Virus record (IMG/VR): IMGVR_UViG_3300023184_000025
Span: 281,155-345,154 of that record
Source of the DNA: a virus
Reading direction: 5' to 3' (one strand)
DNA length: 64,000 nt
Shown here: positions 1 to 64,000 of the stretch, piece after piece
Layout: each line of letters starts with the position of its first letter
Numbering within the stretch: the stretch's first letter is position 1
The notes under the pieces: generated by a model
Told to the model about the DNA's origin: nothing
Databases searched by the model: none
Seen by the model: only the letters and a program-made list of their open reading frames with translations
Translations under genes and position numbers: made by a program

Positions 1-738
1 TCCTTCACCGACAGAACCTGCAATTAAGTCTGTAAGTGTGGTGTCGTCTGTGTCCTCGTCTGCCAACAGTTCGCTAACAAAGGTCCACGAACGTGGTGTA
101 GCAAAGGCACGGCTGGAGCTCTTGGCATCAAAGTCGTACAAGTCTTGTTTGGCAAATGTAATGTAGCCAACAACGTCTTTGTGAATCTGATTGCGAACAG
201 CCCAGTCTTGCCAGCTTGAAAAGTCCACACGCATCTCCACGTGAACAAAACGGTTCGCTAATGGAGTAGGCATACGATATGTAACACCTTTGTCGCTTTC
301 ACGATTACCTGCGGCAATCATTACAACATTGTCGGGCAATTTATATTTGCCAATGCGACGATTCAAAACAAGTTGGTAAGCCGCGGCCTGTACAGCAGGA
401 GCCGCTGAATTCATTTCATCCATGAACAAAACTACAACTGGATACTTACTGGCCAACTCTTCATCAGGCAAGTCGATGGGAGGTGCCCAATCCATCTTAC
501 CAAGTTCTTTGTTATAGAACGGAATACCTCGAATATCTGTAGGATCCATTTGACCCAAACGAAGGTCGATCATAAAGCCGCCGAGATCTTGGGTAATCTC
601 TGCAACAACGTCGGACTTGCCAATGCCGGGGGGACCCCACAAGAACAAGGGACGTTTTTTAGCAAAACATTTTTTAATTGCACGACGAGCACCTTCTGAG
701 GTAACTGTACGGTGATCTGATGCTGATACTTTTGGCAT
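1..738 (-). CDS. MoxR-like AAA+ ATPase (partial, C-terminus outside window)
   Basis: The reading frame starts at ATG 738 and stays open to base 1, so at least 246 residues are here and the C-terminus is missing. It has a Walker A motif GPPGIGKS near residue 35, a Walker B-like VVLFMDEMN near residue 105, and an arginine-rich sensor region. MoxR-type ATPases are hexameric chaperone-like enzymes that often act with a VWA-domain partner; that partner would lie to the left. A TTGACC-17-TATAAT promoter ends about 37 bp upstream. The substrate cannot be read from the sequence. Confidence 0.85.
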   Translation of the reverse strand, partial: MPKVSASDHRTVTSEGARRAIKKCFAKKRPLFLWGPPGIGKSDVVAEITQDLGGFMIDLRLGQMDPTDIRGIPFYNKELGKMDWAPPIDLPDEELASKYPVVVLFMDEMNSAAPAVQAAAYQLVLNRRIGKYKLPDNVVMIAAGNRESDKGVTYRMPTPLANRFVHVEMRVDFSSWQDWAVRNQIHKDVVGYITFAKQDLYDFDAKSSSRAFATPRSWTFVSELLADEDTDDTTLTDLIAGSVGEG

Positions 739-774
739 AGGGCTATTTCTTTCTTAAGTTGTTACAATACTAAT

Positions 775-803
775 ATTATACAAAAATCTGTTTTACTGGT
801 CAA
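775..803 (-). promoter_or_regulatory. sigma70 promoter for the MoxR-like ATPase
   Basis: On the minus strand TTGACC (803-798), a 17-bp spacer and TATAAT (780-775) precede the ATPase gene. It belongs to a recurrent promoter family in this window. Confidence 0.75.
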
Positions 804-1231
804 CTGTTTTCTGCAAGTTCTTCTTCTTCATTGTCCCAGTCTGAGTCACTAGAGGTTTCAATTTCTATATGACCAAACTTGAGCAACCCGGCCTCTGCAG
901 AAACTTCAAACGGGTATTCAAATTCAACGAATGCACCAAGTTCCTGCAAAAATTCTTCAGAGTATTCTTTGTCACGGATGTCTTCAACACGTATGCAACC
1001 AATACTGCCCGAATCCACCGAGTGGCTAGTTCTCATGTTGGAGCCGTAAGTACCGTCACCGTATGCAGTACCAAAGCTGGCAAAGCGCCGACCATCTTTG
1101 AGTGTAAACTCACCTTCTACACCGCGACCAAGTGCGCCAGGCGGAAAGAACAAACCAACACATTCTCCCCAGGCATCGTGCATGACATAGCACAGATCAC
1201 CAACATAGTATTTTCCTGCGGGCATTGTCAT
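800..1231 (-). CDS. Hypothetical phage protein, acidic C-terminus
   Basis: 143 residues, soluble, starting MTMPAGKYYVGDLCYV. The N-terminal half is rich in Gly and aromatic residues (YGDGTYGSN); the last 20 residues are almost all acidic or Ser/Asn. The N-terminal motif recurs in phage hypothetical proteins as far as I recall, but no function is known to me. Its stop overlaps the promoter of the next gene by 4 bp. Confidence 0.75.
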   Translation of the reverse strand: MTMPAGKYYVGDLCYVMHDAWGECVGLFFPPGALGRGVEGEFTLKDGRRFASFGTAYGDGTYGSNMRTSHSVDSGSIGCIRVEDIRDKEYSEEFLQELGAFVEFEYPFEVSAEAGLLKFGHIEIETSSDSDWDNEEEELAENS

Positions 1232-1240
1232 ACTAATTCC

Positions 1241-1408
1241 TTAAGAGTTAACAGTTTGATACGGGCTAAGATCTTCGTCACTGTCTGTGTCAGAAGCTTC
1301 ATAAACCCAAGTAATCGGCACTTCCAAAATCCTTGCCACAGTCACAGGCAAATAGCCTTCTTCGAGCAAGTCGTTGATCTCAATTGATAAGTCTGCCATT
1401 CTGCTCAT
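1241..1408 (-). CDS. Small hypothetical protein, possible HTH
   Basis: 55 residues, ATG at 1408, between two convincing genes at 9 and 3 bp spacing. The segment around LPVTVARILEVPITWVYEA resembles a short helix-turn-helix; the tail is acidic. The start could also be the Met three codons later. Function unknown. Confidence 0.6.
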   Translation of the reverse strand: MSRMADLSIEINDLLEEGYLPVTVARILEVPITWVYEASDTDSDEDLSPYQTVNS

Positions 1409-1411
1409 AGT

Positions 1412-1642
1412 TTAACCCCAGTCCTTTTTGTCACCATATTGTTCGTTCCAGTCGTAACCGGCATTGTATTCTGCAATTTCTTCATCTGACATAGCAGTGA
1501 CCTTGTCACCGTTGTATGTTCCTTCGGGGAACCAGTGAGGATTACGGTCACGATGATAGTAAGAATCGGCACTACCACGATCGTACAAGGATCCGTGACG
1601 TTGACGATCAAACTGTGGTAGCATCTCAAGTGTAACTGTCAT
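1412..1642 (-). CDS. Small conserved phage protein (GSLYDRGSADSYY type)
   Basis: 76 residues behind a strong ribosome site AAAGGAG and a sigma70 promoter. It carries the segments GSLYDRGSADSYY and PHWFPEG and an acidic C-terminus (MSDEEIAEYNAGYDWNE). I recognise this as a small protein seen in many phages and some bacteria, without a known function. The overlapping frame at 1405-1629 is a shadow. Confidence 0.8.
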   Translation of the reverse strand: MTVTLEMLPQFDRQRHGSLYDRGSADSYYHRDRNPHWFPEGTYNGDKVTAMSDEEIAEYNAGYDWNEQYGDKKDWG

Positions 1643-1666
1643 TTTTTACTCCTTTACTATACCTAT

Positions 1667-1695
1667 ATTATAGTAGAATTGGAATTATTGGTCAA
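1667..1695 (-). promoter_or_regulatory. sigma70 promoter
   Basis: TTGACC (1695-1690), 17 bp, TATAAT (1672-1667) on the minus strand, upstream of the small gene ending at 1412. Confidence 0.75.
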
Positions 1696-1864
1696 GTGGT
1701 ACAAACAACTTGGTGCCTTCGCCCATGACAACCTTGTATGCTTCTATAGTGGACTGAGGCTGTGCCAAGGGATTTTTTTGGATAAATTGCAGGGTTTCCA
1801 AAAAGCCCATGCCCAAAAACTCTGACTCTTTTTTTATAACTTTGATTGCTGTACGTATTTGCAT
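1685..1864 (-). CDS. Small hypothetical protein
   Basis: 59 residues from ATG 1864, preceded by AAAAAGGAG and a consensus promoter, so it is likely a real gene although short. The sequence is mixed, with a Lys-rich N-terminus and a predicted helix in the middle. No family recognised. Its 3' end overlaps the next promoter. Confidence 0.65.
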   Translation of the reverse strand: MQIRTAIKVIKKESEFLGMGFLETLQFIQKNPLAQPQSTIEAYKVVMGEGTKLFVPLDQ

Positions 1865-1893
1865 ACTGGCTCCTTTTTGTTAAACTATGCTAT

Positions 1894-1922
1894 ATTATAG
1901 CAAATTGGGAAATACCGGTCAA
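1894..1922 (-). promoter_or_regulatory. sigma70 promoter
   Basis: TTGACC (1922-1917), 17 bp, TATAAT (1899-1894), upstream of the 59-residue ORF. Confidence 0.75.
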
Positions 1923-1928
1923 CCAAAA

Positions 1929-2312
1929 TTAAACCCAGCTGTCCACCATCAAGACGGGCTTCTTAAGCACTCGTTTTACAAAGTCCTCGGGCTCGTCATC
2001 TGCACGTACCAGCACAAAGCCCATGCTCTCTACCAAGTCCACCTCGCATACTTGCAGGTCCACTGCGGCGGCCTCAAAGGCAATGTTCATCTTGGTCAGG
2101 GCATACTTGACGCCTGCTTGGAATGCCTCGTACTCGTTTGCACCCGTTTCATCAAAGTCAAACTCTGTTTCCATAATGTGCGCAAACTCTTGTCCATCTG
2201 CCACAATGAACTTGTTTATCTTCTTCCAGTTGCTCTGCTTCTCACTGTCAAAGTGGTCACAGCATTCGTTAATGTCAAAACTAGCAAAGTTGTCATAGTT
2301 TACTGTAGTCAT
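1929..2312 (-). CDS. Hypothetical protein
   Basis: 127 residues, acidic, starting MTTVNYDNFASFDI, with ribosome site AAAAGGGAG. It has an alpha/beta look with a long central helix (EYEAFQAGVKYALTKM) and ends in a hydrophobic strand. It is monocistronic between two sigma70 promoters. No family recognised. Confidence 0.75.
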   Translation of the reverse strand: MTTVNYDNFASFDINECCDHFDSEKQSNWKKINKFIVADGQEFAHIMETEFDFDETGANEYEAFQAGVKYALTKMNIAFEAAAVDLQVCEVDLVESMGFVLVRADDEPEDFVKRVLKKPVLMVDSWV

Positions 2313-2343
2313 TTCTCGCTCCCTTTTGTGTTAACATGTGTAT

Positions 2344-2372
2344 ATTATAGCAAATAGGCAAATTCTGGTCAA
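2344..2372 (-). promoter_or_regulatory. sigma70 promoter
   Basis: TTGACC (2372-2367), 17 bp, TATAAT (2349-2344), driving the gene at 1929-2312 and lying just past the terminator of the upstream operon. Confidence 0.75.
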
Positions 2373-2400
2373 CCACAAGAATTGTGGTATTTTTGCAACA

Positions 2401-2427
2401 AAAAACCCTACAAAATGTAGGGTTTTT
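2401..2427 (-). terminator. Intrinsic terminator of the Bug/PP-loop operon
   Basis: A 12-bp perfect hairpin (2401-2412 with 2416-2427) ends in a T run on either strand. It sits 33 bp past the PP-loop gene. Confidence 0.8.
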
Positions 2428-2459
2428 ATGTGTTGTTTTAACGCAACAGTTGGTCAGAT

Positions 2460-3629
2460 CTATGCCATTAAATGATCATTTTTTTGTAGATAAAAATGAC
2501 CGTTTAGCATGCCCACAAATCCATCAAACTTGTTGTCAAAAGTATATTTTAAATATTTTTTATCAATATTTTTTTCAATATGTTCTATACCTTTGAACCA
2601 ACATTGATATTCTTTGGTATTTTTGAACCCTTGGAAAAACCAGTCGTCCCACTCGCACCAAATTGGGCTGGATGATTTTTGAACTTGAAATGTGTCTAAT
2701 TTCCAATTTGGATAGATTATACCGCGAGAAATCACTTCATAAGCTTGCCGACTTGCAAAACCAGGAGTGGGCCAGGTCAATATAGATTTTAACATTGGAT
2801 TTTGCTCAAACCATGACATGATCATGTGCGATTGTTTAATTATAATTTCAGGCAGGTCTGGACTCCAGTAAAATAATACCAACTCTGCATTATCATAGTC
2901 TTGATTATTGAGTCCACCTTGGCAATTGTTAACCAGAGTATCTAGAAAATAAACAGCATATTTGTTGTCCTTGATACACACCCGAGGTTTATCGATACCC
3001 ACAACAATTGCAGTTTTTAATCCTCGGTCCAGGTTTACCAGTTGCCCTTTTTCGCGAGTGTTTGAATAACGAGTTACAAAGTGAGGATTAAGATGTTCTC
3101 TAGTTGTTTTTAACCACTCTTCTCCGTCGTAGTTTTGAAAACTATCAACAGTTGCCTGCGACACATCGTAATAGGTTATTTTTGTATTGGGACTGCGAGA
3201 TCGTATTTGGTCTAGTCCCATACGAGTTGTTAACTCAAATTCTGCTTCGATGTTTCTTGCATCAGTCACACCACGATTGGCAATAACAGTAGGAGTGTGT
3301 GACCGATTCCAGATGGTTACAATTTCATCAATATGACATCCAGCATCAAAAAAAGCATCAACTAGAGTTTGGCTGTCACTTCCACCGCTATAATTTACTA
3401 TAACATAGTCGTATTTTTCTCGTATCTGACGGGCTCGAATCTTATACAGGTCCAGTATACTAATCTCTGGTTCGTGTGTCCAATTAGCGGTATTCCAGAC
3501 ATTATCACAAAACTGCCACTGTGGGTAGTTTTTTGTTTTGGTCCCAGCAATACATGCATCTATTTTGCTTCTGTATTGCTGGGCACCAACTGTATAAAAC
3601 CCAAGTTTGGGATTGATACCATTGATCAT
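2460..3629 (-). CDS. PP-loop (N-type ATP pyrophosphatase) family protein
   Basis: 389 residues. The ATP-binding PP-loop motif SGGSDSQ lies near residue 82 (VIVNYSGGSDSQTLVDAFF). The fold is that of adenine nucleotide alpha hydrolases, which adenylate a substrate before amide, thiol or similar transfer (PAPS reductase, QueC, asparagine synthetase relatives). The C-terminal part is Trp-rich and I cannot match it. The ATG overlaps the TGA of the upstream Bug gene by 4 bp, so the two are translationally coupled. It is too long and too divergent to call QueC, though a role in base modification is possible. Confidence 0.7.
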   Translation of the reverse strand: MINGINPKLGFYTVGAQQYRSKIDACIAGTKTKNYPQWQFCDNVWNTANWTHEPEISILDLYKIRARQIREKYDYVIVNYSGGSDSQTLVDAFFDAGCHIDEIVTIWNRSHTPTVIANRGVTDARNIEAEFELTTRMGLDQIRSRSPNTKITYYDVSQATVDSFQNYDGEEWLKTTREHLNPHFVTRYSNTREKGQLVNLDRGLKTAIVVGIDKPRVCIKDNKYAVYFLDTLVNNCQGGLNNQDYDNAELVLFYWSPDLPEIIIKQSHMIMSWFEQNPMLKSILTWPTPGFASRQAYEVISRGIIYPNWKLDTFQVQKSSSPIWCEWDDWFFQGFKNTKEYQCWFKGIEHIEKNIDKKYLKYTFDNKFDGFVGMLNGHFYLQKNDHLMA

Positions 3630-4561
3630 TGGACTGTTAAATTAAGCTGTTTAGAAATAATTAAGAATTTTCTTTTCTCTTCTTTTAAGAACTCAGCTGG
3701 GGAAAAGTCTTTTGCAGGTGCCATGTATAAAGATTTCAATTCACGTTGAACTTCTGCAGAACTGGCCACGGTCCTGATATATTGTAAAATTTCAGGATCA
3801 GCTCCTCGATTGGCTATCAACACTGACCATCTGTAGTATTGATGATCGTTAATTTTGAGTTCTTGAAGAGTGGGAACATTTTTAAAAGCGTCTACTCTGG
3901 TAGGACTACCCACAGCCACAGGCACTAGTTTGCCAGAACTGATGTACTGGTCAAGCAACATTGCGGATTCGTTAAGATAAGTCAATTGGCCTCCCAACAA
4001 ATCTGCTATAGCAGGACCTTTGTAAGGCACATGAACAAAATTGCTTTTGTCGCCGGCAACCAGGGCTGATATAGTATGTCCAGCACCGCCAACGCCTGAG
4101 CTTCCGTAGTTTACCTCTCTAGTTTTGGTATAGGTCACAAAGTCCTGCCAATTCTTTATTCCAGTTTGAGAATTAACCACCACCACTGAGGGCTCTGTTC
4201 CTAGATGAGCTACAGTAACAAAATCTGTGCTTGGATCATAAGCGTTGGTGCTTGGATTTAAAATAGGCAAACTAACCAAAGAAGGTCCAGCAACCAACAG
4301 TACAGTTTCCCCAGGAGTTTTTAGTGCAGCCATATGGGCGTGAGCAATTCCGCCACCTGCTCCCAGTTTGTATTCAACTTGAACTCGATATCGATTTTTG
4401 TCAATAGCTGACTCGATCACACGAGCAACACGGTCAGCACTTCCGCCAGCGGAGTACTGCACCATAATTTTGATTTCTTTGGGTGGCTGGTTAGCCATGC
4501 TGGACATCGAAAGTGTACCTAGCAATAAACCAAAACAAAATGATAATGATTTTTTAAACAC
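3626..4561 (-). CDS. Bug/TctC-family periplasmic solute-binding protein
   Basis: 311 residues from a GTG at 4561 with AAGGA about 8 bp upstream; an ATG 36 codons earlier lacks a ribosome site and would put extra sequence before the signal peptide. A signal peptide spans about residues 1-23 (ends SMANQ). Family motifs include IMVQYSAGGSADRVAR, YGSSGVGGAGH and VPYKGPAIADLLGGQ. Bug proteins are periplasmic binding proteins, massively expanded in Burkholderiales, that serve tripartite tricarboxylate transporters or sense carboxylates. No TctA/TctB membrane partner is here, so it may feed host permeases or act as a sensor. Very unusual in a phage. Confidence 0.9.
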   Translation of the reverse strand: MFKKSLSFCFGLLLGTLSMSSMANQPPKEIKIMVQYSAGGSADRVARVIESAIDKNRYRVQVEYKLGAGGGIAHAHMAALKTPGETVLLVAGPSLVSLPILNPSTNAYDPSTDFVTVAHLGTEPSVVVVNSQTGIKNWQDFVTYTKTREVNYGSSGVGGAGHTISALVAGDKSNFVHVPYKGPAIADLLGGQLTYLNESAMLLDQYISSGKLVPVAVGSPTRVDAFKNVPTLQELKINDHQYYRWSVLIANRGADPEILQYIRTVASSAEVQRELKSLYMAPAKDFSPAEFLKEEKRKFLIISKQLNLTVQ

Positions 4562-4633
4562 GTAATATTTCCTTAAAAAGTTGAATTGTAATGCTTGTGG
4601 AAGAATTCCACTTACAGTAGGCGTTCTGTTATA

Positions 4634-4662
4634 GTATAACAGTAAAGACATCACTATGTCAA
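4634..4662 (-). promoter_or_regulatory. sigma70 promoter for the Bug/PP-loop operon
   Basis: TTGACA (4662-4657), 17 bp, TTATAC (4639-4634), leaving a 5' leader of about 65 nt. Confidence 0.6.
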
Positions 4663-4732
4663 GTGTCAATTTGATCTGACGTCGGCCCTTGCCGGCGTTG
4701 CAAAATTATTTATAAATTGAAATAACTTGGTC

Positions 4733-4764
4733 AAAAAAAAGCCCACCATTGGTGGGCTTTTTAA
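4733..4764 (-). terminator. Bidirectional intrinsic terminator
   Basis: GCCCACC ATT GGTGGGC flanked by A and T runs, directly after the DUF4214-like gene. Confidence 0.85.
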
Positions 4765-4770
4765 TATATG

Positions 4771-5670
4771 TTAAGCTACAAACGGAGTGTATTCAATACC
4801 TGTTGTGGCCAAGCCAACTAGGCCAATAGTGGTTTCAAATGCTGGCAACTCACTAGCAATAACTAGCACATCTGCTTGACTTAACTTGTTGTTGGTCATC
4901 CAAGTTGTGTATTCTGTTACTTGTGCCAATGTAGCTGTGCTACCAAATACGTTTTTATAAACTTGTTTAATAAATGTTTCATCACTAACACCGCCGGCGT
5001 CTGCTTTGTAAACATCAGTGGCCAACAATGCTGTGGCCAATTGTTTGTTTGTCCAGCCTGCGTCAGCAAGATAGATGCCAATGCCTTCATATGCTTTAGT
5101 AACATCTGCAACACCAAGTGCGGCTGCCAGCAATGCATATACATCGCCTGCGCGACCTGCGGCATCATAGGCAATGGCTTTGTTGGTGAACACCACACGC
5201 TCATGATCAGCAAGATTGAATTCCATGTTGCTAACTAATGCGCTTGCCAAAGTTACTTTGCTGGCAGTTTTAGTAATGGTATACTCTGTGCTAGCGCCAC
5301 CCATTGTGTAAGTGTCAACGCCAGCGGTACCCGTAACATCAACAACAATGTCAACAGTACCATCGCCAACACGACCCGTGCCCACCACACCAAATGTAGC
5401 GACTTTACCAGCAGTACCAACTGTGGCAACTGTGACAATCAAGTTGTTTGTACTTGTACCGCCCAACGCTGTGCCCGCAAGGGTGATTGTATCACCTGCC
5501 GCATAACCCGAGCCTGCACTGGCTACCAAGCTGTCAAGAACAACGGAGTATACCCCGTCAGTTTTGGTAACATCAAAAGCGGCGCCAGTGCCTGTACCTC
5601 CTGTTAACCCTGTAACATTTTGGTATGTGGCATTAACTGCTTTGTCTTTGATTGTGATTGTTGTTGTCAT
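4771..5670 (-). CDS. DUF4214-like secreted or virion surface protein
   Basis: 299 residues, Gly/Thr/Ala-rich, no cysteines. Residues 1-150 are low-complexity beta-type repeats (GTGTGAAFDVTKTDG, SAGSGYAAGDTITL) like those in bacterial surface proteins and phage tail fibres. The C-terminal half (VYKNVFGSTATLAQVTEYTTWM) matches the DUF4214 pattern seen with S-layer or RTX-type exported proteins of Proteobacteria. There is no N-terminal signal peptide, so it is either exported by type I secretion or part of the virion. Which of the two cannot be decided from sequence. Confidence 0.7.
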   Translation of the reverse strand: MTTTITIKDKAVNATYQNVTGLTGGTGTGAAFDVTKTDGVYSVVLDSLVASAGSGYAAGDTITLAGTALGGTSTNNLIVTVATVGTAGKVATFGVVGTGRVGDGTVDIVVDVTGTAGVDTYTMGGASTEYTITKTASKVTLASALVSNMEFNLADHERVVFTNKAIAYDAAGRAGDVYALLAAALGVADVTKAYEGIGIYLADAGWTNKQLATALLATDVYKADAGGVSDETFIKQVYKNVFGSTATLAQVTEYTTWMTNNKLSQADVLVIASELPAFETTIGLVGLATTGIEYTPFVA

Positions 5671-5796
5671 TATTTTTCCTTATAAAATGAATATCAACTA
5701 GTATATAGCGTTTTTACTAAGAAGTCTAGAAAAGACCAACTGAACTTGTGCGTATGCGCACATGTTTGTCACGGAAAAATGATTTTTTGGCAAAAG

Positions 5797-6030
5797 TTAT
5801 CCGTAAAAATGCTTGTATAACATACCGGCTGTGTAAATGGTCAGCAATACAGCATTGGATGTGATCATTGATTTGTGTTTCATTCGTATGCTAACAGCCA
5901 ACCACAGTCCAGTTTCCAAAAAACACATGATTGCACCCAGCGGATAAAAGTCCAAAGAAACGCAGACAGCACCAACAATTGAAATTGTGGTAGCAGTCCA
6001 TTCAACTATTGCTTCTCTGTTCAGCTTCAT
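5797..6030 (-). CDS. Small three-helix membrane protein
   Basis: 77 residues with three hydrophobic segments (ATTISIVGAVCVSL, GAIMCFLETGLWLAV, AVLLTIYTAGML). ATG 6030 is preferred over an upstream TTG at 6036. The promoter -10 box ends only 9 bp before the ATG, so the mRNA would be leaderless or nearly so. It loosely resembles bacterial YgjV-type membrane proteins. Function unknown. Confidence 0.65.
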   Translation of the reverse strand: MKLNREAIVEWTATTISIVGAVCVSLDFYPLGAIMCFLETGLWLAVSIRMKHKSMITSNAVLLTIYTAGMLYKHFYG

Positions 6031-6039
6031 ACCCAACTA

Positions 6040-6068
6040 GTATAACACAGACAAGAATGCACAGTCAA
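6040..6068 (-). promoter_or_regulatory. sigma70 promoter
   Basis: TTGACT (6068-6063), 17 bp, TTATAC (6045-6040), directly in front of the small membrane protein. Confidence 0.6.
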
Positions 6069-6069
6069 G

Positions 6070-6100
6070 AAAAAGCCCACCAATTAGTGGGCTTGTTTTA
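6070..6100 (-). terminator. Intrinsic terminator after the outer-membrane protein gene
   Basis: AAGCCCAC CAATTA GTGGGCTT, 8-bp stem with A/T runs on both sides, 16 bp past the beta-barrel gene. Confidence 0.8.
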
Positions 6101-6116
6101 TCTAATCTACTAGAAA

Positions 6117-6671
6117 TTAGAAACTACGTGTGTAGAATACATTGTAACCATCTTGACGTGAATCACCGGTGATTCGGTCGAAACGGAAACCAACTGCATC
6201 CTTCTTGTTGATTGCATAAGTTACGCCAACACGAACTGTATCGGTGGTGTCTTTGTTTACATTGGCATTGTCTGCCGCTGTACGATAACGGTAAGCAACC
6301 TTAGCTGTCAAGCCAGAGCTCAATGGTACAGTAACACCTGGCTCAATTGAGTAGTATGTAAACTGACCGCTGGTGCTGTACTTTTGGCCCAATGCCACTT
6401 TAGCGTAGCCTTTAACTGGTCCAAACAATGTAGTAGTTGCAGTACCGCCAACTTCTAAACGTGTGCTAACTGAATTTGTGTTGTCAGTTTGCGTTGATGA
6501 AAGTTGTGTGTGTACACCAAATGTATCATTGATACTTTCACTTAGAGCGAAGTTGGTACTCATTTGGTCATTGCCACCGATGGTGTTTAATTTTGTGCCT
6601 TCTACAGTAACTGATCCGGCAAACGCTGTGCTACTAATTGCAATAGCAATAAATGCTAAGATTTTCTTCAT
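6117..6671 (-). CDS. Outer-membrane beta-barrel protein with signal peptide
   Basis: 184 residues from ATG 6671 (AAGGA upstream); the longer frame to 6713 lacks a ribosome site. A classical signal peptide MKKILAFIAIAISSTAFA is followed by alternating amphipathic strands, and the protein ends in RSF, the aromatic C-terminus used by the BAM complex. About eight strands fit an OmpW/OmpX-sized barrel. In a phage this could change receptors or exclude other phages. No enzyme motif is present. Confidence 0.75.
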   Translation of the reverse strand: MKKILAFIAIAISSTAFAGSVTVEGTKLNTIGGNDQMSTNFALSESINDTFGVHTQLSSTQTDNTNSVSTRLEVGGTATTTLFGPVKGYAKVALGQKYSTSGQFTYYSIEPGVTVPLSSGLTAKVAYRYRTAADNANVNKDTTDTVRVGVTYAINKKDAVGFRFDRITGDSRQDGYNVFYTRSF

Positions 6672-6770
6672 TTTTATTTTCCTTAAAAAAAGAATGAGTT
6701 TTAAATCATTCACTATTATGTATCAGTGTTTGCAACAATGTTAATTAAAATTGGGGGTATTTTGGTCCAA

Positions 6771-6793
6771 AAAAAACCCGCCGAAGCGGGTTC
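6771..6793 (-). terminator. Terminator of the tmRNA gene
   Basis: AACCCGC CGAA GCGGGTT followed on the minus strand by eight T, just after the tmRNA coding piece. Confidence 0.85.
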
Positions 6794-7065
6794 TGAGTTT
6801 CTGTTACGAGGTATGTCTTACCCTAGACGGCTTTTATCAAGCTGCCAATGCGAACTGTTCGTCGTTTGCGTTTACGTTTTTTGCTTGATTTACGGTCATC
6901 GCCTACCGTGCTGTCCACTCTGTTACTCTTTGCCCTGTCAAAACCATGCTCACCCCCGACAAGAATATACTAACCTAGTATACTCTTGGTGGAAGTGCCG
7001 GGGCTCGAACCCGGGTCCAAGACAACTTTCTCTTCGCCTCTTCCCTTTCGGGGTTTACAGCAATA
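6775..7065 (-). ncRNA. ssrA: Circularly permuted (two-piece) tmRNA
   Basis: Read on the minus strand, the acceptor piece comes first: a T-arm (CCGGG, TTCGAGC, CCCGG) and CACTTCC-A-CCA ending at 6987. A 29-nt spacer (6986-6958) follows, then the coding piece from 6957 (GGGGGTG). GGGGGTG pairs with CACTTCC over 7 bp (two G-U) to make the acceptor stem, which proves the permuted order. The tag frame (6869-6840) encodes ANDEQFALAA followed by TGA TAA. Two-piece tmRNA is known in alphaproteobacteria, some cyanobacteria and some betaproteobacteria. It rescues stalled ribosomes and tags peptides for ClpXP. The 5' end of the acceptor piece is approximate; the HNH stop codon is just upstream. Confidence 0.93.
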
Positions 7066-7068
7066 TTC

Positions 7069-7701
7069 TTATTTAATCAATCTACGCTTTTGTAAATTCA
7101 ATTCTGCTATTTTAGCATCGTCTGGCTTTAGATAGTAATTCTTCTCACCATCGTTATACCAGTGTCTACCAAACGCATTGTTGTTTTTATTCTTGCGTAG
7201 TTGAGTCCATTCAATTGTTGTTATCCAACCTTCTGGAATTTGTTCTTTATTATACTTTTTGCGTGATGACAAGTCAACCGCATCTTTACCCACACACCAA
7301 ACTTTTCCAAACTGCGAATTGTTTTCTTTCTGTTGGTGTTGCTTTTCAGCAAAGGTCTTCTTACGCTTTTCCATTGCTGAGTCAGTGTTTGCCAAATCAC
7401 ACACCTTCTTTTGATGTTCTTTGTTTACAGAAAAATTGTGTTCAGTGCGAATACCTGTAAATGGATTTGGGTGTAGTTGATGACGCAACTTTCCCGCTTC
7501 TCGTTGTCTTATTCTTACTAATTCTTCTTTTGGGCTTAACTTTGCTAAACCCTGCCACGCAACATAATCTTGCCAACGACCATATTCTTCATATAACTTG
7601 CGATGTGCTTCTGCGTGGTCATCAACAGATAATTCTACAAGATTGCTTGGATCGTCTGTTCCGCCTGCGTGTTTAGGAATAATATGATGTTTGTGGCTCA
7701 T
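7069..7701 (-). CDS. HNH homing-type endonuclease
   Basis: 210 residues. The N-terminus has the HNH core: HHIIPKHAGGTDDPSNLVELSV with DHAEAH following (residues 4-35). The C-terminal half is basic with repeated short NUMOD-like segments (W.. DGEKNYYLKPDDA). This is a free-standing mobile endonuclease of the phage type. It ends only a few bases before the tmRNA acceptor piece, suggesting the cassette targets ssrA. Confidence 0.85.
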   Translation of the reverse strand: MSHKHHIIPKHAGGTDDPSNLVELSVDDHAEAHRKLYEEYGRWQDYVAWQGLAKLSPKEELVRIRQREAGKLRHQLHPNPFTGIRTEHNFSVNKEHQKKVCDLANTDSAMEKRKKTFAEKQHQQKENNSQFGKVWCVGKDAVDLSSRKKYNKEQIPEGWITTIEWTQLRKNKNNNAFGRHWYNDGEKNYYLKPDDAKIAELNLQKRRLIK

Positions 7702-7740
7702 ACAAGTATTTATACCTGTCGAACCAAAGTCCAGGATTAG

Positions 7741-8052
7741 TTAAATATTTCCTAATCCTACACGACTATAACCCAACTTGGATTTAATCTCTTTACGGTC
7801 TCGATTCTTCTCTGGTTTCCACGCCCGTGGGTCGACGGTTTCACCAGTTAGTTCATAACGAAAGTCTGGATCGTAAACCATATATCCCAGTTTGTTCCAT
7901 TTGATTACCCCATCGTCAAATAGAAAAATACAACCACGACACATACAGAAACTGGCACCGTTTTCACTCATTACATTACCATTCACCGTGCCAACATATT
8001 TGACCACATTACCCTGGTGCATTTCTTTAAGTGCTTCGTAGTAGTCAATCAT
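7741..8052 (-). CDS. Hypothetical protein in HNH cassette
   Basis: 103 residues, starting MIDYYEALKEMHQGNVVKYVGT; resembles small phage proteins of the DUF2829 or 'Thoeris anti-defense 2' look (short N-terminal helix, then VV.. DG..KWN), with a Cys pair FCMCRGC near residue 36. Overlaps the upstream ORF by 4 bp (ATGA). Assignment is weak. Confidence 0.65.
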   Translation of the reverse strand: MIDYYEALKEMHQGNVVKYVGTVNGNVMSENGASFCMCRGCIFLFDDGVIKWNKLGYMVYDPDFRYELTGETVDPRAWKPEKNRDRKEIKSKLGYSRVGLGNI

Positions 8053-8279
8053 TCATCAACTCCAAAAACAAACTTGATACGATTGGCAACCACCTTGCCA
8101 TCATATCGGGTGTCGTTAGCAACATCTAAACATTCATTGATGATTAGTTCTGCGAATTTTTCTAAACGGATCTTATCCCATTCTTGAATTTTGAATCCAT
8201 CTTTGGGATCAAATTGGTATATCTTATCAGCAGATAAGTTAGCCTGTTCAGTAAGTTGTTTTATCTTCTGTTCGTTCAT
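8049..8279 (-). CDS. Small hypothetical protein in HNH cassette
   Basis: 76 residues, mostly helical (KIKQLTEQANLSADKIYQF, LEKFAELIINECLDVAN). The EKFAELIINECL type helix is common in small phage proteins. Translationally coupled with the next ORF. No function known. Confidence 0.7.
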   Translation of the reverse strand: MNEQKIKQLTEQANLSADKIYQFDPKDGFKIQEWDKIRLEKFAELIINECLDVANDTRYDGKVVANRIKFVFGVDE

Positions 8280-8282
8280 AGT

Positions 8283-8347
8283 GGTCTTTGCGGTGTCCTA
8301 CCCTTGCGTCCAGAACACTTTTCTCTTTGCTTCATACAGCAATAACT
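8283..8347 (-). pseudogene. Degenerate copy of the tmRNA acceptor-piece region
   Basis: On the minus strand this stretch matches the true acceptor piece (7075-7010) in order: TAAGAGTTATTGCTGTA against TAAGAATATTGCTGTA, then AAAGAGAAAAGTGTTCTGGAC against GAAGAGAAAGTTGTCTTGGAC, but the T-arm and acceptor pairing are lost. The HNH cassette lies exactly between the two copies. Confidence 0.45.
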
Positions 8348-8348
8348 C

Positions 8349-8993
8349 TTACTTATTGATTATACTGTCAACAAAGTCTAATAGCAATGCATAATGGCTA
8401 CCTTGATGATATTTGCCCTTCATCCAACTGTAACTATCATACCAATGCCGTTCACTTTCAGGATGACACCCTATTAATCCAATTTGGTTTTGAATTATGG
8501 CCATTGGATCACCATTGGCATAACGAGCAACAGTTTCGAACTTAGACTCGTCTCCAACTAAAGCGCACCCGTCATACCAAAACATGTTTGTGGGAGTGCC
8601 GTTCCAGGTTATACTGATATTTTTTGCATGCGGCCTGCGAGTATCAGTGTCAGGGCGTGTTATATACTGTACTGCATCAACGCCGTCTAGCAAATTAAAA
8701 TACTCACTGCCAGCCCAGTATGCACCCATACAGATACCAAGGTATGCTCCACCACGATTAACAAATTCCTGTATCCTAAGTCCGTTTTCTCTAGTTAAAA
8801 AATTAAAATTACTGGCATCTCCCAGACCACCGGGAAAACATATCATGTCAACATCGTCAAAAAAATCCGCCTCTAATTCCTGGCGGGTGAATATTTTAAA
8901 TGTGTAGTTTGACGAAAGGGCTTTAATGATACCGTTGCCACTTTGCACGGAGCAATATGGTTGGTGCAAAAATAATGCAATGCGACCGTTCAT
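8349..8993 (-). CDS. Class I glutamine amidotransferase-like protein (BPL_N type)
   Basis: 214 residues. The N-terminus (RIALFLHQPYCS), CFPGGLGDA near residue 55, nucleophile elbow GICMGAYWAG near residue 87 and GCHPESE near residue 172 match the DJ-1/GATase-like domain found at the N-terminus of eukaryotic biotin-protein ligases and in many bacterial and phage proteins. Cys and His are in place, the usual third residue (Glu) follows the His. The substrate is unknown. It stands alone, with a 43-residue membrane ORF just upstream. Confidence 0.75.
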   Translation of the reverse strand: MNGRIALFLHQPYCSVQSGNGIIKALSSNYTFKIFTRQELEADFFDDVDMICFPGGLGDASNFNFLTRENGLRIQEFVNRGGAYLGICMGAYWAGSEYFNLLDGVDAVQYITRPDTDTRRPHAKNISITWNGTPTNMFWYDGCALVGDESKFETVARYANGDPMAIIQNQIGLIGCHPESERHWYDSYSWMKGKYHQGSHYALLLDFVDSIINK

Positions 8994-8995
8994 GA

Positions 8996-9127
8996 TTATT
9001 TGTGTGGTTTTAAAAAGTCATCGTCTTTTGAATCTTCATCAAATTTGGACCAATCGTAGGTAGCAACTGAATATATCCAATATCCATACAGTCCAAAAAT
9101 TAAAATTAATAAAATTAGATTAGACAT
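8996..9127 (-). CDS. Small single-pass membrane protein
   Basis: 43 residues, ATG 9127: a hydrophobic helix (NLILLILIFGLYGYWIY) and an acidic, polar tail. It sits 2 bp upstream of the amidotransferase-like gene. No family recognised. Confidence 0.55.
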   Translation of the reverse strand: MSNLILLILIFGLYGYWIYSVATYDWSKFDEDSKDDDFLKPHK

Positions 9128-9141
9128 ACTACTCGAGATAT

Positions 9142-9654
9142 TTAGTCAACAGTTTTATTGACTGTTACCCCGGACTTTTCTAAAAATTTTACCCCTGAAT
9201 CATCTCGGTATGCTTCTCCGTAAAATACTCTGCGTATTCCGGATTGATAAATCAGTTTAGCGCATTCAATGCAGGGAGCATGAGTAACAAACAAATCAGC
9301 ACCGTCGCCACTTTCTGTGCTCTTGGCCAATTTTGCAATGGCGTTAGTTTCAGCATGAAGTACCTCTGGTTTAGTTTTTAATCCGTATCTATACTCTTCT
9401 TCAGCATCTTCGTTATATTCTGTATACGGATACATCGATTCAAACTCATCGGGACTAATCCATCCTCCTGCTCCAGAGTCATATACTTTATCTTCGCAAT
9501 TATTATCCCAACCAGCCGGCATACCATTGTAGCCAATTGAGATGATTCTATCATCCTTGACCACAATAGCACCCACATGCAATCTACGAGCATGACTAAG
9601 TTTGGCAAATGTTTTAGCAACATCCATATAGGCCTGAATAAATTTCTGTTTCAT
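9142..9654 (-). CDS. Deoxycytidylate (dCMP) deaminase
   Basis: 170 residues. Zinc deaminase motifs HAETNAIAKL (near 100) and PCIECAKLI (near 126) are intact, with the phage-type N-terminal SHARRLHVGAIVVKDDRIISIGYNGMP. The enzyme makes dUMP from dCMP for dTMP synthesis and is standard in T4-like phages. It follows the metallophosphoesterase gene by 1 bp. Confidence 0.92.
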   Translation of the reverse strand: MKQKFIQAYMDVAKTFAKLSHARRLHVGAIVVKDDRIISIGYNGMPAGWDNNCEDKVYDSGAGGWISPDEFESMYPYTEYNEDAEEEYRYGLKTKPEVLHAETNAIAKLAKSTESGDGADLFVTHAPCIECAKLIYQSGIRRVFYGEAYRDDSGVKFLEKSGVTVNKTVD

Positions 9655-9655
9655 A

Positions 9656-10261
9656 TTAGTCTACACTTGGCCCATTGCCGTTTTTAAAGCCCACCTTTCC
9701 ACCTTCAGATTCAATGCGTTTGATCACATCTTCGAATAAAATGGGTGTGTAATCGGTTTGCTCCACGCACACACAGTGATATCGCGGATCAATGTAGTTG
9801 CTGTAGATAACTTCTCCAGTATCAGCGTGTGCGCCACGAGGCTTCATCACACGGTTAGCGTGAGTGTGTCCGTGAATGTTCACACCAAAGCGACCCAAAC
9901 TTGCTTCATGCACAGGGATGTGGCTCAAGATCATTCCGTTCATCACATGATATGCTCGCAACTCACGAAAGTATTTGCGATATTCCTCATCACGAAAGAT
10001 ATCGTGATTACCACGGATCAGGACCTTGTCACCATTCAAGCGGGCCATTGTTGGTAATGCTTTACGATTGATGACCACATCACCCAAATGATAGACCTTG
10101 TCGTTGGGCCGCACACGGTCATTCCAACGACAAATCATTTCTTCATCCATTTCCTCAGCCGAGTCCCAGGGACGAAGTTTTGTAACACCATCGTTACGTG
10201 TGAAGCGACATACACCAGTATGTCCAAAATGTGTGTCGCTGACTAAAAATACACTAGGCAT
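9656..10261 (-). CDS. Calcineurin-like metallophosphoesterase
   Basis: 201 residues with the full set of metal motifs: DTHFGH (9-14), GDVV near 60, GNHD near 84, and HGHTH near 130. This short single-domain type is common in phages; substrates range from cyclic nucleotides to nucleic acid ends and are not predictable here. It has a good ribosome site (AAAGGAG) and its own promoter. Confidence 0.9.
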   Translation of the reverse strand: MPSVFLVSDTHFGHTGVCRFTRNDGVTKLRPWDSAEEMDEEMICRWNDRVRPNDKVYHLGDVVINRKALPTMARLNGDKVLIRGNHDIFRDEEYRKYFRELRAYHVMNGMILSHIPVHEASLGRFGVNIHGHTHANRVMKPRGAHADTGEVIYSNYIDPRYHCVCVEQTDYTPILFEDVIKRIESEGGKVGFKNGNGPSVD

Positions 10262-10285
10262 ATATTGCTCCTTTCTTTAACTTAG

Positions 10286-10314
10286 ATTATACAATTGTTT
10301 GAGTTACCAGTCAA
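10286..10314 (-). promoter_or_regulatory. sigma70 promoter for phosphoesterase and dCMP deaminase
   Basis: TTGACT (10314-10309), 17 bp, TATAAT (10291-10286). Confidence 0.75.
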
Positions 10315-10331
10315 CTGTTTTTGTAATAAAA

Positions 10332-10533
10332 AATAGTTAAAGGCACTACCCTGTGTTTAAAGCATTAGGTTTTATCAACGGTATCAGCGTTGCCGTAACA
10401 CTCCCATCAGCATGTTCAACCAAGTGCCACTTGGCTCGGCCAGTATATCGGCTACAGTAGGCTATGGGTGATCACTTCCCTGGTAGTTAGGATCTGCTGG
10501 CTAAGCTTTCTTTCGCTCACGCCTTTAACTATT
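10332..10533 (-). ncRNA. Structured ncRNA directly behind rpoZ (weakly 6S-like)
   Basis: About 202 nt closed by a perfect 13-bp helix (10533-10521 with 10344-10332), ending in a T run on the minus strand like a terminator. Inside are a near-perfect hairpin CCAAGTG-C-CACTTGG and AGTGTT ACGGC AACGCT, and no ORF. Short matches to enterobacterial 6S RNA occur in the same order (AGCCGATAT, then CATGCT), with the general layout of a long closing stem and interior arms, but the spacing differs and I do not claim homology. It starts 4 bp after the rpoZ stop, so it is probably cut from or co-transcribed with rpoZ mRNA. Confidence 0.6.
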
Positions 10534-10536
10534 ACA

Positions 10537-10785
10537 TTAAAAAACTTTGTCAGAACGTCTAGGTCGACGGTCTGGATTTTTCACTTCTGTAGGTTTTAAC
10601 AAATACTCTCTACCCACATGTCCTGCTTCAATTTCCTTAAGAGCAGTGACTACTGCTCCGTTGGTGGAAGCAATGTGTGAGCGATAACCATTGCGAAGTT
10701 CTCTAACTCTGCGAGTTGCAATTAGCACAAGATCAAATCGGTTACCAACTTGTTCTACTGCGTCTTCTGATGTAATTCTTGCCAT
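10537..10785 (-). CDS. rpoZ: RNA polymerase omega subunit homologue
   Basis: 82 residues. The N-terminus MARITSEDAVEQVGNRFDLV is nearly the bacterial omega signature (E. coli begins [20 protein letters not shown]) and VVTALKEIEAGHVG matches the conserved ALREIEEG helix. The C-terminus is shorter and basic (RRPRRSDK). Omega binds the beta-prime subunit and helps assembly and ppGpp response. A phage copy could replace host omega in RNA polymerase. AAGGA precedes the ATG; a structured RNA follows at once. Confidence 0.9.
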   Translation of the reverse strand: MARITSEDAVEQVGNRFDLVLIATRRVRELRNGYRSHIASTNGAVVTALKEIEAGHVGREYLLKPTEVKNPDRRPRRSDKVF

Positions 10786-10793
10786 GTTAATCC

Positions 10794-11969
10794 TTAAAGG
10801 TATTTTTGATGTAGGCGTTGTGAGTCATCGCCTAAGTCTTTTATTAATTTAGCATTGTAATAAAAGTGTTCTGTGTGATTGTTGTAATAGTTTTTTAAAT
10901 CATTAATGCTGTGATCTGCAATTAATTTTTTAATTGATTGTATAGCCATTGATACCCTGTCATGAAAATCACGCACTCCTTGATACCTGTAATCAATTAA
11001 GTCATGCGGAAACCAAAATCCTTGTGCTTCTAAATTGCTTACTGCGTTATAACAAAGAGGTATAGCTACCAAATGATGCCAGAAAGCTCTCATGGTTTTC
11101 TCTGTGAATGCTTGATGTAAATCATTATTTTTTGTTTCTCTAATTACCGAAGCAAAGCAACAGCGGTTGTTATTCCATGTAAAACTATCAACAAAACAAA
11201 ATTGTTGAACTCTTTTTTTAATTGCAGTATTGTTGTTGATATTTTTTATTTTAACCTCACCATCGCTGTTGACTTTTGTGTCATACAATGATGATATCAA
11301 ATCAATAGTGTCCTGACTTTTAAAATAAGTGATCTGTTCTGCATAGTCTAATAACACTTGTTTTGGTGGCAATTTATACAGGCTATCAAATAAACAATGA
11401 TCTAAAAACTCTAATACTCGCATTGCAATATATGATCTATCATTGTAGTGTTTTGTACCACCAGCCCAATAACTAAAATGATATTGCATCATTTTATTTT
11501 TTTCAGTGACTATGTCTGGGTGACTAACAAATTCACCAGGACTAAAACAAGTACGATAAGCACTTTCGCAATAGGCCCAGGACAACTCAACAATTGAAAA
11601 CGATTTTTCGTGATAAATGTTGCACCATTCTTTCCACCAATTTTTCATTCCTAAACTCTGACTTAACACCACAGTGATGTTTTCTATATCAGCACATTTT
11701 GTTCGTAACCACTGATGTAGATAAACCATTAACTCTTCGCTGATGTATTCTTGGTACAATATAGCCACAGGCTGTGCAAAACTTGTACCAAAATCAAAAT
11801 GTTGTGTTAATGCATCAAGTTTAGAAAAAACAAACTGTTTTAATTCAGTAGAATTTAACGTATCAGTGTTGGATATAAGATCGTCGCCAATTCTACAGGC
11901 TATTTTGTAGTTTGCTGGTTGTTGATGTGTTCTGATGTACCTAACAACATCTTCGTTGGCAACGTTCAT
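10794..11969 (-). CDS. Putative glycosyltransferase-like protein (TEKT family)
   Basis: 391 residues, no signal peptide. The C-terminal part (FTEKTMRAFWHHLVAIPLCY...LEAQGFWFP near 290-330) resembles the exostosin/GT10-like C-terminus found in a family of phage and giant-virus proteins; the protein at 21834-22922 has the same block (FFTEKTWIPILNNHAFIIAG). The N-terminal part is not recognised. Activity is inferred from that family resemblance only. Confidence 0.5.
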   Translation of the reverse strand: MNVANEDVVRYIRTHQQPANYKIACRIGDDLISNTDTLNSTELKQFVFSKLDALTQHFDFGTSFAQPVAILYQEYISEELMVYLHQWLRTKCADIENITVVLSQSLGMKNWWKEWCNIYHEKSFSIVELSWAYCESAYRTCFSPGEFVSHPDIVTEKNKMMQYHFSYWAGGTKHYNDRSYIAMRVLEFLDHCLFDSLYKLPPKQVLLDYAEQITYFKSQDTIDLISSLYDTKVNSDGEVKIKNINNNTAIKKRVQQFCFVDSFTWNNNRCCFASVIRETKNNDLHQAFTEKTMRAFWHHLVAIPLCYNAVSNLEAQGFWFPHDLIDYRYQGVRDFHDRVSMAIQSIKKLIADHSINDLKNYYNNHTEHFYYNAKLIKDLGDDSQRLHQKYL

Positions 11970-12400
11970 GAGTATTCGTAATTGACAGTTGAATCGTTGA
12001 CTCTAAAGGTATTTGCGCCGTTTTTGATGTGAAATTTTCTAGCCATTTCAGTGGGTGGACTAAGAGTAACAAATCTTTTAATATTGGGTTTATTTTCTCT
12101 TATGTGTCGAACTGCATCAAAGATGAGTTCGCGGCCTGCACCAGGAGCATAACTCCAGATAGTGTAGAATACTACAATACTAGGATCGTTTACTGGTTCA
12201 AATAATTCGCTTTCATCAAGCGGAACAATGTTTTGGTAGCTAGCACAAGTGATGGCTTTGGCTTTACCACTTTCGTCACGGAGTACAAATATATCTCTAT
12301 TTGTGCCTATGCGACTACTGGTTGGGATGTGAGGACGAACTGGATCTTCTTTGAGCAGTTCAATGATGTTGTCTGAAAATGATTGTACAAAGTGTAGCAT
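11966..12400 (-). CDS. Probable GNAT-type acetyltransferase
   Basis: 144 residues from ATG 12400; the open frame further upstream runs into a tRNA gene and is not used. SYAPGAGRELIFDAVRHIRE (near 90-110) fits the acetyl-CoA loop and helix of GNAT folds, followed by a typical AR.FH.KNGA ending (ARKFHIKNGANTF). Overlaps the next gene by 4 bp. Substrate unknown. Confidence 0.6.
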   Translation of the reverse strand: MLHFVQSFSDNIIELLKEDPVRPHIPTSSRIGTNRDIFVLRDESGKAKAITCASYQNIVPLDESELFEPVNDPSIVVFYTIWSYAPGAGRELIFDAVRHIRENKPNIKRFVTLSPPTEMARKFHIKNGANTFRVNDSTVNYEYS

Positions 12401-12453
12401 GTTAACCTTATATATGACGTTATGTGTGTATTTAATATTAAAGACTAATATAA

Positions 12454-12528
12454 TGGCCGGTCCTGAGAGGATCGAACTCCCACCCTCTGTTTCGAAGACA
12501 GAGATGATATCCATTTCACCAAGGACCG
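12454..12528 (-). tRNA. tRNA-Arg (UCG)
   Basis: Full cloverleaf; anticodon loop CTTCGAA; acceptor CGGTCCT/AGGACCG; CCA encoded. Confidence 0.93.
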
Positions 12529-12531
12529 ATG

Positions 12532-12605
12532 TGGTGCTCTCAACAAGAATTGAACTTGTGTTTCGCCCTTACCAAGGGCGTGTAATGCCATTATACTATG
12601 AGAGC
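12532..12605 (-). tRNA. tRNA-Thr (GGU)
   Basis: Acceptor GCTCTCA/TGAGAGC, loop TTGGTAA, CCA encoded; 3 bp upstream of tRNA-Arg(UCG). Confidence 0.92.
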
Positions 12606-12646
12606 AGAATTTGTAATATTGATAAAGTTTTAATGTAAATAAAAAC

Positions 12647-13372
12647 ATGCCTAATTATGATTCCTTTTATAAAAATCTTGCTAACAAAACTGTAGACTGG
12701 TTGCCCATGGACACTGAAGAATTATACAAGAAAAATCTTGACAAACGCCACGGTGATCTAGTACTACAGGGCTGGATAGATAATCACTTTACATATGAAT
12801 TTAACTCACATGGGTTTAGGTGTAAAGAGTTTACCGACAAACCTAGTATCATGTTTCTTGGATGTAGTTTTACAATGGGTATGGGATTACCTGTAGACTT
12901 AATTTGGCCTGAGTTAGTATCAAAGAATCTAAATTTACAATGTGTTAATCTTGGCATTGCCGGCTCCTCTGCTGATACAGCATTTAGGTTATGCCATGGA
13001 TGGCTAGATAAAATTAATCCAAACACAGTTATTTTTATGCAACCCCCGGGCATAAGATGTGAACTGGTAACCGACGATAGTATTAAAAATGTAGATATTG
13101 AAGATCCATCAACAAAAGAGTTTATCAAACTTTGGACAGTAGACGAAAATAATAATTATTTCAACACTGAAAAAAATACATTAGGTATACAAATGCTGTG
13201 TACTGCCAAAGGAATCAAGTTTGTTACAGTTAATGCTAACACACTCACATCAAGCTACTCTAATTCATTTGGTAGAGACCTTTGCCATCCGGGCATTGAC
13301 AGGCATCGAGTTTTTGCTGAACGATTGTCAATGAAGCTTGGAGCGGGTAGAGAGAATCGAACTCTCAACTAA
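12647..13372 (+). CDS. SGNH-hydrolase-like protein (plus strand)
   Basis: 241 residues on the strand opposite to its neighbours. Block I-like GCSFTMGMGL lies near residue 73, a Gly/Asn block LGIAGSSADTAF near 105, and a DLCHPGIDRH ending near 215, the order of SGNH esterase folds. The last ten residues are read from the antisense strand of tRNA-Gly, so the gene overlaps a tRNA tail to tail. At least three other SGNH-like genes occur in the window. Possible roles are glycan deacetylation or esterase action. Confidence 0.7.
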   Translation: MPNYDSFYKNLANKTVDWLPMDTEELYKKNLDKRHGDLVLQGWIDNHFTYEFNSHGFRCKEFTDKPSIMFLGCSFTMGMGLPVDLIWPELVSKNLNLQCVNLGIAGSSADTAFRLCHGWLDKINPNTVIFMQPPGIRCELVTDDSIKNVDIEDPSTKEFIKLWTVDENNNYFNTEKNTLGIQMLCTAKGIKFVTVNANTLTSSYSNSFGRDLCHPGIDRHRVFAERLSMKLGAGRENRTLN

Positions 13373-13412
13373 ACCTTGGCAAGGTCTCGGGTTACCATTA
13401 CACCATACCCGC
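13339..13412 (-). tRNA. tRNA-Gly (GCC)
   Basis: Acceptor GCGGGTA/TACCCGC, loop TTGCCAA, T73, CCA encoded. Its 3' end overlaps the plus-strand SGNH-like gene by 34 bp. Confidence 0.93.
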
Positions 13413-13422
13413 ATTAAATAAC

Positions 13423-13893
13423 TCAAGCTACTTTTAAAGTTTTGAAACGATCAGCGGCATAGCTTGCGGCAAATGCGTTGGGTTTAACAAACGGTACAAC
13501 ATTACATGTTCCTTTAATATAGCCAATAGCCTGGCTAATAACACAGCTAGATCCATACTGATCATCAGGGTTAATGTCCAAGTGGACTTGAACCTGTCTA
13601 CCTTCAAATACATCTGCTAGCTTTAGGTACAACTCGCTAACTTTATACACTTCGGACATGAGGCGCATTGCTGGCCTATTGACTTTGTGATCGTAATCAC
13701 GTTCACGTTGTACCTCACCAAATAACTTACAACCGTTATTTCCGTTAATGTGTACAACAATAGCCAAGACGTAGTCAGCATACCACTGACCGTCAACACG
13801 CATACGTTCAGAATCACAGCCTAGATAAATTTTAGTATCTGGCCCTTGCGCTTCAATAAAGCTCTTGATTTCTTCTAGATTAATTTTTTTCAT
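13423..13893 (-). CDS. RNase H-like protein (DUF458/YkuK type)
   Basis: 156 residues. IYLGCDSERMRVDG (22-35) gives the first acidic residue of an RNase H fold; HLDINPDDQYGSS near 103 and a conserved Gly/Lys-rich C-terminus (IGYIKGTCNVVPFVKPNAFAA is the YkuK-like block) complete it. Bacillus YkuK is of unknown function. It may be a nuclease. Confidence 0.7.
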   Translation of the reverse strand: MKKINLEEIKSFIEAQGPDTKIYLGCDSERMRVDGQWYADYVLAIVVHINGNNGCKLFGEVQRERDYDHKVNRPAMRLMSEVYKVSELYLKLADVFEGRQVQVHLDINPDDQYGSSCVISQAIGYIKGTCNVVPFVKPNAFAASYAADRFKTLKVA

Positions 13894-13904
13894 GATTACC
13901 TCAG

Positions 13905-14684
13905 TTACGAGCTGGCATCAAGTACATGACTATACATGATGTCCTTTACTGTAGCAGTCCTTTCATTTTTGTTTTTGCTTCCCAATACCACAATCACGTA
14001 GTCTTTGTCTTTTTGTGTCACAAACAAACTCATACACCAACCTGCGGCATTGGTAAGACCAGTTTTGCTAATCACAATGTTGTTAAATTCAAACAACAAT
14101 GGTTGATTGGTATTGGTTAAGTTTACAATTTGAGATTTTTTCTTGACCTGTGTTTCAATTGAAACAGTTTTCTTAACTGATGCTTCTTTAATAAACCAAT
14201 AGCCGGATGCTGTTTGCACCATGTTGGCCACGTCATATACTGTGCTTACATTAAACACACTTAGGCCAGTTGGGTCAATAAATGCAGTATTATTCATTCC
14301 CCACACTTTGGCATGTAGGTTCATTTGTTTAACAAATTCGCTTCTTCCACCAGGATAATCTTCAGCAATAGTTTCGGCCGCGGCGTTGTCACTGCGAACT
14401 AGCATTGCATTTAACAGTTCGTATCTGGTGTAATATTGTCGTGGAATACTACTTGGAACACGACCACTAAGTAAAAGTTTTCTACCTAGGTCTTTGTTGT
14501 AGTCAAGTGTGACCATTGCGGTCATTAATTTAGTAATACTAGCAATAGGACGAATTTCTTCACCGTTGTGTACATATTGTGGTTTGTTGGAGACCACATC
14601 CAAGACTAATATACTTGAATCACTAGGAAATGCATAAGTGGGTATGCTAACCAGCATTGCAAGCATTATAAAAAGTCTCTTCAT
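13905..14684 (-). CDS. Periplasmic D-Ala-D-Ala carboxypeptidase/endopeptidase (S11, PbpG-like)
   Basis: 259 residues with a signal peptide (1-18, ending TYAF). All three penicillin-binding motifs are present: SITK near 49, SDN near 98, and KTG near 207. The size and the SDNAAAETIAEDYPGG and WGMNNTAFIDPTGLS segments match small S11 enzymes such as PBP7. It would act on peptidoglycan cross-links in the periplasm. In a phage it could aid lysis, remodel the wall for superinfection exclusion, or help growth of a large infected cell. Confidence 0.9.
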   Translation of the reverse strand: MKRLFIMLAMLVSIPTYAFPSDSSILVLDVVSNKPQYVHNGEEIRPIASITKLMTAMVTLDYNKDLGRKLLLSGRVPSSIPRQYYTRYELLNAMLVRSDNAAAETIAEDYPGGRSEFVKQMNLHAKVWGMNNTAFIDPTGLSVFNVSTVYDVANMVQTASGYWFIKEASVKKTVSIETQVKKKSQIVNLTNTNQPLLFEFNNIVISKTGLTNAAGWCMSLFVTQKDKDYVIVVLGSKNKNERTATVKDIMYSHVLDASS

Positions 14685-14717
14685 GATGCTTCCTTTGTTC
14701 TATTATATATGCTAAAT

Positions 14718-14794
14718 TGGTGCCCCAGAGGAGACTCGAACTCCTAAAATTTGGCTTCTAAGACCAACACGTATACCAATTCCGTCACCGGGGC
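14718..14794 (-). tRNA. tRNA-Leu (UAG), short variable loop
   Basis: Acceptor GCCCCGG/CTGGGGC, loop CTTAGAA, T-arm AGGAG TTCGAGT CTCCT, CCA encoded. The variable region is only 5 nt (ATTTT), not the long arm normal for bacterial tRNA-Leu. Confidence 0.88.
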
Positions 14795-14806
14795 TTTAAA
14801 TACAGT

Positions 14807-14956
14807 ATGATTAATTGTAACACATCTACTGATATATTGTATGAGAAATTGGCAAAACAGTCTTATATTTCTCCAACTTACCATAGCACACATCGTGTGT
14901 TTGTTCCTGATCCACTGCTGAATACACCCAAACCTAAGTTTATTCCTGATCCATTA
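14807..14956 (+). other. Possible small plus-strand ORF with internal repeat
   Basis: An ATG frame begins at 14807 and contains VPDPLL ... IPDPLL as a repeat (CCTGATCCA twice) before running into antisense tRNA-Phe at 14958; it stops at 15022. There is no good ribosome site. It may simply be a spacer with a short duplication. Confidence 0.2.
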
Positions 14957-14957
14957 T

Positions 14958-15033
14958 TGGTACCAAGAGACGGGATCGAACCGTCCACACCCGGATTTTC
15001 AGTCCGGTGCTCTACCAACTGAGCTATCTTGGC
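14958..15033 (-). tRNA. tRNA-Phe (GAA)
   Basis: Loop CTGAAAA, canonical D and T arms, CCA encoded. Confidence 0.95.
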
Positions 15034-15035
15034 AT

Positions 15036-15111
15036 TGGGGTAACTAATGGGAATCGAACCCATATTAACGGAATCACAATCCGTGGTGTTAACCTTTACA
15101 CTATAGTCACC
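15036..15111 (-). tRNA. tRNA-His (GUG)
   Basis: Loop TTGTGAT; the extra G at -1 opposite C73 that marks tRNA-His is encoded; CCA encoded. Confidence 0.93.
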
Positions 15112-15116
15112 ATAGA

Positions 15117-15401
15117 TTAATCTTGGTCAGGCGGTAATCCATTACTGCGTCGATCACGAAGAGTATCAGTGTTCTGAAACATTCGTTTCTCTTGCTGTGT
15201 CAACTCTTTAAACGTTTTCCTGGGATTACCGCACATTACACAATTTGGGTTGCCACAGTTCATAGCATGATGCTTGGCAAACTTATGTGGTTCTTCAACT
15301 GGTATCCCAAATTCTTTGGCAATCTTTACCTGCTTGTTAATAGCATTATCATCTTTAAGCAATCGCTTGCTATGTTTGAATTTATCGTTTTCGTCTGACA
15401 T
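15117..15401 (-). CDS. Small zinc-ribbon-like protein
   Basis: 94 residues with HHAMNCGNPNCVMCGNPRK near 44-62, a compact CxxxxCxxC knuckle, and a C-terminal LTQQEKRMFQ segment. This family is common in phages and environmental bacteria as a hypothetical protein. It sits among tRNA genes. Confidence 0.75.
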   Translation of the reverse strand: MSDENDKFKHSKRLLKDDNAINKQVKIAKEFGIPVEEPHKFAKHHAMNCGNPNCVMCGNPRKTFKELTQQEKRMFQNTDTLRDRRSNGLPPDQD

Positions 15402-15415
15402 TGAATACTCCTATA

Positions 15416-15505
15416 TGGTGGAAGCGGTGAGATTCGAACTCACGGACCCTTGCGAGCCGACAGTTTTCAAGACTGTTGCCATAAACCTGACTCGACCACA
15501 CTTCC
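15416..15505 (-). tRNA. tRNA-Ser (UGA)
   Basis: Loop CTTGAAA, long variable arm, GGAAGTG/CGCTTCC acceptor, CCA encoded. Confidence 0.94.
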
Positions 15506-15508
15506 TGA

Positions 15509-15946
15509 TTATTCTACTTCAGGGGCAGGTTTAACTTTCCCCCATTCAATAAAATTAAATACTCTCTCTACAATAAAGAAAAAAGTCATATTTGTCAATG
15601 CCTGTGCTATTGCAAATAGCACAGCGTCGGACCCACTGCTTTTAATAATGAATATGGCTATGAGATATCCAACAAACATAGTTATTGCACGATAGATAAT
15701 GGTTTTAATTACACTACGTTTGATATTGTCAACTCCTGAATTGTTTCTTGCCCAACCAGTAAGCAACCACAACCTGTCATGCACATAATAAATTGCTGTG
15801 CCTACTACAATTATAATTAAGCCAACCATACCAGCTGACGACATGCTGGCGCCAACCAGCAGTGATAACAACATGGCAGCTACCACAGAGAAAAATCTGT
15901 ATATAACTGCTTTTACTATTGTTCTTGTTTGTGTTTCTTTTATCAT
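15509..15946 (-). CDS. DUF2061 membrane protein (tandem repeat)
   Basis: 145 residues. Two copies of the DUF2061 pattern, each starting R(T/S)IVK/VIKT.IYR (residues 8-16 and 76-86) and followed by two membrane helices. Role unknown; these short inner-membrane proteins are sometimes seen near sulfate assimilation genes in bacteria. Confidence 0.75.
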   Translation of the reverse strand: MIKETQTRTIVKAVIYRFFSVVAAMLLSLLVGASMSSAGMVGLIIIVVGTAIYYVHDRLWLLTGWARNNSGVDNIKRSVIKTIIYRAITMFVGYLIAIFIIKSSGSDAVLFAIAQALTNMTFFFIVERVFNFIEWGKVKPAPEVE

Positions 15947-15968
15947 ATTACTTCCTTATATTTAATAC

Positions 15969-16042
15969 TGGCGTACCCACTAGGACTCGAACCTAGACTG
16001 ACGGTTTTGGAGACCGCGATGCTGCCATTACACTATGGATAC
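15969..16042 (-). tRNA. tRNA-Trp (CCA)
   Basis: Loop CTCCAAA, acceptor GTATCCA/TGGGTAC, G73, CCA encoded. Confidence 0.93.
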
Positions 16043-16046
16043 AAAT

Positions 16047-16124
16047 TGGAACAACGGGTGAGATTTGAACTCACGACTTTACGGATTTGCAATCCGTTGC
16101 TTTTGACCACTCAGCCACCGTTGC
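16047..16124 (-). tRNA. tRNA-Cys (GCA)
   Basis: Loop TTGCAAA; U73 as required for CysRS; G1-U72 wobble; CCA encoded. Confidence 0.9.
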
Positions 16125-16129
16125 ATAAT

Positions 16130-16206
16130 TGGTCGGAATAGTAGGATTCGAACCTACGACCTCCTGGTCCCAAACCAGGCGCACTACCAGGCTGTGCTAC
16201 ACTCCG
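16130..16206 (-). tRNA. tRNA-Pro (UGG)
   Basis: Loop TTTGGGA, acceptor CGGAGTG/TATTCCG, A73, CCA encoded. Confidence 0.93.
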
Positions 16207-16212
16207 AATAAC

Positions 16213-16287
16213 TGGTGGGTGATGAGAGGATCGAACTCCCGACAAACTGCGTGTAAGGCAGCGACTCTACCGCTGAGCTAATCACCC
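16213..16287 (-). tRNA. tRNA-Val (UAC)
   Basis: Loop CTTACAC, acceptor GGGTGAT/ATCACCC, CCA encoded. Confidence 0.93.
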
Positions 16288-16293
16288 TAAACA

Positions 16294-16367
16294 TGGAGCG
16301 GGGTAAGAGAATCGAACTCTCAGCATTAGCTTGGAAGGCTAAGGTATTACCACTATACGAACCCCGC
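16294..16367 (-). tRNA. tRNA-Gly (UCC)
   Basis: Loop CTTCCAA, acceptor GCGGGGT/ACCCCGC, CCA encoded. Confidence 0.93.
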
Positions 16368-16385
16368 ATTGTAATTTACTTATAT

Positions 16386-16460
16386 TGGTAGCCATGGACA
16401 GTTTCGAAATGTCGACCCCGACCTTATCAAGATCGTGCTCTTCCTCTGAGCTACACGGCT
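16386..16460 (-). tRNA. tRNA-Ile (GAU)
   Basis: Loop TTGATAA, acceptor AGCCGTG/CATGGCT, CCA encoded. The T-stem closing pair is U-C instead of G-C, so the T-arm is weakened. Confidence 0.87.
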
Positions 16461-16466
16461 AAAATC

Positions 16467-16543
16467 TGGCAGGAGATATAGGATTCGAACCTATGCGTGT
16501 CGGAATCAAAATCCGATGCCTTAACCAACTTGGCGAATCTCCA
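16467..16543 (-). tRNA. tRNA-Gln (UUG)
   Basis: Loop TTTTGAT; 5' end TGGAGAT leaves an unpaired 1-72 position, tolerated or preferred by GlnRS; G73, CCA encoded. Confidence 0.9.
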
Positions 16544-16551
16544 ACAAAGCC

Positions 16552-16627
16552 TGGTGGTAATGGCTGGACTCGAACCAGCGATAGACTGCGTATGAAGCAG
16601 TTGCATTGGCCACTATGCTACATTACC
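16552..16627 (-). tRNA. tRNA with CAU anticodon (elongator Met likely)
   Basis: Loop TTCATAC, paired G1-C72, so not an initiator. Elongator Met is favoured over lysidine-Ile because the second CAU tRNA (26764) has the more Ile2-like anticodon stem. Confidence 0.85.
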
Positions 16628-16646
16628 ATATAGAGGCACTCTCAAC

Positions 16647-16715
16647 AGCAGGCCTAGGAGGCAATCTGGTTGCTGAAACTTTTGCATCTGCAGATACTCA
16701 GTTTCTTCTCCTGCT
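16647..16715 (-). ncRNA. Structured spacer between tRNA-Met and tRNA-Lys
   Basis: Nested pairing AGCAGG/CCTGCT, GAAACT/AGTTTC and ATCTG/CAGAT in a 115-bp gene-free gap. May be a processing signal or small RNA. Confidence 0.3.
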
Positions 16716-16742
16716 TTGACTTACGCCAAGAATGCTTTTATA

Positions 16743-16818
16743 TGGTAGGACGTATTGGATTCGAACCAATGACCAATAGATTAAAAGTCTACTGCTCTAC
16801 CAACTGAGCTAACGTCCC
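16743..16818 (-). tRNA. tRNA-Lys (UUU)
   Basis: Loop CTTTTAA, acceptor GGGACGT/ACGTCCT, CCA encoded. Confidence 0.94.
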
Positions 16819-16869
16819 ACTAATCTTCTCACTCTTATCACTGTCCATGTGGACTCTCCTTAAAAACTA

Positions 16870-16945
16870 TGGTGGAGGATACAGGGATCGAACCTGCGAC
16901 CTACTGGTTGCAAACCAGTCGCTCTCCCAACTGAGCTAATCCCCC
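16870..16945 (-). tRNA. tRNA-Ala (UGC)
   Basis: Loop TTTGCAA, acceptor GGGGGAT/ATCCTCC; the G3-U70 identity pair of tRNA-Ala is present; CCA encoded. Confidence 0.94.
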
Positions 16946-16951
16946 AAATAC

Positions 16952-17028
16952 TGGTACCACCTGAGCGAGTTGAACGCCCTACCCCCAAGTTCGTAGCCTG
17001 GTGCTCTATCCAAATGAGCTAAGGTGGT
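16952..17028 (-). tRNA. tRNA-Arg (ACG)
   Basis: Loop CTACGAA, acceptor ACCACCT/AGGTGGT, CCA encoded. A34 would need TadA editing to inosine. Confidence 0.9.
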
Positions 17029-17034
17029 ATAAAA

Positions 17035-17110
<76 letters not shown>

Positions 17111-17115
17111 TTGTT

Positions 17116-17191
17116 TGGCTCCTCGACCTGGGCTCGAACCAGGGACAACTTGATTAACAGTCAAGTGCTCTACCAACTGAGCTATCAAGGA
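17116..17191 (-). tRNA. tRNA-Asn (GUU)
   Basis: Loop CTGTTAA, acceptor TCCTTGA/TCGAGGA, G73, CCA encoded. Confidence 0.94.
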
Positions 17192-17199
17192 ATAAAATA

Positions 17200-17350
17200 G
17201 TTAACACACTCCGAGGAATGTGTGTATTAAAGCACTCTAAAATACTTAGGCTGCCTGTTCTTAAAGAATGCTTTAATACGCTGTAATTTTTCCCTACACA
17301 AGAGTAGTTCCATCCTACAGGCCGCCCATTTGCCCATGTTTAGAGTGCAG
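17200..17350 (-). ncRNA. Pseudoknotted structured RNA downstream of a 57-residue ORF
   Basis: GTATTAAAGCA (17224-17234) pairs with TGCTTTAATAC (17269-17279), and GCACTCTAAA (17232-17241) pairs with TTTAGAGTGC (17339-17348). The order a-b-a'-b' makes an H-type pseudoknot, with a shared GCA at the junction. A CACAC/GTGTG hairpin flanks it next to tRNA-Asn. No ORF fits. Confidence 0.55.
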
Positions 17351-17380
17351 GCTAGGATCTCGTTTCCTATAACACTTTGG

Positions 17381-17554
17381 CTAATTTACACTAAACGTTG
17401 ACAATTTGGTCAACGCTTCGTGATGTTTTCTAGCACGTTCAAACTTATCTTGAATAAGTTTTTGAAGCTGTTCTTTGGACATCTCTCCGAGAGCAGTTTC
17501 ATAAGCTTGTTCTACGATTCGTTCGTTTAATTTTTTGTAATCTATCTGTTTCAT
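17381..17554 (-). CDS. Small helical protein in the tRNA array
   Basis: 57 residues from ATG 17554 with ribosome site AAAGGA. The sequence is strongly helical and charged (LNERIVEQAYETALGEMSKEQLQKLIQDK). It lies between a terminator and a pseudoknotted RNA. No family recognised. Confidence 0.7.
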   Translation of the reverse strand: MKQIDYKKLNERIVEQAYETALGEMSKEQLQKLIQDKFERARKHHEALTKLSTFSVN

Positions 17555-17569
17555 TTTTTCCTTTGTAAA

Positions 17570-17603
17570 AACAAAAAACCCCAGGGTGTTTAGTCCTAGG
17601 GTC
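17570..17603 (-). terminator. Intrinsic terminator inside the tRNA/ncRNA region
   Basis: Minus strand ACCCTAGG ... CCTGGGGT (8 bp with one G-U) followed by TTTTTTGTTTTT. Confidence 0.65.
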
Positions 17604-17627
17604 CTTTTAGAATTTGATGTATTTTTA

Positions 17628-17759
17628 TTACATCTTGTCTCCTACGGACCCTTGATTTTCTGGAATTGTAATTGCACAGTTAAAATTAAAACCGCGTGAC
17701 CAGGCAGATGCTGTCTGGAGCATAACGGGTTTTAACGATAACATGTAATGTTTGTTCAT
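17628..17759 (-). CDS. Possible 43-residue ORF or small structured RNA
   Basis: ATG 17759 to TAA 17628 encodes 43 residues without similarity known to me. The ATG lies about 10 bp after a -10 box, with no ribosome site, so a leaderless ORF or a non-coding RNA (hairpin CCAGGCAG ATG CTGTCTGG at 17701-17719) are both possible. Confidence 0.3.
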   Translation of the reverse strand: MNKHYMLSLKPVMLQTASAWSRGFNFNCAITIPENQGSVGDKM

Positions 17760-17769
17760 CTTAGTTTCT

Positions 17770-17798
17770 ATTGTACTTTATTTATATCTTAAAGTCAA
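17770..17798 (-). promoter_or_regulatory. Internal sigma70 promoter in the tRNA array
   Basis: TTGACT (17798-17793), 17 bp, TACAAT (17775-17770). Confidence 0.6.
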
Positions 17799-17845
17799 CC
17801 TTTAAGGTAAAAATGTTGTGTTGTATAGATACAACACTCCTGAGT

Positions 17846-17920
17846 TGGTTGCGGGGGAAGGATTCGAACCTCCGTCTTCCGGGTTATGAGCCCGATAGTC
17901 TACCACTGACGTACCCCGCG
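17846..17920 (-). tRNA. Initiator tRNA-fMet (CAU)
   Basis: Loop CTCATAA in a stem with three G-C pairs next to the loop, and an unpaired C1-A72, the two hallmarks of bacterial initiator tRNA. CCA encoded. Confidence 0.93.
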
Positions 17921-17942
17921 GTAAAAGTTAGAGTTTTTATAT

Positions 17943-18018
17943 TGGCGGTCTTAGGGGGTAACGATCCCCACTCTTACGGCGTGACAAGCCGTCGTGCGTC
18001 CATGAACACTTTAAGACC
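17943..18018 (-). tRNA. tRNA-Asp (GUC), unusual T-loop
   Basis: Perfect acceptor GGTCTTA/TAAGACC, loop TTGTCAC, G73, CCA encoded. The T-loop reads ATCGTTA instead of TTCRANY, so the T54-A58 pair appears swapped. Confidence 0.85.
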
Positions 18019-18024
18019 AAATTT

Positions 18025-18171
18025 TTATAGTCAAGCACCGAGTATGCCAATTTAGGAGTCCGGTGCTTCCGTTCCAAAGCCGATGCAGTTATATCAGGAT
18101 CCGCCTCCGGCCGATGGGACCCGAATAGTGTATGCGTCCATACACGATACCTTATCGATGCTTGACTATAA
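18025..18171 (-). ncRNA. 147-nt structured RNA closed by a 13-bp perfect helix
   Basis: 18025-18037 and 18159-18171 are perfect inverted repeats. Inside are GTGTATG CGTC CATACAC (18128-18145) and AAGCACCG/CGGTGCTT (18033-18040 with 18061-18068). The last helix shares AAGCA with the closing helix, so two folds compete. No ORF. Confidence 0.6.
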
Positions 18172-18174
18172 AAA

Positions 18175-18257
18175 CATATTGAAACACACTAACTACCTTG
18201 GTATGTACTAAAGTTCATAGAACCGCTACGACCCTATCTTTAATGTGCTTCAATATG
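18175..18257 (-). ncRNA. Structured RNA with a 14-bp closing helix
   Basis: 18175-18188 pairs with 18244-18257 over 14 bp; the single imperfect position is G-U on the minus strand but A-C on the plus strand, which supports minus-strand RNA. Confidence 0.5.
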
Positions 18258-18454
18258 CTCTGCATCCCCCGGCGGTAATTATAGAGTATCAAGATACGAC
18301 GCTATCGTACCCATCACACACTCCTTCCACCCGCTTCCCGACAGGGACCGTTCTCGCATTGCTAGCGGCCTTTTGGTTCGAAGACTACCACCCGTACATG
18401 TCACTGTACTTCTCATCGTGTGGGTCACACTATCCGGAGACACCCGGAACGTTC
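18258..18454 (-). other. Gene-free spacer before tRNA-Tyr
   Basis: About 200 bp with several short hairpins (TACGA/TCGTA, GTACA/TGTAC, GTGTG/CACAC). The plus-strand frame through it ends in antisense tRNA and lacks a ribosome site. Possibly part of one larger ornate RNA with its neighbours. Confidence 0.35.
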
Positions 18455-18541
18455 TGGTGGATGAGGTTGGACTTGAACCAACAATGCCATTACGACGGAA
18501 GATTTACAGTCTCCTGGGGTTACCAATTTTCCTACACATCC
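18455..18541 (-). tRNA. tRNA-Tyr (GUA)
   Basis: Loop CTGTAAA, long variable arm, CCA encoded. The acceptor has one T-T mismatch (GGATGTG/CTCATCC). Confidence 0.9.
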
Positions 18542-18544
18542 AAA

Positions 18545-18600
18545 ATTAGGATAAGCTACTTGTTTTCCAAACAAGCCCTTAATTGAGCGGTTACTCTGTC
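18545..18600 (-). pseudogene. tRNA-like relic with GGA anticodon-type hairpin
   Basis: GCTTGTTTGGAAAACAAG resembles an anticodon arm of tRNA-Ser(GGA), but the flanking acceptor and T-arm do not pair and the region touches tRNA-Tyr. It may be a decayed tRNA or just a hairpin. Confidence 0.25.
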
Positions 18601-18729
18601 CATCTCTTTTATTCTAATGTCTGTGTGCAGAGAGATACTGCCTATCAGATTCTGGATTGCTCCGCTAACGGTCTTCTGCCACCGGACCTCTATCGCTAGT
18701 CAAGCGCCATTTTAACGAAAATAGTAACG
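18588..18729 (-). ncRNA. Structured spacer between tRNA-Glu and tRNA-Tyr
   Basis: Outer pairing GTTACT/AGTAAC (18590-18595 with 18723-18728) encloses ATCTCT/AGAGAT, CGCT/AGCG and ATTTT/AAAAT hairpins. No ORF. Confidence 0.4.
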
Positions 18730-18734
18730 GGATT

Positions 18735-18809
18735 TGGTACTGGGTACGGGAATCGAACCCGTCTTACAAACGTGAAAGGCTTGTGTCCTAACCGATAGAC
18801 GAACCCAGC
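18735..18809 (-). tRNA. tRNA-Glu (UUC)
   Basis: Loop CTTTCAC, acceptor GCTGGGT/ACCCAGT with G1-U72, CCA encoded. Confidence 0.92.
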
Positions 18810-18840
18810 ATAAAGAAAAACCCTATAGCAGTCCAGTTAA

Positions 18841-18927
18841 GCAACCGAACAGGGCCGTGTTAAAGAGAGAAGCCACGGTTGCAGGACCTAGTGCTCTTGC
18901 GAGGAAGTATCCAGGCGATGTGGCTTC
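18841..18927 (-). ncRNA. Pseudoknotted spacer between tRNA-Ser and tRNA-Glu
   Basis: GCAACCG (18841-18847) pairs with CGGTTGC (18876-18882), and GAAGCCAC (18869-18876) with GTGGCTTC (18920-18927): again a-b-a'-b' order with one shared base at the junction. Confidence 0.5.
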
Positions 18928-18934
18928 AAAAACT

Positions 18935-19024
18935 TGGCGGAGCGACTGGGAGTCGAACCCAGTCAACGCTTTAACACGTTGTACGGATTAGCAATCCGCT
19001 GCCTTACCGTTCGGCCACCGCTCC
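18935..19024 (-). tRNA. tRNA-Ser (GCU)
   Basis: Loop TTGCTAA, long variable arm, GGAGCGG/CGCTCC type acceptor, G73, CCA encoded. Confidence 0.93.
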
Positions 19025-19035
19025 AAAAAAAATGC

Positions 19036-19269
19036 TATATTAAAATACACTAAAGGAACCATTGTGCATCTATGTCTACACTATACGAACGTCTCGTATA
19101 GGCCTGCACGGTCATTACTGCCTACATACTCCGCCGCTTCTCTGGGATTAGTTCCGTATCATCTAAACGGACCCCGGTTTCATAGACTGTAAGATTGCGT
19201 AGGGCGGCCCCTGTGCTCGCGTCTTACAGTCCCTAACGGTGTAGGTAACCTTTAATACATTTTAATATA
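19036..19269 (-). ncRNA. 234-nt structured RNA at the head of the tRNA/RNA operon
   Basis: A 21-bp closing helix (19036-19056 with 19249-19269) is fully paired only in minus-strand RNA, where four positions are G-U or A-U; on the plus strand they would be A-C. Inside are perfect hairpins GACTGTAAGA/TCTTACAGTC (19185-19194 with 19222-19231) and CTATACGA/TCGTATAG (19081-19101). No ORF. It lies just downstream of a perfect consensus promoter. Comparable in position to the T4 stable RNAs C and D, but no sequence match is claimed. Confidence 0.65.
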
Positions 19270-19288
19270 GTAACCCTTGCGGGTTACT
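19270..19288 (-). other. Leader hairpin
   Basis: AGTAACCC TTGC GGGTTACT, an 8-bp hairpin between the promoter and the 234-nt RNA; no T run follows on the minus strand, so not an obvious terminator. Confidence 0.4.
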
Positions 19289-19344
19289 ACATAAAAACTC
19301 TAAAATTTTTAAAGAACATTGTTGATTTCTCAACGTATGCATCA

Positions 19345-19373
19345 ATTATATGACACTTTGCGATTTTTGTCAA
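19345..19373 (-). promoter_or_regulatory. Perfect consensus sigma70 promoter of the tRNA/ncRNA operon
   Basis: TTGACA (19373-19368), 17 bp, TATAAT (19350-19345), pointing into the RNA cluster. Confidence 0.85.
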
Positions 19374-19437
19374 CTACTTGTTTGTTGTATTTTTACAACA
19401 CTCTGTTGTTGTCCGGAATTGCTTCCTTCATGTTTCT

Positions 19438-19466
19438 ATTGTACTAGATCTGCCAATTTTGGTCTA
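19438..19466 (-). promoter_or_regulatory. Second, weaker sigma70 promoter of the RNA operon
   Basis: TAGACC (19466-19461), 17 bp, TACAAT (19443-19438). Confidence 0.45.
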
Positions 19467-19471
19467 CCTAT

Positions 19472-19505
19472 AAAAAGAAAACCCGCCTAGTTGGCGGGTC
19501 TTTGT
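19472..19505 (-). terminator. Intrinsic terminator upstream of the RNA operon promoters
   Basis: ACCCGCC TAGTT GGCGGGT with T-rich tract on the minus strand, 17 bp past the 34-residue ORF; it would insulate the RNA operon. Confidence 0.75.
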
Positions 19506-19521
19506 TGATAGTACTTTCTAG

Positions 19522-19626
19522 TTATCTAGATTTCTCAAGACCCGCATCAGACATGTGTTCATAGTCATAACTCACAAAATCTCGTGTGTTACTATTAGTG
19601 TGCATAGACAATGGTTGATAGTTCAT
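19522..19626 (-). CDS. Possible 34-residue ORF
   Basis: ATG 19626 to TAA 19522 just before a terminator; TATAAT is 5-10 bp upstream, no ribosome site. Sequence is polar. Unrecognised. Confidence 0.35.
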   Translation of the reverse strand: MNYQPLSMHTNSNTRDFVSYDYEHMSDAGLEKSR

Positions 19627-19729
19627 AGTACTATTATATATCCATAATCTTTAAAAATTAATTTTTTCCTAGTTTTTTTACCAAAGCAACTACCCGGGTC
19701 CAAATAAATAAATTTTTAAAAAGTATCAA

Positions 19730-20434
19730 ATGATCAATACTAATACAGATAAAATAATAATTATATGTTATTCTAGTTTTAGCGGCGGAAAATTTTTAGT
19801 TAACAGTCTAGGGTTAAGCAATAAAATTGTATTACAAGATATCAACTTGGCAACACAGCAAGCAAATGGAAATTTCTCAAAACAGGAAAAGTTTGAATAT
19901 TTTGTTACAAAATTAAACGAAAATGGACCCACTAAAGAATGGAACGATCTTGGACTAGGGTGTTTTCAGTTTTTTGGTGTTCTTGACAAGGAATACTTGC
20001 AAAACAAAGTCACTGTAGAAAGATTTGACAACAAAATTTCAAATATCATTGACAATGATCTAACATTTTTTCTAGTTGCACATAATTACATTTTTTTGCC
20101 AAAATATTTAGAGGTATGGAAGAATGCAAAAATTATAGTGTTTGAAAACTCTGATTTGTTTATTAAATGGAGAACAAACGGAAAACAGACTGACAATGGT
20201 GCGTTTTCAAGAGAGAAATTTTTAGATAAAAATGTAATACACTATTTTGACAATAATAATTATTTTTCAAAAATCAAGACCCTAGACGAGATTGAAAAAA
20301 TGCATCAGGTATTAGACTTACCTGACTTTGATAAAGAGTTAGTATCAAACTACTATGATTTATGGATGAGCAAGTTACTAGAAAATAAAATATACTGGGA
20401 AAAAAGTAATAAATCTGGCAGAATCAATTTTTAA
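19730..20434 (+). CDS. Hypothetical protein, possible P-loop/sulfotransferase-like
   Basis: 234 residues on the plus strand. The N-terminal strand and loop IIIICYSSFSGGKFLVNSL (9-27) look like a nucleotide-binding loop of sulfotransferase-type P-loop proteins without the classical GKS/T; HNYIFLPKYLEVWKNAKIIVFENSD near 118 continues the alpha/beta pattern. The protein at 56857-57432 has a similar N-terminus (YPPGAGGRWLSNLIY). AT-rich relative to neighbours. Confidence 0.6.
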   Translation: MINTNTDKIIIICYSSFSGGKFLVNSLGLSNKIVLQDINLATQQANGNFSKQEKFEYFVTKLNENGPTKEWNDLGLGCFQFFGVLDKEYLQNKVTVERFDNKISNIIDNDLTFFLVAHNYIFLPKYLEVWKNAKIIVFENSDLFIKWRTNGKQTDNGAFSREKFLDKNVIHYFDNNNYFSKIKTLDEIEKMHQVLDLPDFDKELVSNYYDLWMSKLLENKIYWEKSNKSGRINF

Positions 20435-20515
20435 GTATGTTTATTTCCTTTTTGTATCATTGGTTTAAATATTATATAAATCAAAGCCGTAGCTGGCATC
20501 ATAAAGGAGTAATCA

Positions 20516-21250
20516 ATGGTTACCAAGAAAGCACCAGTCAGAAAGGCACCTGTCAAGAAAGTAGTTGCTAAAAAAACACCTGTTAAAAAGGCACCCGTTA
20601 AAAAGACAACCACAGCACCAATTGTGATTGATGTCAGTAGCACTACTAAATCAGCATCATCCATGTTGGACAAGGCCATAGACCTAATCAAGTGGGTGGA
20701 CACACCGTTCAAACTGTTTGAAGTTATCTTGTTGGCCAGCGTGTTCTTTTTTGGCTATTTCGCCTGGGACAGCAGAACTGTTATTTTAAATGCAATAACA
20801 CAAAGCAGTCATATAACAAATCTCAAAGAAGTAAATCATCTTATACCAGTTGCTGTTGGTCTACAAAAAGACTTGGATGCGGTATCTGTAGTAGTACACA
20901 AAGCCAGTTTAGTTACCAACACCCGAACAACCATGTTAGCTTTTGGTCCTAAGGGCAGAGATAATGCATTAGACGGGTTGGTTTCCAGTTTGTTCAACAA
21001 AGATCCCATACGCAATGCCGCTATCATTGGCATGCTCAACGGTGAAGTTGTTTGCGATAAGTTAGAAGTAACAGGCAAGACTTCAGAATGGGAAGTCAAG
21101 CAAGGCGCCACATTTATCTGTCGTGGTGGTATTCCTCCAGAAGTGGGAGATTTTGATGGATACGTGTCAGTTGGATTCAAAACAGAACCAACAGAACTAA
21201 CTGTGGTTAAAACTAGAATTAATCTAGCCACATCTGAGATGTCGCAATGA
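20516..21250 (+). CDS. Single-pass membrane protein with histone-like tail; possible T4-type holin
   Basis: 244 residues, ribosome site AAAGGAG. Residues 1-35 are Lys/Ala/Pro/Val repeats (KKAPVKK), residues 67-87 a membrane helix (LFEVILLASVFFFGYFAW), then a roughly 155-residue outer domain with two Cys (VVCDKL, FICRGG). A short cytoplasmic N-terminus, one helix and a periplasmic domain with a Cys pair is the layout of T4 holin T, and this block also carries a lipoprotein. The basic tail is unlike T. Holin is a guess from topology. Confidence 0.5.
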   Translation: MVTKKAPVRKAPVKKVVAKKTPVKKAPVKKTTTAPIVIDVSSTTKSASSMLDKAIDLIKWVDTPFKLFEVILLASVFFFGYFAWDSRTVILNAITQSSHITNLKEVNHLIPVAVGLQKDLDAVSVVVHKASLVTNTRTTMLAFGPKGRDNALDGLVSSLFNKDPIRNAAIIGMLNGEVVCDKLEVTGKTSEWEVKQGATFICRGGIPPEVGDFDGYVSVGFKTEPTELTVVKTRINLATSEMSQ

Positions 21251-21591
21251 AATGGCTAATAGTATTTTTATTACTGCTAATTTCATGTATACCAAGTTCA
21301 AGTCAGCCGTGTGATGATTGTATAGGTGGAGTTGTTGCTACAGATACTAACACTTGTTTGGTATCTAATTTTTATAAAATTGCTTATTCAATTCATGACC
21401 CTGGTTTACGACACCAACAGTTATCATCGTGGTTAACAACCAACGGAAACAAATGTGACAGCAAACAACTTGTTATAATTTGGAATCGTCTTGCTGAATG
21501 GGGTGGCGCCGCCGACTCAGCAGAATTGCGAGGCAAACTACTTTATTATTTTTCTAGAGCCGAAGAGAGGGAACGCAAGGAAAAATCATAA
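21247..21591 (+). CDS. Small lipoprotein
   Basis: 114 residues. MKWLIVFLLLLISC gives a signal with lipobox LISC (Cys14), followed by a Cys pair CDDC. The C-terminus is charged and helical (YYFSRAEERERKEKS). Its ATG overlaps the upstream stop by 4 bp. It could be an outer-membrane spanin subunit paired with the preceding membrane protein, but this is inference. Confidence 0.6.
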   Translation: MKWLIVFLLLLISCIPSSSQPCDDCIGGVVATDTNTCLVSNFYKIAYSIHDPGLRHQQLSSWLTTNGNKCDSKQLVIIWNRLAEWGGAADSAELRGKLLYYFSRAEERERKEKS

Positions 21592-21824
21592 TGGATGCAA
21601 TCAGATGGTTCCCAATAGTGCAACCAAGTTACGCAAATGTAGATGGTATTTTAGCCGATGTTCACGCAAGAAAAAATGAAGAACGCTGGGCTGAATACAA
21701 CAAAGAGTTAGTTGAAAAAATACATTTCAGGGACTATTTGTATGATTTGTATTTGAAAAGAGCACACGAAAATCACATACGCATGGAAATATTCAACGTG
21801 AGTACCATAGATTATTATGTTTAA
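21591..21824 (+). CDS. Small hypothetical protein
   Basis: 77 residues, start overlapping the previous stop by one base (TAATG). Mostly helical and charged (DVHARKNEERWAEYNKELVEKI). Likely cotranscribed with the membrane and lipoprotein genes. Unrecognised. Confidence 0.65.
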   Translation: MDAIRWFPIVQPSYANVDGILADVHARKNEERWAEYNKELVEKIHFRDYLYDLYLKRAHENHIRMEIFNVSTIDYYV

Positions 21825-21833
21825 TTAAAATTG

Positions 21834-22922
21834 TTATATAACTTTATCAGCGGTATTAACTAGGTCGTCAAACTGTTTAATTTGCCATTGATGCTTTTTG
21901 GCAAGATTGAGAATATTATCAACATTATTGCAAGCTAATTTTATTAAATTTTGATGATTGTGTTTGATATCGTTAATTAAATCATTCTCCAAGGCACCGA
22001 TGTTATTAACTAAAAATTCCACGTTTTCAACAATTGCATTTAATCGTTGTTCGTGGTCAAGTATGTTGTCATATTTGATAGGCAAATATTCTTCAAAGGT
22101 TTTGAATCCCATAATTGATAGTTGTTTGAGTACTCCGGGAATTCCAGCAATTATAAAAGCATGATTATTTAATATTGGAATCCAGGTTTTTTCTGTGAAA
22201 AAAACAGCATCAACCGAATTTGTATTATTAAAAATAGTTTCGGGCACAATTGAAAAACCTGTGTTATCATAAAGTTTAACGTCGTAAGGTACCGGAAGAA
22301 AAAAATAAGAGTAACCAAACGGTTTAAATTTAACACTATCTGGTTGACGTTGATATTTGTTTGTAAAATCAATGTATTCGTCAACTGTTATTTCAGGCAC
22401 AGTTGAATGTTCTTGATTAATTTTATCTTTAATTGGATAAAACGACCATATGCTGTTTTCTAACAAATTCTTTTGTTGTAACTTATATAGCAATCGAGTT
22501 CTGTTGAGTTTAGATGGTTTGCCGGTCAAGAATAAAAATGTATTTTTTACATTGGGTATTTTTTTAAAATCGCATAGTTTTTTAACTACAACTTCGTTGT
22601 AGATTCTTACTAAAAAATAATCTATTAGTAGAACATCATCAACAGCTGGATCCAACAGGTCTTGGTAATAAGGTTGATACCAGGAATCAAGTATAACAAA
22701 AATTCTTCCTTTCAATTTTCTCTTTGCTGTTTGCACTAGCGTTTTATACCCTTGTCTCCAGTTAGTAGACATTTTATAATAAGGTACTTCCCATACACTA
22801 GCTAAAATAGTATCACAGTCTGTGTTGTACTCTTTAAGAAAATTTTCAGCCTGCTCAACGGAAAAAGTATCTCCTTGGAAGATATATTCTTCACATCTGA
22901 TAACTTGAAACTTATTGTTCAT
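21834..22922 (-). CDS. Putative glycosyltransferase-like protein (TEKT family)
   Basis: 362 residues, no signal. The C-terminal block FFTEKTWIPILNNHAFIIAGIP (near 243-265), GFKTFEEY and YD-rich tail is the family signature of phage/virus proteins related to exostosin-like glycosyltransferases; it is shared with 10794-11969. Convergent with the plus-strand block to the left. Acceptor unknown. Confidence 0.55.
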   Translation of the reverse strand: MNNKFQVIRCEEYIFQGDTFSVEQAENFLKEYNTDCDTILASVWEVPYYKMSTNWRQGYKTLVQTAKRKLKGRIFVILDSWYQPYYQDLLDPAVDDVLLIDYFLVRIYNEVVVKKLCDFKKIPNVKNTFLFLTGKPSKLNRTRLLYKLQQKNLLENSIWSFYPIKDKINQEHSTVPEITVDEYIDFTNKYQRQPDSVKFKPFGYSYFFLPVPYDVKLYDNTGFSIVPETIFNNTNSVDAVFFTEKTWIPILNNHAFIIAGIPGVLKQLSIMGFKTFEEYLPIKYDNILDHEQRLNAIVENVEFLVNNIGALENDLINDIKHNHQNLIKLACNNVDNILNLAKKHQWQIKQFDDLVNTADKVI

Positions 22923-22940
22923 ACTCTATTTAAACTTGTT

Positions 22941-22965
22941 AAAAAGCCCGGTTGCCCGGGCTTTT
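22941..22965 (-). terminator. Terminator of groES-groEL
   Basis: GCCCGG TTGC CCGGGC between A and T runs, 4 bp past the groEL stop codon. Confidence 0.85.
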
Positions 22966-22968
22966 AGA

Positions 22969-24887
<1,919 letters not shown>

Positions 24888-24997
24888 ATTTTTCTCCTTT
24901 AAAGTAAGCAAGATTTTATTCATGACCCGCGAACGGCATCACGAATCAATATTTATAATTCGTTATTTTATACTATACAAAAAATATTTGCAACCAA

Positions 24998-25354
24998 TTA
25001 GGTAAAAGATAACTCAGCTGTGATTTTGTGCAAGCGATCAAATCTGAAACTACGCCATTCTTCTTTTTCCAAGTCATATACACGCACAACATCCTCTGTG
25101 GGTTCTTTGCGTTCTTTCTTGGGAAGTGCCGATTCTGTTACAGCTTCCCATTTGATTAAGTCATTATTAAGAGTACATTTCATTTGTCGAATTGTACCAT
25201 CAGCTTTGACAAACTCAATGCTGACAGAGCCTGCTTGTAGTAAGCCACGTACCCAATCTCGTATGACAATTTTCTGCGTGTCATCTGCTTCTTGATATTG
25301 TGTGCCTGGCGCACTTTTAAGAAGACGAACCATTTCTTGTTTAGACCAATCCAT
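24998..25354 (-). CDS. Phage SH3-fold protein (DUF2693/WYL_2-like)
   Basis: 118 residues. VSIEFVKADGTIRQMKCTLN and VRVYDLEKEEWRSFRFDRL are the two conserved strands of a small Sm/SH3-like phage protein related to WYL domains. T4-like phages carry several. Probably a nucleic-acid or ligand-binding regulator; exact role unknown. Confidence 0.75.
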   Translation of the reverse strand: MDWSKQEMVRLLKSAPGTQYQEADDTQKIVIRDWVRGLLQAGSVSIEFVKADGTIRQMKCTLNNDLIKWEAVTESALPKKERKEPTEDVVRVYDLEKEEWRSFRFDRLHKITAELSFT

Positions 25355-25361
25355 AATTACC

Positions 25362-25580
25362 TCACTTGTGTTTTAATGCAAACCAACTGGCAGTTGCATT
25401 GTTATAAAAGAAAAAAATTGTATATTTAGGGTTCATTTGATGTCCATTTATTGCATCAAACTTGGGAGGATAATATTGAAAGTCAAAGTCTGAACCTTGC
25501 CGAAGACCGCTGTCTCTCAACTCTTGTACTATTTCCATAACACGAGTTGGGTTGTGTCCTTCGAGCGTTACTTCAATCAT
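25362..25580 (-). CDS. Small conserved phage protein
   Basis: 72 residues from ATG 25580, overlapping the previous stop (ATGA). IEVTLEGHNPTRVMEIVQELRDSGL is a ferredoxin-like beta-alpha start, and YTIFFFYNNATASWFALKHK ends it. Common in phages, function unknown. Confidence 0.7.
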   Translation of the reverse strand: MIEVTLEGHNPTRVMEIVQELRDSGLRQGSDFDFQYYPPKFDAINGHQMNPKYTIFFFYNNATASWFALKHK

Positions 25581-25795
25581 GCCCACCTCAGTAAGAACAA
25601 TGTTAACATTTTTTCATCTCTAAACTCAAATACACCTTCTCCAATGAATCTCCAACCATCTATTGCAGTATTTCCAAATTGTTCTTTGCACCATTCTATA
25701 CATGGCGTCCAGCCCACATACACATGTTTAGAAACACTACCGTTTACAGGAGGCATAATACTGGCCACATACCACCCTGATAAACTGTTAATCAT
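25577..25795 (-). CDS. Small conserved phage protein
   Basis: 72 residues from ATG 25795, coupled to the preceding gene by overlap. Contains GWTPCIEWCKEQFG and GWRFIGEGVFEFRDE. The longer frame to 25906 is within the upstream gene. Unrecognised function. Confidence 0.65.
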   Translation of the reverse strand: MINSLSGWYVASIMPPVNGSVSKHVYVGWTPCIEWCKEQFGNTAIDGWRFIGEGVFEFRDEKMLTLFLLRWA

Positions 25796-26339
25796 CTTCC
25801 CATTCAACAGGTGCCCATCCAAGTTTACGTAGATCTTCCCGGATCTCTTGGGTGACCACACCTTCGGGCACATAGTCACGTCCGTCTGGATCAGTAGTGG
25901 GCTCATAATGATCTAAACCAAAACCGGATTCTTTGTTACCAATGCCAGAACAGTACCAATCAATGTAATCGCCTTTTTCCTGCATGTCAGCAACAATGCC
26001 TCCGCTGTGCCGCCAACTGCAACTCCAACGTTGGTTTTTTAAGATAGGCCAGGTTTCCAATTTTTGAAACTGCATGTTGCACATGGCCGCATACAAGTTC
26101 TGTGCATAATTGTCGCTGGCTTTTACTTTGTCACAGATCCATTCAGTGCCACGGAGATCGTATTCCATATTGTCTTTTTGCCATTCTGGATCTGCAACAT
26201 TAGCTTCATCCTGCTCACGCCAAGTTTTATACATTTCTATATAGTCAGGATTGGGCAACTTGCCTTGTTCCTCACAGCGTTTAACATATCCTTCCTTTTG
26301 AAAGGTATGTCGTTCTGGACTGCTGTTTATCTTGGTCAT
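25788..26339 (-). CDS. Conserved hypothetical phage protein
   Basis: 183 residues with many Trp/Cys (W.C.WRHSGGIVADM near 108) and an acidic C-terminus (LGWAPVEWEDD). Overlaps both neighbours by 4-8 bp in an operon of small genes. I recall relatives in other large phages but no function. Confidence 0.7.
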   Translation of the reverse strand: MTKINSSPERHTFQKEGYVKRCEEQGKLPNPDYIEMYKTWREQDEANVADPEWQKDNMEYDLRGTEWICDKVKASDNYAQNLYAAMCNMQFQKLETWPILKNQRWSCSWRHSGGIVADMQEKGDYIDWYCSGIGNKESGFGLDHYEPTTDPDGRDYVPEGVVTQEIREDLRKLGWAPVEWEDD

Positions 26340-26581
26340 TGTAGTTTTCTTGTGGATTCTTCGTCAAAACTGTTTAACAGTTTTTCTGCCAACGCAGGAT
26401 CTTCTTCCATGAGTTCTTCAAAGTCAACAGGACGACTTTGTTCTGCTAATTCTTCTGGTGTTAGATTAGAAAACATCTCAATAAGCTCTTTCTGCAGAGC
26501 ATCAAGTTCTTCTTGTGTTCCATCAAAATCATCAAATGCACCAGGTGCAAACTCTACTTTTGATTTCTGCGAATTAGTCAT
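26336..26581 (-). CDS. Small acidic hypothetical protein
   Basis: 81 residues, about one third Asp/Glu, predicted helical (TQEELDALQKELIEMFSN). First gene of the short operon, just downstream of a tRNA. Confidence 0.65.
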   Translation of the reverse strand: MTNSQKSKVEFAPGAFDDFDGTQEELDALQKELIEMFSNLTPEELAEQSRPVDFEELMEEDPALAEKLLNSFDEESTRKLQ

Positions 26582-26596
26582 TGTGAATCCTTGTTA

Positions 26597-26671
26597 TGGT
26601 CCGGCCTACAGGAATCGAACCTGTATTGATAGCTTAGAAGGCTACTGTTCTATCCATTGAACTAAGGCCAG
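26597..26671 (-). tRNA. tRNA-Arg (UCU)
   Basis: Loop CTTCTAA, acceptor CTGGCCT/AGGCCGG, CCA encoded. Confidence 0.93.
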
Positions 26672-26676
26672 GTTGT

Positions 26677-26762
26677 TGGTGCGACTGGCCGGAATCGAAC
26701 CGGCACGCCATTACAGCGAGAGATTTTAAGTCTCTTGTGTCTACCTATTTCACCACAGTCGC
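26677..26762 (-). tRNA. tRNA-Leu (UAA)
   Basis: Loop CTTAAAA, normal long variable arm, acceptor GCGACTG/CAGTCGC, CCA encoded. Confidence 0.94.
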
Positions 26763-26763
26763 T

Positions 26764-26838
26764 TGGTGGGCCCACTTGGAATTGAACCAAGACTCGACCG
26801 ATTATGAGTCGGTTGCTTTACCATTAAGCTATAAGCCC
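26764..26838 (-). tRNA. tRNA with CAU anticodon (lysidine-Ile or Met)
   Basis: Loop CTCATAA in stem ACCGA/TCGGT, acceptor GGGCTTA/TGGGCCC, CCA encoded. The CGACTCATAATCG core is like E. coli tRNA-Ile2, so it may read AUA after TilS modification. Confidence 0.85.
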
Positions 26839-26854
26839 AGTACGAGTAATTATA

Positions 26855-27391
26855 CTAAAATTTGTTTTCAACTTCGTTCAACTTGTGTTGCGCAATGGCT
26901 TCTGTGAGTGCTTGCACAACAAACTGATTGAATGTTACATCTTGCTCATGTGCAAGTTTCATGTATTTTAACAGCTCTTCATCACTAAAGTCAAGTGGCA
27001 CTTGCACACGAGTATCATACACCTCGCCTGCCTTGATAGCCAAACACTTCTGAATAAAGTCGTCATCCACTTCTAGATCCACATAGTCAACATTGTCCCA
27101 GGCTTGGTTCAGCATTTCGCCGCGAGTCTTGGCTTCTTTGTTGTACTTTTTAACATAGTCAGAATTGATCATGCGATATGCACGATTGTTTGTGTAGTCG
27201 CAGACTGCCACTTCATAGACCTTTTGACTCTTAGTGCTGAATACAACATTGAAACTCCAACCGCCTTCATCGTGAACACCGTTCCAGCTACTCAACTGAT
27301 AACTATTTGATCCGTAACAGTTCCAACCAAAATCACCACCTTCGGTGATTTTATAGTCAACTAATTCCATCCATTCTTTCATTGTGATCAT
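26855..27391 (-). CDS. Hypothetical protein with C-terminal RHH-like segment
   Basis: 178 residues. The N-terminal 120 residues are beta-rich and hydrophilic (FGWNCYGSNSYQLSSW). The C-terminus (VPLDFSDEELLKYMKLAHEQDVTFNQFVVQALTEAIA) has the strand-helix-helix pattern of ribbon-helix-helix or TraY-type regulators. Own promoter 26 bp upstream. Function unknown. Confidence 0.7.
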   Translation of the reverse strand: MITMKEWMELVDYKITEGGDFGWNCYGSNSYQLSSWNGVHDEGGWSFNVVFSTKSQKVYEVAVCDYTNNRAYRMINSDYVKKYNKEAKTRGEMLNQAWDNVDYVDLEVDDDFIQKCLAIKAGEVYDTRVQVPLDFSDEELLKYMKLAHEQDVTFNQFVVQALTEAIAQHKLNEVENKF

Positions 27392-27416
27392 ATGATATAC
27401 TCCTGATTAGATACTA

Positions 27417-27445
27417 ATTATACACTTATACAATTTTAAAGTCAA
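27417..27445 (-). promoter_or_regulatory. sigma70 promoter
   Basis: TTGACT (27445-27440), 17 bp, TATAAT (27422-27417); overlaps the 3' end of the 50-residue ORF. Confidence 0.7.
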
Positions 27446-27578
27446 CGGCACAACAACATGTTTGATGTTTTTCACGTCGTTGGTATGCCGTTTTCAATTC
27501 TTCTTTGCGCATGCGATATTTTGGTGTGCGCAAATCTTTGGCAACAAGGTTTTTGGGTTTGAGTTGTTTAATTTTCAT
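27426..27578 (-). CDS. Small basic protein
   Basis: 50 residues from ATG 27578. The pattern MKIKQLKPKNLVAKDLRTPKYRMR followed by basic residues is that of small Lys/Arg-rich proteins common in phages and Proteobacteria. It ends with a CCC triplet. It may bind nucleic acid. Confidence 0.65.
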   Translation of the reverse strand: MKIKQLKPKNLVAKDLRTPKYRMRKEELKTAYQRREKHQTCCCAVDFKIV

Positions 27579-27587
27579 ACTGCACCA

Positions 27588-27929
27588 TTAAAAGTTAACT
27601 CCACGAACATCAGTATTTAAGTTGGGCTTCATGCTACGGATCAAATCACGTTCAAAATTGTGAGCTTCTGTCTTGCCACGTACCACAGCCATCACACGAA
27701 CAGTGAATGTGTCAGTACCACGCTCACGCATGGTCTCGTACAACATCCAGGATTTGTCTTCTGAACGCATACGATAAACGTGTTTGTTGCAACGAACCAA
27801 CACACTTTTCTTAACAGTACTCATTGTTTTAGCTGTGACACCAATGTAGAAGTCTGTACCGCTTTCAATCATATAAATGATGTGAGTGCGGTCTGTACGC
27901 TTTTTACGGGTTACTGTTTTTGTGTTCAT
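27588..27929 (-). CDS. GIY-YIG nuclease-like protein
   Basis: 113 residues from ATG 27929. IIYMIESGTDFYIGVTAK (17-34) is the GIY-YIG core, with an Arg helix (VLVRCNKHVYRM) and ERDLIRSMKPNLNTD ending with Glu and Asn as in the family. Only about 6 bp separate the -10 box from the ATG, so the mRNA is probably leaderless. It may be a homing-type or repair nuclease. Confidence 0.75.
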   Translation of the reverse strand: MNTKTVTRKKRTDRTHIIYMIESGTDFYIGVTAKTMSTVKKSVLVRCNKHVYRMRSEDKSWMLYETMRERGTDTFTVRVMAVVRGKTEAHNFERDLIRSMKPNLNTDVRGVNF

Positions 27930-27935
27930 GTATAT

Positions 27936-27964
27936 ATTATAGCAAAATGGGCATTTCCAGTCAA
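27936..27964 (-). promoter_or_regulatory. sigma70 promoter of a probably leaderless mRNA
   Basis: TTGACT (27964-27959), 17 bp, TATAAT (27941-27936), ATG at 27929. Confidence 0.75.
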
Positions 27965-28022
27965 CCAAAACCAGTGTTGTTTTTATACAACATGCTGGAA
28001 TATACACTGGATTAAGCTGGAT

Positions 28023-28070
28023 TAATATTAGATAATCCAATAATATTATCGGGGATTATTGATAATATTA
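28023..28070. repeat. AT-rich inverted repeat between two promoters
   Basis: TAATATTA...ATAATCC and GGATTAT...ATAATATTA form an imperfect palindrome around a smaller one (AATAATATT). It lies between the promoters at 28086 and 27936 and could be an operator or leader hairpin. Confidence 0.4.
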
Positions 28071-28085
28071 ACTCTATATTCACTT

Positions 28086-28114
28086 ATTATAGCAAAATGG
28101 TAATTATTGGTCAA
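28086..28114 (-). promoter_or_regulatory. sigma70 promoter
   Basis: TTGACC (28114-28109), 17 bp, TATAAT (28091-28086), overlapping the end of the upstream gene. Confidence 0.7.
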
Positions 28115-28470
28115 CCTGAATAATTATCGAGAAACTTTTGTAAATCCCCGTACAAAGTTGCCAGCATTGCTTCTTTACTGGAAAACATAACTATTTGTTT
28201 ATTTTTTAAATCAATATAATAAGGAAAAGTCAACTTACGATCTAACGCCAGTAATCCTTTCTTATTGAGATTTTTTTTAATCTCAATTGCAACAGTCCAA
28301 CTTTCAATTTCTAAAAATTGAAAAGCCTTATATCCGTTGTCAGTGAGCCTTAACCCACCACTGGATCGGATATTGCAGTACCAAGTTTTAAGTGCTTTTT
28401 CTGTGGTTACAGACAATGAATTGGGTAACAATTCAACTAACGTTTGCGTTAGTTCATTTTTGTTTACCAT
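28111..28470 (-). CDS. Conserved hypothetical phage protein
   Basis: 119 residues with a winged-helix-like start (ELTQTLVELLPNS) and TDNGYKAFQFLEIESW; common in T4-like phages as an unknown. Overlaps the upstream gene by 17 bp. Confidence 0.7.
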   Translation of the reverse strand: MVNKNELTQTLVELLPNSLSVTTEKALKTWYCNIRSSGGLRLTDNGYKAFQFLEIESWTVAIEIKKNLNKKGLLALDRKLTFPYYIDLKNKQIVMFSSKEAMLATLYGDLQKFLDNYSG

Positions 28471-28756
28471 CTGGAAAAATCTGGGGGCCTTGCTTTAACA
28501 ACACCACTGAGAATTTGTCAGTCTTAAATTGTGTGTTAAGTTTTTTTGCTAGATTAATTGCATGACCGCTATTGGAAAAACTAACCTTCTTGTACTTTGG
28601 ACCGGGGTATTGAACTAGCATGTTTGATGTTTTAAGATTGATAGGTAGCCCGTCAAAGAACACAGCCCAGATCCCTTCAGCCGCAAGTACCTGCTCAGTC
28701 TTGTAATTGACTTTGTTGGTTAGTTCTACTAGAACTTTAGGTTTTGGTCTGCTCAT
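28454..28756 (-). CDS. Conserved hypothetical phage protein
   Basis: 100 residues, basic (PKPKVLVELTNKVNYKTEQVLAAEG, YPGPKYKKVSFSNSGHAINLAKKLN). Coupled to the following gene. I have seen this arrangement in large phages; role unknown. Confidence 0.7.
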   Translation of the reverse strand: MSRPKPKVLVELTNKVNYKTEQVLAAEGIWAVFFDGLPINLKTSNMLVQYPGPKYKKVSFSNSGHAINLAKKLNTQFKTDKFSVVLLKQGPQIFPDGKQK

Positions 28757-28809
28757 TGTTAAACTCCTACTTTTATTTATCCCGTTATGTAGGTAGTTTT
28801 TAGGTAGTT

Positions 28810-29016
28810 TTAGAATGAGCCGCCGGCGACCTCAATGCTGGTTATAGGTTCTACAGGGGTTGCAGTAGACTGTTCACGTAGTACTTGAAGACTTAACAAT
28901 AATTTTGTAATATCCCCATGCAAGTCTCTGGCTTCGTTGACAGTCATGATCAAGTCACGTTGACTTCTGCTTTCTGCTGCCTTGACTCGATCAATGAATT
29001 TGTTGATGTGTAACAT
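28810..29016 (-). CDS. Small helical hypothetical protein
   Basis: 68 residues, helical (FIDRVKAAESRSQRDLIMTVNEARDLHGDITKLLLSL), likely coiled coil. Stop/start shared with the MazG-like gene upstream. Confidence 0.6.
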   Translation of the reverse strand: MLHINKFIDRVKAAESRSQRDLIMTVNEARDLHGDITKLLLSLQVLREQSTATPVEPITSIEVAGGSF

Positions 29017-29381
29017 TATGTTCTTTTTAGATAAGGTGCTAGATTAGGAGGAGTCCACCCCACTGGCTTTAACACCTTACCATCTTCACGTTTGCGCACC
29101 TTGCCAGTTAACCGGTCAATTTTAGCAAAGTTTGTTGACATAACTTGTTTCCAAGCGCCTTCACCGTCGAACCCAGCAGATTGAATAGCACCAATGGTAA
29201 CAACTAAAATATCAATTAATGCATCCAGTGCTTCAGCATCATCAGCAATGCCTGCTTTGAGCTCGTTGTATTCTTCGTCGATTAGATCTAAATACATTGT
29301 GTATTGATCGTTATTGCGTACACCCACTGTTTGGTCGCAGGCTCGCATGAATTTTTCTTGATCTCTAAACGGATTTGTCAC
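29016..29381 (-). CDS. MazG-like nucleotide pyrophosphohydrolase
   Basis: 121 residues from GTG 29381 (start overlaps the end of the upstream gene). The EExxE helix DEEYNELKAG and the second acidic helix ALDALIDILVVTIGA match all-alpha NTP pyrophosphatases. These cleave (d)NTPs or alarmones. Many phages carry one. Confidence 0.75.
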   Translation of the reverse strand: MTNPFRDQEKFMRACDQTVGVRNNDQYTMYLDLIDEEYNELKAGIADDAEALDALIDILVVTIGAIQSAGFDGEGAWKQVMSTNFAKIDRLTGKVRKREDGKVLKPVGWTPPNLAPYLKRT

Positions 29382-29811
29382 AGGCTTCTTCCTCGGTATA
29401 AAATGGTCCAGTGTATGAATAACGCTGAAGTGTAATAAGTTTTGGACATTGCACAACATCCCAGACTCGTCCTGTCTTTAGCCGATACCATCCTGCGGCA
29501 AACCACGACTTGGATTTTTCTTCCTGTGTCCAAATGGGTAGTTGGCGCTTGACATCAAAAATTGGATTATATGGATGGTCTGTGGTTGGATATCCATGTA
29601 CTTGGTTAGGTTCAGGTACAGATCTTTGTTTAATAGGTTCAAAGTCAATGCCAATACGTTGTTGCACCATACTCAGTGTTTTAAAACACGTGGTTAGATC
29701 TTTTATTTTAACAGAAAATCCGTCAGGTCCAGATTCAATGTTACCAATCTTACGATCGTTTTCTTTCAAGATCCAATATTGATTTGGAATAACTGCTTTA
29801 GCTATGATCAT
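29365..29811 (-). CDS. Hypothetical protein
   Basis: 148 residues. The first 70 residues form a beta-rich small domain (YWILKENDRKIGNIESG), followed by an Asp/Pro/Trp-rich C-terminus. Coupled to the 5'-3' exonuclease by a 14-bp overlap. Unrecognised. Confidence 0.65.
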   Translation of the reverse strand: MIIAKAVIPNQYWILKENDRKIGNIESGPDGFSVKIKDLTTCFKTLSMVQQRIGIDFEPIKQRSVPEPNQVHGYPTTDHPYNPIFDVKRQLPIWTQEEKSKSWFAAGWYRLKTGRVWDVVQCPKLITLQRYSYTGPFYTEEEACDKSV

Positions 29812-30805
29812 TTAATACTCCTTGATATGTTGCGTTTAGCCAGCGAGCAAACTGTTCGGGGTTTTCGCTGATACGACTGAGCTCGTACTTGCCACAAAAC
29901 TTCATAAATCTGACACCAACTTGTCCAATGTCTCGATGGCTGATCTGTTCATGTATTGCTTGATCAACTTGTTGTTTAATTTCTTCTGGCTGTTCGCCAA
30001 GATCAATCAAATGTCGATTGCGTTCGTAGTCATCTAACACACGATGTTCTAGACCGTTGTGGTCTGTCCAACGCTGAAGCATCATATTATTCCAAGCATA
30101 TCCTTTTTTATTCATATCTTCGAATGCTTCTTGTAGGCCAATTTTATTTTTAGTTCCTTTAAGGCGTACCCCAGGATAGGCACTAAAAACATTATCGGAT
30201 GTATCACCACGCATACATTTTTCAAATAGAAGCCATTTTGGATTTGGAATAGTTTTAGGTTGTTTTGTTTTTTTATCAATTACAGGTTTACCTTTGGCAT
30301 CAAATATGCCATTGATTGTAAGTAGCTCATCAGTTATGCCATTGTACTGTTGCACATTGTTGGCCAGTAACTGCACAAAATCTGTGTCACTCGAAATAAT
30401 AATATGATTGTCTTGTGGGTGCAGAGCAGTCCAACGTGCAATTACATCATCTGCTTCTGCATTGGGTTGTCGGATTACTGAACAGTTTGTTTGCTCTAGC
30501 AAATATTTAGTCAGATTATCATAGGTTTCCCAGAACAATTTGTCTTCTTCTTGCTCTTTTTCTGACATGGCCGCACGTGATTCTGCACGGTTTGCTTTGT
30601 AGGGCTTGTAAAAATCCTTACGCCAGCTACGACCTTCGAGTGCAAATACCACATGGTCTGCATTAAATTGTCGTGCTACTTTGTTAATTGACGCCAGCGT
30701 AATGTGCAATGCATATCCAATTTTTTCCCAAGCATCCTCTGCCCTGTAGGCCACATGCCTAGCACGAAAAAACATGTTAGAAGTATCGATTAAAAGATAT
30801 TGCAT
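29798..30805 (-). CDS. 5'-3' exonuclease (T4 RNase H/FEN-like)
   Basis: 335 residues. LLIDTSNMFFRAR (4-16), FALEGRSWRKDFYKPYKANR (53-72), AEADDVIAR near 121, SSDTDFVQLL near 143, and GDTSDNVFSAYPG near 200 are the metal-binding and substrate motifs of PIN/FEN-type exonucleases. In T4 this enzyme removes RNA primers. It fits with the polymerase and clamp at 50-55 kb. Confidence 0.92.
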   Translation of the reverse strand: MQYLLIDTSNMFFRARHVAYRAEDAWEKIGYALHITLASINKVARQFNADHVVFALEGRSWRKDFYKPYKANRAESRAAMSEKEQEEDKLFWETYDNLTKYLLEQTNCSVIRQPNAEADDVIARWTALHPQDNHIIISSDTDFVQLLANNVQQYNGITDELLTINGIFDAKGKPVIDKKTKQPKTIPNPKWLLFEKCMRGDTSDNVFSAYPGVRLKGTKNKIGLQEAFEDMNKKGYAWNNMMLQRWTDHNGLEHRVLDDYERNRHLIDLGEQPEEIKQQVDQAIHEQISHRDIGQVGVRFMKFCGKYELSRISENPEQFARWLNATYQGVLNDHS

Positions 30806-30811
30806 GTTGAC

Positions 30812-31516
30812 TCAAATCAAATGGTTACTAATAACATATTGTAGCACATAATTGCTCCAAAAGCTATGAGCAGGTTTACCAAAATGATAAGAATTGGGTG
30901 CTACTGTATCAAAACCACGTTGTTTAATTATATCCGAAAATGTAGATTTTGGTTTATAAGGATCCATATAACTTACTCCCCAACTGCGTTGATCAGAAAT
31001 TTTGGAAAAATCTGAGTTGCCATTAAAAAATACATGTTTAACATTTAGATCATCAAGCCGGCAATGTAGTTGCCAAACATCATTGTGCGCTTCTTCAGTC
31101 TTTTTGCGCCAATCAACTGTGGCAACAAACTCTTTGTATCGTTGTTGCAGTTCAGGTGGAACATCATCAATTCCGCTGGCGTTCACTTGATAGTAAACAC
31201 CGTTGTATAACCATTCTTCTCTTTCCCATGTACTCCACTGAATAATCATCAATGTTTCATATAGGTTACTAGCATGCTCTGTTAGATATTTTTCCGTAGT
31301 TCTAATAATACGTGCGTTTGAACTAGCTGACTCAGCATCATACCAAAAACCTGCTTTGATTGCGTCGGCTAATGTTTTCCCCCAAGAGGCAATGATATTT
31401 TCAGGATGCGGTCTACGGCCCATGTATGTGTACTTTTGATCATCCTCGGCAAATGCATAAGGAGTTACAATTTCTGCACCGGCTGTGTGACTATCACCGT
31501 TTACATATAGAATCAC
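30812..31516 (-). CDS. SGNH-hydrolase-like protein
   Basis: 234 residues starting MILYVNGDSHTAGAEIV, the block I GDS motif; a C-terminal HFGKPAHSFWSNYV may supply the His. Resembles other GDSH proteins of large phages of unknown role. Overlaps the cytidylyltransferase by 4 bp. Confidence 0.7.
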   Translation of the reverse strand: MILYVNGDSHTAGAEIVTPYAFAEDDQKYTYMGRRPHPENIIASWGKTLADAIKAGFWYDAESASSNARIIRTTEKYLTEHASNLYETLMIIQWSTWEREEWLYNGVYYQVNASGIDDVPPELQQRYKEFVATVDWRKKTEEAHNDVWQLHCRLDDLNVKHVFFNGNSDFSKISDQRSWGVSYMDPYKPKSTFSDIIKQRGFDTVAPNSYHFGKPAHSFWSNYVLQYVISNHLI

Positions 31517-31983
31517 ACCAGTTCCTTTTGTTTTTCTGCGGCAACTACTCGTTTGCGCAGACTTGAACTTGAAAAACTGTGATCGCGACTGTTGAACACA
31601 TGTTCAATCTGAAGGCCTATACCTTCGTTACGTCCGGTGAAGTTGGTGTCTTCATATTCTTTCCCAAGGATGCGCACATCAATGGGCAAGGTCAATATCA
31701 AGTCAATTAGGTCTTGCTCGGTAGTGTAAATCACAATTTCATCTACAAAACGACAAGCACTCAATTGTATCTGACGCTCTACAATACTTTGCACAGGGGG
31801 ATTTTTTGAATCTGGTCGATCAACGCTGGCATCTGTTTGTAATCCTGCAATTAAATAATCGCAATGATTCTTTGCTTCGGCTAACATTGCTATGTGTCCA
31901 GCATGAAGCATGTCAAATTGACTGAATGTGATGCCAATTTTTTTACCTTGTACTTTGAGTTCTTTAATGCGATTAAAAATCAT
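31513..31983 (-). CDS. Nucleotidyltransferase (cytidylyltransferase-like)
   Basis: 156 residues. FSQFDMLHAGHIAML (20-34) has the HxGH signature, RQIQLSACRFVDEIV and SSSSLRKRV match the ISTS-like second motif. Family members activate phosphocholine, glycerol-3-phosphate or sugar phosphates (CTP-dependent), or NMN. It probably belongs with the surface-glycan genes to the right. Confidence 0.85.
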   Translation of the reverse strand: MIFNRIKELKVQGKKIGITFSQFDMLHAGHIAMLAEAKNHCDYLIAGLQTDASVDRPDSKNPPVQSIVERQIQLSACRFVDEIVIYTTEQDLIDLILTLPIDVRILGKEYEDTNFTGRNEGIGLQIEHVFNSRDHSFSSSSLRKRVVAAEKQKELV

Positions 31984-32168
31984 GCATACTCCTTGAACAT
32001 TTCTTTCCTACCCGGCTCGCCAAGTTCTAGATCAAATATTTCTCGTGTTCGTTGTAACATAACACAGGCCATCATTAGCAACTCTTCTCTGCTGTCACAC
32101 ATTAAAATTTGTTGCTCAATTGGCATTGCTAATTCTGTCATGCGATCATTGATACTTTGTTTATTCAT
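31980..32168 (-). CDS. Small hypothetical protein
   Basis: 62 residues, helical and acidic, with CDSREELLMMACVMLQRTREIF. Four-bp overlaps with both neighbours make it part of the operon. Confidence 0.65.
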   Translation of the reverse strand: MNKQSINDRMTELAMPIEQQILMCDSREELLMMACVMLQRTREIFDLELGEPGRKEMFKEYA

Positions 32169-32545
32169 GAAACCTCCCGACGGCCATTACCAAGGTCTTT
32201 ACTTTTGGTATATCGTTGTATTGGGGGATTCATTGCTTGTTCCTGTTCCCATGTTTCCATCACAACATGTCTGCAGACATTTTGGAACCATTGGTCAACT
32301 ATGTCAGCATCGGTTTTTCCTGCATATCCTGCACGTAGCAGATTGGCTACAAATTTTTCATTCCAGTCAAGATCAAATGCACCCTGGTGCATATTATCAG
32401 CATCAATCTCTAAACCCAAGATTGCCACATACGGCTCTCCACGTTCTGTGGCCAACTCTTTTTCTGTTTTCTTGGGTGCCTTTGCTTCTTTTGGTTGCTC
32501 GGGCTGTTTTGTTTTTTTCTTAAAGAACTTGTCAAACAGTTTCAT
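32165..32545 (-). CDS. Conserved hypothetical phage protein
   Basis: 126 residues. A Lys/Pro/Glu-rich N-terminus (KKKTKQPEQPKEAKAPKK) precedes a conserved domain with ILGLEIDADNMHQGAFDLDWNEKFV. Seen in other T4-like phages, unknown function. Confidence 0.7.
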   Translation of the reverse strand: MKLFDKFFKKKTKQPEQPKEAKAPKKTEKELATERGEPYVAILGLEIDADNMHQGAFDLDWNEKFVANLLRAGYAGKTDADIVDQWFQNVCRHVVMETWEQEQAMNPPIQRYTKSKDLGNGRREVS

Positions 32546-32809
32546 TTATATCCATCCTCCTGCTCTAACAATACCAATTACACCAACTAGGATCCAAAAA
32601 GCATTTAACAGCGTATATGCTGGATCTTTCTTTAGTTTGGCACAATATGTTAACAGTACAGCATCGATAGTGTTAAAGACCCAAACAAACATAAACGGAC
32701 TTGAAGGTCCTAACCATGACACCAAACTAAAACTGATAATACGCATGATAACCCCAACCATTTCCATTTGTGGAACATGCGATTTAATATAATTCAAAAC
32801 AAAATTCAT
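32546..32809 (-). CDS. Small membrane protein (DUF/YgjV-like)
   Basis: 87 residues from ATG 32809 with three hydrophobic segments. It lies directly downstream of queE (2 bp). Similar in size and topology to the protein at 5797-6030. Unknown. Confidence 0.6.
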   Translation of the reverse strand: MNFVLNYIKSHVPQMEMVGVIMRIISFSLVSWLGPSSPFMFVWVFNTIDAVLLTYCAKLKKDPAYTLLNAFWILVGVIGIVRAGGWI

Positions 32810-32811
32810 TT

Positions 32812-33684
32812 TTATTTCCCCCACCCATTTCCCCATAAGTCAACGTGTAGCCTAGGGCTGTAGTAATAACCTCGACTGCATGCCCAATCTGCTACACGAA
32901 CACGATTCTGCGCATAAGGAGTAACCACACCACCCTGTGGCATAACGTAAACTACACCGGTAAATCCACCTGCTCTAAACTCTTTGACTGCACGTTCTAC
33001 TTCAACAAAGTGAGCGTCTGTTTCAACCACAAACTTGAGATATACTGTGCCCAGTGCTTGATAGCTGGCAACAATGTCTGGACAAATTGCTTCTTCCCAA
33101 CTCTCACCACTGGCACTGAGTTTGGCACTGACGCTAAACGTAACAAACCGATCTTGCTTGGTACCAAGTGCAGGTTGTTGCCAAGCTTGTAAAAAATCTC
33201 TGAATCCTGTTTGTAATTTCTGAGTGCCGTTGGTTTCAAATGTAATGTTACACAGGTCATTCATGCTTGGATTACTAATCAATTCCTCATACGCACGTTG
33301 CCAACCCAACAACGGCTCACCACCTGTGATAACCAAATGTACATCATTGCCATTATCTTGTACCCATTTATTGTTAGGCGTAAGTTTTAACATATCTGCA
33401 ATTAATTGTGCAGTTTCAAATGTTGGACTCAGATGTTTAAAATCTGGATGCCAACTAGCATAGCTGTCACACCCTGTATTAACCAGCGGAAGACTAAGGA
33501 AGTCTTTGTACAAATGTACTTGTTTGGCAACTTCATCTGCTTCTGTGCTTTTTACTCCTGGCGCACATCCAAAACCTGAGCAGGTAAAGTTACAGCCGAA
33601 TGTACGCAGGAATACACTGGGTACTCCGACAAAGCGACCTTCGCCTTGTGCTGAATAAAATAGTTCGCTTACTTTTATTTTCAT
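32812..33684 (-). CDS. queE: 7-carboxy-7-deazaguanine synthase
   Basis: 290 residues from ATG 33684. SELFYSAQGEGRFVGVPSVFLR and GCNFTCSGFGC provide the QueE-specific radical SAM cluster motif (altered CX3CX-C spacing with an insertion), ITGGEPLLGW near 127 binds SAM, and FETNGTQ follows. Converts 6-carboxytetrahydropterin to CDG in the preQ0 pathway. With FolE, QueD and DpdA nearby it points to 7-deazaguanine DNA modification. Confidence 0.92.
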   Translation of the reverse strand: MKIKVSELFYSAQGEGRFVGVPSVFLRTFGCNFTCSGFGCAPGVKSTEADEVAKQVHLYKDFLSLPLVNTGCDSYASWHPDFKHLSPTFETAQLIADMLKLTPNNKWVQDNGNDVHLVITGGEPLLGWQRAYEELISNPSMNDLCNITFETNGTQKLQTGFRDFLQAWQQPALGTKQDRFVTFSVSAKLSASGESWEEAICPDIVASYQALGTVYLKFVVETDAHFVEVERAVKEFRAGGFTGVVYVMPQGGVVTPYAQNRVRVADWACSRGYYYSPRLHVDLWGNGWGK

Positions 33685-33685
33685 A

Positions 33686-34534
33686 TTATGTTCCACATGA
33701 TATCAAACACTGATTGTGTGTTAGATCCAGTTTATTATACAGTAATTTGTCAATGCTGTCAAATTTTTCTACAGGAGCAAAAAAACAACAGGTACTTAAT
33801 TTTCCCGATGCGGCTAGATACACCGAGGGCGGAGATAAATGTATACAATTTTTTGGATCAACCACAGTTGACGTTTTTGGCATACGTATCAGATGTTGAA
33901 ATTCTACCGGCGGTAAAAGATCAAATTCCTCACCAGTTCTATAATGTTTGGCCAATTGACGATTGCGATATAATTTAACCAATTTAAAATGTTTAAATCC
34001 TAATTTCTGACTAGTACGTATACAATCTTTAACCTGGTGTTCGTTGTGTGCATATGGTATGAATTGCCAGGTTGCTGTTCCACCAGCTGATATAAATGCC
34101 TTGGCATTTTCAATTACTTTGTTATAGTCCGTACCTTGCCGATATATTTCGTGTACGCCTTCTAGTCCATCTATACCAAACCAAATATCATGATTAATAT
34201 CAGTTAATAAATTTGCTAAATCTTTCCACCATGCAGTAGTTCTTAAGCTACCGTTGGTATGTATTTGTATTTTTTGAGTGTGCGGTTTAGCAAGTTTAAT
34301 CAATTCAATAAAATTGTGAGCTATCACTGGATCACCGTAGTTTCCGCAAAATTGTATGCCTTCCAACATTGGCAGTCGATTTAAAATATCAGCCAACTGA
34401 TCAGTTTCAAGATCTTGTTCAACCAGTCCTGGCTTCAATCCATATCCATTGTTGTTTCTAGGACAAGCTGGGCACCAAGCATTACATTTTGAACTAGCTT
34501 CAACGTGAAGCCATTTAATGTCACTGGCTTTCAT
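33686..34534 (-). CDS. Radical SAM protein
   Basis: 282 residues from ATG 34534, which overlaps the MazG-like stop; the longer frame would sit inside that gene. CNAWCPACPRN (near 15-25) is the CX3CX2C motif, GIQFCGNYGDPV and a C-terminal Cys set (CIHLSPPSVYLAASGKLSTCC ... CLISC) could hold an auxiliary cluster (SPASM-like). Located directly upstream of queE (1 bp). Substrate unknown. Confidence 0.85.
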   Translation of the reverse strand: MKASDIKWLHVEASSKCNAWCPACPRNNNGYGLKPGLVEQDLETDQLADILNRLPMLEGIQFCGNYGDPVIAHNFIELIKLAKPHTQKIQIHTNGSLRTTAWWKDLANLLTDINHDIWFGIDGLEGVHEIYRQGTDYNKVIENAKAFISAGGTATWQFIPYAHNEHQVKDCIRTSQKLGFKHFKLVKLYRNRQLAKHYRTGEEFDLLPPVEFQHLIRMPKTSTVVDPKNCIHLSPPSVYLAASGKLSTCCFFAPVEKFDSIDKLLYNKLDLTHNQCLISCGT

Positions 34535-34799
34535 ATATGGTTGACCACTGCTGTAGTTTTTTTCTTTTATTTTGAACAGCGGCTTGTATACTAGCATCAT
34601 CGAGAATTTTAAGTTCTCTAAGCAATTCAACCATGCATAGCACATCGCCTACTTCTTCGCACAACAATTCTCTATTAGACATGCCACGTTTTAAATGAGT
34701 TTCATCTATGCCAAATCTACGTATCTTGCTTACAATTTGTATAACCTCAGCACATTCTTCCTGGAGGATATCCATCACTTCGTTTATTTTCGAGTTCAT
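34521..34799 (-). CDS. MazG-like pyrophosphohydrolase (short)
   Basis: 92 residues. EECAEVIQIVSKIRRFGID and LLCEEVGDVLCMVELL give the EExxE...ExxD pattern of dimeric MazG/HisE-type enzymes. Second MazG-like gene in the window. Confidence 0.75.
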   Translation of the reverse strand: MNSKINEVMDILQEECAEVIQIVSKIRRFGIDETHLKRGMSNRELLCEEVGDVLCMVELLRELKILDDASIQAAVQNKRKKLQQWSTIYESQ

Positions 34800-34820
34800 A
34801 AGTTTGATATTTCTTTTAAA

Positions 34821-35018
34821 TTATCGTTGACCCTGTGCAATCAGTCTATTAACCACATTGAGATCAAACTCTAAACTAACAATTTTATTTTTAAGTGCTT
34901 GATATTCTTCACTGTGTACATCTTTATCATGCGTTACAATGTCAAAGTACATGTCCGCGACTTCTGCGTGTAGTTTTCTAATATCATATTCTAACAACTC
35001 TCGTCTATCTGCTAACAT
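34821..35018 (-). CDS. Small coiled-coil protein
   Basis: 65 residues, entirely helical with heptads (ELLEYDIRKLHAEVADMYFDIV, LKNKIVSLEFDLNVVNRL). Unknown. Confidence 0.6.
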   Translation of the reverse strand: MLADRRELLEYDIRKLHAEVADMYFDIVTHDKDVHSEEYQALKNKIVSLEFDLNVVNRLIAQGQR

Positions 35019-35027
35019 ATACTTTCC

Positions 35028-35798
35028 TTATAACTTCTTTGCTTTTATTAAAAGATGCCAGCCTAGATATTCTTTAACTGCTTCTCTCATTACTTCGGGC
35101 ATTGCTTCAAACCATGGTTCAAGTTCAAAAATTCCCTGCTTATATTTTTCTACATTGTACATAAAGCAATGACTCTGTCGTAAGCGTAACAAATCAAAAT
35201 CTTCTCTAAGCAATTCGTGTATCTCTTCAGCAGTATATGCTTCTGCATATGGACAATTTGCTTGTGCTTCAAACTGATCCAGCCCTTTACGAATCATGGC
35301 ATACTTCCAGGAGTTTTTGGCGTAGACCATAAACCTAAACTCGCCATCGTGTTTTAACAAACTGGCAACAGTTTTAATATGATCTTGCATGCCAGGATAA
35401 TGATGCAGTACCCCGTAGCTGTAGACTAAATCAAATTGTCCCAAGTCCAGTACTTTAGGGTCAGTAATATCAATATTGTGAAAACCACCTTCGAGATCAT
35501 AAACATTAAATCTTTGTTTGCACAGATCTAAACTAGCATCTGACAGATCAATACCTACATACTCGGCACCGTGACGAGCAAACTGTTCTGCATCTGTGCC
35601 AATACCACATCCAATTTCTAATACACGTTTACCTCTCCATTGATGGAATCCAGCAAAGTCAAGGATGTGTGGTTCAGAACGATATCTTTTGCTTGTTACT
35701 TCGTCAAAGTACTGGTCAGAGCCAATGGGCGCACTACTATGCCCAACATTACACGGTTGTGTATTCCAGTAGTCAAGAATTCTTTTTTGTAAATCCAT
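35028..35798 (-). CDS. Class I SAM-dependent methyltransferase
   Basis: 256 residues. VLEIGCGIGTDAEQFARHG (near 55-73) is motif I, YVGIDLSDASLDLC motif II, and YSYGVLHHYPG motif IV. The C-terminal W and Y-rich part resembles methyltransferases acting on sugars or small molecules. In the glycan/modification block. Target not predictable. Confidence 0.85.
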   Translation of the reverse strand: MDLQKRILDYWNTQPCNVGHSSAPIGSDQYFDEVTSKRYRSEPHILDFAGFHQWRGKRVLEIGCGIGTDAEQFARHGAEYVGIDLSDASLDLCKQRFNVYDLEGGFHNIDITDPKVLDLGQFDLVYSYGVLHHYPGMQDHIKTVASLLKHDGEFRFMVYAKNSWKYAMIRKGLDQFEAQANCPYAEAYTAEEIHELLREDFDLLRLRQSHCFMYNVEKYKQGIFELEPWFEAMPEVMREAVKEYLGWHLLIKAKKL

Positions 35799-35800
35799 AA

Positions 35801-36643
35801 TTAATTAAATTTTGCCATTTGTTTATTTGGGTCAAACTCGCCAAGCATTCTAATCCAAGGGTCTTGTTTGCCTGCTAACACATTCATAAACCAACTAACA
35901 TCTTCACCTCGAGCATGCATAAACCAAGCAATTTGTCTAGCATCTAAAAAGCGTTGTCGACGATATTCAAAGTGATTAAAGTCTCTAGGGTCTTCTGGTC
36001 GTCCTTCGTACATGATTCTCTTCTGGAAAGTTTCGTCGTTGTTATTACCAGTTAGGTCGTGACGATCATGCAAGACATCAACCGAAATAGTTTCCATAAT
36101 ATTTAAGATATAGGCAATTTGACTAATCCATGCGTCCGAAAGTTGGTGTGCGCTTAGATAATTAAACAACATTAACCATTCTTTTGGAACAATCGGAAAT
36201 ACAGCATAAGGATGCTCGTTGTGAGTGGGCATTCTTAGCACACGAAACTTACCGTTGTGCTCTTTTATTCGACTGTCCCAGCCCTGTGTTTTCATAAGTG
36301 CATCGTCATTCCAGAACATTAGCCAACGTGCATTACTTTTTTTAGCCAGTTCTGTAACATATTCATTTAAACGAGTGTAACCAACTGGTTTAAATTCTAA
36401 TATTGACGTCGAAATACCCCGACTATCAAATTCTTTAAAAACGTTTGCCGCCGCCCACTCAATGGAGTCTTTGTCGTCTTCATCCATGCCTAGTAAAATT
36501 TGTATTGATTTTACATCATCGGCCAGGTCAATCAAGCTGTTAAGACTATCAAGCAATGCAGTTGTGCGTCCACGGGTGGGCAACAACACAGCCACATCAT
36601 ATTTTGGTTCCAAAATTAAAGCTGGTATTTCAATCAATTTCAT
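35801..36643 (-). CDS. Glycosyltransferase-like protein (GT-A, family 2-like)
   Basis: 280 residues. VAVLLPTRGRTTALLDSLNSL (18-38) is the GT-A donor strand, MFWNDDALM near 109 the DxD-type motif. It is 4 bp overlapped by queD upstream. Could glucosylate DNA or a surface glycan; in the presence of DpdA the first is attractive but unproven. Confidence 0.7.
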   Translation of the reverse strand: MKLIEIPALILEPKYDVAVLLPTRGRTTALLDSLNSLIDLADDVKSIQILLGMDEDDKDSIEWAAANVFKEFDSRGISTSILEFKPVGYTRLNEYVTELAKKSNARWLMFWNDDALMKTQGWDSRIKEHNGKFRVLRMPTHNEHPYAVFPIVPKEWLMLFNYLSAHQLSDAWISQIAYILNIMETISVDVLHDRHDLTGNNNDETFQKRIMYEGRPEDPRDFNHFEYRRQRFLDARQIAWFMHARGEDVSWFMNVLAGKQDPWIRMLGEFDPNKQMAKFN

Positions 36644-37173
36644 TCAAATAAATCCTCATTCCATTCTCTATGGCCTTCTCTAAAAGCCATGTTTGCTTGT
36701 GTTTCACGCACTTCCACTCGGTAGCACCATAAACGACTTGCTTCGTACTCTCCCCAAAAGTCAGGAATGTAAACACCGTTAACATACTTGTACAGCATGT
36801 CTGCAAGTGATTCACATCCAACTCTGGGCAAGATTGTGAGCTTGGCCAGTTTCCGACGTTCCATTTCCTTGTAGAACTCCAGTTCAGGATCATCGGCACT
36901 GACCAAGGTAGTGTGATCAAATTGATCTTCTAATATCTTTTTAAGTTCTTTGAGACCACCATAGTCGGCTGCCCAGTTACGAACATCAAGATTGTTTGTA
37001 CCAAAGTAAAATTTCATACTAAACGAATAACCATGATTCAAATTACAATGACTATCGGCCCTCCACTGTCTGTAAGCGCACGGAAATGCGTCAATGTACT
37101 CTTTGGTACTGGTAAACTTGTAGGTTACCGGTTGATACTCTTGCTTGACTACTGCGTTAAAATTGTCTGACAT
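36640..37173 (-). CDS. queD: 6-carboxy-5,6,7,8-tetrahydropterin synthase
   Basis: 177 residues. CAYRQWRADSHCNLNHGYSF supplies the catalytic Cys and Zn-binding His residues, AADYGGLKELKKILEDQFDHTTLV is the family hallmark, and EVRETQANMA ends the active site. Converts dihydroneopterin triphosphate to CPH4. It has its own promoter. Confidence 0.9.
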   Translation of the reverse strand: MSDNFNAVVKQEYQPVTYKFTSTKEYIDAFPCAYRQWRADSHCNLNHGYSFSMKFYFGTNNLDVRNWAADYGGLKELKKILEDQFDHTTLVSADDPELEFYKEMERRKLAKLTILPRVGCESLADMLYKYVNGVYIPDFWGEYEASRLWCYRVEVRETQANMAFREGHREWNEDLFE

Positions 37174-37191
37174 GCTGTTTCTCCTATGTTA

Positions 37192-37221
37192 ATTATAGCA
37201 TAGGCTTGCAGAATTTGTAAA
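37192..37221 (-). promoter_or_regulatory. sigma70 promoter for queD
   Basis: TTTACA (37221-37216), 18 bp, TATAAT (37197-37192). Confidence 0.65.
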
Positions 37222-37256
37222 GCGGGATGAATGCCAAAAAGACCGCTGAAGCTTGA

Positions 37257-37958
37257 CTACTTGGCTTCTACCACAATACGAACATTTCCGTCCATTTGTT
37301 CATTGTGATATGAATTTTTGCCAATGTCAACGTCCACAATTAAATAATTACAATCTATATTTGATAATGCATCACGGATGAACTGATCGTACAATACACC
37401 TCGAGGCGTTGCTGTGTTAAAAAGTTTAATTAAATCGGTTTCACTTGTAAAGTCGATGAATCTTTGAAAATTTAATGCCAAATATCCTCGTCCACCAGGT
37501 TTAATCATTGAAACAAATTGTTGTAATCGATTCTCGAATTTAGTTAATGAACAAAAATGTAGGGCACAAATCGAAAATACTGATTCAAAACATTGTTGAT
37601 GATTTTTGACATATTCATCATCAATTTGATCATCAATGTCTCGATAGTCATCCAGGGGATCTACGCCAACAATATTAGGTATGTATTTTTTGAAAATATT
37701 CCAGCCACATCCTAAATCATATATTGTGTCTGGTGATTTTTCCAACAATGGTTTTAGATAATAAAACGGTGTTACAGAAAAATAACTTTTTAATAAACGA
37801 TCTCCCCATATTTGTCTAGGAGTGCATGAAGATTTTTGATACGGCCAGTGCTTGGCCCAGACTAAATGATCAAAGTCTTTTTCAAGAGTTCGATATAAAT
37901 CTGTATTCTGAAACTCTTCTTTAAATCTGAGTAGATTGTATTCGTTTAAGTTATCCAT
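37257..37958 (-). CDS. Probable class I methyltransferase
   Basis: 233 residues. TIYDLGCGWNIFKKYIPNIVGVDPLDDY (near 79-106) has motif I and II shape but with GCGWN instead of GxGxG, typical of divergent phage methyltransferases. CALHFCSLTKFENRL follows. 3 bp downstream of folE. Substrate unknown. Confidence 0.65.
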   Translation of the reverse strand: MDNLNEYNLLRFKEEFQNTDLYRTLEKDFDHLVWAKHWPYQKSSCTPRQIWGDRLLKSYFSVTPFYYLKPLLEKSPDTIYDLGCGWNIFKKYIPNIVGVDPLDDYRDIDDQIDDEYVKNHQQCFESVFSICALHFCSLTKFENRLQQFVSMIKPGGRGYLALNFQRFIDFTSETDLIKLFNTATPRGVLYDQFIRDALSNIDCNYLIVDVDIGKNSYHNEQMDGNVRIVVEAK

Positions 37959-37961
37959 ATA

Positions 37962-38645
37962 TTAATTCCTTTTACACGCATTAACAATATTCATAAACTC
38001 ATTGCGTACTGCTGGATCACTCTTGAATACTCCGCCAAGTTTGCTAGTGACTGTTGACGATCCTGTGTCTTCTACACCACGACTTTTTACACAGTAGTGT
38101 TGAGCATCAATGACCACTGCAATGTCGTCAGTTTCAAGAATATACTGTAATGCATGATACACTTGTTCTGTCAACCGCTCCTGAATTTGTGGGCGTTTGC
38201 TAAAGTATTCAACCACACGATTGATCTTTGACAAGCCCAACACCTTTTGTTTGGGAATGTAACCCACAGTTGCTAAACCATCAATCACAACAAAGTGATG
38301 TTCGCAGTTGCTTTGTACGTTGACATTACGCTCGATAACCATTTCATCGTACTTCATCTTGTTGTCAACTGTGGTACACTTTGGAAATGCTTCGTAATCT
38401 AGACCCCAAAAAATTTCATTCACATACATCTTGGCCACACGTTTTGGTGTGTCCATTAGACTATCATCACTGAGGTCTAATCCCAGCACCTCCATGATAT
38501 GCTTAAAGTCTTTTTCAATCAATTCAATTTTATCTTTACGATCAACTGCATGTTGAAAAGTAGGAGTTTCTACACCGCACTTGACCAAGTGGTTGTGTAC
38601 TAATAGACCCAATTCAGGGTCGCATTTTGTTTTGTTATATGACAT
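37962..38645 (-). CDS. folE: GTP cyclohydrolase I (FolE type)
   Basis: 227 residues. The zinc and active-site set VQSNCEHHFVVIDG, GYIPKQKVLGLSKINR and HYCVKSRGVEDTGSSTVT is intact. It makes dihydroneopterin triphosphate from GTP, the first step of both folate and preQ0 pathways. Here, with QueD, QueE and DpdA, the preQ0 role is likely. RBS AAGGA, promoter about 70 bp upstream. Confidence 0.95.
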   Translation of the reverse strand: MSYNKTKCDPELGLLVHNHLVKCGVETPTFQHAVDRKDKIELIEKDFKHIMEVLGLDLSDDSLMDTPKRVAKMYVNEIFWGLDYEAFPKCTTVDNKMKYDEMVIERNVNVQSNCEHHFVVIDGLATVGYIPKQKVLGLSKINRVVEYFSKRPQIQERLTEQVYHALQYILETDDIAVVIDAQHYCVKSRGVEDTGSSTVTSKLGGVFKSDPAVRNEFMNIVNACKRN

Positions 38646-38686
38646 ATTGATATCCTTCCTTACGCGGATTTTAAATTTTGATATTT

Positions 38687-38745
38687 GCTACCTTTGTGTA
38701 GCAAGAATATTTATTAAGTTTAACAGATTTATCTAAAAAAGTCAA
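38687..38745 (-). promoter_or_regulatory. Probable sigma70 promoter and leader hairpin for folE
   Basis: TTGACT (38745-38740), 17 bp, TAAACT (38722-38717); the leader contains GCTAC CTTTGT GTAGC (38687-38702). Confidence 0.45.
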
Positions 38746-39281
38746 ACCCTAAAGCCAGAAATTTGGAGAGTATATTTGTCTTCCATACCTGCATTACAGC
38801 TCAGATGTTGGATATCACTGTCCCACACCCAGCCTTCGCCTTGTTTCCAACCAACACTGGTTTCAAAAGTATTGTCCGGAGAAATATATTGGATCATTTG
38901 CCCAAATTTGTAATCTTCTAAATAGACATTGGCTCTAACTTTTAGTTCAGTACGTTCAGGAAACCGTTTTTTAATTTGGTAGAATGTATCTTTGTGCAAG
39001 GTGGTTATACAGCCAGGTTGTTGTCTAATACTTGACATAGTGACAATTTCCATACCTAACTGCTGACCAATTTCTGTAAAGTCCACCTGATCCGGAGTCC
39101 ACCAAAGTTGATTAATTTTAGTATTTTCATAACAGTAACTTTTTGGCAACCCGCCATATGATGCATAAATGTCGGCCATTTCGGTAACCTGATGCTTGAT
39201 ACATGTATCTTCGTGAGTGGTATAGTTGGCATTTAGAAAAATACCAAAATCATAGTCTAGTTTAATTTTTTGTACAAACAT
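38742..39281 (-). CDS. 2-oxoglutarate/Fe(II) oxygenase-like protein
   Basis: 179 residues. LHKDTFYQIKKRFPERTELKVRANVYLED supplies H-x-D and Arg, and WDSDIQHLSCNAG the distal His, the order of double-stranded beta-helix oxygenases (aspartyl hydroxylase-like). Phages use them in hydroxylation of proteins or bases. Coupled to the aminotransferase gene. Confidence 0.6.
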   Translation of the reverse strand: MFVQKIKLDYDFGIFLNANYTTHEDTCIKHQVTEMADIYASYGGLPKSYCYENTKINQLWWTPDQVDFTEIGQQLGMEIVTMSSIRQQPGCITTLHKDTFYQIKKRFPERTELKVRANVYLEDYKFGQMIQYISPDNTFETSVGWKQGEGWVWDSDIQHLSCNAGMEDKYTLQISGFRV

Positions 39282-39284
39282 TTT

Positions 39285-39881
39285 TTAATCCTCAATGGTT
39301 ATTTGTCTACAGTCTGGATATTCAACATACACGGGTTGCGGCCAATTAACCTTAATTATGTTGAGTAGATCCATACCAATTTCTGCTTCTTCTATGGTGG
39401 GCTTGTAATGATAACCCACTTTGAAAACCTGCTGTGATTCCCATGGCTTGATAGCTAAGTCTCTGCCATCGTAGCGTTGAGCCAACATGATATCGTAGGC
39501 TTCAACATCATCCAGCAAAATAGCACCACCACGACCAATGTGAAGTGGCTTGCCATGCCCAAAGCTCAGGCAGGTCAATGTGTCTGGGCGATACATATCT
39601 TTTTCAAGTCTGCGAGCACTATCCCAGATGCGTGTGCCAAGGAATGAATACTCTCCTACCCAACGTTGCCAAGCATGATCAAGATACTCATATTTGATAC
39701 CTAACTTGTGCATGGTCATTGGAATACTCAAGTAAGTGTAAGGAGTAAACTTGCACTCCTTGACTTGATCATATCGCAAACAAAGTTCAATGGCATGTGT
39801 ACAGCAATCAGTCATGATTGCATATGGTGCACCGGTAAACTCTGCTAGAGCTTGTTCAAATTTTAATATTTTGTCAAACAT
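39285..39881 (-). CDS. DegT/DnrJ/EryC1-type PLP aminotransferase (short)
   Basis: 198 residues from ATG 39881, about half the usual family length. ALAEFTGAPYAIMTDCCTHAIEL starts the PLP fold, and SFGHGKPLHIGRGGAI carries the Lys that binds PLP. The C-terminal domain is mostly missing, so a truncated or minimal form. Members make amino sugars. Overlaps the radical SAM gene by 8 bp. Confidence 0.75.
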   Translation of the reverse strand: MFDKILKFEQALAEFTGAPYAIMTDCCTHAIELCLRYDQVKECKFTPYTYLSIPMTMHKLGIKYEYLDHAWQRWVGEYSFLGTRIWDSARRLEKDMYRPDTLTCLSFGHGKPLHIGRGGAILLDDVEAYDIMLAQRYDGRDLAIKPWESQQVFKVGYHYKPTIEEAEIGMDLLNIIKVNWPQPVYVEYPDCRQITIED

Positions 39882-41754
39882 TGTCAACTTTGTTAATTCT
39901 GTTTTTTGATACCGATGCTCGTCGACCAAAATATAATTGTTCAAAGAAGTCCTGTTTGTTTTTATGCTTAAATGGATACGAAATTTCAAGTGTGTTTGAA
40001 ACGTTTAATTCGTCAGAGTTGTTAAACACATAATCGTAAATGTTGTATTGATAGTCAACAGTATACGGGTAACTACCTTCATAATGATGTAGATAATCTG
40101 ATTGTAAAGATACCACTTCTTTATAAATTTCAGGATCCAACTCGCAAAATTCTTTGTTAATAATTTGATAAACTTCGTCAAGTGTTGAATCGACATTATC
40201 AAACAATATGTGAATACTAGTCCAAAGCGCACTATGTCCATCTCTATTTGGAATAATACTTTCGCCACTTTCTAAAAAAGAAACAATAAAATTCTTCATT
40301 CTATAGTATTCTTGAGTTAGTAAACTAGTACTGGGACCGTTGACAATTTTATTTTCAATTTGCGAATAGAAATCGTAGTAACTAATATTTTTATGCTTTC
40401 TTAAAAATCTACTTAGAATATGTGTGATACCACTATAATGATAAGTCATTATAATGTAACTGAACAAATAACTCTTAACAAAATCTTCAAGGGGCATGTA
40501 CTTTGTAGATTTGACTACTACTTCTTTTTCCATAATATCATCACCCTCGTTGACTAATGCACCAGTTACAAACTTTGGAACAGCAATACTTTCAATTTGG
40601 TGTAGAGTTCGTTGCTCATAGCTGTTAAGTTCAGAGTTTTCTAATAACTGCGCAAGCCAAACATCCAGGCTGTTGTGTTGCCCAGCCTCAAGTATCAGTC
40701 CATGATTTTGTTTCCAGGTTTCATAGGTCTCGTAAGGTAGTCCAAGGATCATTTCAGTGTATGCTGGAATGCCATTTTTAAAACATTCTTCTAGCATCTC
40801 TTTAAGATCGCTGATCTCCATATTTTTTCTTTTGATAGCATCAAGAACTTGATCGTTCATGCTTTGCACACTAACAGTAAATCCTCTATTTTTATCATTG
40901 CTAAAAAATATTTTTGCAATTTCTATAATTTTTTGTTTTGCATTTTTAGCCCATTGAGCAATGACAACATGCGGGAATCCCTTTGTGTTTTGTAATTGGT
41001 GTATATGTTGTGCAAACTTTTTATCTCTTTCATAGAGCATGCCAAAATTTGCATCAGCAATAAACAAATATGCAACACGATTGTTGGCCATCCAGGTAAG
41101 CTCGTCTAACACCCGGTCTTCTGCAAATTTAAGAACCTTGCTGTATGTTAAGCTACCCCAATCACAAAAAGTACATGAGTACGGGCATCCGCGGTTGGTT
41201 TCTAATACTCCTTGCCAGTAGTACTCAGGATTGTCGTTGACTATTTTATCAAATACACCTGATGTATACGGGCTTGGATACTCTAAGTTGGCCATTCTAG
41301 CAAATGTACTGACTTTTTTAATTGGTGTTTCATTGTGTAAAGATAGTAGTATATCTAAAAATGCTGGCTCGCCCTCACCGTTGACAATTGTATCAACGTA
41401 TGGATGTTTCTTAAAGAAAGATTTTTCGTAAGGTAGTTTGGTAACTTGCGGCCCGCCAAATACAATAAGACACTTGGGCCATTTTTCTTTAATAGACTTG
41501 GCTAGTTTTTTACAATATTCGTAGTTCCAAACATAACAACTAAATGCTGCCACAGCTGGATTATCAAAGTTTTTGATTGTTTCATCAATTGACATTCTCT
41601 TGAAGACTAACTCTTTAAGGATAAAGTTATCCTTGATCACAGGATTTTGCACAGCAAAACTCCATAAGCACCCTACAGAATATGGCAACCAATAGCCCTC
41701 GGTTCCGCCAAACACATTTCCATGTGCGGGCTGTAGTAAGTAAACATTATGCAT
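39874..41754 (-). CDS. B12-binding radical SAM protein
   Basis: 626 residues. An N-terminal Rossmann/B12-like domain (1-140; FGGPQVT, VNGEGEPAF) precedes NRGCPYSCTFCDWG (near 189-202, CX3CX2C) and a radical SAM barrel with QSMNDQVLDAIKRKN and MILGLPYETYETWKQ. The C-terminal 250 residues are family-specific. Such enzymes make C-methylations or ring rearrangements in natural products. Neighbours suggest sugar or cofactor chemistry. Confidence 0.85.
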   Translation of the reverse strand: MHNVYLLQPAHGNVFGGTEGYWLPYSVGCLWSFAVQNPVIKDNFILKELVFKRMSIDETIKNFDNPAVAAFSCYVWNYEYCKKLAKSIKEKWPKCLIVFGGPQVTKLPYEKSFFKKHPYVDTIVNGEGEPAFLDILLSLHNETPIKKVSTFARMANLEYPSPYTSGVFDKIVNDNPEYYWQGVLETNRGCPYSCTFCDWGSLTYSKVLKFAEDRVLDELTWMANNRVAYLFIADANFGMLYERDKKFAQHIHQLQNTKGFPHVVIAQWAKNAKQKIIEIAKIFFSNDKNRGFTVSVQSMNDQVLDAIKRKNMEISDLKEMLEECFKNGIPAYTEMILGLPYETYETWKQNHGLILEAGQHNSLDVWLAQLLENSELNSYEQRTLHQIESIAVPKFVTGALVNEGDDIMEKEVVVKSTKYMPLEDFVKSYLFSYIIMTYHYSGITHILSRFLRKHKNISYYDFYSQIENKIVNGPSTSLLTQEYYRMKNFIVSFLESGESIIPNRDGHSALWTSIHILFDNVDSTLDEVYQIINKEFCELDPEIYKEVVSLQSDYLHHYEGSYPYTVDYQYNIYDYVFNNSDELNVSNTLEISYPFKHKNKQDFFEQLYFGRRASVSKNRINKVDNV

Positions 41755-42445
41755 TTTTTGATTTTTTTATATAATTGTAAATATGCTCTGACCATATTTG
41801 GTGACCGTAATCATTAAGATGACAATCATTTTTACTTATCGCAACATTGTTGTCAACAATGAAATCCAACATGTATCCAGCACCAGCAAGTTTTAAATCT
41901 TGTGTACTTTCTTTGCTGAAATAAAAAGGAATATAAGTTCCTGGACACCGCAATTTTACACTATCAGTATAACTTAAAAAATTGCAAGTTTGTTCATATA
42001 ACGAATAATAATTGTCAAACCAATTATCATAAAAATTAATCCCAGTTGATGTAGGAGTTAGTGTCGACCATTTTTTTTGTGTATTAAGAAAATTGTTGTC
42101 ACTGCGAAATAACTGTTTTGTTTTGGTGGTATACACTAAACTTTTTTTGATAGCTTCTGTGTGTACTGGGTTATCATTGTCAATGATAAACGATTTGCGT
42201 GAAGGGTGACTCCATCCAATTATTACCAAATCGTTGTCTGTGATTCTGTTGAGATTTTCTAAAAACGTATGATAAATGAAAAAATTATCTGCTCCTGCTT
42301 GAGCATAATTTTCGTACTCTATATTTAGCTTTTTACTAAGAAGATTGGGCCATCCTGATTCGGGTGACCCAATATTGTAAGGCAAGGACATACTTTGTCC
42401 AAATACCCAAAGTTTACTGTTTTCTGTTGTACCAAAGCCAGGCAT
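41747..42445 (-). CDS. SGNH-hydrolase-like protein
   Basis: 232 residues. KLWVFGQSMS (10-19) stands at the block I place, QAGADNFFIYHTFL is the block II Asn region, and KNDCHLNDYGHQIW near 210 the catalytic Asp-His block. Starts inside the 3' end of galE (32-bp overlap); no closer start keeps block I. Third of four SGNH-like genes. Confidence 0.7.
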   Translation of the reverse strand: MPGFGTTENSKLWVFGQSMSLPYNIGSPESGWPNLLSKKLNIEYENYAQAGADNFFIYHTFLENLNRITDNDLVIIGWSHPSRKSFIIDNDNPVHTEAIKKSLVYTTKTKQLFRSDNNFLNTQKKWSTLTPTSTGINFYDNWFDNYYSLYEQTCNFLSYTDSVKLRCPGTYIPFYFSKESTQDLKLAGAGYMLDFIVDNNVAISKNDCHLNDYGHQIWSEHIYNYIKKSKNA

Positions 42446-43391
42446 GTTTAATTATATCATCTAGTGAAAATTGTTGTTTCCAATTGGTTAAAGAACTAAA
42501 TTTATCTGCACTGGCAGTTAAGATTGCAGGATCACCATCTCTTTGTGGTCCTATTTTTACCTGTAGTTTTAACCCTGTAATTCTTTCTGCTGAATTGATA
42601 ATTTCCTGATTACTCGATCCTGTGCTGGTTCCAAGGTTATAAGTCCCACTAGGAAGTTCAGCGTCAATTGCCAGTATGTGTGCGTGTGCAATATCCTCAA
42701 CATGGATATAATCTCTAATACAGGTCTTGTCGTCAGTGGGATAATTGTTACCATTGAGAGTGAATTCTTGACCGTCTCGCAGACTCTCCAACACACGAGC
42801 AATAATATGTGTTGCGTTGCGAGCTTGTCCGTGCTGTATTTTACTATCTGCGCCGCAGGCATTGAAATATCTAAATGCAATATATTCTAATCCATAGGCT
42901 ACTTTATAATCTTCCAGTATCCATTCCATGGCTCTCTTTGTTTCACCATACGGGCTAATTGGTTCACAAGGATCAACTTCATGACACGGAGTCATAATTG
43001 GATTGCCATAAACACTGGCGCTACTGCTAAAGATAATTCTGGGCCGATACTCTGCTGGTATACTAGAAATTCTATCTAGGAATTGTATATTCTTTTCAAT
43101 GTTGTTATTCCAGTATTCTTTTGGATTCTTAACACTGGGTCCAACTAGACTAGTTCCTGCACAATGAATGACCGCGGATGGCTTTGAGGCTTCGATAATA
43201 TTGATGATTTCCTCAGATGCAAAATCTCCTCTATGGAATTGATTTGGAACCAACATTAAATGTTTAGGCAACGGATTTTGATCAATACCAAGCACCATAT
43301 ACCCAAGCCTCTTTAACGAAATCATGGTCTGACCACCGATATATCCGGCAGCACCGGTGACTACTACTAATTTATTAGAGTCAACTTTCAT
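42414..43391 (-). CDS. galE: UDP-glucose 4-epimerase-like
   Basis: 325 residues. VVVTGAAGYIGGQT (9-22) binds NAD, FSSSASVYGNP and SPYGETKRAME (Tyr-x3-Lys) form the active site, and YFNACGAD, CIRDYIHVEDIA and YNLGTSTGSS match GalE specifically. It interconverts UDP-Glc/UDP-Gal or GlcNAc forms. With the glycosyltransferase upstream it suggests glycan synthesis. Confidence 0.92.
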   Translation of the reverse strand: MKVDSNKLVVVTGAAGYIGGQTMISLKRLGYMVLGIDQNPLPKHLMLVPNQFHRGDFASEEIINIIEASKPSAVIHCAGTSLVGPSVKNPKEYWNNNIEKNIQFLDRISSIPAEYRPRIIFSSSASVYGNPIMTPCHEVDPCEPISPYGETKRAMEWILEDYKVAYGLEYIAFRYFNACGADSKIQHGQARNATHIIARVLESLRDGQEFTLNGNNYPTDDKTCIRDYIHVEDIAHAHILAIDAELPSGTYNLGTSTGSSNQEIINSAERITGLKLQVKIGPQRDGDPAILTASADKFSSLTNWKQQFSLDDIIKHAWLWYNRKQ

Positions 43392-44584
43392 TCAACTTTC
43401 CTAACTTTGTATTTTGCCCCTGCAACATGATCACGATATCGATTACCTGCACGATTCCACTGCTCTCCTTTGCCTTCCATGATATCACAGATTCTATCAA
43501 TGGTTCCATTGTTCCAGTCGCTGATAAGACCAATATTATGATGAGATTTTTCTAATAGATTATTAAGTTTCCTAACTACATCATCCTCACTCCAGGGAAT
43601 GTACAGACGGTCTAGGTCGTTGGCAAATGTTTCTGGAAAACTACGATAAGCAGGGTAAAGCACATTAGCGCCAAGTGTGTCAGCTTCTGAAACTGTGTTT
43701 GATACCCAGTCTTGAAGAGCACAATTGAAAAGAACACGAGTGTCATTAAGAAGAGAGTAATACTCATTTTTAGTTAAGTTTTCATGAATCTCAAGTAATC
43801 CACTAGCCTGTAATTTGCGAGCACGTTTTACATAATTATTATTGTTTGATCGCAACGGACCTCCAGAGAAGATAGCAAAGCTAATCTGAGGCTGTTCTTC
43901 TTGAACACGTTCAGCCAGGTCCATAAAGAAACCTGGTTGCTTCTCCTGGTCAAATCTTGCGGCAAACCCTACCCGCATTTTACGATCGGCAAATGGTCGG
44001 ATATTTGCTGTGCCACCTATGCGTTCTAACACTTCTTCTTTGCCAAATGCCAAGCCGCTAATATTGTAGATAGGTGCAGTCCAATTGGCAATACGCATGT
44101 GGGCTACCATTTCTTCGTTGGTAGCCAGTACACCTGTAACAAATTCATTGACCATTTGTTCATACAAACTCATCCACTTGCCCATGCCCCATACATGTAC
44201 AAAGTCGTCAGGATCAATAGCCTGTGCCAGACAACGAACATACACACGAGGTCTTTGTTCTGTTGGAATTTGATTCATGATATAAGGCAAGCTTTCAATG
44301 CCTGGCTGGAACATGTCTTCAAAGTACACAACATCTTTTCCTGAGCATTCACCATTGCGCATCAGCTGTACAAGATTCATCATCTGACTCATGCCAAAGT
44401 AACTGCGCCCGTGTGCGTCCAGGACCTGACCTACACTAATACTTTTAGTGTTGTCAATGGTAGATCCAGGAACATACACTACATCAATACCTCGACGTTC
44501 AAATACACGTCGATTCCATTCAGTAAGTTGTAGTGTGTAGCGGGCTTCGTATGACTCCAGACCCATGTAAAATAGTTTCCTCAT
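43388..44584 (-). CDS. Glycosyltransferase (GT-B-like)
   Basis: 398 residues. Two Rossmann-like halves: MGLESYEARYTLQLTEWNRRVFERRG at the start and VGFAARFDQEKQPGFFMDLAERV near 206, with LNCALQDWVSNTVSEADTLG near 300 as the donor-binding Glu segment. GT4-like pattern. Overlaps galE by 4 bp. Confidence 0.8.
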   Translation of the reverse strand: MRKLFYMGLESYEARYTLQLTEWNRRVFERRGIDVVYVPGSTIDNTKSISVGQVLDAHGRSYFGMSQMMNLVQLMRNGECSGKDVVYFEDMFQPGIESLPYIMNQIPTEQRPRVYVRCLAQAIDPDDFVHVWGMGKWMSLYEQMVNEFVTGVLATNEEMVAHMRIANWTAPIYNISGLAFGKEEVLERIGGTANIRPFADRKMRVGFAARFDQEKQPGFFMDLAERVQEEQPQISFAIFSGGPLRSNNNNYVKRARKLQASGLLEIHENLTKNEYYSLLNDTRVLFNCALQDWVSNTVSEADTLGANVLYPAYRSFPETFANDLDRLYIPWSEDDVVRKLNNLLEKSHHNIGLISDWNNGTIDRICDIMEGKGEQWNRAGNRYRDHVAGAKYKVRKVE

Positions 44585-44593
44585 GGTAACCCC

Positions 44594-44800
44594 TTAAGGT
44601 CTAGTGTCAGCAGTCCACATGTCCTTGGCGTTTTTGCCCTGGGCATGTTTGCTGTGTTGTTGCCAGGCATAACTTTTCCAGTTATACAAATCGGACTCGT
44701 TGTAACGATACCCAAACCTAATACAAAAATCTAGAAATTTTTCTAGCTCTTCAAAAATTTGATTAAGACGAGGGTTGGGTTTAAATGTAGGCTTGGCCAT
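44594..44800 (-). CDS. Small conserved phage protein
   Basis: 68 residues (PRLNQIFEELEKFLDFCIRFGYRYNESDLYNWKSYAW), seen in other large phages. Unknown. Confidence 0.7.
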   Translation of the reverse strand: MAKPTFKPNPRLNQIFEELEKFLDFCIRFGYRYNESDLYNWKSYAWQQHSKHAQGKNAKDMWTADTRP

Positions 44801-44811
44801 ACTGTTTCCTA

Positions 44812-45255
44812 TTAAATTTTAATTGACAAACTAGGGCGAGAAATTTCATATTTGATCAAAGCGCCGTTCTCACCATCTTCGGCCACTTCAATCCAGACCG
44901 CACGGTCAGGATACCTTTCGGCAATCTGTGTGTACAAGTCATCACTGATCATTTCACAACTTTTAAAGTTGAGTTCTAGCGTTCCGCCAGCATACAGTTT
45001 CTCCAACCAGCGTTTGAACTGGATGAATTCAATATCGCGATCATTATGAAAAACATCGATCCAAACTCGGAAATGGAATATGTGTCGATGAGGTACCCCA
45101 AGAAAAGACACATCATATTCATCACCGGTCGCCAGTGTTGGATCACTAGCGGCAGCAGGGTACTTGTGGATTCCTTCTTTGCGAAATGTGATCCAGATTT
45201 TTCGTTCTGCATGTTGTTTGATTCTTTCCACTTGTTCTCTTTGCTCTTGGTTCAT
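44812..45255 (-). CDS. Hypothetical protein, possibly PTPS/T-fold-like
   Basis: 147 residues. PHRHIFHFRVWIDVFHNDRDIEF and FKSCEMISDDLYTQI and EVAEDGENGA resemble, in order, the His-His strand, the (T/C)-E helix and the Glu-Gly strand of 6-pyruvoyl-tetrahydropterin synthase folds, but the LDH loop is missing. Could be an unrelated family; I know it as a phage hypothetical. Confidence 0.45.
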   Translation of the reverse strand: MNQEQREQVERIKQHAERKIWITFRKEGIHKYPAAASDPTLATGDEYDVSFLGVPHRHIFHFRVWIDVFHNDRDIEFIQFKRWLEKLYAGGTLELNFKSCEMISDDLYTQIAERYPDRAVWIEVAEDGENGALIKYEISRPSLSIKI

Positions 45256-45536
45256 AGTTTAAGACTTTCAGTAGTTATAATTTTACCTAGTGATTCAGAA
45301 AAATTCTCATCACTGTTGATAATATAAGTTGTGTGGGTTGTTCTATCAGTTCTTTGATCATAATGCCTAAAAATTACAATTTTGCCGCCAATAGCAGATT
45401 TAACTTGAATATTTAGGCCGCCATCTGGGTAATCATCAGACACAATTAGTTGACTGTGTTTGCTACTAGTTACTGCCTCGTTGTATTGATTGGCACTATC
45501 AAGTTTGTTAAAAAGATATTTCCAAAACCATTTCAT
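45252..45536 (-). CDS. Hypothetical protein
   Basis: 94 residues, beta-rich (GGLNIQVKSAIGGKIVIFRHY), overlapped by 4 bp on each side. Unrecognised. Confidence 0.6.
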   Translation of the reverse strand: MKWFWKYLFNKLDSANQYNEAVTSSKHSQLIVSDDYPDGGLNIQVKSAIGGKIVIFRHYDQRTDRTTHTTYIINSDENFSESLGKIITTESLKL

Positions 45537-45730
45537 ATACTGTCCTTACTATTGTATAGATTTTTATCAATGATGTCAACTAGAACTGGGCCTAAATTAT
45601 TAATTTTATCAAGATTCTCTGGAAACCAACTGTCTGCTAGATCAGGATCAAAAAAATACTCAATTAACTCTCCGTTGAGAGATTGGATATGATATATTTG
45701 ATTCATTTCAAGTTGGAAACGGCCAAGCAT
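45533..45730 (-). CDS. Small hypothetical protein
   Basis: 65 residues, acidic, starting MLGRFQLEMNQIYHIQSLNG. The start lies within the upstream gene by 23 bp. Unrecognised. Confidence 0.5.
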   Translation of the reverse strand: MLGRFQLEMNQIYHIQSLNGELIEYFFDPDLADSWFPENLDKINNLGPVLVDIIDKNLYNSKDSI

Positions 45731-46193
45731 TGCTGGGCTCAGGTTTTGGTTTTAATTTAACATTTTCTTCAATGACCTTTCCAGTTAGTTCGTCGCATAA
45801 ACTAACTTGGTATGGTGCAATAACATGTACCGCGGCATCTTCTTCTTGCCAATCATGTTCACCGTCATACAACCAGGCTGAGCCACCTTTGTGATATGCT
45901 TCATGGATAGCTTCACGTTCTTCCTGATCTAGGTCGTCGCTAAATTCAAATTCAATGCTAATGCTGTCATCAAACTCACAACCCCAACCTGCGTCAGATT
46001 TACAATAGGCAACAGGCATACCTTCATAGGGCAAGTTAACATCCATACCTGCTTCAATAAAACCTTGTCCCCAGCGATAGGTTTCATCTATGTTAAACCA
46101 ACTGATGGAACCATCCGCATTTTCTCGGAACATTTCTACATGGTAGACAATGCTTTTCTTTTCCAGTGGCTTGATCAAGTAGACTCTAGACAT
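45708..46193 (-). CDS. Conserved hypothetical phage protein
   Basis: 161 residues, acidic and Trp-rich (GMPVAYCKSDAGWGCEFDD, EHDWQEEDAAVHVIAPY). Common in T4-like phages. Unknown function. Confidence 0.7.
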   Translation of the reverse strand: MSRVYLIKPLEKKSIVYHVEMFRENADGSISWFNIDETYRWGQGFIEAGMDVNLPYEGMPVAYCKSDAGWGCEFDDSISIEFEFSDDLDQEEREAIHEAYHKGGSAWLYDGEHDWQEEDAAVHVIAPYQVSLCDELTGKVIEENVKLKPKPEPSNAWPFPT

Positions 46194-46195
46194 AA

Positions 46196-46888
46196 TTATT
46201 TCCTATCGCCAAACAGTTGTAACAAGTTTAAGAACAAGTTGATAAAGTCCATGTACAATGTTAGCGCACCGCCGACTTCGGCTGCCGGGCTAGTGTCTAC
46301 ACTGAGCTCTTCGCGAATCTTTTGTGTGTCATAGGCAGTTAGTCCCAGGAAGATAATGATAGCCAGTGCGGAGATCACCATCTGCATCACGGTGCTGCCA
46401 ATAAAGATATTAACGATACTGGCAATGCAGATGGCGATCAACCCCACAATCATAAACTTACCCATGCTATCTAAACTACGTTTGGTAAAATAGCCATAGC
46501 CACTCATGACACTAAACAATATAGCCGCGCCCATAAAGGCACTAACAATACTGCCCATGGTAAACACAGCGAAGATTGTAGCAAAACTCAATCCCATGAG
46601 TGCCGCAAAGCCATGTAAGCATAACTGTGCTACACTCTTGCTAGGGTTATTAGCTAATACCATACTAACGCCAAAGATTGCCGCCAATGGTGCAAAAATA
46701 ACAATCCACTTTAGCATGCCGGTAAAAAAGAATGCCAGCAACTCTGGACTAGTGCCTACAAAGTAACTAACAATCATTGATACAATGACTGCAAGGCTCA
46801 TGTGTCCATACACACGACCCATAGCAGAGTTAATTTCATCTGCTGAACGGTAAGGCAAGTTGTTGCCTGTATAAGTTGTTCCAAACAT
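46196..46888 (-). CDS. Bax inhibitor-1/YccA-family membrane protein
   Basis: 230 residues with seven hydrophobic segments. YGHMSLAVIVSMIVSYFVG, the conserved FTMGSIVSAFMGAAILFSVMSGYG and LTAYDTQKIREE, and the acidic Asp pair (YMDFINLFLNLLQLFG) match the BI-1 family. In bacteria YccA binds and limits the FtsH protease; a phage copy could guard phage membrane proteins from FtsH or affect ion flux. First of three membrane/redox genes. Confidence 0.9.
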   Translation of the reverse strand: MFGTTYTGNNLPYRSADEINSAMGRVYGHMSLAVIVSMIVSYFVGTSPELLAFFFTGMLKWIVIFAPLAAIFGVSMVLANNPSKSVAQLCLHGFAALMGLSFATIFAVFTMGSIVSAFMGAAILFSVMSGYGYFTKRSLDSMGKFMIVGLIAICIASIVNIFIGSTVMQMVISALAIIIFLGLTAYDTQKIREELSVDTSPAAEVGGALTLYMDFINLFLNLLQLFGDRK

Positions 46889-46889
46889 T

Positions 46890-47306
46890 TTATGCTACCT
46901 CATCTTTCTTATCACTGGGAAACTTTGCACTAGTATATCGAATAACCAATACACTGACGGCAATAACAAATGTAGAACCAGCCACGGACAACATCTCAAT
47001 AATGTCAATGGGCTGGTGACTCATGATGTCTACCATGTGCCTGGTCAATGCAGTTATTGCTATGTAAAGTAAAAATCTAACAGGCATATGATTGGTTCTA
47101 AAATAAATCCCAACCATAGCACCTATTTCCAAATAGATAAACATCAGCAATAGGTCACCGACTGTGGCATGGTGCTTTTGAAACATTTCAAAAAACGTCC
47201 AACCGGCGGCCCATACCGTGGCGGCACCGATACCAAACAGAGCCAATCGGTGAAATATGTCCACCAACGTGTTTCCTATCCGATCTACTATTTCTGTTTT
47301 TAACAT
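46890..47306 (-). CDS. PsiE-like phosphate-starvation-inducible membrane protein
   Basis: 138 residues, four membrane helices. EIGAMVGIYFRTNHMPVRFLLYIAITALTRHMV is the family core (PsiE: E-I...Y-x2-NHxPVRxLIYI). Role in bacteria unknown, linked to phosphate stress. One base from the BI-1 gene. Confidence 0.85.
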   Translation of the reverse strand: MLKTEIVDRIGNTLVDIFHRLALFGIGAATVWAAGWTFFEMFQKHHATVGDLLLMFIYLEIGAMVGIYFRTNHMPVRFLLYIAITALTRHMVDIMSHQPIDIIEMLSVAGSTFVIAVSVLVIRYTSAKFPSDKKDEVA

Positions 47307-47328
47307 TTTGCCACCGAGTAGTTTTTCC

Positions 47329-47850
47329 TTACAGGTGCTTCATTACATTTTCAGGACTAGAAACACCATAAGGATCTGGATCACTTGCACTTGATTCTGG
47401 CTCTATAAACATGTGTTCTACTAGGCCGTTGTTAACAACTGCGGCATAGCGACGACTGCGTTTGCCAAAGCCAATAGCACTCATATCAACTGTCATGCCC
47501 ATGCCTTCTGTAAACGCACCTGCTCCGTCTGGAATAACCTGAACGTTCTTGATGTTTAGCGCACGAGCCCATTCGTTCATAACAAAGCCATCATTAACAC
47601 TGACGCAATAGATTGCATCGATGCCCTTGGCTTTGAAGTCATTATACTGTTCTTCGAAGCCGGGTAGTTGATATGTTGAGCAAGTGGGTGTAAATGCACC
47701 CGGTAAGCTAAACACTACTACTCGCTTGTTGGCAAATAAATCATTGCTTGTTTTAAAAACAAAGTCCCCACCAATTGGGCAGCCGCCTCCCTCTGGTGCT
47801 TCATCTCCTTCGCGAAATGCGAATGTTACGTTAGGTATATTGTGTGTCAT
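47329..47850 (-). CDS. Peroxiredoxin (Prx5/AhpC-TSA type)
   Basis: 173 residues. VVVFSLPGAFTPTCSTYQLPGFEE (near 44-67) has the peroxidatic Cys in PGxFTPTCS with the conserved Thr; VSVNDGFVMNEWAR and DGAGAFTEGMGM match Prx5-like members of bacteria. It reduces peroxides. A likely host-derived metabolic gene that would protect the infected cell from oxidative stress. Confidence 0.92.
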   Translation of the reverse strand: MTHNIPNVTFAFREGDEAPEGGGCPIGGDFVFKTSNDLFANKRVVVFSLPGAFTPTCSTYQLPGFEEQYNDFKAKGIDAIYCVSVNDGFVMNEWARALNIKNVQVIPDGAGAFTEGMGMTVDMSAIGFGKRSRRYAAVVNNGLVEHMFIEPESSASDPDPYGVSSPENVMKHL

Positions 47851-47861
47851 AATAATTTTCC

Positions 47862-48053
47862 TTAGTTATCTAACTCCATTGAAATCCACTCTTTGATTAC
47901 TGCAATCATTTCTTCTTCTGTTGCACACATAATCTTAGAATTCTTCCAATCTTCTTTTTTGTCACGACCGCCTACTTCGACCATAAAGCCGTTGTCGTAA
48001 CGGTTAAGGGTAATGCTTTCATTTACTTTTGCAAGTTTAGTTAGTTTTGCCAT
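47862..48053 (-). CDS. Small conserved phage protein
   Basis: 63 residues, starting MAKLTKLAKVNESITLNRYDNGFMVEVGGRD, ending acidic. Known to me only as a phage hypothetical. Confidence 0.7.
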   Translation of the reverse strand: MAKLTKLAKVNESITLNRYDNGFMVEVGGRDKKEDWKNSKIMCATEEEMIAVIKEWISMELDN

Positions 48054-48063
48054 TTTTAATTCC

Positions 48064-48606
48064 TTATTTAAAAGTTAAATCATTTTTGTACTGAGTCCAA
48101 TCAGTAAATGTTTCACGCCTTGTTAACTCGTGCAGACTATGACACCAGACTCCTGGATTAGTGGCGGCAAAGTCTTTGTCATCTAATTTAATTGTAGCAT
48201 TGTATCCCAGTTGTTGGATATAAGGTAATTTAACACTGATCATTGGAATAAACAAATTGTGTTCAACTAACCCACCTTCTAAAAGTCCTTCAACATTTTG
48301 TTGTGTAATGTCAAGCGTACACCAGTATCCTAGGTCTAAAAAGTATTGAACTAGTTTTTCCCAAGGATTCCAGAAAATAGCATCATTGGTTCCGATATGA
48401 ATCGGAAAACTCATATTGGCACCAAAATAAATGTGCTTTATATGTTTGTCTAAATCCGGTTGGCTGTTTTGCACGTCTAGGATTTCCTTGATAGCACCAG
48501 GAGACTGTAATCCTACTACAAAAAGAGTATTTGTTCCGTAAGCAGGAGTGTGCTCGACTTCTTTGCCAAAGAAGAACTTGGTATTATTGTGGCCTTCTCT
48601 ATTCAT
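48064..48606 (-). CDS. Conserved hypothetical phage protein upstream of DpdA
   Basis: 180 residues; GYWCTLDITQQNVEGLLEGGLVEHNLFIPMISVKLPYIQQLGYNATIKLDD is the most conserved-looking part. Located with the DpdA-like gene (coiled-coil gene between). It may take part in the modification, but this is only by position. Confidence 0.65.
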   Translation of the reverse strand: MNREGHNNTKFFFGKEVEHTPAYGTNTLFVVGLQSPGAIKEILDVQNSQPDLDKHIKHIYFGANMSFPIHIGTNDAIFWNPWEKLVQYFLDLGYWCTLDITQQNVEGLLEGGLVEHNLFIPMISVKLPYIQQLGYNATIKLDDKDFAATNPGVWCHSLHELTRRETFTDWTQYKNDLTFK

Positions 48607-48809
48607 TGTTCGTCATCCCAGGGGATCTCTTGCTCGTATTCGTATTGTTGTTTGCGTAATGCTGACAGTTGATCTAAAACTGTTAGTTTTTGCTTTTTAA
48701 GATTTTGCATCAACTCGTCAGTATATACACCTGACTTTTCTAGTGTGTCGATCTTATCATGGAGTACACGGTGTGACTCCTCAAGCATGCGAATTTTTCC
48801 CTTGTACAT
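48603..48809 (-). CDS. Small coiled-coil protein (DUF465-like)
   Basis: 68 residues with helical hairpin LEESHRVLHDKIDTLEKSG ... LKKQKLTVLDQLSALRK, the layout of DUF465/YdcH proteins. Overlaps dpdA by 29 bp. Confidence 0.6.
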   Translation of the reverse strand: MYKGKIRMLEESHRVLHDKIDTLEKSGVYTDELMQNLKKQKLTVLDQLSALRKQQYEYEQEIPWDDEQ

Positions 48810-50346
48810 TTAAATTCTCCAATTGATCTAAAAGTGATTCATCAAACTCTTCTGATGATGGTGTGCTTTCAACTTCAAATAAGTTATTAAATTGAGTATG
48901 TGCGTTAGTTGTTTTCTTACCAGTAAACCCTCTAGTACCAATGATCTGATCCCAAAACTTTGAATTTTGATTAATTAAATCAATGCTCTTTTGTCTATCT
49001 TTGAGGCTGAAGATTTTATCTACTAAGTCTCTAAATTTTACACGATCAAAGGTTTCTCGGACAAGCATTCCGGGCAATAAGCCTGTATCATATTGCCTAT
49101 TTGCTTCCTGTACTGCTCGAATATGGTGCCAGACATTGTGCCCCATCATTAGAGCATAGCTAAAACTATCCCATGACGTACGACCTTCTTTACCAATCTT
49201 ATTTAGGTCGCCTGGCTTATAGATACAAACATCTTTGATAGCCATTCTTGAACTAATTGGACTGTCTTCAAACAAGCTATGTACTTTGTCCTGTATTACT
49301 GCATCTCTAAAACTTCTTGTATCCGTAGCATACTTTTTATCATCAGCAGTTGGTTCCATTTGATAAGACCACTTGCCTCTATCTTCCACACGTAGATTGG
49401 TGTAGATTTGTCCATTGGCTGTGGCAAGGAAAGGACTGGCACAATCAAAGCTGATGGTAAACTTGGGATTGTGATAACGCCTAACTGCACGTTGAACATC
49501 TGTAAGCAAACAAGCCCACTCAAGCTTACTTGTGCCTAAAAAGTGCATCCAATCATGCAAGCCTTCTTCTAATAAGCCATCATGAATTAGTGTAATTAAT
49601 CTTTTTAGAACCAAGTGAACATCGCACATATTTTGACCACCCATACCCCAGCCATTGAATGGTCGTTCGTATTTGGAAGGATTGCAGTAGTCTTTCATCA
49701 AACCGTACCAGTGGTCGGCTTCTCCATGATTACCACCTTGCAGTACATTTAGAATCTTAACATCACCGTGTCTGTTTTTAATCCAGTATTCATTGTTGTA
49801 TTTTGTAGCATTAACTGCATCGTCATAGCTGAAGATACCACAGGCAGCCGCGGCTTTTGGATCACGGAATGTCCAAGTTGGAATATCCATGGTCATTCCG
49901 TATGTGCCTATGCCACATTGCCATTCTAATACTGCTCTGCGTTTTTTCTCTGCGGCTTTGTCTGTGGGATCAGCCCACTTGCCCGGCCACACACCCTTGG
50001 CAATTTGAAACCCGCCTGAGTCCAGAACCATAATACTGTTTGGATCTCTGTTACGAACCATGTCTTCTTTTGGATCTATCTTGGTCAGGTCTAAGTTAGC
50101 ATGACCCGCTGAGTAAAGACTGTACTTGTATGGAAATAAACCTTTTTGGGGATTAAGCCAATTAAGAGATTCCATATCAGGAATTGCTTTAGGCATACGT
50201 GCTGGTTCAATATATTGTTCAGTGCGTTGCCTGCCCACATACGAAGCATAGAAACTACTAATAGCAGGCAAAAATACAGCATAGTCACTTTGCTGTGCTG
50301 TTAGATTGTCCTGCGTGACTGAGCTATTATTTTCTTTAAGATCCAT
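48781..50346 (-). CDS. dpdA: DNA 7-deazaguanine transglycosylase-like (DpdA family)
   Basis: 521 residues. MVLDSGGFQIAKG (near 104-116) is the TGT motif DSGGFQ; TISFDCASPFLATANGQI near 295 is the Asp nucleophile block (D.ASP..A.NG); GWGMGGQNMCDVHLVLKRLI provides the conserved Gly-rich loop. No Cys3-His zinc site of tRNA-TGT is visible in the C-terminus. The DpdA family inserts 7-deazaguanines into DNA. With queD, queE, folE in the same window this is a phage DNA-modification set protecting against restriction. Confidence 0.85.
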   Translation of the reverse strand: MDLKENNSSVTQDNLTAQQSDYAVFLPAISSFYASYVGRQRTEQYIEPARMPKAIPDMESLNWLNPQKGLFPYKYSLYSAGHANLDLTKIDPKEDMVRNRDPNSIMVLDSGGFQIAKGVWPGKWADPTDKAAEKKRRAVLEWQCGIGTYGMTMDIPTWTFRDPKAAAACGIFSYDDAVNATKYNNEYWIKNRHGDVKILNVLQGGNHGEADHWYGLMKDYCNPSKYERPFNGWGMGGQNMCDVHLVLKRLITLIHDGLLEEGLHDWMHFLGTSKLEWACLLTDVQRAVRRYHNPKFTISFDCASPFLATANGQIYTNLRVEDRGKWSYQMEPTADDKKYATDTRSFRDAVIQDKVHSLFEDSPISSRMAIKDVCIYKPGDLNKIGKEGRTSWDSFSYALMMGHNVWHHIRAVQEANRQYDTGLLPGMLVRETFDRVKFRDLVDKIFSLKDRQKSIDLINQNSKFWDQIIGTRGFTGKKTTNAHTQFNNLFEVESTPSSEEFDESLLDQLENLNVQGKNSHA

Positions 50347-50361
50347 CAGAATAACAATCTT

Positions 50362-51093
50362 TTATTTGCTATGTGCTGGAAGAATATAATTGTATTCTGC
50401 AATGCCACTATTCACAGTAATCTGTGCGGCACCGTCATCACTGATTTTAAATGTCTTGTCGCCAATTAAATCTAGAATGCTAATTACCTGTGCCTTGGGC
50501 CAGGACCATGCACGTTTCAATTGACCATTAATTCCTGGATGAAACACAAACTCGCCTGCGTGTGTGCTATGGTCACCAAAATACAATTTTAGATCAGTAC
50601 CTTCAGTACGTGCCTGAAACGAAGGCTCTTCTGCGTTGGCCTGACTTTGCATCTTTAAACGTTGAATTCCTGCATTGGTTGGTTCAAATTCAATGTGCCA
50701 GTTCACTCCCTTGAATTTGACAGTTTTAAGTTTTTCGGCAATAATTTCACTGGTCATGAAACGATAATCGTTTTTAAAATCATCTATTTTATTTTTAAAG
50801 TGCAGGCCCACTGGCACAGACTCGCCATTGCGGTCTTGTCGCTTGACAGTAATCTCTGCATTTTCTTTATACTCTTGTAAGTTTAATAGAATTTTAAGTT
50901 TGCTTAGATTAGGCATGCCAAATGTGCCAATAAAGTCAGGAACAGGATTTAAAAATTTTGCCTGGACTACAACTGAACGATCTTCGGCCATGCCGTCAAT
51001 AACAGTTTCAGTTTCTGTACCTGTAATTTTAATTAGATCGATACAGCCAAGATCGAATGTGTGTTGTACTAAGTCTAGTAAGTGGTCTTTCAT
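50362..51093 (-). CDS. DNA polymerase sliding clamp (gp45-like)
   Basis: 243 residues. The length, a repeat of beta-alpha-beta halves, and FGMPNLSKLKILLNLQ and the C-terminal ...IAEYNYILPAHSK resemble T4 gp45 and relatives. It tethers the polymerase. Own promoter, located just downstream of the polymerase gene. Confidence 0.75.
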   Translation of the reverse strand: MKDHLLDLVQHTFDLGCIDLIKITGTETETVIDGMAEDRSVVVQAKFLNPVPDFIGTFGMPNLSKLKILLNLQEYKENAEITVKRQDRNGESVPVGLHFKNKIDDFKNDYRFMTSEIIAEKLKTVKFKGVNWHIEFEPTNAGIQRLKMQSQANAEEPSFQARTEGTDLKLYFGDHSTHAGEFVFHPGINGQLKRAWSWPKAQVISILDLIGDKTFKISDDGAAQITVNSGIAEYNYILPAHSK

Positions 51094-51116
51094 AGTTTCT
51101 CCAAAGTGTTAAAAGT

Positions 51117-51145
51117 ATTATACAAGGGTTATTGAGATTTTGCAA
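51117..51145 (-). promoter_or_regulatory. sigma70 promoter for the clamp gene
   Basis: TTGCAA (51145-51140), 17 bp, TATAAT (51122-51117). Confidence 0.6.
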
Positions 51146-52073
51146 CGATTTCGGCCAAACTTTGTCCACCTCTGATACTGGACAACGTACCCGGCTTACG
51201 CAATTCTACCCAACAGCTAGCGGCATCTGCGTGAAATGTTTGTTTCACTTCATACCCAATTGAACGTGCAAGATTTAATACCATTGTGCCAGGTGTGTAG
51301 CACATAAAGCTACGTTCGGCTAATTCGACTCCTGCGGCACGGTCGCAATCGTTAAATGTTATAGCAAATGTTCCACCGTTTTTGAGTTTTTTGTACACCT
51401 CGATAAGGTAACATTTGATTACTTCAAATGGCTTAAAATTAAAAAAGTTATAGGCAAGGCAAAACCCAAATTGATTGTCTGGGATGTTATCTAGCATAGT
51501 GTGTTCTGATGATTCCTGAATCACATACGATCGTAAACGTCGCTGATATTGCCTACTAAATTTTAATATAGCAGGATCTAATAATTCATTAGAAACATCA
51601 ACAAGATACAACGGATCACATCCGACCAATTGCCTTACCCAATCTTCACGACCAGGTCGTATAATCAGACCTGCATGATGCCAGTCACCGTACAAGCCAA
51701 TTCTTGCTTTGATAAAATCAAATGCTGATTGTTCTAGATCAGGACGACGATTTAAAATATATTCAGCTGAGTCATGCACCATTTCCTGGTCATAGAGTCT
51801 ATAACTTTCTTGAAAATACGCCGATTCTTGATTAGAAATTATTGATACAAGCTCATCTTTGATCTTTTCGATTGTGTCGTCAAATTTGGTAAAAGCTGAA
51901 TTAATGTGTTCGTAGTCATCCTTTAATTCTTGAATTAGATCGTTAAACTGAATTCCATGGGTAGCCACTGTATGTAATACTGGCCCAAGCTTTTCGTGCG
52001 TCAATGGAATAGCATCAATTGGCGTTAAATCGTCTAGCAAATTTTTGTATGCCACAAGAGAACTTAGTTTCAT
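51129..52073 (-). CDS. Methyltransferase-like protein between polymerase and clamp
   Basis: 314 residues. Residues 35-110 are coiled coil; YLVDVSNELLDPAI near 165 and LAYNFFNFKPFEVIKCYLIEVYKKLKNGGTFAITFNDCDRAAG near 215 look like motifs II and IV-VI of class I methyltransferases, but motif I is unclear. Overlaps the polymerase stop by 4 bp. A similar gene position between pol and clamp is not standard in T4. Confidence 0.55.
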   Translation of the reverse strand: MKLSSLVAYKNLLDDLTPIDAIPLTHEKLGPVLHTVATHGIQFNDLIQELKDDYEHINSAFTKFDDTIEKIKDELVSIISNQESAYFQESYRLYDQEMVHDSAEYILNRRPDLEQSAFDFIKARIGLYGDWHHAGLIIRPGREDWVRQLVGCDPLYLVDVSNELLDPAILKFSRQYQRRLRSYVIQESSEHTMLDNIPDNQFGFCLAYNFFNFKPFEVIKCYLIEVYKKLKNGGTFAITFNDCDRAAGVELAERSFMCYTPGTMVLNLARSIGYEVKQTFHADAASCWVELRKPGTLSSIRGGQSLAEIVAKSQ

Positions 52074-54730
52074 GAGAAGTCAAATAATGTTTGGAATGTG
52101 TTTTCAGTATTGGTTGCACTAGCAAGTTCCCATTCTAGTACACCCAACAAGTTATCAATTTTTTGATCTACAACAGTAGTTTCCATCTCACCGTCATTGA
52201 ACGGCAAATCCTTAAACCATTGCGGCAAATGCAGTTCGTCTGTGGGATAACCAATTGATGTCCAGCCTAAAGGATTTGATTTTAGTTTGCACACAATGGT
52301 TTTCATACCGTCAACCACTTGCATGGAATAGTTGTCCCCGTTCATTCTACGCAAGTTGTTCCAGTTCATGGCTGCTCGCACATGCCCGGGCATGTTGGCT
52401 TTGCCCAGTCGCGCTTCTTCTGCCTGATACTTGGTCAAGTTGTTCACACGTTTGGGTGAACCTTTTTCCCAGCCCGGGCGATCAGCAAAAATGTACTTGA
52501 AGTCTCGAATTTTTTCAATAATAGCTTCACGCTTGGTACCTATTAGTACTTCATTAAGAATATCACTAAGAAATTCCTGAATGACCTTGGGTGTATCACT
52601 GCGTTTCAAATCCAGGCCCATGGCTTTGACCTTACCAGGCTTGCCTGCCACATCCAGTCGCTTGCCTTCTTTGTCAATGATCATCACAGCATAACGCTTC
52701 TTGGTGATAAACAAACCTTTGCTGGCAACAATTTCTCGACCGCCCTTGATGATTGATCCCATTTCTCTTGGCACATGAAATGCCTGTTCCATAAACCCTG
52801 GGAAACTTTGATTTACTTGTTCAGCAATAGAGTCATACAAAGCAATAGCAATTTCTTTTGACCATTCCATTCGACCTGCTTCTACTTCGGCTTTGACGGC
52901 ACTCCATGCACTGAAGTAACAGGAGTCGGTGTCACCATAAATGATACTTTCGCCTGTGTGGTCGTATTTGCCGTGTATGCACTCATTCACATGAGCATCC
53001 ATGTGCCGGGCAATGCTACGCCCAGTCAAAGTGGTGGATTGGCCAATTCGCTTGTCAAAAAATCTACAGCCAGGATTAAGAATAGCACCATACAGACTAT
53101 TAAGGTTAATCTTTTTAACCAATTGCCTTTTGTCCCAGTATTCCTCATCTTCTTTAGTTTTACATTCTTTTAGTTTGGCCTGCATTTCCTTACGTTCAGC
53201 ATACCAACGCTTGAGCAAGCCGGGTATGATACCTTCTGTGGCATAGGTAAAGATAGTGCCATTGGCGCTCAAGATCCAAGGTTGATTTGAATCAAAGATC
53301 ATCTTCCACACTTCGGCAGCACCATGCACAGTCTCTTCACCTGACTGCCAATCAATGGTAATCTCTGTACCACGTTGCTGTTCCATCACTGCTGTGTATT
53401 CTAAGGTGGCAAACAAACCCTCCCAGGCAGCGGCAAAACTGGCACCTTTACTGGTCTTTTCTTGAATCAAATGATCTGTCATTATCGGTCGGAGTTGACC
53501 AACAATGGTTTCGGGCCCCATGTTAAGAGCACGGATTGCTGACGGGTAAAGCGAGTTGATGTCGATACTACCAATGTATTCGTGAACTCCTTTTTTGGGA
53601 TAAGCAACATAGGCACCTGCGGCTTGCGTGTCTTCATCTGTGAGTCTTTCTTTACGGTTAGGAACTACCATTCCACGTTCGTGGGCTTCATTAATAATCG
53701 CTTGTTCTGTCACTGCCACAGCACCCATAGTGGTTGGCAGTAACACAGTATTCTCATGTGCCAGTGTGTTGGCTAGATCCAAGAAACGTAGTTTCTTGTC
53801 AATATCTCTCAACAGTTTTGTATCTTGTCTGTTGTACTCAATAAATATCTTGAAGTTTTGATTGTACAACTGATCCAGGGTGCCTTCAAATGCTGTCTTT
53901 GATCCCAGTTCTTCATACTCACCAATTGCGTCTAAACTGTATGAATGGCGCTCTTCGTATGTGTATTTGCGATACAACTGCATGTAGTCTAGATGTATAC
54001 GACCAATCAAGTCAAAGGTTTCATTCTCACTGCCAAAACGTTCAAACATACGCTTCTTAGGCAGTTGTCCCCACAAACAGAATCTTCTGGTGTCGTCTTT
54101 GCTGAGTACACGAGTTGTTCTGTTCACGGTGTAAGGTATGTCGTAGCCTTCTGAGTTCCAACCACTCAGCACGTCTGCGTCTTCAATGAGGTTTAAAAAG
54201 GTATCCAACAAGTCTGCTTCTTTTTCAAACACAAAACAGTTAGAGAATTCTTTGGCAATTTCATTTGCAGTCTCTGCACTCATATGCCTAGGTGGAACAA
54301 CTAATGTGACCATTTGATCCAGCCAGTCCATGTAAACACTAATGGCAGTGATGGGATTGAATGGATCATCGGGTCTGCTGAAGCCACGTTCAGGATCAAA
54401 GTCTACTTCAATGTCAAAGAACGCCACATTTAGTCGAGGTCCATCCTGCCCCTTATAGTTTTCTTCTAGACATCTAAACACAGGCTTGATATCTGCTTCA
54501 TACAAGTTCTTGTGACCTTGTGCCCGTAGTTCCTTACGAAACTCTTTGTTGTTGCGTGTGGAGAATCTACTGACAGATGTACCATAGATGCTTTGAAACT
54601 TGCCTCTAGGGTCATCATAATAAAAGATGTAGTTGGCAGGATATTCTTCGTAGTATCTTTGTCCATTCTTACGACCCACAATGTGAATACGATCGTGGTC
54701 ACGATCAAATAGTGCGTCAATGTAACTCAT
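52070..54730 (-). CDS. DNA polymerase, family B (T4 gp43-like)
   Basis: 886 residues. Exonuclease motifs: AFFDIEVDF (D106/E108), LSGWNSEGYDIPY near 205, and YNRQDTKLLRDID near 308. Polymerase motifs: DINSLYPS near 390, KKINLNSLYG near 545, and YGDTDS near 597. All catalytic carboxylates are present, and KFKYIF..GAEARLGKANMPG-like C-terminal thumb follows. It is the replicative enzyme with the clamp at 50362. Confidence 0.98.
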   Translation of the reverse strand: MSYIDALFDRDHDRIHIVGRKNGQRYYEEYPANYIFYYDDPRGKFQSIYGTSVSRFSTRNNKEFRKELRAQGHKNLYEADIKPVFRCLEENYKGQDGPRLNVAFFDIEVDFDPERGFSRPDDPFNPITAISVYMDWLDQMVTLVVPPRHMSAETANEIAKEFSNCFVFEKEADLLDTFLNLIEDADVLSGWNSEGYDIPYTVNRTTRVLSKDDTRRFCLWGQLPKKRMFERFGSENETFDLIGRIHLDYMQLYRKYTYEERHSYSLDAIGEYEELGSKTAFEGTLDQLYNQNFKIFIEYNRQDTKLLRDIDKKLRFLDLANTLAHENTVLLPTTMGAVAVTEQAIINEAHERGMVVPNRKERLTDEDTQAAGAYVAYPKKGVHEYIGSIDINSLYPSAIRALNMGPETIVGQLRPIMTDHLIQEKTSKGASFAAAWEGLFATLEYTAVMEQQRGTEITIDWQSGEETVHGAAEVWKMIFDSNQPWILSANGTIFTYATEGIIPGLLKRWYAERKEMQAKLKECKTKEDEEYWDKRQLVKKINLNSLYGAILNPGCRFFDKRIGQSTTLTGRSIARHMDAHVNECIHGKYDHTGESIIYGDTDSCYFSAWSAVKAEVEAGRMEWSKEIAIALYDSIAEQVNQSFPGFMEQAFHVPREMGSIIKGGREIVASKGLFITKKRYAVMIIDKEGKRLDVAGKPGKVKAMGLDLKRSDTPKVIQEFLSDILNEVLIGTKREAIIEKIRDFKYIFADRPGWEKGSPKRVNNLTKYQAEEARLGKANMPGHVRAAMNWNNLRRMNGDNYSMQVVDGMKTIVCKLKSNPLGWTSIGYPTDELHLPQWFKDLPFNDGEMETTVVDQKIDNLLGVLEWELASATNTENTFQTLFDFS

Positions 54731-54746
54731 TTATCTCCACTTAACA

Positions 54747-55340
54747 TTAAATATCACGTGTAGTTATCACTTTGTCAGCAAGACCGTAATTAACTGATTC
54801 CTCTGCTGACATAAACTTGTCACGATCCATATCTTCGGTCAGCTGTTCAAAAGTTTTACCTGTTGAATTATGCTTGACATAGATTTCAGTTAACCGTTTT
54901 TTCAAATAGGTGATTTCTTTGTAGCTAATCTCAATATCGCTTTGCATGCCACGAGCGCCACCGCTGGGTTGGTGTATCATGTGACGTGCATTAGGCAGGA
55001 TCATGCGCTTGCCTTTGGCACCTGACTGTGCCAACAAACTTCCCATGCTACATGCTTGTCCCATTACAATGGTGTTGATATCGGGTTTAATAAATTGCAT
55101 GGTATCATAGATAGCCATACCAGCAGTGACACTACCTCCAGGGCTATTGATGTACATACTAATGTCTTTGTCTGGATTCTCGCTCTCAAGAAACAATAAC
55201 TGAGCAACAATTAAATTTGCCATTTGATCGTGTACTTCACCTTCAAGTAAAATTACACGGTCACGCAACAAGCGGCTATAGATATCATAACTACGCTCAC
55301 CTTTGCTGGTTTGTTCCAGCACCATTGGTACTAACGCCAT
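54747..55340 (-). CDS. clpP: ATP-dependent Clp protease proteolytic subunit
   Basis: 197 residues. Catalytic triad: Ser in [10 protein letters not shown] (near 98), His in MIHQPSGG (near 123), and Asp in DMDRDKFMS (near 172). Processing-free start [25 protein letters not shown] is typical of ClpP. No ClpX/ClpA is in the window, so it would use host unfoldases. With the tmRNA tag ending LAA, a phage supply of ClpP is functionally linked. Confidence 0.97.
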
Positions 55341-55349
55341 ATTTTACCT

Positions 55350-55610
55350 TTAAAGAGTTTTGCCAGCAGTTTCGAGAATAGTTTCCAAGAGCTCGTGGTC
55401 CTGACGTGTTTTCCCTAGTTCGGCTTTGTGTGCGATCCTGATTGCTTTTTTAAGAACAGCTGGTTTGATTTCAAGTTCTTCGGCAATGGCTTTAATGGTA
55501 TCATTTAGGCCGCCATTTAAAGTTTCAACTTCGTGCATGACCTGCATGCCTTCATTGATAATCTGAATAAGTTTAATCTTTTGATCGCCATTAAATGTTT
55601 TGTTGTCCAC
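55350..55610 (-). CDS. DsbA-like dsDNA-binding transcription factor
   Basis: 86 residues, all helical. The spacing of helices and EVETLNGGLNDTIKAIAEELEIKPAVLKKAIRIAHKAEL resemble T4 DsbA (late-promoter dsDNA-binding protein) and its Pfam family. Preceded by its own promoter and followed by clpP. Confidence 0.65.
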   Translation of the reverse strand: MDNKTFNGDQKIKLIQIINEGMQVMHEVETLNGGLNDTIKAIAEELEIKPAVLKKAIRIAHKAELGKTRQDHELLETILETAGKTL

Positions 55611-55630
55611 AAGAGTTCTCCTAAAGACTT

Positions 55631-55659
55631 AGTATAACAGGTTTATCTGCCTAGGTCAA
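55631..55659 (-). promoter_or_regulatory. sigma70 promoter for dsbA-like and clpP
   Basis: TTGACC (55659-55654), 17 bp, TATACT (55636-55631). Confidence 0.6.
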
Positions 55660-55683
55660 CAATATATGGCTATTTTGGTAGAA

Positions 55684-56754
55684 TTATAATCCGCCAAATA
55701 AAAATACTCGGTCAAGATTTTTTATTTGATCTAACGCTTCTTGTGCTTGTTGATATTGACTGTGCTCGGGATCAAATACGTCAATCAACTTAAATTCATT
55801 GTTGGAGAATGTGCCCCAATTTCCAATTCTTCCATACTCAATTAAATCTACGCCCAGGTGCTGGCCCATGTTGTAAAATTCTAGCATCTCTTCAAAATTA
55901 TCTTTTTGAACTATCATTCGAATTTTAAACAGCATGCCATTTTGTTTTTTCTTTTCAGAAATCCACAATAATGCATGTTGTAGGTCGTCCCAGCGTCCAC
56001 CACGACGCAATTTTTCATATGTAGCAGACCTTGCGGCATCGGTGGTAATGGTAATCGATTTTACTTTTTCTTGCATGCTGCCAAGTCGATGCCAACGGTC
56101 TGGTACCAGTAAACCATTTGATTGTATAGCCAATTGTACGTTTGGAAAATCCTCTGTTGATATTGTGTTAACAAACGACAACAACATTGGACTGGCAAAT
56201 AATTCTCCACTGGTACTCACATGTAGTACGATTGGTTGATTAGTAGGTGTACAAAACAAATTTGATTTTAGTGTTTGCCCTAGGTGTTCTAGATGTTCAT
56301 TCTGTGCATCATTGTTTTTTATAATTTCCGTTCGACAACTTGGGCAACTGAGATTACAGGTTCGATCGCCAGATACCCAAATTTCTTTGGGCATAATGTA
56401 ACGAGATGCATCAAGAAGCAAGGGTTTAATATCATTGCCTACATTTTCTTTATCATTAAGATGATTGTGCCTTAAGATTCCGCAGGTGTTCTCGTTGCAA
56501 TAATCGTAGGTACCATCAATAATGCTCTGTCGCACATTGGTACTGTCAGCATTGGACAATATTTCGTCAAGTGAATTAATTAATAAATTTCCAACACTAG
56601 ATGGCATCCAGTCTTGACAACCACAGAGAGTTACTCTACCATCAAGTCCAATGCACATGCCCACAAAAGGACTAAGACAAACAAGATTTTGTAAATTTTT
56701 TGCTGGGAATTGTACTAGTGGCTTCTGTATCCAATTTAGTTTGTATTTTGACAT
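55684..56754 (-). CDS. Radical SAM protein with N-terminal SPASM-like segment
   Basis: 356 residues. Cys residues CLSPFVGMCIGLDGRVTLCGC (26-46) and CNENTCG near 88, with GNLLINSLDEIL between them, look like a SPASM/auxiliary-cluster domain, which normally follows the barrel. The radical SAM motif CNLSCPSC is near 133 and the barrel (LHVSTSGELFASP, SNGLLVP, ITTDAARSATYEKLRRGG) follows. Neighbour of the cargo block. Substr. unknown. Confidence 0.85.
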   Translation of the reverse strand: MSKYKLNWIQKPLVQFPAKNLQNLVCLSPFVGMCIGLDGRVTLCGCQDWMPSSVGNLLINSLDEILSNADSTNVRQSIIDGTYDYCNENTCGILRHNHLNDKENVGNDIKPLLLDASRYIMPKEIWVSGDRTCNLSCPSCRTEIIKNNDAQNEHLEHLGQTLKSNLFCTPTNQPIVLHVSTSGELFASPMLLSFVNTISTEDFPNVQLAIQSNGLLVPDRWHRLGSMQEKVKSITITTDAARSATYEKLRRGGRWDDLQHALLWISEKKKQNGMLFKIRMIVQKDNFEEMLEFYNMGQHLGVDLIEYGRIGNWGTFSNNEFKLIDVFDPEHSQYQQAQEALDQIKNLDRVFLFGGL

Positions 56755-56856
56755 ATAGTAATTATGCTCACTTTGTAGTCTACGGTAGCGAATCGCTTTC
56801 TACACCCAGCAGCCGGGTCACACTACGGTAACTAGTACCGGTCCTAAGGTGTGTTC

Positions 56857-57432
56857 TTAAAAAATTATTAATCTATCCATTGTAAATTCATTAACAGATA
56901 CCGATGGGTCAATATCATTAACAGCACTACACCATGCTTGCCAAATTTCACTATCAGCGTTGTTAAAGTATGTTTTTAAATCAGGGCAAGATTTTTTATA
57001 TGCACTAATACTTTCTTCTACAAAATCATAATTTTGTTGATACTGTAGTTTATTTTTATCTAAAATATCAAACAGAGAATTAGCAAACACCCTTGGAGAA
57101 TCAAGAAGTTGATAATCTAAATCTACGTTAGATACATCTAGTTGTAATTTACTTTTTGCCGCTGATTTAAAATAATTTTGATTTCCTAGTTGGTTGAATC
57201 CAGTCTTGACTAAAGCATTAATATAAAAGTTAAAAGTACACCGCCCGCTAAATTTTGTATATGTTATATTTTTGTTAGGCGGGTTGTGCGATGCTTGTAC
57301 GCTTGCTGATTCTATTTCACTGTGAAAATTTTTTAATCCTGATTTAATTATTAATTTGCCTGATTCTAATCTATAAATTAAATTTGATAACCATCTACCG
57401 CCTGCTCCGGGTGGATACTGTATGTGAATCAT
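56857..57432 (-). CDS. Hypothetical protein, possible P-loop-like
   Basis: 191 residues. YPPGAGGRWLSNLIYRLE (6-23) resembles the N-terminal loop of sulfotransferase-like proteins and the plus-strand protein at 19730. The remainder is Asn/Lys/Ser-rich. No other motif. Confidence 0.55.
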   Translation of the reverse strand: MIHIQYPPGAGGRWLSNLIYRLESGKLIIKSGLKNFHSEIESASVQASHNPPNKNITYTKFSGRCTFNFYINALVKTGFNQLGNQNYFKSAAKSKLQLDVSNVDLDYQLLDSPRVFANSLFDILDKNKLQYQQNYDFVEESISAYKKSCPDLKTYFNNADSEIWQAWCSAVNDIDPSVSVNEFTMDRLIIF

Positions 57433-57443
57433 AGATTGATAAT

Positions 57444-57524
57444 TTATACAGGACTATAGGGATTGAGAGGGCGATCCCACTCGCCCTGTTGTTCAGGATA
57501 CACTGGGTACTCGTTGTTTTGCAT
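57444..57524 (-). CDS. Possible 26-residue peptide
   Basis: ATG 57524 to TAA 57444 encodes NNEYPVYPEQQGEWDRPLN..., a pattern I associate with small phage peptides between larger genes. 4 bp after the upstream gene. Confidence 0.4.
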   Translation of the reverse strand: MQNNEYPVYPEQQGEWDRPLNPYSPV

Positions 57525-57528
57525 TGAT

Positions 57529-59187
57529 TTACTTGCTGGATTTATAACTAGCGTAGCCTCGACCGTAGCCACTTTGTTGGCTTTCGTCTAGCCCTGGTAA
57601 TAGTCCGGCTTTTTTCATTGCGGCTTTGGTTGCTGGCCCAACATCCATGCCTGTGTCTACGATTTTTCCATCTTTTACTAAGAGAAAACGTGCTTGACTT
57701 CTAATAATAGCTGATCCGTTACTGCCACGATTTGGTGTAACACTTATATTACTTTCAGTGTCTAATACTGCTTTAACTGTGTGTCCAGCAACATCTATTG
57801 TGGTTAAAACAAAACCGTTGCCTAAATCTTGTTGTTGACTTGATTGTGCCATAGCACCGCCAGCGGCTCCAGCCAATGCGGCAGCGCCAAGTCCTCGCAA
57901 GAATCCTCTACGATTCATATCGGCTTCCGATACACCTTGAGGTTTATCGTTGGGGTTGGTGGTCAACACAAACTCTTTGCCCTTGTTGAACAGTTTGGCC
58001 TGCATTGTTAGTGCGGCGTTGTTCGCGGTAGCCTTGTCACGGAATGAGTAAGGGTTGCCTGCTTTGTCTCTAATGAGTTTTCCATTGAGCCGGATATACC
58101 AGGTACGAGTGTCAGGTGCTGGGGCCTGGCCTTCAGGATCTCTAGCACCACGCTTGAAGCCTGTGCGATTTGTATAATAGTCGTTGCGGGCTTCGTCTAA
58201 CTCTGCCTCCGCCACACCCTTCTTGGCAAAACGAGGATTGTGGAAAGCACCTTCGACGTACCATTCCATGTCATCATCATTTACTTTACAGTTCAATACT
58301 TGAACACTATAGCCTTGGTCATCTAACCAGGCCTGTGCTTGTTGTATCATTTCTTGTTTAGAAACGTCGCCACTGACGTCCAAATCGTTCCACCAACCAT
58401 CACCAACTAAGTCAGTCATTTGGTCATCCGTGTACCAACGTCCTGATTCGCCGCCGCCATTACCTGGAGCAAATTCTTTTAGGTTGCCTTGCTGGCCATA
58501 CATATCCATTAGTTGTCGAACATAGAAACTATAATGGCCACGACGGTCATTGTATTCTCTGTCTCCAAGCACAGTCTTTAATGCGGCCACAGCATCACTC
58601 ATTTCAGAACCATGCATTATTTTTAATGCGTCAGTAACCAGTGAATCAACTCGCTGTGAACTTTCTGCCATGTCTTGCTTTTTCTTTTTAGCAATAGCAA
58701 TTGCGGCTTGCTGTGCGGCATTGGCAGCTTCGTCCATGGCCTTCTTGAATCCTTTGCCAGGCTCCCATCCTGCGATAGGTTTGCACTTGCAACTATCACC
58801 AGGGCACTTGCAATTCTGCATGCCACATTGCATACAGCGTTCTTTGGACTCTTGTATGCTTTCATTTGGCACACAGTTTCTTACTGACTTGCCTGTTGTA
58901 GCACTTTTCTTTGTGCCTGCCGCATGATAGCCACTCCAGCAGTTGGTATAACCGTTGCTGTCTTTTTGGCCCTTCTTAATCTCATTGAGACTGCCATGTG
59001 TTTGACACATGCCACAGTCTTCACACACCATTTCCATCTCAACTGACTCGTTGTGTTTTTTCTTACCAGCACAATGAGCCTTTTGACTAAATCCTTTAGG
59101 GTGAGAGCAGTTGATACTGCTCTTGTATTTTTGACTCCACTGTTCCGCCACGCTCTGCGTGTTTTCAAATAAGGTATTGAGATTCAT
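57529..59187 (-). CDS. Multi-domain putative internal-virion protein
   Basis: 552 residues built of modules. N-terminus MNLNTLFENTQSV; Cys-rich modules (CEDCGMC near 60; CMQCGMQNCKCPGDSCKCK near 118); an Asp/Trp-rich domain near 200-320; then GVAEAELDEA near 322; a domain with TWYIRLNGKLIRDKAGNPY; QGVSEAD near 417 and right after it a twin-arginine-like segment NRRGFLRGLGAAALAGAAG with MAQ; and a C-terminal beta domain. GVAEA/GVSEA look like prohead-protease sites (cut after Glu). I read it as a cleaved cargo polyprotein. Function of each piece unknown. Confidence 0.6.
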   Translation of the reverse strand: MNLNTLFENTQSVAEQWSQKYKSSINCSHPKGFSQKAHCAGKKKHNESVEMEMVCEDCGMCQTHGSLNEIKKGQKDSNGYTNCWSGYHAAGTKKSATTGKSVRNCVPNESIQESKERCMQCGMQNCKCPGDSCKCKPIAGWEPGKGFKKAMDEAANAAQQAAIAIAKKKKQDMAESSQRVDSLVTDALKIMHGSEMSDAVAALKTVLGDREYNDRRGHYSFYVRQLMDMYGQQGNLKEFAPGNGGGESGRWYTDDQMTDLVGDGWWNDLDVSGDVSKQEMIQQAQAWLDDQGYSVQVLNCKVNDDDMEWYVEGAFHNPRFAKKGVAEAELDEARNDYYTNRTGFKRGARDPEGQAPAPDTRTWYIRLNGKLIRDKAGNPYSFRDKATANNAALTMQAKLFNKGKEFVLTTNPNDKPQGVSEADMNRRGFLRGLGAAALAGAAGGAMAQSSQQQDLGNGFVLTTIDVAGHTVKAVLDTESNISVTPNRGSNGSAIIRSQARFLLVKDGKIVDTGMDVGPATKAAMKKAGLLPGLDESQQSGYGRGYASYKSSK

Positions 59188-59780
59188 TATGCTTCATCCA
59201 AGTAATCGGGTGTGGCCTGTATAACTTCTACTGTGTTTTCTCTACGATGAGCACAGTACATTTCACAGGCCATCTCGGCATGTTTGAGTGATTCAAACTT
59301 TGCACTATGTGGTTTGTTTTTAATTGTAATTCTGAAACCATCATCATCGTTGCCGTGGATTTTAATTTCATGTCCGTCGTCGGTGTTGATAGTTCTAACT
59401 GAAGGCCCAATATGATCAACATCCTGTGGTATTTTATCTTTGAGATCAGAGTCTGACTTAATTTCGTTTGAAAGGTCAGCCAGGTAGTCGCCTAGTTTTT
59501 TCTTAACTGTGCTGATTACATCTTCGGATGTGACCACTTCAGAGATAGTTTCTTGATCTTCGTCTTGTTCAACACTCTCTGCTCCAACAAAGTATCCCTT
59601 GGTAGGATGCTCAGGATCAGTTCTATTGGTTAATACATTGATACTTTTTGGTTTAAACAGCGCAGGAAGTTCAGGAACTCTCCTTTGTTGTTTATTAAGT
59701 CCAGATTTAACATCCACAGGGGTAATTTCTCCCTCGGCAATTTTATCCAGCTTTGCTAAAATATCTTTTAAATCGCTCAT
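59187..59780 (-). CDS. Hypothetical protein, possible capsid cargo
   Basis: 197 residues from ATG 59780 (overlaps the Dps stop as ATGA). KLDKIAEGEI near residue 12-20 is an IxE-G cleavage-like site. The middle is acidic (EQDEDQETISE); the C-terminal part (HEIKIHGNDDDGFRITIKN) is a compact beta domain. Tightly coupled to neighbours. Confidence 0.6.
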   Translation of the reverse strand: MSDLKDILAKLDKIAEGEITPVDVKSGLNKQQRRVPELPALFKPKSINVLTNRTDPEHPTKGYFVGAESVEQDEDQETISEVVTSEDVISTVKKKLGDYLADLSNEIKSDSDLKDKIPQDVDHIGPSVRTINTDDGHEIKIHGNDDDGFRITIKNKPHSAKFESLKHAEMACEMYCAHRRENTVEVIQATPDYLDEA

Positions 59781-60217
59781 GCCCGCTCGCCTTTTAAGAA
59801 ACTTCTTAACATCCAACCATGCTTGGCCTGTGCGTCTAGGCGTTCAGCAATGAAGTTGGCAATGCCCTGGTTGTTTTCTTGTTCAGCACTGACAAATGTT
59901 TGATTCAATAAATCAATTAGGGCTCCGTTGTCAGAAAGCAACTCTTCAATCATCAATCGGGCACGTGGGATCTTGGTTTGTCCTTGTATGATAGACAGTT
60001 CTTGAAAACGTTCAAAACTGCCTGGACTGTATTCTTGTAAGGTGCGAATGTATTCAGCAATTCGATCAACTGCGCCGTACACCTCTTCATAGAAGTTGGC
60101 AAAGAAATCGTGGTATTGAGCAAAGTCAGGACCTTCCACATTCCAGTGAAAATTCTGTGCTTTGATACTCAAAGCATATTGTGTGGCCAGCAAAGTCTTT
60201 AAATCGTCCGATAACAT
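59777..60217 (-). CDS. Dps-like ferritin family protein
   Basis: 146 residues. AQNFHWNVEGPDFAQYHDFFANFYEEVYGAVDRIAEYIR (20-58) contains the His, Asp and Glu ligands of the Dps ferroxidase centre in order. The four-helix length fits. Dps binds DNA and detoxifies iron/peroxide. In the block of probable packaged proteins it may enter the capsid with the DNA. Confidence 0.88.
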   Translation of the reverse strand: MLSDDLKTLLATQYALSIKAQNFHWNVEGPDFAQYHDFFANFYEEVYGAVDRIAEYIRTLQEYSPGSFERFQELSIIQGQTKIPRARLMIEELLSDNGALIDLLNQTFVSAEQENNQGIANFIAERLDAQAKHGWMLRSFLKGERA

Positions 60218-60384
60218 TATTTCTTCCTAGGTTTTACAGGCATCATTTTTTGTGCGCTGTTGGCATATTTAGCTGGTTTAGTACTCTTAGTCCTAGTTAT
60301 CACTTCGCCCATTGGTTGAGCCACGGTAGCAATACCGCCTGAGCATGTGCCGCCCATACTTTCAGTTATTTCACGTAGTCGCAT
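60217..60384 (-). CDS. Small protein with CTS-like start
   Basis: 55 residues from ATG 60384 (the longer frame to 60438 lies inside the upstream gene). MRLREITESMGGTCSGGIATV begins like a T4 capsid-targeting sequence, cut after ITE being plausible. C-terminus is Lys/Pro-rich (MMPVKPRKK). Confidence 0.55.
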   Translation of the reverse strand: MRLREITESMGGTCSGGIATVAQPMGEVITRTKSTKPAKYANSAQKMMPVKPRKK

Positions 60385-60670
60385 CGAATATAATCTCCAA
60401 GGTTTGTTGATCAACCCAGCGAGCCGATCCGTGTTCAATTCTGTGATTTTCTATCTGGAACGTGGCCAAGTTGGGCTTTAATGGCTCAAACTTAACTGTA
60501 TACATTCCTGCTGGTGCTTCTATTTGCAGTATTTCTTTTAGATACTCATTTACCCAATAGAATGTACGCTCAGCAAATAATTCATCGTTGACATAGATGC
60601 GATAAGAAGGTGGTAATCCTTGCCAGTCACAATGCAAATCAAATAAAGCTTTTACGAATTGTTTTTTCAC
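60371..60670 (-). CDS. Small conserved phage protein
   Basis: 99 residues (VKALFDLHCDWQGLPPSYRIYVND, WVDQQTLEIIFDATT), a beta-sandwich-like pattern seen in T4-like phages. Unknown. Confidence 0.65.
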   Translation of the reverse strand: MKKQFVKALFDLHCDWQGLPPSYRIYVNDELFAERTFYWVNEYLKEILQIEAPAGMYTVKFEPLKPNLATFQIENHRIEHGSARWVDQQTLEIIFDATT

Positions 60671-60697
60671 CCAGTATTTAGTTGGGCGTTAACTGAA

Positions 60698-60898
60698 CTA
60701 AACTTTGAGTTCTCTTGGCTGTCCAACAATAACATGCTTGTTATTGTATTGTTGTCTGAGTATTCTACGAGCCATTTCTGGTGTACGAGCCATTACTGTA
60801 GTATCAATGATGTTGATATAGCCCGTTTGTTGTAACTTAATCTTTACAACATAAGTTTTCATCTTGGTTTTAACAGGCTTAATTTCTTTGTAGCGCAT
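60698..60898 (-). CDS. Small protein, CTS-like start
   Basis: 66 residues starting MRYKEIKPVKTK; the rest is a beta-alpha domain (VVKIKLQQTGYINIIDTT). One base after the gp88-like gene. Unknown. Confidence 0.6.
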   Translation of the reverse strand: MRYKEIKPVKTKMKTYVVKIKLQQTGYINIIDTTVMARTPEMARRILRQQYNNKHVIVGQPRELKV

Positions 60899-60899
60899 A

Positions 60900-62270
60900 T
60901 TAGTGGAACATTAAAAACTGATTTTGTACATCGAGTCTTGTTGCACCCAAGTCGCCGTGGCCTGCTGGAAATACTACCACATTCCATTTAGGCTTGGGTC
61001 CTTCGGGGATACGATTCATTTGGTCGTATGTGATAATTGATCCTGGGTCAATATTGTATTTTGTAGATAACTTCTGTTTGAAGTTTTCCCATGCTTCTGG
61101 GCTTTTGACCTGTGTGCGGCCTTGTTCATCCTTGACATATTTGCCCTTGGCATCAGTCACAAACAAATCGCGGAACATGTCTTTGGGAATAGTCGGTGCG
61201 CCTTTTAGGTTCTTACCGGCATTTCTGTAGAGTTCAACTTTCTTGACTTCTCGACTCTTGGCACCACCATCACTGAAGTTGGGTAATGTATTAGACGGCG
61301 TGTTTGGATCAGTTACTGGATCTCCCATTTTGCTGTAGAAGTAAAAACGTACATCTGGGTTGTTGAGTTGCACTTTCTTACTAAGGTCCCAGTACTCTTT
61401 AGAGAAAAAGTCGCCAGCATCATGAATGCGCACCAGCAACTTGATGCCATTTTTGTCTGCCAGTGCTTTTGTTCGTTTGATTTCTGCGTCAAACATTGCC
61501 ATGTACTCATCAGGGTGATTAACCAAGAAGTTCAATGCTTGTGCGGCCGACATAGATGCGGCAGGGAACATAACGTAGCCGCCTTTTCTAGCATAACAGA
61601 ACAGTTGACATTCGCCTGCACCCGGGCATGTGGTAATTTCCACAAACTCTCCGGTGTCTTCATCCACAACAATACCACTTAGTGCTGGTAGTGTCAAGTC
61701 GTATGTGATGGCACCTTCTTTTTTACTCTTGCTCATCTTGGCATTTGATCCAAGGATTGCCCTGGGCGGTGTAGTAATTTGACGCTTTAGATCTTCCAAG
61801 TCCCATTCTTCTGTACCATCGTCTTTGGTAATGGCTTTGACATTGCTACCGTGAATAATAGGCTTAAAGCGATCTTGTTTGGTTTTTGTACCTGTTTTAA
61901 TTCGAGTTAGGTAATCCTGCATGTCTTGCTTAGACCATGACTTCTGTGGAGCATTTAACTTGATTGCTTCCGCCACACCGTTATCTGTGCCAATGTAGTG
62001 ATGATTGTGTACTTTGTAGCCTTGTTTACGATACCAATTGACAGCAGTATTAACAGCAGATTCACGATCTAATGCACGTACCTTGGCCTTGCGTTGTTTT
62101 AGTTCTTGACGTTGTGTCACAGCTGGACTGTGAGGATCACTGACAGTGACAGCAACTATGTGCTTGTCAAAGTTATGCTCAAGTTCTTCACTGACACCGG
62201 TGTTCTCAATATGCAAAGGTTTTACTTTGAATCCGCCCAGGGTAGTTTCTTGAAGTTCGTTAAATCTCAT
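60900..62270 (-). CDS. gp88-like protein with N-terminal capsid-targeting-type leader
   Basis: 456 residues. MRFNELQETTLGG start, then NGVAEAIKLN near 95, then a long domain with CPGAGECQLFCYARKGGYVMFPA and RIHDAGDFFSKEYWDLSKKVQ, the pattern of phage 'gene product 88' proteins (conserved CxxxxxCYA and HxSGDFFS-like motifs). The biochemical role of gp88 proteins is unknown to me; some are linked to rolling-circle or nicking activities. The leader suggests packaging into the head. Confidence 0.7.
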   Translation of the reverse strand: MRFNELQETTLGGFKVKPLHIENTGVSEELEHNFDKHIVAVTVSDPHSPAVTQRQELKQRKAKVRALDRESAVNTAVNWYRKQGYKVHNHHYIGTDNGVAEAIKLNAPQKSWSKQDMQDYLTRIKTGTKTKQDRFKPIIHGSNVKAITKDDGTEEWDLEDLKRQITTPPRAILGSNAKMSKSKKEGAITYDLTLPALSGIVVDEDTGEFVEITTCPGAGECQLFCYARKGGYVMFPAASMSAAQALNFLVNHPDEYMAMFDAEIKRTKALADKNGIKLLVRIHDAGDFFSKEYWDLSKKVQLNNPDVRFYFYSKMGDPVTDPNTPSNTLPNFSDGGAKSREVKKVELYRNAGKNLKGAPTIPKDMFRDLFVTDAKGKYVKDEQGRTQVKSPEAWENFKQKLSTKYNIDPGSIITYDQMNRIPEGPKPKWNVVVFPAGHGDLGATRLDVQNQFLMFH

Positions 62271-62323
62271 TTCTTTTTCCTATTTGCAAAGGCAATCTTT
62301 ATTAATTTACTTATGTTTTATTG

Positions 62324-62980
62324 TCAGATAAAGTTTGGATGATTGATAACTTGCTCTGCATATAGTTTATTGGTTTTTTCACCGGGGTGCATATTATCAT
62401 CTGCAAAATCTAACATTTGTGACATCCAGGAAGCATTGTCATCTGATAAAAATTGTGTTTTATCAAGCTGATTAAACAGCATTGGAAAACCTCGAGCTTG
62501 TTCCAAAAATCCCATGCCGTTTATTAATATCATTTTAGAATCATGTTGCTTGCAATAATTTTGCAACAAAATTAATTTCAACAGATCTTGTTCAATTTCT
62601 TTTCTGGTATTAAAAAAATTAATTCCAACTTCTATAATAGAGTTAGTTTCTAAATTGGTTTTTGTATTAGAGACCCGGCCACCGTTAAAAATACAAAAGT
62701 CAGTGGAGTTGTTCCTCCAAAACCAACGTCGTCGAGTTGATGTTGTTTGTATTATAACAACGTCATAATGTGTAGATAAAATTTCCTGTATTGCACGATA
62801 TAAGATTTCTTGGTTGCTAAGGCCGCCATAACTGATATTGGTAATAGAAACATTTGTTTTAGTGGATACTATGTTGTACCAACATCTAGGATCATCATGA
62901 TTTCCAACAATCTCTCCAAATCCGCAATAATCGCTAAACGAGCATCCTACTAACAAAATAGATTTTAAAGATGCTGACAT
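62324..62980 (-). CDS. SGNH-hydrolase-like protein
   Basis: 218 residues from ATG 62980, which overlaps the upstream stop (TAATG). ILLVGCSFSDYCGFGE block I, NISYGGLSNQEILYRA block II, and DDNMHPGEKTNKLYAE block V fit the SGNH fold. Fourth of the window; similar to 12647-13372 (GCSF...HPG). Confidence 0.7.
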   Translation of the reverse strand: MSASLKSILLVGCSFSDYCGFGEIVGNHDDPRCWYNIVSTKTNVSITNISYGGLSNQEILYRAIQEILSTHYDVVIIQTTSTRRRWFWRNNSTDFCIFNGGRVSNTKTNLETNSIIEVGINFFNTRKEIEQDLLKLILLQNYCKQHDSKMILINGMGFLEQARGFPMLFNQLDKTQFLSDDNASWMSQMLDFADDNMHPGEKTNKLYAEQVINHPNFI

Positions 62981-63399
62981 TATTTTTTGCGACCAGCTTT
63001 CATGTTGGCACACCAGTGCGCCATGCGTTGTCTTTCGCCGGAACTGTTGGCAGCAATGCTACGCAACTTCGAAACTGATTGTTTGCAGTTGACACCCTTG
63101 CGTTTGGCCAGACCTTTGCGTCCGGGTTTTTTACCATCGGCAAAGTTTTCTTTCATAACCCAGGTGTCTGGAACTTCATGGTACCGGTCAACCCACATGT
63201 CATGTAACTTCTGACCACTGATGCTGTGAGTTTTTGCAATACGTGTCATAATTTTGTCAATACTATCGTACACTTGATCATCGCTGGCAGACTGCAATTT
63301 TTGTTTGCGAGCTATCAATGCTGCCTTGAGTTCCGCCACTGCTTGATGGTCTTTGCTGTGGTCCATGTTTTCTGATACAATAAATTCTTGTGCTCTCAT
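62980..63399 (-). CDS. Putative internal-head protein with CTS-like start
   Basis: 139 residues. MRAQEFIVSE is a close match to the T4 internal-protein leader type (M-K-T-Y-Q-E-F-I-A-E as I remember it), followed by charged helices and a basic C-terminus (KRKGVNCKQSVSKLRSIAANSSGERQRM...KAGRKK). Likely a DNA-binding packaged protein. Confidence 0.65.
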   Translation of the reverse strand: MRAQEFIVSENMDHSKDHQAVAELKAALIARKQKLQSASDDQVYDSIDKIMTRIAKTHSISGQKLHDMWVDRYHEVPDTWVMKENFADGKKPGRKGLAKRKGVNCKQSVSKLRSIAANSSGERQRMAHWCANMKAGRKK

Positions 63400-64000
63400 G
63401 CTAGTCCAATCTTTCCTGGCGCCATTGGTCCAGTTGCAATTCTTTCACCACCATCAAAGTAACGTATTTCTACGGGCATGTCTGGCCAGTTTAATCTGTA
63501 GGCAGCCATGATGCGATGATTGCCTTCGTTGACCCAGGCTTCGCCATTGTAGGCCACCATGATATAGGGCAGGTATTCTTCGTTGGGGTTACTGCCCATG
63601 GGCGGCAATTTGCCAGTCTTGTCCATGTAGTCCATCAACCACTTTAGGTCATTTTTGCGCACATTCATTTGTTCGTTGCGCATACCAGGCAACGAAGCTA
63701 GTCGCATCACACGCACTCTAGGTGGAGTTCCAACCACACCAGCAGTGGTGCTACCCATGTAAGGAACACCGTAGCTGTTACGGCCTTTGCTCTTGGCATA
63801 GTCAATTTTATCTTGCAACCACTCTTCATTGGGTACGTCTACGCTTAGTTTGCCTTCCGCCACACCTTGCTTCTTCATATACTTCTTACGCAATTTTAAG
63901 TCTGCTGGCGTTGCTTTTCTGATTAAATTCAAATATTTGTTTACTGGAATTTCTTTTATCTCAATGGGTTTGATGCCTTCTACTCCAGGAATAGAATGAA
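63396..64000 (-). CDS. ParB-like/cargo protein (partial, start outside window)
   Basis: The frame stays open to the window end, so the true start lies beyond 64000; the first visible Met-like start (TTG 63932) is not needed. KKQGVAEGKLSV is another GVAE-G site. The main domain (YIMVAYNGEAWVNEGNHRIMAAYRL) is the ParB/Srx N-terminal nuclease-like fold with GNHR. Overlaps the next gene by 4 bp. Confidence 0.7.
   Translation of the reverse strand, partial: HSIPGVEGIKPIEIKEIPVNKYLNLIRKATPADLKLRKKYMKKQGVAEGKLSVDVPNEEWLQDKIDYAKSKGRNSYGVPYMGSTTAGVVGTPPRVRVMRLASLPGMRNEQMNVRKNDLKWLMDYMDKTGKLPPMGSNPNEEYLPYIMVAYNGEAWVNEGNHRIMAAYRLNWPDMPVEIRYFDGGERIATGPMAPGKIGLA

Follow-up and report, generated by a model that had tools for sequence, protein, structure and literature searches.

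A two-piece tmRNA gene of a large phage, probably remade by a homing endonuclease cassette

Results

Anatomy of the tmRNA gene

The window, meaning the whole stretch of DNA analysed, covers the final 64 kb of a 345,154-base IMG/VR phage record (G000:281155–345154). Positions 6775–7065 of its minus strand constitute an intact circularly permuted two-piece tmRNA gene. ARAGORN calls a permuted tmRNA at 6746–7079 (−) with the tag ANDEQFALAA closed by two stops, and the covariance search that the earlier note proposed as a check, once run, gave full-length matches to two Rfam models. RF01850 (beta_tmRNA) matches 6771–7115 (−) with 120.4 bits (E 4e-36, cut-off 84), and RF04321 (tmRNA_permuted) matches 6837–7062 (−) with 111.8 bits (cut-off 47; E 6.9e-24 when the whole record is searched).

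Read 5′ to 3′ on the minus strand, the gene consists of an acceptor piece, a 29-nt hairpin spacer, a coding piece and a terminator-like hairpin. The acceptor piece (6987–7064; placed by the Rfam matches and the letters, 5′ end approximate) holds the P2 5′ strand TTGCTGTA, the T-arm CCGGGTTCGAGCCCCGG (6998–7014), the acceptor 3′ strand CACTTCC (6991–6997) and an encoded ACCA (6987–6990). The spacer (6958–6986) forms an 11-bp hairpin of −9.5 kcal/mol (z −3.4), as the earlier note had described it. The coding piece (6796–6957; placed by ARAGORN, Rfam and the letters, 3′ end approximate) begins with the acceptor 5′ strand GGGGGTG (6951–6957) and continues through the tag frame into the 3′ region. 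The tag frame with its TGA occupies 6837–6869, the ten tag codons lying at 6840–6869, and a second stop, TAA, follows at 6834–6836; ARAGORN and the letters thus agree with the tag and LAA end that had been read earlier. The hairpin with a T run at the gene end (6771–6795), seen in the sequence, lies inside the RF01850 match and is missing from the list of the consensus scan. A promoter scan near the tmRNA gene returned no site clearly exceeding chance.

The order of the pieces and the 7-bp pairing of their ends, both claimed in the earlier note, are confirmed by the letters and by the fold. The acceptor stem GGGGGTG/CACTTCC includes two G-U pairs, at positions 3 and 4, so that the G3-U70 alanine signal is present. 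The acceptor strands and spacer together fold at −23.1 kcal/mol (z −5.8) with no shuffle equalling them, and therefore the two pieces join; a best fold leaving them apart was what the earlier note had named as evidence against its reading.

An endonuclease gene and a second acceptor fragment

Upstream of the tmRNA gene lie features that the earlier note did not mention. An HNH homing endonuclease gene encoding 210 aa (7069–7701, −) has its stop codon a few bases ahead of the tmRNA. Its product matches PF01844 with 24.7 bits (cut-off 21.4) as well as phrog_655 (homing endonuclease), and the His/Asn/His residues of the HNH domain are present (HHIIP...N...H). Two small ORFs without a family match in profile searches follow at 7741–8052 (−; 103 aa, conserved in other cassettes) and 8049–8279 (−; 76 aa), and in the same searches none of the cassette ORFs matched an integrase. 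Ahead of these ORFs and the HNH gene, 1.2 kb upstream of the tmRNA, a 39-nt fragment (8307–8345, −) aligns with the 5′ half of the acceptor piece, up to the T-arm, of the tmRNAs in two related loci, L178 and L210. This fragment, which appears to be a relic of the previous acceptor piece, is together with its flank 98.5% identical to the intact tmRNA in both loci, and it recurs at 95–100% identity in many others. Adjoining the relic, about 770 bp at 8374–9144 with a BPL_N/GATase-like gene (8349–8993) are missing in L178.

Empty and occupied sites in sister phages

The L178 locus, taken from a 341,990-base contig of a sister phage about 90% identical to the window, provides a direct comparison. 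L178 and L210 match the window at about 85–91% on both sides of the cassette. Behind their dCMP deaminase gene stands a single uninterrupted permuted tmRNA, whose acceptor stem is GGGCCTG/CAGGTCC and whose spacer measures 98 nt. Homology of the window follows the L178 tmRNA from just upstream to GGACG at the T-arm start, stops at 8307, and resumes at 6886, just ahead of the tag, after which the two are near-identical through tag, 3′ end and terminator. The window segment 6887–8306 (−), comprising the ORFs, the HNH gene, the new acceptor piece, the spacer and the 5′ half of the coding piece, stands in place of 215 bp of L178, and the acceptor stems of the two loci differ on both strands together. 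Because homology stops within the acceptor piece and resumes within the coding piece, the tRNA-like half would have been replaced by the cassette and the tag half kept. The changed tRNA-like half points to co-conversion of flanking sequence at a homing site.

Replacement of the 215 bp by the cassette is the simplest account of this alignment. Loss of the cassette from L178 is disfavoured, since it would leave a T-arm and stem of the window type and L178 has neither, although L178 may later have been converted by a third tmRNA. L178 is a present-day sister and not the ancestor, and either locus could have been rebuilt by later recombination. A 262-kb contig, L002, shows the same arrangement as the window at 99.99% identity, which would argue against chance misassembly if the contig is independent of G000.

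Recurrence at other phage loci

Relatives of the HNH gene, looked for in viral contigs by protein alone, gave 33 loci; 25 of them contain a tmRNA, permuted in 24 cases. At L003, L004 and others the cassette alone matches the window and the flanks are unlike. L031 and L232 form a second clear pair of an occupied and an empty allele at one site in related phages, alongside the window and L178: in L031, as in L174, a flank 95% identical to that of L232 leads into a relic that reaches the T-loop, then an antisense HNH gene with ORFs, and a complete tmRNA downstream, with the break point as in the window/L178 pair. Compared with L279, L003 has a relic, five ORFs including an HNH gene, and a tmRNA. 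A close relative of the window cassette at L003:5623–5975 has the tag ANDESFRIAA, which ends in RIAA as against ALAA.

The occupants are not of one family. Compared with L284, L254 has a relic, after which come the gene of a 252-aa protein bearing a GIY-YIG domain of the SegE type and then tmRNA sequence, and L263 has a GIY-YIG gene resembling that of L254 behind its relic. Across occupied loci the breaks lie between the T-arm start and the T-loop, and the endonuclease gene next to them is of the GIY-YIG family or of the HNH family, the latter in sense or antisense direction. L009 and L007 each have two relics, with the HNH gene after the second, a layout that successive landings would produce. 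Of the phage tmRNAs that the patterns matched, most among those listed have no adjoining relic, and several relic loci yielded no close empty sister; L172, L234, L252 and L271 are intact genes and were left out of the relic set.

The relics are 95–100% identical over 39–40 nt between cassettes whose HNH genes are 62–95% identical. Those of the window, L003–L033, L254 and L263 stay alike while neighbouring genes diverge, and a derived relic tail, GGACGCAAGGGT, is common to cassettes of the HNH and GIY-YIG types. L221 (4757–5595) has a relic, then a peptidase family M24 gene (methionine aminopeptidase-like) and not an endonuclease, then the tmRNA.

Phage permuted tmRNAs as a group

Similar permuted tmRNA genes occur on well over a hundred IMG/VR phage contigs. 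Viral contigs were searched with patterns for the T-arm and the acceptor piece, and the matches listed include 132 unique permuted tmRNAs, to which the following counts refer. Both sides vary at acceptor pairs 4 to 6 and in the T stem: pair 4 is G-C in 68, C-G in 58 and G-T in 5, and pair 5 is G-C in 60, C-G in 59 and A-T in 13. The percentage paired is biased upward, as ARAGORN and our parsing both demand a plausible stem, but this bias does not account for the swaps between G-C and C-G. Pair 3 is G-U in 131 of the 132, CCA is encoded in 122, and the tag ends in AA in 123.

Some members depart from the window gene in spacer or tag. Among the matches listed, a spacer of at least 78 nt occurs in 59 unique phage permuted tmRNAs, and in 22 of these it has a Shine-Dalgarno-like site and a small ORF (L178:3548–3684; the spacers of L194, L196, L201, L231, L176, L188 and others). 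Twelve of these small ORFs have as their stop codon the very TGA with which the spacer closes, and several encode one hydrophobic segment; judged by sequence, such a spacer looks like a mini-mRNA nested in the tmRNA gene. A spacer of this type is what the cassette would have replaced in the window. ARAGORN also calls long tags, such as ANVNKTVTVSGKNIKFSARSAKEALAV, in the tmRNAs of L020, L221, L239 and L256; these are similar across different phage contigs and end in AV or LA, not LAA.

Discussion

Origin of the locus

The gene anatomy, the empty and occupied sister loci and the recurring break point are best explained, with a probability that we put at roughly 75%, by a working phage two-piece tmRNA that was remade by a homing cassette entering near the T-loop. 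Most likely a homing endonuclease gene entered the tmRNA gene; a fragment of the old copy stayed behind, and the incoming DNA brought a new half in exchange. From the comparison of loci we infer the cutting and the route of repair: the cassette would have entered a resident tmRNA near the T-loop, and repair templated by the cassette would have replaced the tRNA-like half, the spacer and the leading part of the coding piece. The tag and 3′ end of the resident gene would have been retained, and the first 39 nt or so of the old acceptor piece left 1.2 kb upstream. Since such a cassette would cut the tmRNA yet supply the replacement half, a selfish gene could spread by cutting a conserved gene that it restores.

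We consider it somewhat probable that this extends beyond the window: cassettes of unrelated endonuclease families would share one landing site, the T-loop of two-piece tmRNA genes in phages, and each landing could swap the tRNA-like half, would leave a conserved acceptor-piece scar and could carry extra genes. The tmRNA of large phages would then serve as an insertion site that bears cargo and repairs itself. Homing at the window locus would in itself mean that the tmRNA T-loop is invaded by a route besides introns or integrases, and would supply a concrete mechanism by which halves of an essential-type RNA gene are swapped between phages. With sister phages that do and do not carry the cassette, homing at an RNA gene becomes directly testable.

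Several observations speak against the main reading: the near-identity of the relics across divergent cassettes is unlike the prediction for a passive scar, and in L221 a peptidase-like gene, with no HNH gene, stands between relic and tmRNA. The missing SmpB, which makes the RNA dependent on a host, and the relic loci that lack a close empty sister also count against it. The upstream fragment might instead be a functional leader or mobile promoter reused ahead of small genes, which would fit 39–40 nt kept at 95–100% identity ahead of unrelated ORFs and the strong sigma-70-like promoters on some relic copies. We regard this as unlikely, given that the relics of the window, L003, L008 and L026 have no sigma-70-like promoter, that several relics come directly after a stop codon, and that empty sisters have an intact tmRNA at the same place. 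Insertion by an integrase, with the HNH gene incidental, has a precedent in genomic islands at ssrA, which leave fragments and restore the tmRNA gene (PMC4131195). It is nonetheless highly improbable here: the cassette ORFs match no integrase, the occupants are endonucleases of different families in different phages, and the replaced tract extends into the coding piece, as for gene conversion.

Other explanations concern what the tmRNA does for the phage. It could be passenger DNA, a conserved insertion target kept intact with little use to the phage while the endonuclease alone is selected; the tight HNH–tmRNA linkage and the swapping of tmRNA alleles along with cassettes would be expected on that basis. 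The covarying acceptor and T stems, the retained G3-U70 and tag ends, the ClpX, ClpP and ClpA-like genes of the same record, and the lack of an adjoining relic at most pattern-found tmRNAs among the matches listed make this very unlikely. An RNA that works against the host, by competing for SmpB or by relabelling products to steer degradation or lysis timing, is in our view a rather doubtful reading. No phage SmpB was found, and a tmRNA tRNA-like domain of phage DS6A that lacks a tag is reported to resemble a tmRNA inhibitor (PMC4131195), but the window RNA has a complete tag with the standard LAA end.

Ribosome rescue

A working tmRNA remade by homing would act as follows. The transcript would fold with its acceptor strands paired, and we infer that tRNA-processing enzymes excise the 29-nt hairpin and trim the ends. 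Host AlaRS would charge the RNA through G3-U70, its delivery to stalled ribosomes would fall to host SmpB and EF-Tu, and products tagged with ANDEQFALAA would presumably go to ClpXP or ClpAP, of host or phage.

The clpP gene to which the earlier note pointed is present at 54747–55340 (−) of the window (NF001368 over cut-off; TIGR00493 304.8 bits against a cut-off of 308.6; PF00574 E 8.5e-82). Elsewhere the record encodes ClpX (G000:93024–94220; 501.7 bits, NCBIfam cut-off 370.75), a ClpA-like protein (G000:7311–9602) that at 800 falls below the ClpA cut-off of 993, and by profile match a second, weaker ClpP-like protein (G000:70323–70898); the ClpX and ClpA-like genes are additions to the earlier note. 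The ClpX zinc finger also occurs in the records of L178, L002, L006 and L239. SmpB, on which the earlier note was silent, was not found in G000 or in 24 other tmRNA-bearing phage records, which may be incomplete, in searches that matched the control genomes. SmpB, AlaRS and EF-Tu would therefore have to come from the host, and the suggestion that the phage could run its own ribosome rescue is half borne out: tmRNA, ClpP, ClpX and the ClpA-like protein are present, and SmpB was not found. The combination raises the question of which steps of trans-translation phages bring.

Relation to known systems

A two-piece tmRNA in a phage is less novel than had been implied, having been published for phage Melnitz and other aquatic phages, with 53 of 133 unique phage tmRNA structures two-piece (PMC9004378). 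Melnitz is likewise a phage with no history of integration that carries a permuted tmRNA gene; its type differs in being alphaproteobacterial and under a glutamine riboswitch, and no homing cassette is described (PMC9004378). Huge phages carry tmRNA and SmpB genes (PMC7162821), and Sinorhizobium phage AP-J-162 carries tmRNA and Clp genes (PMC11242549). These resemble the window phage as large phages with a tmRNA and many tRNAs, and in AP-J-162 with Clp proteins, whereas the two-piece form, the relic and the HNH linkage are undescribed in the accessible parts of both sources (PMC7162821, PMC11242549); huge phages have SmpB genes (PMC7162821), and none was found in the window phage.

SegB of T4/T6 is, like the window HNH protein, a free-standing homing endonuclease in an RNA-gene region; it cuts at a motif resembling a T-loop and drives the genes of that region to be inherited or amplified (PMC2988022, PMC13096335). 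Its reported cleavage motif is RAWTSGAAC (PMC13096335), which on the other strand is, by our own reading, GTTCSAWTY, the tRNA T-loop consensus. SegB differs in being a GIY-YIG enzyme with tRNA-gene targets, with no tmRNA and no relic beside a restored gene (PMC2988022, PMC13096335). Group I introns in the tmRNA T-loop use the same spot in the gene, some with LAGLIDADG genes, but splice out of the RNA (PMC11915505); Rfam gave no group I intron match within the window, the T-loop is unbroken, and a second acceptor piece restores the gene. MobE in nrdA of phage Aeh1 is likewise an HNH homing gene inside a functionally critical phage gene, but there a protein gene is split in two and no duplicated part remains (PMC2988022). 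A search of the open-access literature, outside which most subscription papers lie, turned up no description of a homing cassette in a phage two-piece tmRNA gene.

Relatives and further content of the window

Blastn searches against named phages, with either the 8-kb neighbourhood or just the tmRNA as query, gave only HNH and tRNA fragments plus a single partial match of 70% (Stenotrophomonas phage DLP_6), so there is no cultured close relative. The exact 35-nt acceptor pattern had no match in 84,980 species genomes. In a gammaproteobacterial bin the coding-piece pattern matched a single contig, 3 kb long and carrying a tmRNA and seven tRNAs, which is possibly a misbinned phage. A betaproteobacterial origin or host, as RF01850 being the best model would suggest, was not adopted; some relatives match the alpha model. 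Farther along the window, a gene at 3626–4669 matches TctC, a tricarboxylate transporter receptor (E 1.3e-31), and ARAGORN finds 28 tRNA genes at 12454–26838, all on the minus strand.

Follow-up and report, generated by a model that had tools for sequence, protein, structure and literature searches.

GOLLD and ROOL are ornate RNAs encoded in phage tRNA islands, and both form homo-oligomeric cages, that of GOLLD being an RNA-only 14-mer nanocage (PMC12286853). The level of GOLLD is reported to rise during lysis and the RNA to be ribosome-bound in pull-downs, and some GOLLD RNAs contain a tRNA (PMC12286853). Other RNAs occupy similar positions. HDV-like theta ribozymes adjoin phage tRNAs (PMC10879173), and the small stable RNAs C and D of phage T4 (119–139 nt) are encoded flush with its tRNAs. 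Why phages carry dozens of tRNAs is debated. A further system bears on the present locus, namely the rRNA operon. In the rrnB leader of Escherichia coli a promoter is followed by a hairpin and boxA (TGCTCTTTAACAATTT), and the complex of boxA, Nus factors and SuhB acts against Rho and helps the rRNA to mature correctly (PMC4807359).

Here we describe a tRNA array from a 345,154-base IMG/VR virus record of freshwater origin. The stretch of DNA that was analysed (64,000 nucleotides, positions 281155–345154 of the record) is referred to as the window. Its minus strand encodes, between 17.2 and 19.4 kb, no fewer than six distinct families of structured RNA (A, B, C, D1, D2, and F), and also a stem-closed element, Dm. 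The six families are mutually unrelated and previously uncatalogued. These RNAs, referred to as modules, share with GOLLD the location in a phage tRNA array and an elaborate pseudoknotted fold. GOLLD, however, is a single long RNA, often of more than 800 nt, with a covariance model of its own, whereas the modules are several, unrelated and 60–240 nt long. ROOL, carried by phages or prophages, resembles them in its ornateness and its closeness to tRNA islands, T4 RNAs C and D in being small, stable and flush with tRNAs (their sequences being unrelated to the modules), and theta ribozymes in being phage RNAs that adjoin tRNA genes. Unlike the latter, the modules have no Rfam ribozyme match, and the topology that covaries in them differs from a nested double pseudoknot.

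Results

Genome context and elements of the array

The genome encodes a T4-like DNA polymerase and has a GroEL gene at 22969–24588, which places the virus with large tailed phages. ARAGORN detected 28 tRNAs in the window. Of these, 25 lie at 12.4–19.1 kb, all on the minus strand. A permuted tmRNA is present at 6746–7115. The G+C content is 0.38–0.49 across the tRNA/RNA stretch, compared with 0.27–0.34 immediately upstream. Every spacer in 17.2–19.4 kb has tRNAs on both sides.

Relatives were fetched via protein neighbours, and the spacers were then followed with iterative profiles. It was observed that the non-coding spacers are conserved as separate blocks, with approximately 70–95% nucleotide identity. 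All the elements described below are on the minus strand. RNA A (19035–19270; 144 distinct sequences across 209 loci) has a closing helix of ~21 bp, in which 19270–19249 pairs with 19054–19035, enclosing inner helices. RNA B (18869–18927) is 59 nt long with a closing helix of 8 bp, and was found as 31 distinct sequences. RNA C (18549–18734; ~185 nt) is represented by 88 distinct sequences from 108 loci. RNA D1 (18255–18451; 139 distinct sequences across 196 loci) consists of hairpins, an ACCC/GGGU pseudoknot and long-range 3′ helices. Dm (18175–18257) is an 18-bp stem of the shared-handle type (see below) around a short payload. RNA D2 (18024–18172; 126 distinct sequences) carries a 19-bp closing helix (18172–18154 with 18042–18024), a GACG-loop hairpin, a loop-pseudoknot hairpin and a 3′ hairpin. 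RNA F (17203–17372; 145 distinct sequences across 190 loci) has a 5′ hairpin, a CUGUA/UACAG helix and a 14-bp handle-like closing stem (GUAUUAAAGCAUUC/GAGUGCUUUAAUAC). Thus, an end-to-end helix closes A, D2, Dm, and B, and covariation demonstrates it for A and D2. A further element at 16629–16742 extends the cluster beyond 17192. Recurring GACG loops had suggested CsrA-type GGA loops, an idea that was rejected as the loops vary (GGACG, AGACG, UGACG). A variant of D2 has the palindromic loop CUGAUCA, from which dimers would be expected.

Covariation and strand

Covariation was assayed with an R-scape-like test of our own making, based on the G statistic with APC and on null alignments in which substitutions were re-placed along a FastTree tree. 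The significant pairs were Watson–Crick in 20 of 21 cases for D2, 17 of 22 for A and 9 of 10 for D1. For RNA F, with a larger sequence set, the figure was 9/17; for RNA C it was 5/6 in one run and 3/4 in a later set. RNA B gave three covarying pairs in one run, all Watson–Crick, and one in the later set. Overall, covariation supports D2, D1, and A, with their pseudoknots, very strongly, F and C moderately, and B weakly.

For the three best-supported modules, the proposed structures were also compared with shuffled and slid controls. In D2, 97.5% of the cells were paired, both-side changes numbered 859 as against 276 ± 16 on shuffling, and the covariation score was 0.684 compared with at most 0.110 for slid structures. 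The corresponding values were 95.1%, 228 (66 ± 6) and 0.454 (at most 0.108) for D1, and 84.4%, 437 (144 ± 13) and 0.474 (at most 0.129) for A, the latter measured on 46 diverse sequences. On all three measures, D2, D1, and A beat 500 of 500 shuffles and all the slid controls. The closing helix of D2 is fully rewritten between the window and its relatives (UAUAGUCAAGCA/UGCUUGACUAUA vs GUUUAGUGUUAUC/GAUAACACUAAAC), and that of A likewise. Single-sequence folding gave z values of −4.4 for D2, −5.5 for Dm and −3.0 for B. A thermodynamic structure obtained for RNA A with RNAalifold was superseded by the covariation-led one. The 3′ helix P5 of A was only ~54–56% paired in the A2 alignment, because two subtypes of A align poorly there.

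The pseudoknot of D1 (ACCC 18425–18422 with GGGU 18393–18390) was paired in 100% of the cells, with compensatory changes in two pairs. That of D2 (GGCCG 18112–18108 with CGGCU 18082–18078) was paired in 99.5%, also supported by compensatory changes. Conserved pairs include G–U wobbles, for instance in 61 and 72 of the 77 D2 sequences and in 37 of 37 for D1, which shows the minus strand to be that of the RNA. Apart from two exceptions (see below), what the original prediction had read from the letters of this one sequence is borne out by the relatives, where the pairing is conserved and covaries. Its two clear pseudoknots are those of D1 and D2, and both are real; the minus strand was correctly named as the RNA strand; its 21-bp helix is that of A and its 14-bp helix that of F. 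The D2 helix, at 19 bp, is longer than had been seen.

Distribution and arrangement of the modules

With a DNA pattern taken from D1, D2, A, or F, the number of matching IMG/VR stretches ranged from 109 to at least 119 per pattern, three of the four counts being lower bounds; such scans favour near-seed sequences and many of the loci are related, so that the counts are not independent. When arrays were picked by a neighbouring protein alone, 23 of 33 carried at least one module, and all six were absent from the other 10. The former figure indicates that searching for the RNAs did not by itself create the families, and the latter that no module is indispensable. The covariance model of D2 found exactly one copy in its own genome (E = 5.5e-30), and a single copy in each of 24 of the 50 related records, GroEL-fetched ones included. 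When the window and the type-2 modules were compared by BLASTN with 50,697 records of cultured phages, A and D2 were left unmatched, and D1 gave nothing credible, its one match being a 24-nt chance match. The D2 pattern was absent from 11.3 million cellular contigs, and the protein route toward cellular relatives yielded one distant carboxypeptidase only.

Each module occurs once per locus, the exception being a few second copies of C. All scored neighbours of each module copy are on the same strand as the module, and the gap between module and tRNA is 0–26 nt, with a median of a few nt for most modules. Most tRNA junctions of these arrays are 1–20 nt long and hold no module. The order of the modules and the tRNA junction that they occupy differ between relatives; that is, the modules are shuffled, and each is therefore an independent unit. 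Modules that are single-copy, co-stranded, tRNA-flush and reordered favour independent trans-acting RNA genes and argue against a mere spacer role.

Search for known RNAs

When 17150–19700 was searched with Rfam 15 (4227 models), tRNA alone reached its cut-off, HEARO being included among the non-matches; weak matches at E values up to 10 all fell below the cut-offs of their families. The GOLLD model (RF02032; cut-off 150 bits) had no match in the window or in the whole record, and ROOL (RF03087) none in the window. In 3 of the 50 related records, GOLLD was found at 189–201 bits in the same arrays, and one relative of 367 kb has RNA A, GOLLD, and D1 together in one array, within ~2.2 kb. GOLLD next to A and D1 shows GOLLD and the modules to be neighbours in a niche rather than members of one family. 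No ROOL was found in the 50 relatives, by a search that had no positive control. The original prediction had noted a position like that of GOLLD and ROOL, with no family matched, and proposed the large-RNA models that were run here; none of these matches, and the likeness of position is now confirmed by the GOLLD-bearing arrays. Its recall of T4 RNAs C and D holds as far as small RNAs flush with tRNAs are concerned, but the module profiles revealed no relation: against NC_000866 (69500–73500) the best E value was 0.18, outside rnaC and rnaD. A home-made and weak descriptor of the HDV-type nested double pseudoknot gave 0 matches, compared with 0, 0, 0, 0, and 2 in shuffles.

Leader of the array

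A sigma70 promoter (TTGACA-17-TATAAT) is located at 19345–19373, with a 12/12 match to the consensus, and upstream of it is an intrinsic terminator at 19478–19502 (10-bp stem, then a T-rich tail), both as originally predicted. Between the promoter and boxA, relatives keep a boxB-like hairpin, GUUGAGAAAUCAAC, found here at 19321–19334. It is followed by a boxA-like antitermination element, UGUUCUUUAAAAAUUU, at 19303–19318, containing the sense-biased motif GTTCTTTAA. In inter-tRNA spacers this motif occurred 82 times in the sense and 5 times in the antisense orientation, and a promoter was found within 75 nt upstream in 67 of the 82, as against 128 of 3351 for the control. The order of promoter, hairpin and boxA is identical to that in E. 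coli rrnB, and the likeness extends to stem-closed RNAs parted by tRNAs. In contrast to an rRNA operon, the phage modules match no rRNA family in Rfam. Compared with the 16S and 23S rRNAs of E. coli, they neither mimic nor complement any segment better than shuffled sequences do. Direct contact with the ribosome is therefore not indicated.

Handle element after tRNA-Lys, tRNA-Gln, and tRNA-Glu

One closing stem was common to several spacers whose interiors are unrelated. This handle stem (UAUANAAACACAUU.../...AGUGUGUUUNUAUA) is conserved, at its core positions by construction but not at the outer ones, and the outer ones covary. The element at 16629–16742 is of this kind; it abuts tRNA-Lys(UUU) and has arms UAUAAAAGCAUUCU...AGAGUGCCUCUAUA around a payload of ~85 nt. 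Dm has the handle stem, the stem of F is handle-like, and RNA A has the handle in many relatives and a variant of it in the window. A pattern scan for the stem alone gave 85 distinct elements among the matches listed, all on the same strand as a tRNA and within 1 kb of it; 70 of these 85 listed elements start 0 nt after the upstream tRNA.

At loci outside the stem scan, the stem followed tRNA-Lys(UUU) in 54 of 122 cases, Gln(UUG) in 31 of 114 and Glu(UUC) in 35 of 183, compared with 48 of 3123 for other tRNAs. In the protein-selected arrays the figures were 9/26, 5/25, and 2/24, respectively, and 2/645 for the others. The latter figures make the preference for Lys and Gln independent of the RNA searches, while that for Glu(UUC) comes largely from loci that had been retrieved with RNA A. 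The interior after Lys and Gln is hypervariable and is swapped wholesale between close relatives. For Lys elements with a tRNA identity of at least 97%, the arms were 87% identical and the payloads 54%, shuffled payloads being 49% identical. Behind tRNA-Glu(UUC), RNA A is a conserved payload of the handle. It may be noted that in tRNA-Lys(UUU), Gln(UUG), and Glu(UUC) the wobble uridine is thiolated, and that anticodon nucleases preferentially attack these tRNAs. We know of no description of a variable cassette of this kind at the RNA level; that the handle is one, and serves phage counter-defence or tRNA protection, is a speculative and rather unlikely reading.

Discussion

With the conserved folds, strand, position, leader motifs and shuffling of the modules established, we infer their expression, processing and action in trans, and consider it probable that the array is a phage stable-RNA operon that resembles a small rRNA operon and releases its modules via tRNA maturation. 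The strong sigma70 promoter would fire into a leader with the boxB-like hairpin and boxA. Host Nus factors (NusB/NusE, probably SuhB) may then, by analogy with rRNA operons and judging from the leader motifs, prevent RNA polymerase from stopping within the kilobases of RNA that are untranslated and interrupted by tRNAs, and may also help the long-range stems to close. Each module is expected to fold as its own domain. Because of the short gaps between modules and tRNAs, the modules would be freed as discrete RNAs in the normal course of tRNA processing by RNase P and 3′ nucleases, and their closed ends would presumably resist exonucleases. Once free, they would work in trans, either as structural RNAs or by forming RNPs.

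Alternatively, the folds might do nothing but punctuate the tRNA precursor, as scaffolds, RNase sites or self-cleaving ribozymes, with no later life. Modules that are tRNA-flush and strictly co-oriented fit such a role, as do the HDV-like theta ribozymes near phage tRNAs (PMC10879173), but conserved cores and pseudoknots go far beyond the needs of spacing, module-free junctions predominate in the same arrays, the tRNA partners change freely, and neither Rfam ribozymes nor the HDV-type descriptor gave a match. We regard such a role as improbable. The modules could also be counter-defence RNAs, binding nucleases or toxins of the host as decoys or as RNA antitoxins; the handles after Lys(UUU), Gln(UUG), and Glu(UUC) are the most plausible candidates. 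This would explain why payloads are hypervariable beside conserved arms and tRNA, and why three tRNAs generally known as anticodon nuclease targets are so strongly preferred; A, D1, D2, and F, however, are deeply conserved, not hypervariable, and no defence partner was found, which leaves the proposal doubtful for the array as a whole.

Shuffling of modules and payloads, together with conserved inverted arms around a variable interior, is what one would also expect of DNA-level cassettes or recombination sites that fold as single-stranded DNA, like attC, and stem covariation by itself fits folded DNA equally. Against this stand the total strand bias with the tRNAs (82/82 and 77/77), G–U wobbles on the tRNA-sense strand and the resemblance of the leader to that of rrn; incidental inspection of the surroundings of the cluster revealed no recombinase. 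A DNA-level role is thus very unlikely. Descent of the modules from diverged or split GOLLD or ROOL RNAs can hardly be credited. The niche in phage tRNA islands and the pseudoknots are in common, and GOLLD sometimes holds a tRNA (PMC12286853), but identity with either RNA is refuted at the level of sequence and covariance model, since 17150–19700 had no such Rfam match at permissive E values and the whole record no match to GOLLD. Moreover, each module is self-contained at 60–240 nt, and one relative has GOLLD alongside A and D1.

A stable-RNA operon with trans-acting modules is thus the reading that we prefer. As for its purpose, the modules may possibly support the phage's own translation programme, a role put forward tentatively, on the grounds that tRNA arrays are their only setting and that the phage also encodes a tmRNA. 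Arrays of this kind hold, besides their tRNAs, a library of independently folded RNAs, which is shared under an rRNA-like leader by well over 100 uncultivated viral contigs and was unseen by Rfam. GOLLD and ROOL may accordingly belong to a guild of tRNA-island RNAs that is far larger than these two. At 60–240 nt the modules are compact targets for structural work, and their role during infection is now testable by comparative and genetic means.

The long complementary segments that had been predicted for every spacer are present in most. The exceptions are 18810–18868, which is outside the assigned elements, and the spacer 17381–17845 (region E), which has a promoter and small ORFs. This spacer contains a second promoter inside the array (17770–17798, TTGACT-17-TACAAT, a 10/12 match), a 57-aa ORF, and a 43-aa ORF at 17628–17759, the promoter and the 43-aa ORF again being on the minus strand. 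Region E was dropped as an RNA because this 43-aa ORF, with its SAWS...IP...GSV motif, is conserved at the protein level in four distinct sequences.

Structured RNAs of the tRNA arrays

It was observed that tRNA-Lys(UUU) and tRNA-Gln(UUG) of the relatives carry, exactly at their 3′ side, a handle element (a conserved two-armed closing stem around an interior payload), and that the payload is hypervariable. The payloads bore no relation to one another, even where the adjoining tRNAs were at least 97% identical. A handle element with its payload lies at 16629–16742 of the window, and the same class was found in the related loci L012, L013, L014, L020, and L225, among others. The payload of L225 contained a tRNA T-arm-like segment, GGTTCGAATCC, a resemblance hinting that some payloads may be derived from tRNA fragments.

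In some members of D2, the structured RNA family found at 18024–18172 (minus strand) of the window, the GACG loop of the first hairpin was replaced by CUGAUCA (e.g., L040, L038, and L043). This variant includes the self-complementary UGAUCA, a possible kissing-loop site for dimerization.

Arrays of the same kind in three related records contained GOLLD RNA (L506, 1501–1966; L507; L508/L258, 311–775), and a tRNA was predicted within the GOLLD match of these records.

Protein genes and tmRNA

A conserved small protein (37–44 aa; motif SAWS...IP...GSV) is encoded at 17628–17759, inside the tRNA array, with a promoter on one side of the ORF and GC-rich inverted repeats on the other. Also embedded among tRNAs were an RNase H-like gene (13423–13893) and a D-Ala-D-Ala carboxypeptidase-like gene (13905–14684). 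The phage-encoded tmRNA at 6746–7115 is permuted, of the betaproteobacterial type, and has the tag ANDEQFALAA.

Follow-up and report, generated by a model that had tools for sequence, protein, structure and literature searches.

Putative internal head cargo polyproteins in a T4-type jumbo phage and the borders between their modules

A block of genes at the end of the analysed window, a 64,000-nucleotide stretch (positions 281,155 to 345,154) of the 345-kb viral record IMGVR_UViG_3300023184_000025, is likely to encode internal head cargo polyproteins of a T4-type jumbo phage that are cut by its prohead protease, with cleavage, injection, export and the recombination mechanism still inferred. 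This reading is well supported because homology borders fall exactly at the motif GVAE, borders of other forms retain hydrophobic-x-Glu, the same modules occur behind targeting leaders, a matching protease gene is present and homologues are found in virions of cyanophage S-CREM2. Packaged and cut cargo polyproteins had been proposed by a first-pass annotation, and the borders, leaders, protease and S-CREM2 homologues support that proposal; the annotation had missed a DNA repeat at the borders, module shuffling, hidden export signals and the extent of the block over the record end.

In the mechanism that we propose, a leader of the form MR/MK-x-x-E/D-F/I/L-..-E would direct each precursor into the prohead core, where Peptidase_S77 would cut after Glu in hydrophobic-x-Glu, removing the leader first and separating the modules next. 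The mature head would then hold a set of small proteins; these probably enter the host together with the DNA, as inferred from the leaders and the virion homologues alone. Modules would be exchanged from gene to gene and from phage to phage as in-frame cassettes bounded by cut sites. Cleavage would leave some modules with an exposed Tat- or Sec-like signal peptide, so that the released protein could be exported into the periplasm of the newly infected cell.

Layout of the block and predicted cut sites

The record is circularly permuted and the block spans its ends, continuing into C1:1-3462 with an MRAQEFITE gene (436 aa as joined) and an MRAQDFIVE gene. The MRAQEFITE ORF is intact across the record ends, and a near-identical contig (L012) is contiguous over the junction (99.67% identity, about 48 nt longer) and encodes a 452-aa version. 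No close DNA relative was found among the phage records searched. Window features whose coordinates are written here with two dots lie on the minus strand. The 3' part of the MRAQEFITE polyprotein (63396..64000, with the remainder at C1:1-706) comprises a GNAT module, an 'LWHGSR' module and a C-terminal module, and its predicted cut follows the Glu codon 63855-63857 of a GVAE site, with sister-phage homology beginning exactly at 63857; the GVAE-coding core of the border repeat, GGTGTGGCGGAA, occupies 63855..63866. The GNAT module has a Pfam match, and its presence with further modules in a single ORF places at least two effector-type domains in one phage chain. The 'LWHGSR' module, which may be ADP-ribosyltransferase-like on the basis of a motif alone, gave neither a Pfam match nor a significant PDB-profile match. 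M48 and GH19 modules occur in the polyproteins of relatives, and PADLOC gave no support for the cargo being defence proteins, one weak match aside.

Upstream of the GP88 domain (PF17338, E=1e-25) of a 456-aa putative cargo polyprotein (60900..62270) lie a leader, a GVSE site and a GVAE site, with cuts predicted at MRFNELQE/T (62247-62249), GVSE (62187-62189) and GVAE (61968-61970). A 139-aa putative cargo protein (62980..63399) carries the leader MRAQEFIVSE/N, whose Glu codon is 63370-63372, and a sister-phage homology block starts at 63372. The 552-aa putative cargo polyprotein (57529..59187) has predicted cuts at the Glu codons 59143-59145 (SVAE), 58663-58665 (DMAE), 58474-58476 (NLKE), 58207-58209 (GVAE) and 57925-57927 (GVSE); homology blocks of the sister phage have their limits at 58668, 58487 and 57924. 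In addition, the MSDLKDILAKLDKIAE/GEI protein (59187..59780) has a KIAE site with its Glu codon at 59733-59735, and a small protein, MRLREITE/SMGG (60217..60384; Glu codon 60361-60363), uses an internal ATG, at 60384, as its start codon and is leader-like only, without an independent test.

The claimed leaders MRLREITE, MRYKEIK, MRFNELQE and MRAQEFIVSE are all present, the GVAE, GVSE and KIAE sites were located, and module borders coincide with the GVAE motif to the residue. A cargo role was not supported for the Dps/ferritin-like protein (59777..60217; PF00210, E=3.8e-23), which had been listed among the cargo and has no leader or cut site. The same applies to the MRYKEIKP protein (60698..60898), which has a leader-like start without a Glu cut site, and to the ORFs at 60371-60670 and 62324-63013, in which neither a targeting leader nor the motif was found.

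Leaders, module borders and the prohead protease

The motif and the leaders are both concentrated in the block. A pattern search of the whole 345-kb record yielded five occurrences of GV[AS]E[AG], all within the block or its continuation at C1:267, and none of the reversed control pattern. N-terminal leaders about 10 residues long, with Glu as their last residue, are present (MRAQEFIVSE, MRAQEFITE, MRAQDFIVE and MRFNELQE). Among 525 candidate ATG starts that 160 kb of the genome contain, only 5 match the targeting-leader pattern, four of them in the block. GVAE, the commonest form of internal site, occurs 194 times in 111 non-redundant related proteins, compared with 1.9 times in shuffles, and the modules between sites have a median length of about 100 aa.

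Homology blocks among the proteins of IMG/VR relatives begin and end exactly at GVAE. With GVAE itself masked, block limits still cluster, with 114 starts at +1 and 205 ends at -4, and 43% of internal block ends lie within 6 aa of GVAE; the figure for random sites is 10% and did not exceed 19% in any of 200 trials. Similarly, gene blocks of the sister phage break at window positions 63857, 63372, 61967, 58668 and 57924, which is 0-3 nt from predicted Glu codons. Module borders other than GVAE retain hydrophobic-x-Glu. Before the module WSQKYK..INC, P1 is Glu in 64/65 contexts and 60/61 distinct upstream hexamers (background 7%), and P3 is hydrophobic in 58/61 of these hexamers (background 22%). 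In about 24 of these 65 contexts the module is preceded by a T4-like targeting leader ending in Glu, such as MKANEFITE or MRATEFITE; elsewhere it follows an internal site. Glu also borders the modules FAPG (19/19), QRVDSLV (7/7) and KDACY (10/12); the KAVNAYR core has no Glu borders because it sits within its module, the border being further upstream.

A T4-type prohead protease, Peptidase_S77 (PF03420, E=6.5e-25), was found when the rest of the genome was searched, at C1:195719-196147, where its gene sits among portal, core, scaffold and capsid genes. Peptidase_S77 was detected in 13 of 14 records of at least 190 kb that carry such proteins and in 6 of another 10 records that contain the border repeat; it was not detected in two large repeat- or polyprotein-bearing records, G001 of the first set and G029 of the further set. 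The propeptide end of the capsid protein aligns at L-x-E/[NST] in 15 relatives, in agreement with the T4 rule, which combines L/I-X-E cleavage with a 10-residue targeting leader (PMC9026906). As a separate observation, P3 in GVAE is Val and the T4 preference is Leu or Ile, which counts against the cargo-polyprotein reading.

Proteins with block-type modules are present in purified virions of S-CREM2 (proteome: PMC10665884). Modules common with GVAE polyproteins occur in 6 of 26 non-structural virion proteins and in 2 of 148 other ORFs (p=1.5e-4), and the module-bearing virion proteins adjoin a virion cytidylyltransferase. The authors of that proteome allow that virion proteins may be co-purified contaminants (PMC10665884). 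For the phage studied here there is no proteomics, and no peptide starting after GVAE was seen, which also weighs against the cargo reading.

Border repeat and masked export signals

At most GVAE borders the DNA carries a common repeat, about 20 bp long, whose conservation exceeds what codon bias would give (GGT 94% vs 42% in the background, GTG 82% vs 22%, GCG 86% vs 7%) and which lies in a single reading frame in 156/156 cases. Part of the GVAE excess therefore reflects shared descent or recombination and not protease selection. Modules seem likely to shuffle between genes and phages as in-frame cassettes, and the repeat probably acts as recombination homology; the mechanism is inferred. Exact 20-mers in three bacterial contigs are probably chance matches in genomes of higher GC, and translation initiation within the ORF, at the GTG codon of GVAE, was discarded by inference on account of poor spacing.

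Tat- and Sec-like signal peptides, with RRxFL or a basic n-region, a hydrophobic h-region and an AxA site, lie inside the precursors immediately after predicted cut sites, and would become N-terminal only once the predicted cut is made. One such masked Tat-like signal, ADMNRRGFLRGLGAAALAGAAGGAMA (57847..57924), immediately follows the GVSE site of the 552-aa polyprotein, where the Pfam TAT_signal match is below cut-off (E=0.01); the same model scores above cut-off in the related locus L185 and at cut-off in L091. Glu lies 2-4 aa upstream of RRGFL Tat-type signals in 17/17 cases in related loci, and in some relatives the signals precede cell-wall hydrolase or M48 peptidase modules. A protein released with its signal exposed could therefore reach the periplasm of the next cell, and the masked signals suggest the possibility that injected effectors are exported there, with export, injection and cleavage all inferred. 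A bolder reading, somewhat less likely than not, is that head maturation times export: signals hidden in a polyprotein or behind a leader would be exposed in the capsid by the prohead protease and act after injection, sending hydrolases, M48 peptidases and other effectors to the periplasm, with cassettes moving via a dedicated repeat of about 20 bp.

Alternative explanations, significance and known systems

It is conceivable, if unlikely, that GVAE is only a recombination scar and that modules are spliced at repeated DNA into long, uncut multidomain proteins. Conservation of the repeat in third codon positions over about 20 bp, always in one frame, speaks for this; however, even in contexts that are unrelated, borders without the repeat still show P1 Glu and hydrophobic P3, they fall where targeting leaders end, and a matching protease is present in the phages. 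It is similarly improbable that the proteins are packaged with only the leader removed, the internal sites remaining uncut in vivo, and delivered to the cell as long polyvalent chains. Packaging in one piece is possible for polyvalent phage proteins, as in the N4 virion RNA polymerase (PMC5512222), but leader and internal borders are interchangeable before the same module, and a signal peptide at an internal border would serve no purpose without a cut. That the proteins belong to the tail, fibres or baseplate, or are intracellular early proteins, with modularity unrelated to the head, is very unlikely: some cyanophage modules do lie near tail genes (S-SM2 SSM2_107-109), but the T4-like leaders and cut sites, the modules common to S-CREM2 non-structural virion proteins adjoining the virion cytidylyltransferase, and effector-type domains (GNAT, M48, GH19) in place of fibre repeats argue against it.

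If the cargo-polyprotein reading is true, large T4-like phages deliver several fast-changing small effectors per cargo gene through cassette exchange at protease sites, and hydrophobic-x-Glu borders let cargo and mature N-termini be read from the sequence of uncultured phages, so that what such phages inject becomes a testable question. Hidden export signals would show how a phage can have enzymes in the periplasm as infection begins and still avoid premature export in the producing cell, and a targeting leader combined with a border would lend itself naturally to packing a capsid with several proteins.

Among known systems, T4 IPI-IPIII and Alt, processed by gp21 (PMC9026906, PMC3012670), share with the block a short Glu-ending leader, an S77-type protease, a hydrophobic-x-Glu cut (predicted here) and diverse host-directed cargo. 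T4 cargo consists of single proteins with one leader (Alt also has a C-terminal cut), whereas in the block a chain can have multiple internal sites, modules appear to be shuffled, and there are a common border repeat and masked export signals. The S-CREM2 proteins gp137, gp154, gp156 and gp160 (PMC10665884) are virion-detected and have homologous modules with Glu borders, such as MNE/DWQK in gp137 and ISE/GKKDACY in gp160, but fewer modules per protein than GVAE polyproteins, and no GVAE border was found in those examined. The phiKZ/SPN3US inner-body and ejection proteins (PMC5694885, PMC9026906) likewise belong to jumbo phages in which many head proteins are cut after Glu by the prohead protease; there, long propeptides are removed from single proteins, and their cargo modules are not known to be shuffled. 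Polyvalent proteins of phages and conjugative elements (PMC5512222) are also multidomain effectors predicted to be delivered with DNA, but they are long chains, and for some of them self-processing through a metallopeptidase domain has been suggested, whereas the modules of the block are predicted to be released from one another at regular borders by the prohead protease.

A probable cargo-gene block across the record ends

The first-pass annotation had described adjacent proteins at window 57529-64000 with T4-like capsid-targeting leaders and internal GVAE-type motifs, and the positions of these proteins, leaders and motifs held when re-checked on the window sequence. The window is the final 64 kb of a 345,154-bp record that is circularly permuted: the gene truncated at window 64000 resumes at C1:1-706 (whole-record coordinates) as a single open frame, and a contig of 99.67% identity (L012) spans the junction, being about 48 nt longer at that place. 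The joined gene starts MRAQEFITE↓GFLGEAD... (arrow, predicted cut) and encodes a GNAT domain and two more modules, linked by QQGVAEG and KQGVAEG, and the following gene starts MRAQDFIVE. The genome-wide motif count that the annotation had proposed gave five sites in the whole record where Ala or Gly comes directly after GV[AS]E, each inside the block or its continuation at the other end, and the reversed control pattern of GV[AS]E[AG] gave no matches in the whole record. Among 525 ATG codons taken as candidate starts across 160 kb of the genome, a simple leader pattern matched five, four of them in the block.

The proposed cargo role of Dps is not supported, as it lacks leader and border and may merely sit in the block; the same holds for the proteins at 60371-60670 and 62324-63013. 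The MRYKEIK protein is likewise unsupported as cargo, as its Glu border is absent. A module marked by LWHGSR may possibly be an ADP-ribosyltransferase, an identity for which profile searches gave no support.

Elsewhere, this jumbo phage genome (G000) encodes an alpha (eukaryotic-type) carbonic anhydrase (PF00194, E=1.6e-15; C1:11472-12416, L011 at the C1 start, - strand) with an apparent N-terminal signal peptide. It also carries ClpP (window 54747-55340), a ClpA/ClpB-type AAA+ ATPase (C1:7311-9602) and DnaJ (C1:9679-10470), an unusually full chaperone/protease set for a phage. The 521-aa protein at window 48781-50346 has no Pfam match at 0.001; it is reminiscent of a tRNA-guanine transglycosylase-like DNA-modification enzyme.

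Module borders with and without a DNA repeat

The two longest window proteins served as queries to collect relatives from IMG/VR; in 111 non-redundant proteins GVAE occurs 194 times, versus 1.9 times after shuffling. When the motif was masked, stretches of homology shared by different proteins began at the first residue past it in 114 cases and stopped at the residue immediately ahead of it in 205, and 43% of internal ends lie within 6 residues of a GVAE site, compared with 10% for random sites (maximum 19%, 200 trials). In a sister phage (L017) the flanking genes are 91-92% identical and the cargo genes are split into pieces, five ends of which (window 63857, 63372, 61967, 58668 and 57924) fall 0-3 nt from predicted Glu codons; further ends fall elsewhere. 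Comparison establishes module exchange at the borders, but not its mechanism.

The GVAE codons are far from background (GGT 94% vs 42%, GTG 82% vs 22%, GCG 86% vs 7%), and a conserved border stretch of about AGCAAGGTGTGGCGGAAGGC lies in the GVAE frame in 156/156 contexts. It was found in at least 120 IMG/VR stretches but in only three bacterial contigs, which are chance-like matches. The repeat therefore has a DNA-level history, most simply explained by recombination between short repeats. On its own, this history could account for GVAE with no protease involved. The decisive control, borders free of the repeat, still shows Glu at P1 (the residue before the predicted cut) and a hydrophobic P3. 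Upstream of the module WSQKYK..INC, 61 distinct hexamers occur, with P1 Glu in 60 and hydrophobic P3 in 58, against backgrounds of 7% and 22%. Glu borders also precede FAPG (19/19), QRVDSLV (7/7) and KDACY (10/12). About 24 of 65 distinct WSQKYK..INC borders are leaders, including MKANEFITE, MRATEFITE and MKIKDFQTE; leader ends and internal borders precede the same modules and are therefore interchangeable. This is what a common protease would predict, cleavage itself being inferred.

The prohead protease and virion homologues

The proposed search for a prohead protease succeeded: the record encodes a Peptidase_S77 protein (profile search, E=6.5e-25) in the expected T4 gene order with what we take, from reading of the sequences, to be portal, core protein, scaffold and major capsid protein. 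Fourteen relatives bearing such polyproteins also encode it, and in those inspected the likely catalytic His and Ser of family S77 have the same DHP and SSRG contexts. Peptidase_S77 was undetected in the large records G029 (locus L210, 342,865 bp) and G001 (262,308 bp), which bear the repeat or polyproteins; an incomplete record or a diverged protease is possible. In T4, cuts are made after L/I-X-E, and a leader of 10 residues suffices for packaging (PMC9026906). Alignment of 15 phages places the capsid-protein propeptide end at L-x-E↓N/S/T. One in-frame TAA interrupts the major capsid protein frame at L002:13249-14466 (- strand), where sequencing error, polymorphism and recoding are all possible.

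A virion proteome has been published for cyanophage S-CREM2 (PMC10665884). Modules common to GVAE polyproteins occur in 6/26 of its non-structural virion proteins versus 2/148 other ORFs (p=1.5e-4): gp137 (75% identity over 96 aa, border MNE↓D), gp154, gp156, gp160 (LEE↓KKNCW and ISE↓GKKDACY), gp111 (a weak match) and the virion endolysin gp208. MKDFDSFLEE-type leaders occur in 4/26 versus 0/148 (p=4e-4), one of the four, gp156, being a doubtful match. gp156 shares homology with a 695-aa protein of the block (C1:1375-3462, L011, - strand) over residues 1-236 of the latter. In the present genome a cytidylyltransferase-like gene (Pfam E=0.01 only) is two genes away from the gene for this 695-aa protein, an arrangement resembling S-CREM2. 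The N-terminus of the 695-aa protein is nucleotidyltransferase-like; the protein also has a zincin-like HELTH motif and LEE↓SVKDRLAAVAAAACIAGTPGCATT, which may be a masked lipoprotein signal.

Putative masked export signals and relation to known systems

Directly after its GVSE site, the protein at window 57529-59187 has the Tat-like signal ADMNRRGFLRGLGAAALAGAAGGAMAQ, whose Pfam match (E=0.01) is below cut-off. Related loci have Glu 2-4 residues upstream of RRGFL Tat-type signals in 17/17 cases, which are partly homologous to one another and not fully independent; for L020+2173 the upstream distances are two residues to the nearest Glu and five to that of the leader. Sec-like segments of the E↓xWK type have Glu 1 or 2 residues ahead of Trp. 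At random positions, h-x-E (hydrophobic-x-Glu) lies within 4 residues upstream in 10%. Locus L185 reads leader MRATEFVTE, MDRRGFLRG... (TAT_signal above cut-off) and a Glyco_hydro_19 domain (E=3.7e-14), L015 has Peptidase_M48 after a Tat-type signal, and five Sec-like modules carry Glyco_hydro_19. The usual substrates of such enzymes would be met in the periplasm. Export of these enzymes in the new cell is inferred, without export data. A separate Glyco_hydro_19 endolysin lies at C1:14301-14936 (L011, - strand) without leader or border; the cargo modules in relatives are therefore not the group's only lysins.

In the likeliest mechanism, the leader would direct the precursor into the prohead core, where the S77 protease would cut after h-x-E; the small modules would be kept in the head and injected along with DNA, and some would be exported in the newly infected cell. 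Leader-directed packaging and cutting are strongly backed by sequence and also by homologues present in virions, although cleavage itself is inferred; injection and export remain inference.

Cargo polyproteins with interchangeable protease borders, the border repeat and hidden export signals were undescribed in the literature searched, largely without subscription journals. Earlier work already covers T4 internal proteins, head processing in jumbo phages and polyvalent proteins (PMC9026906, PMC5694885, PMC5512222), and the cargo polyproteins with h-x-E borders are best placed as a variant of the T4 internal-protein system.
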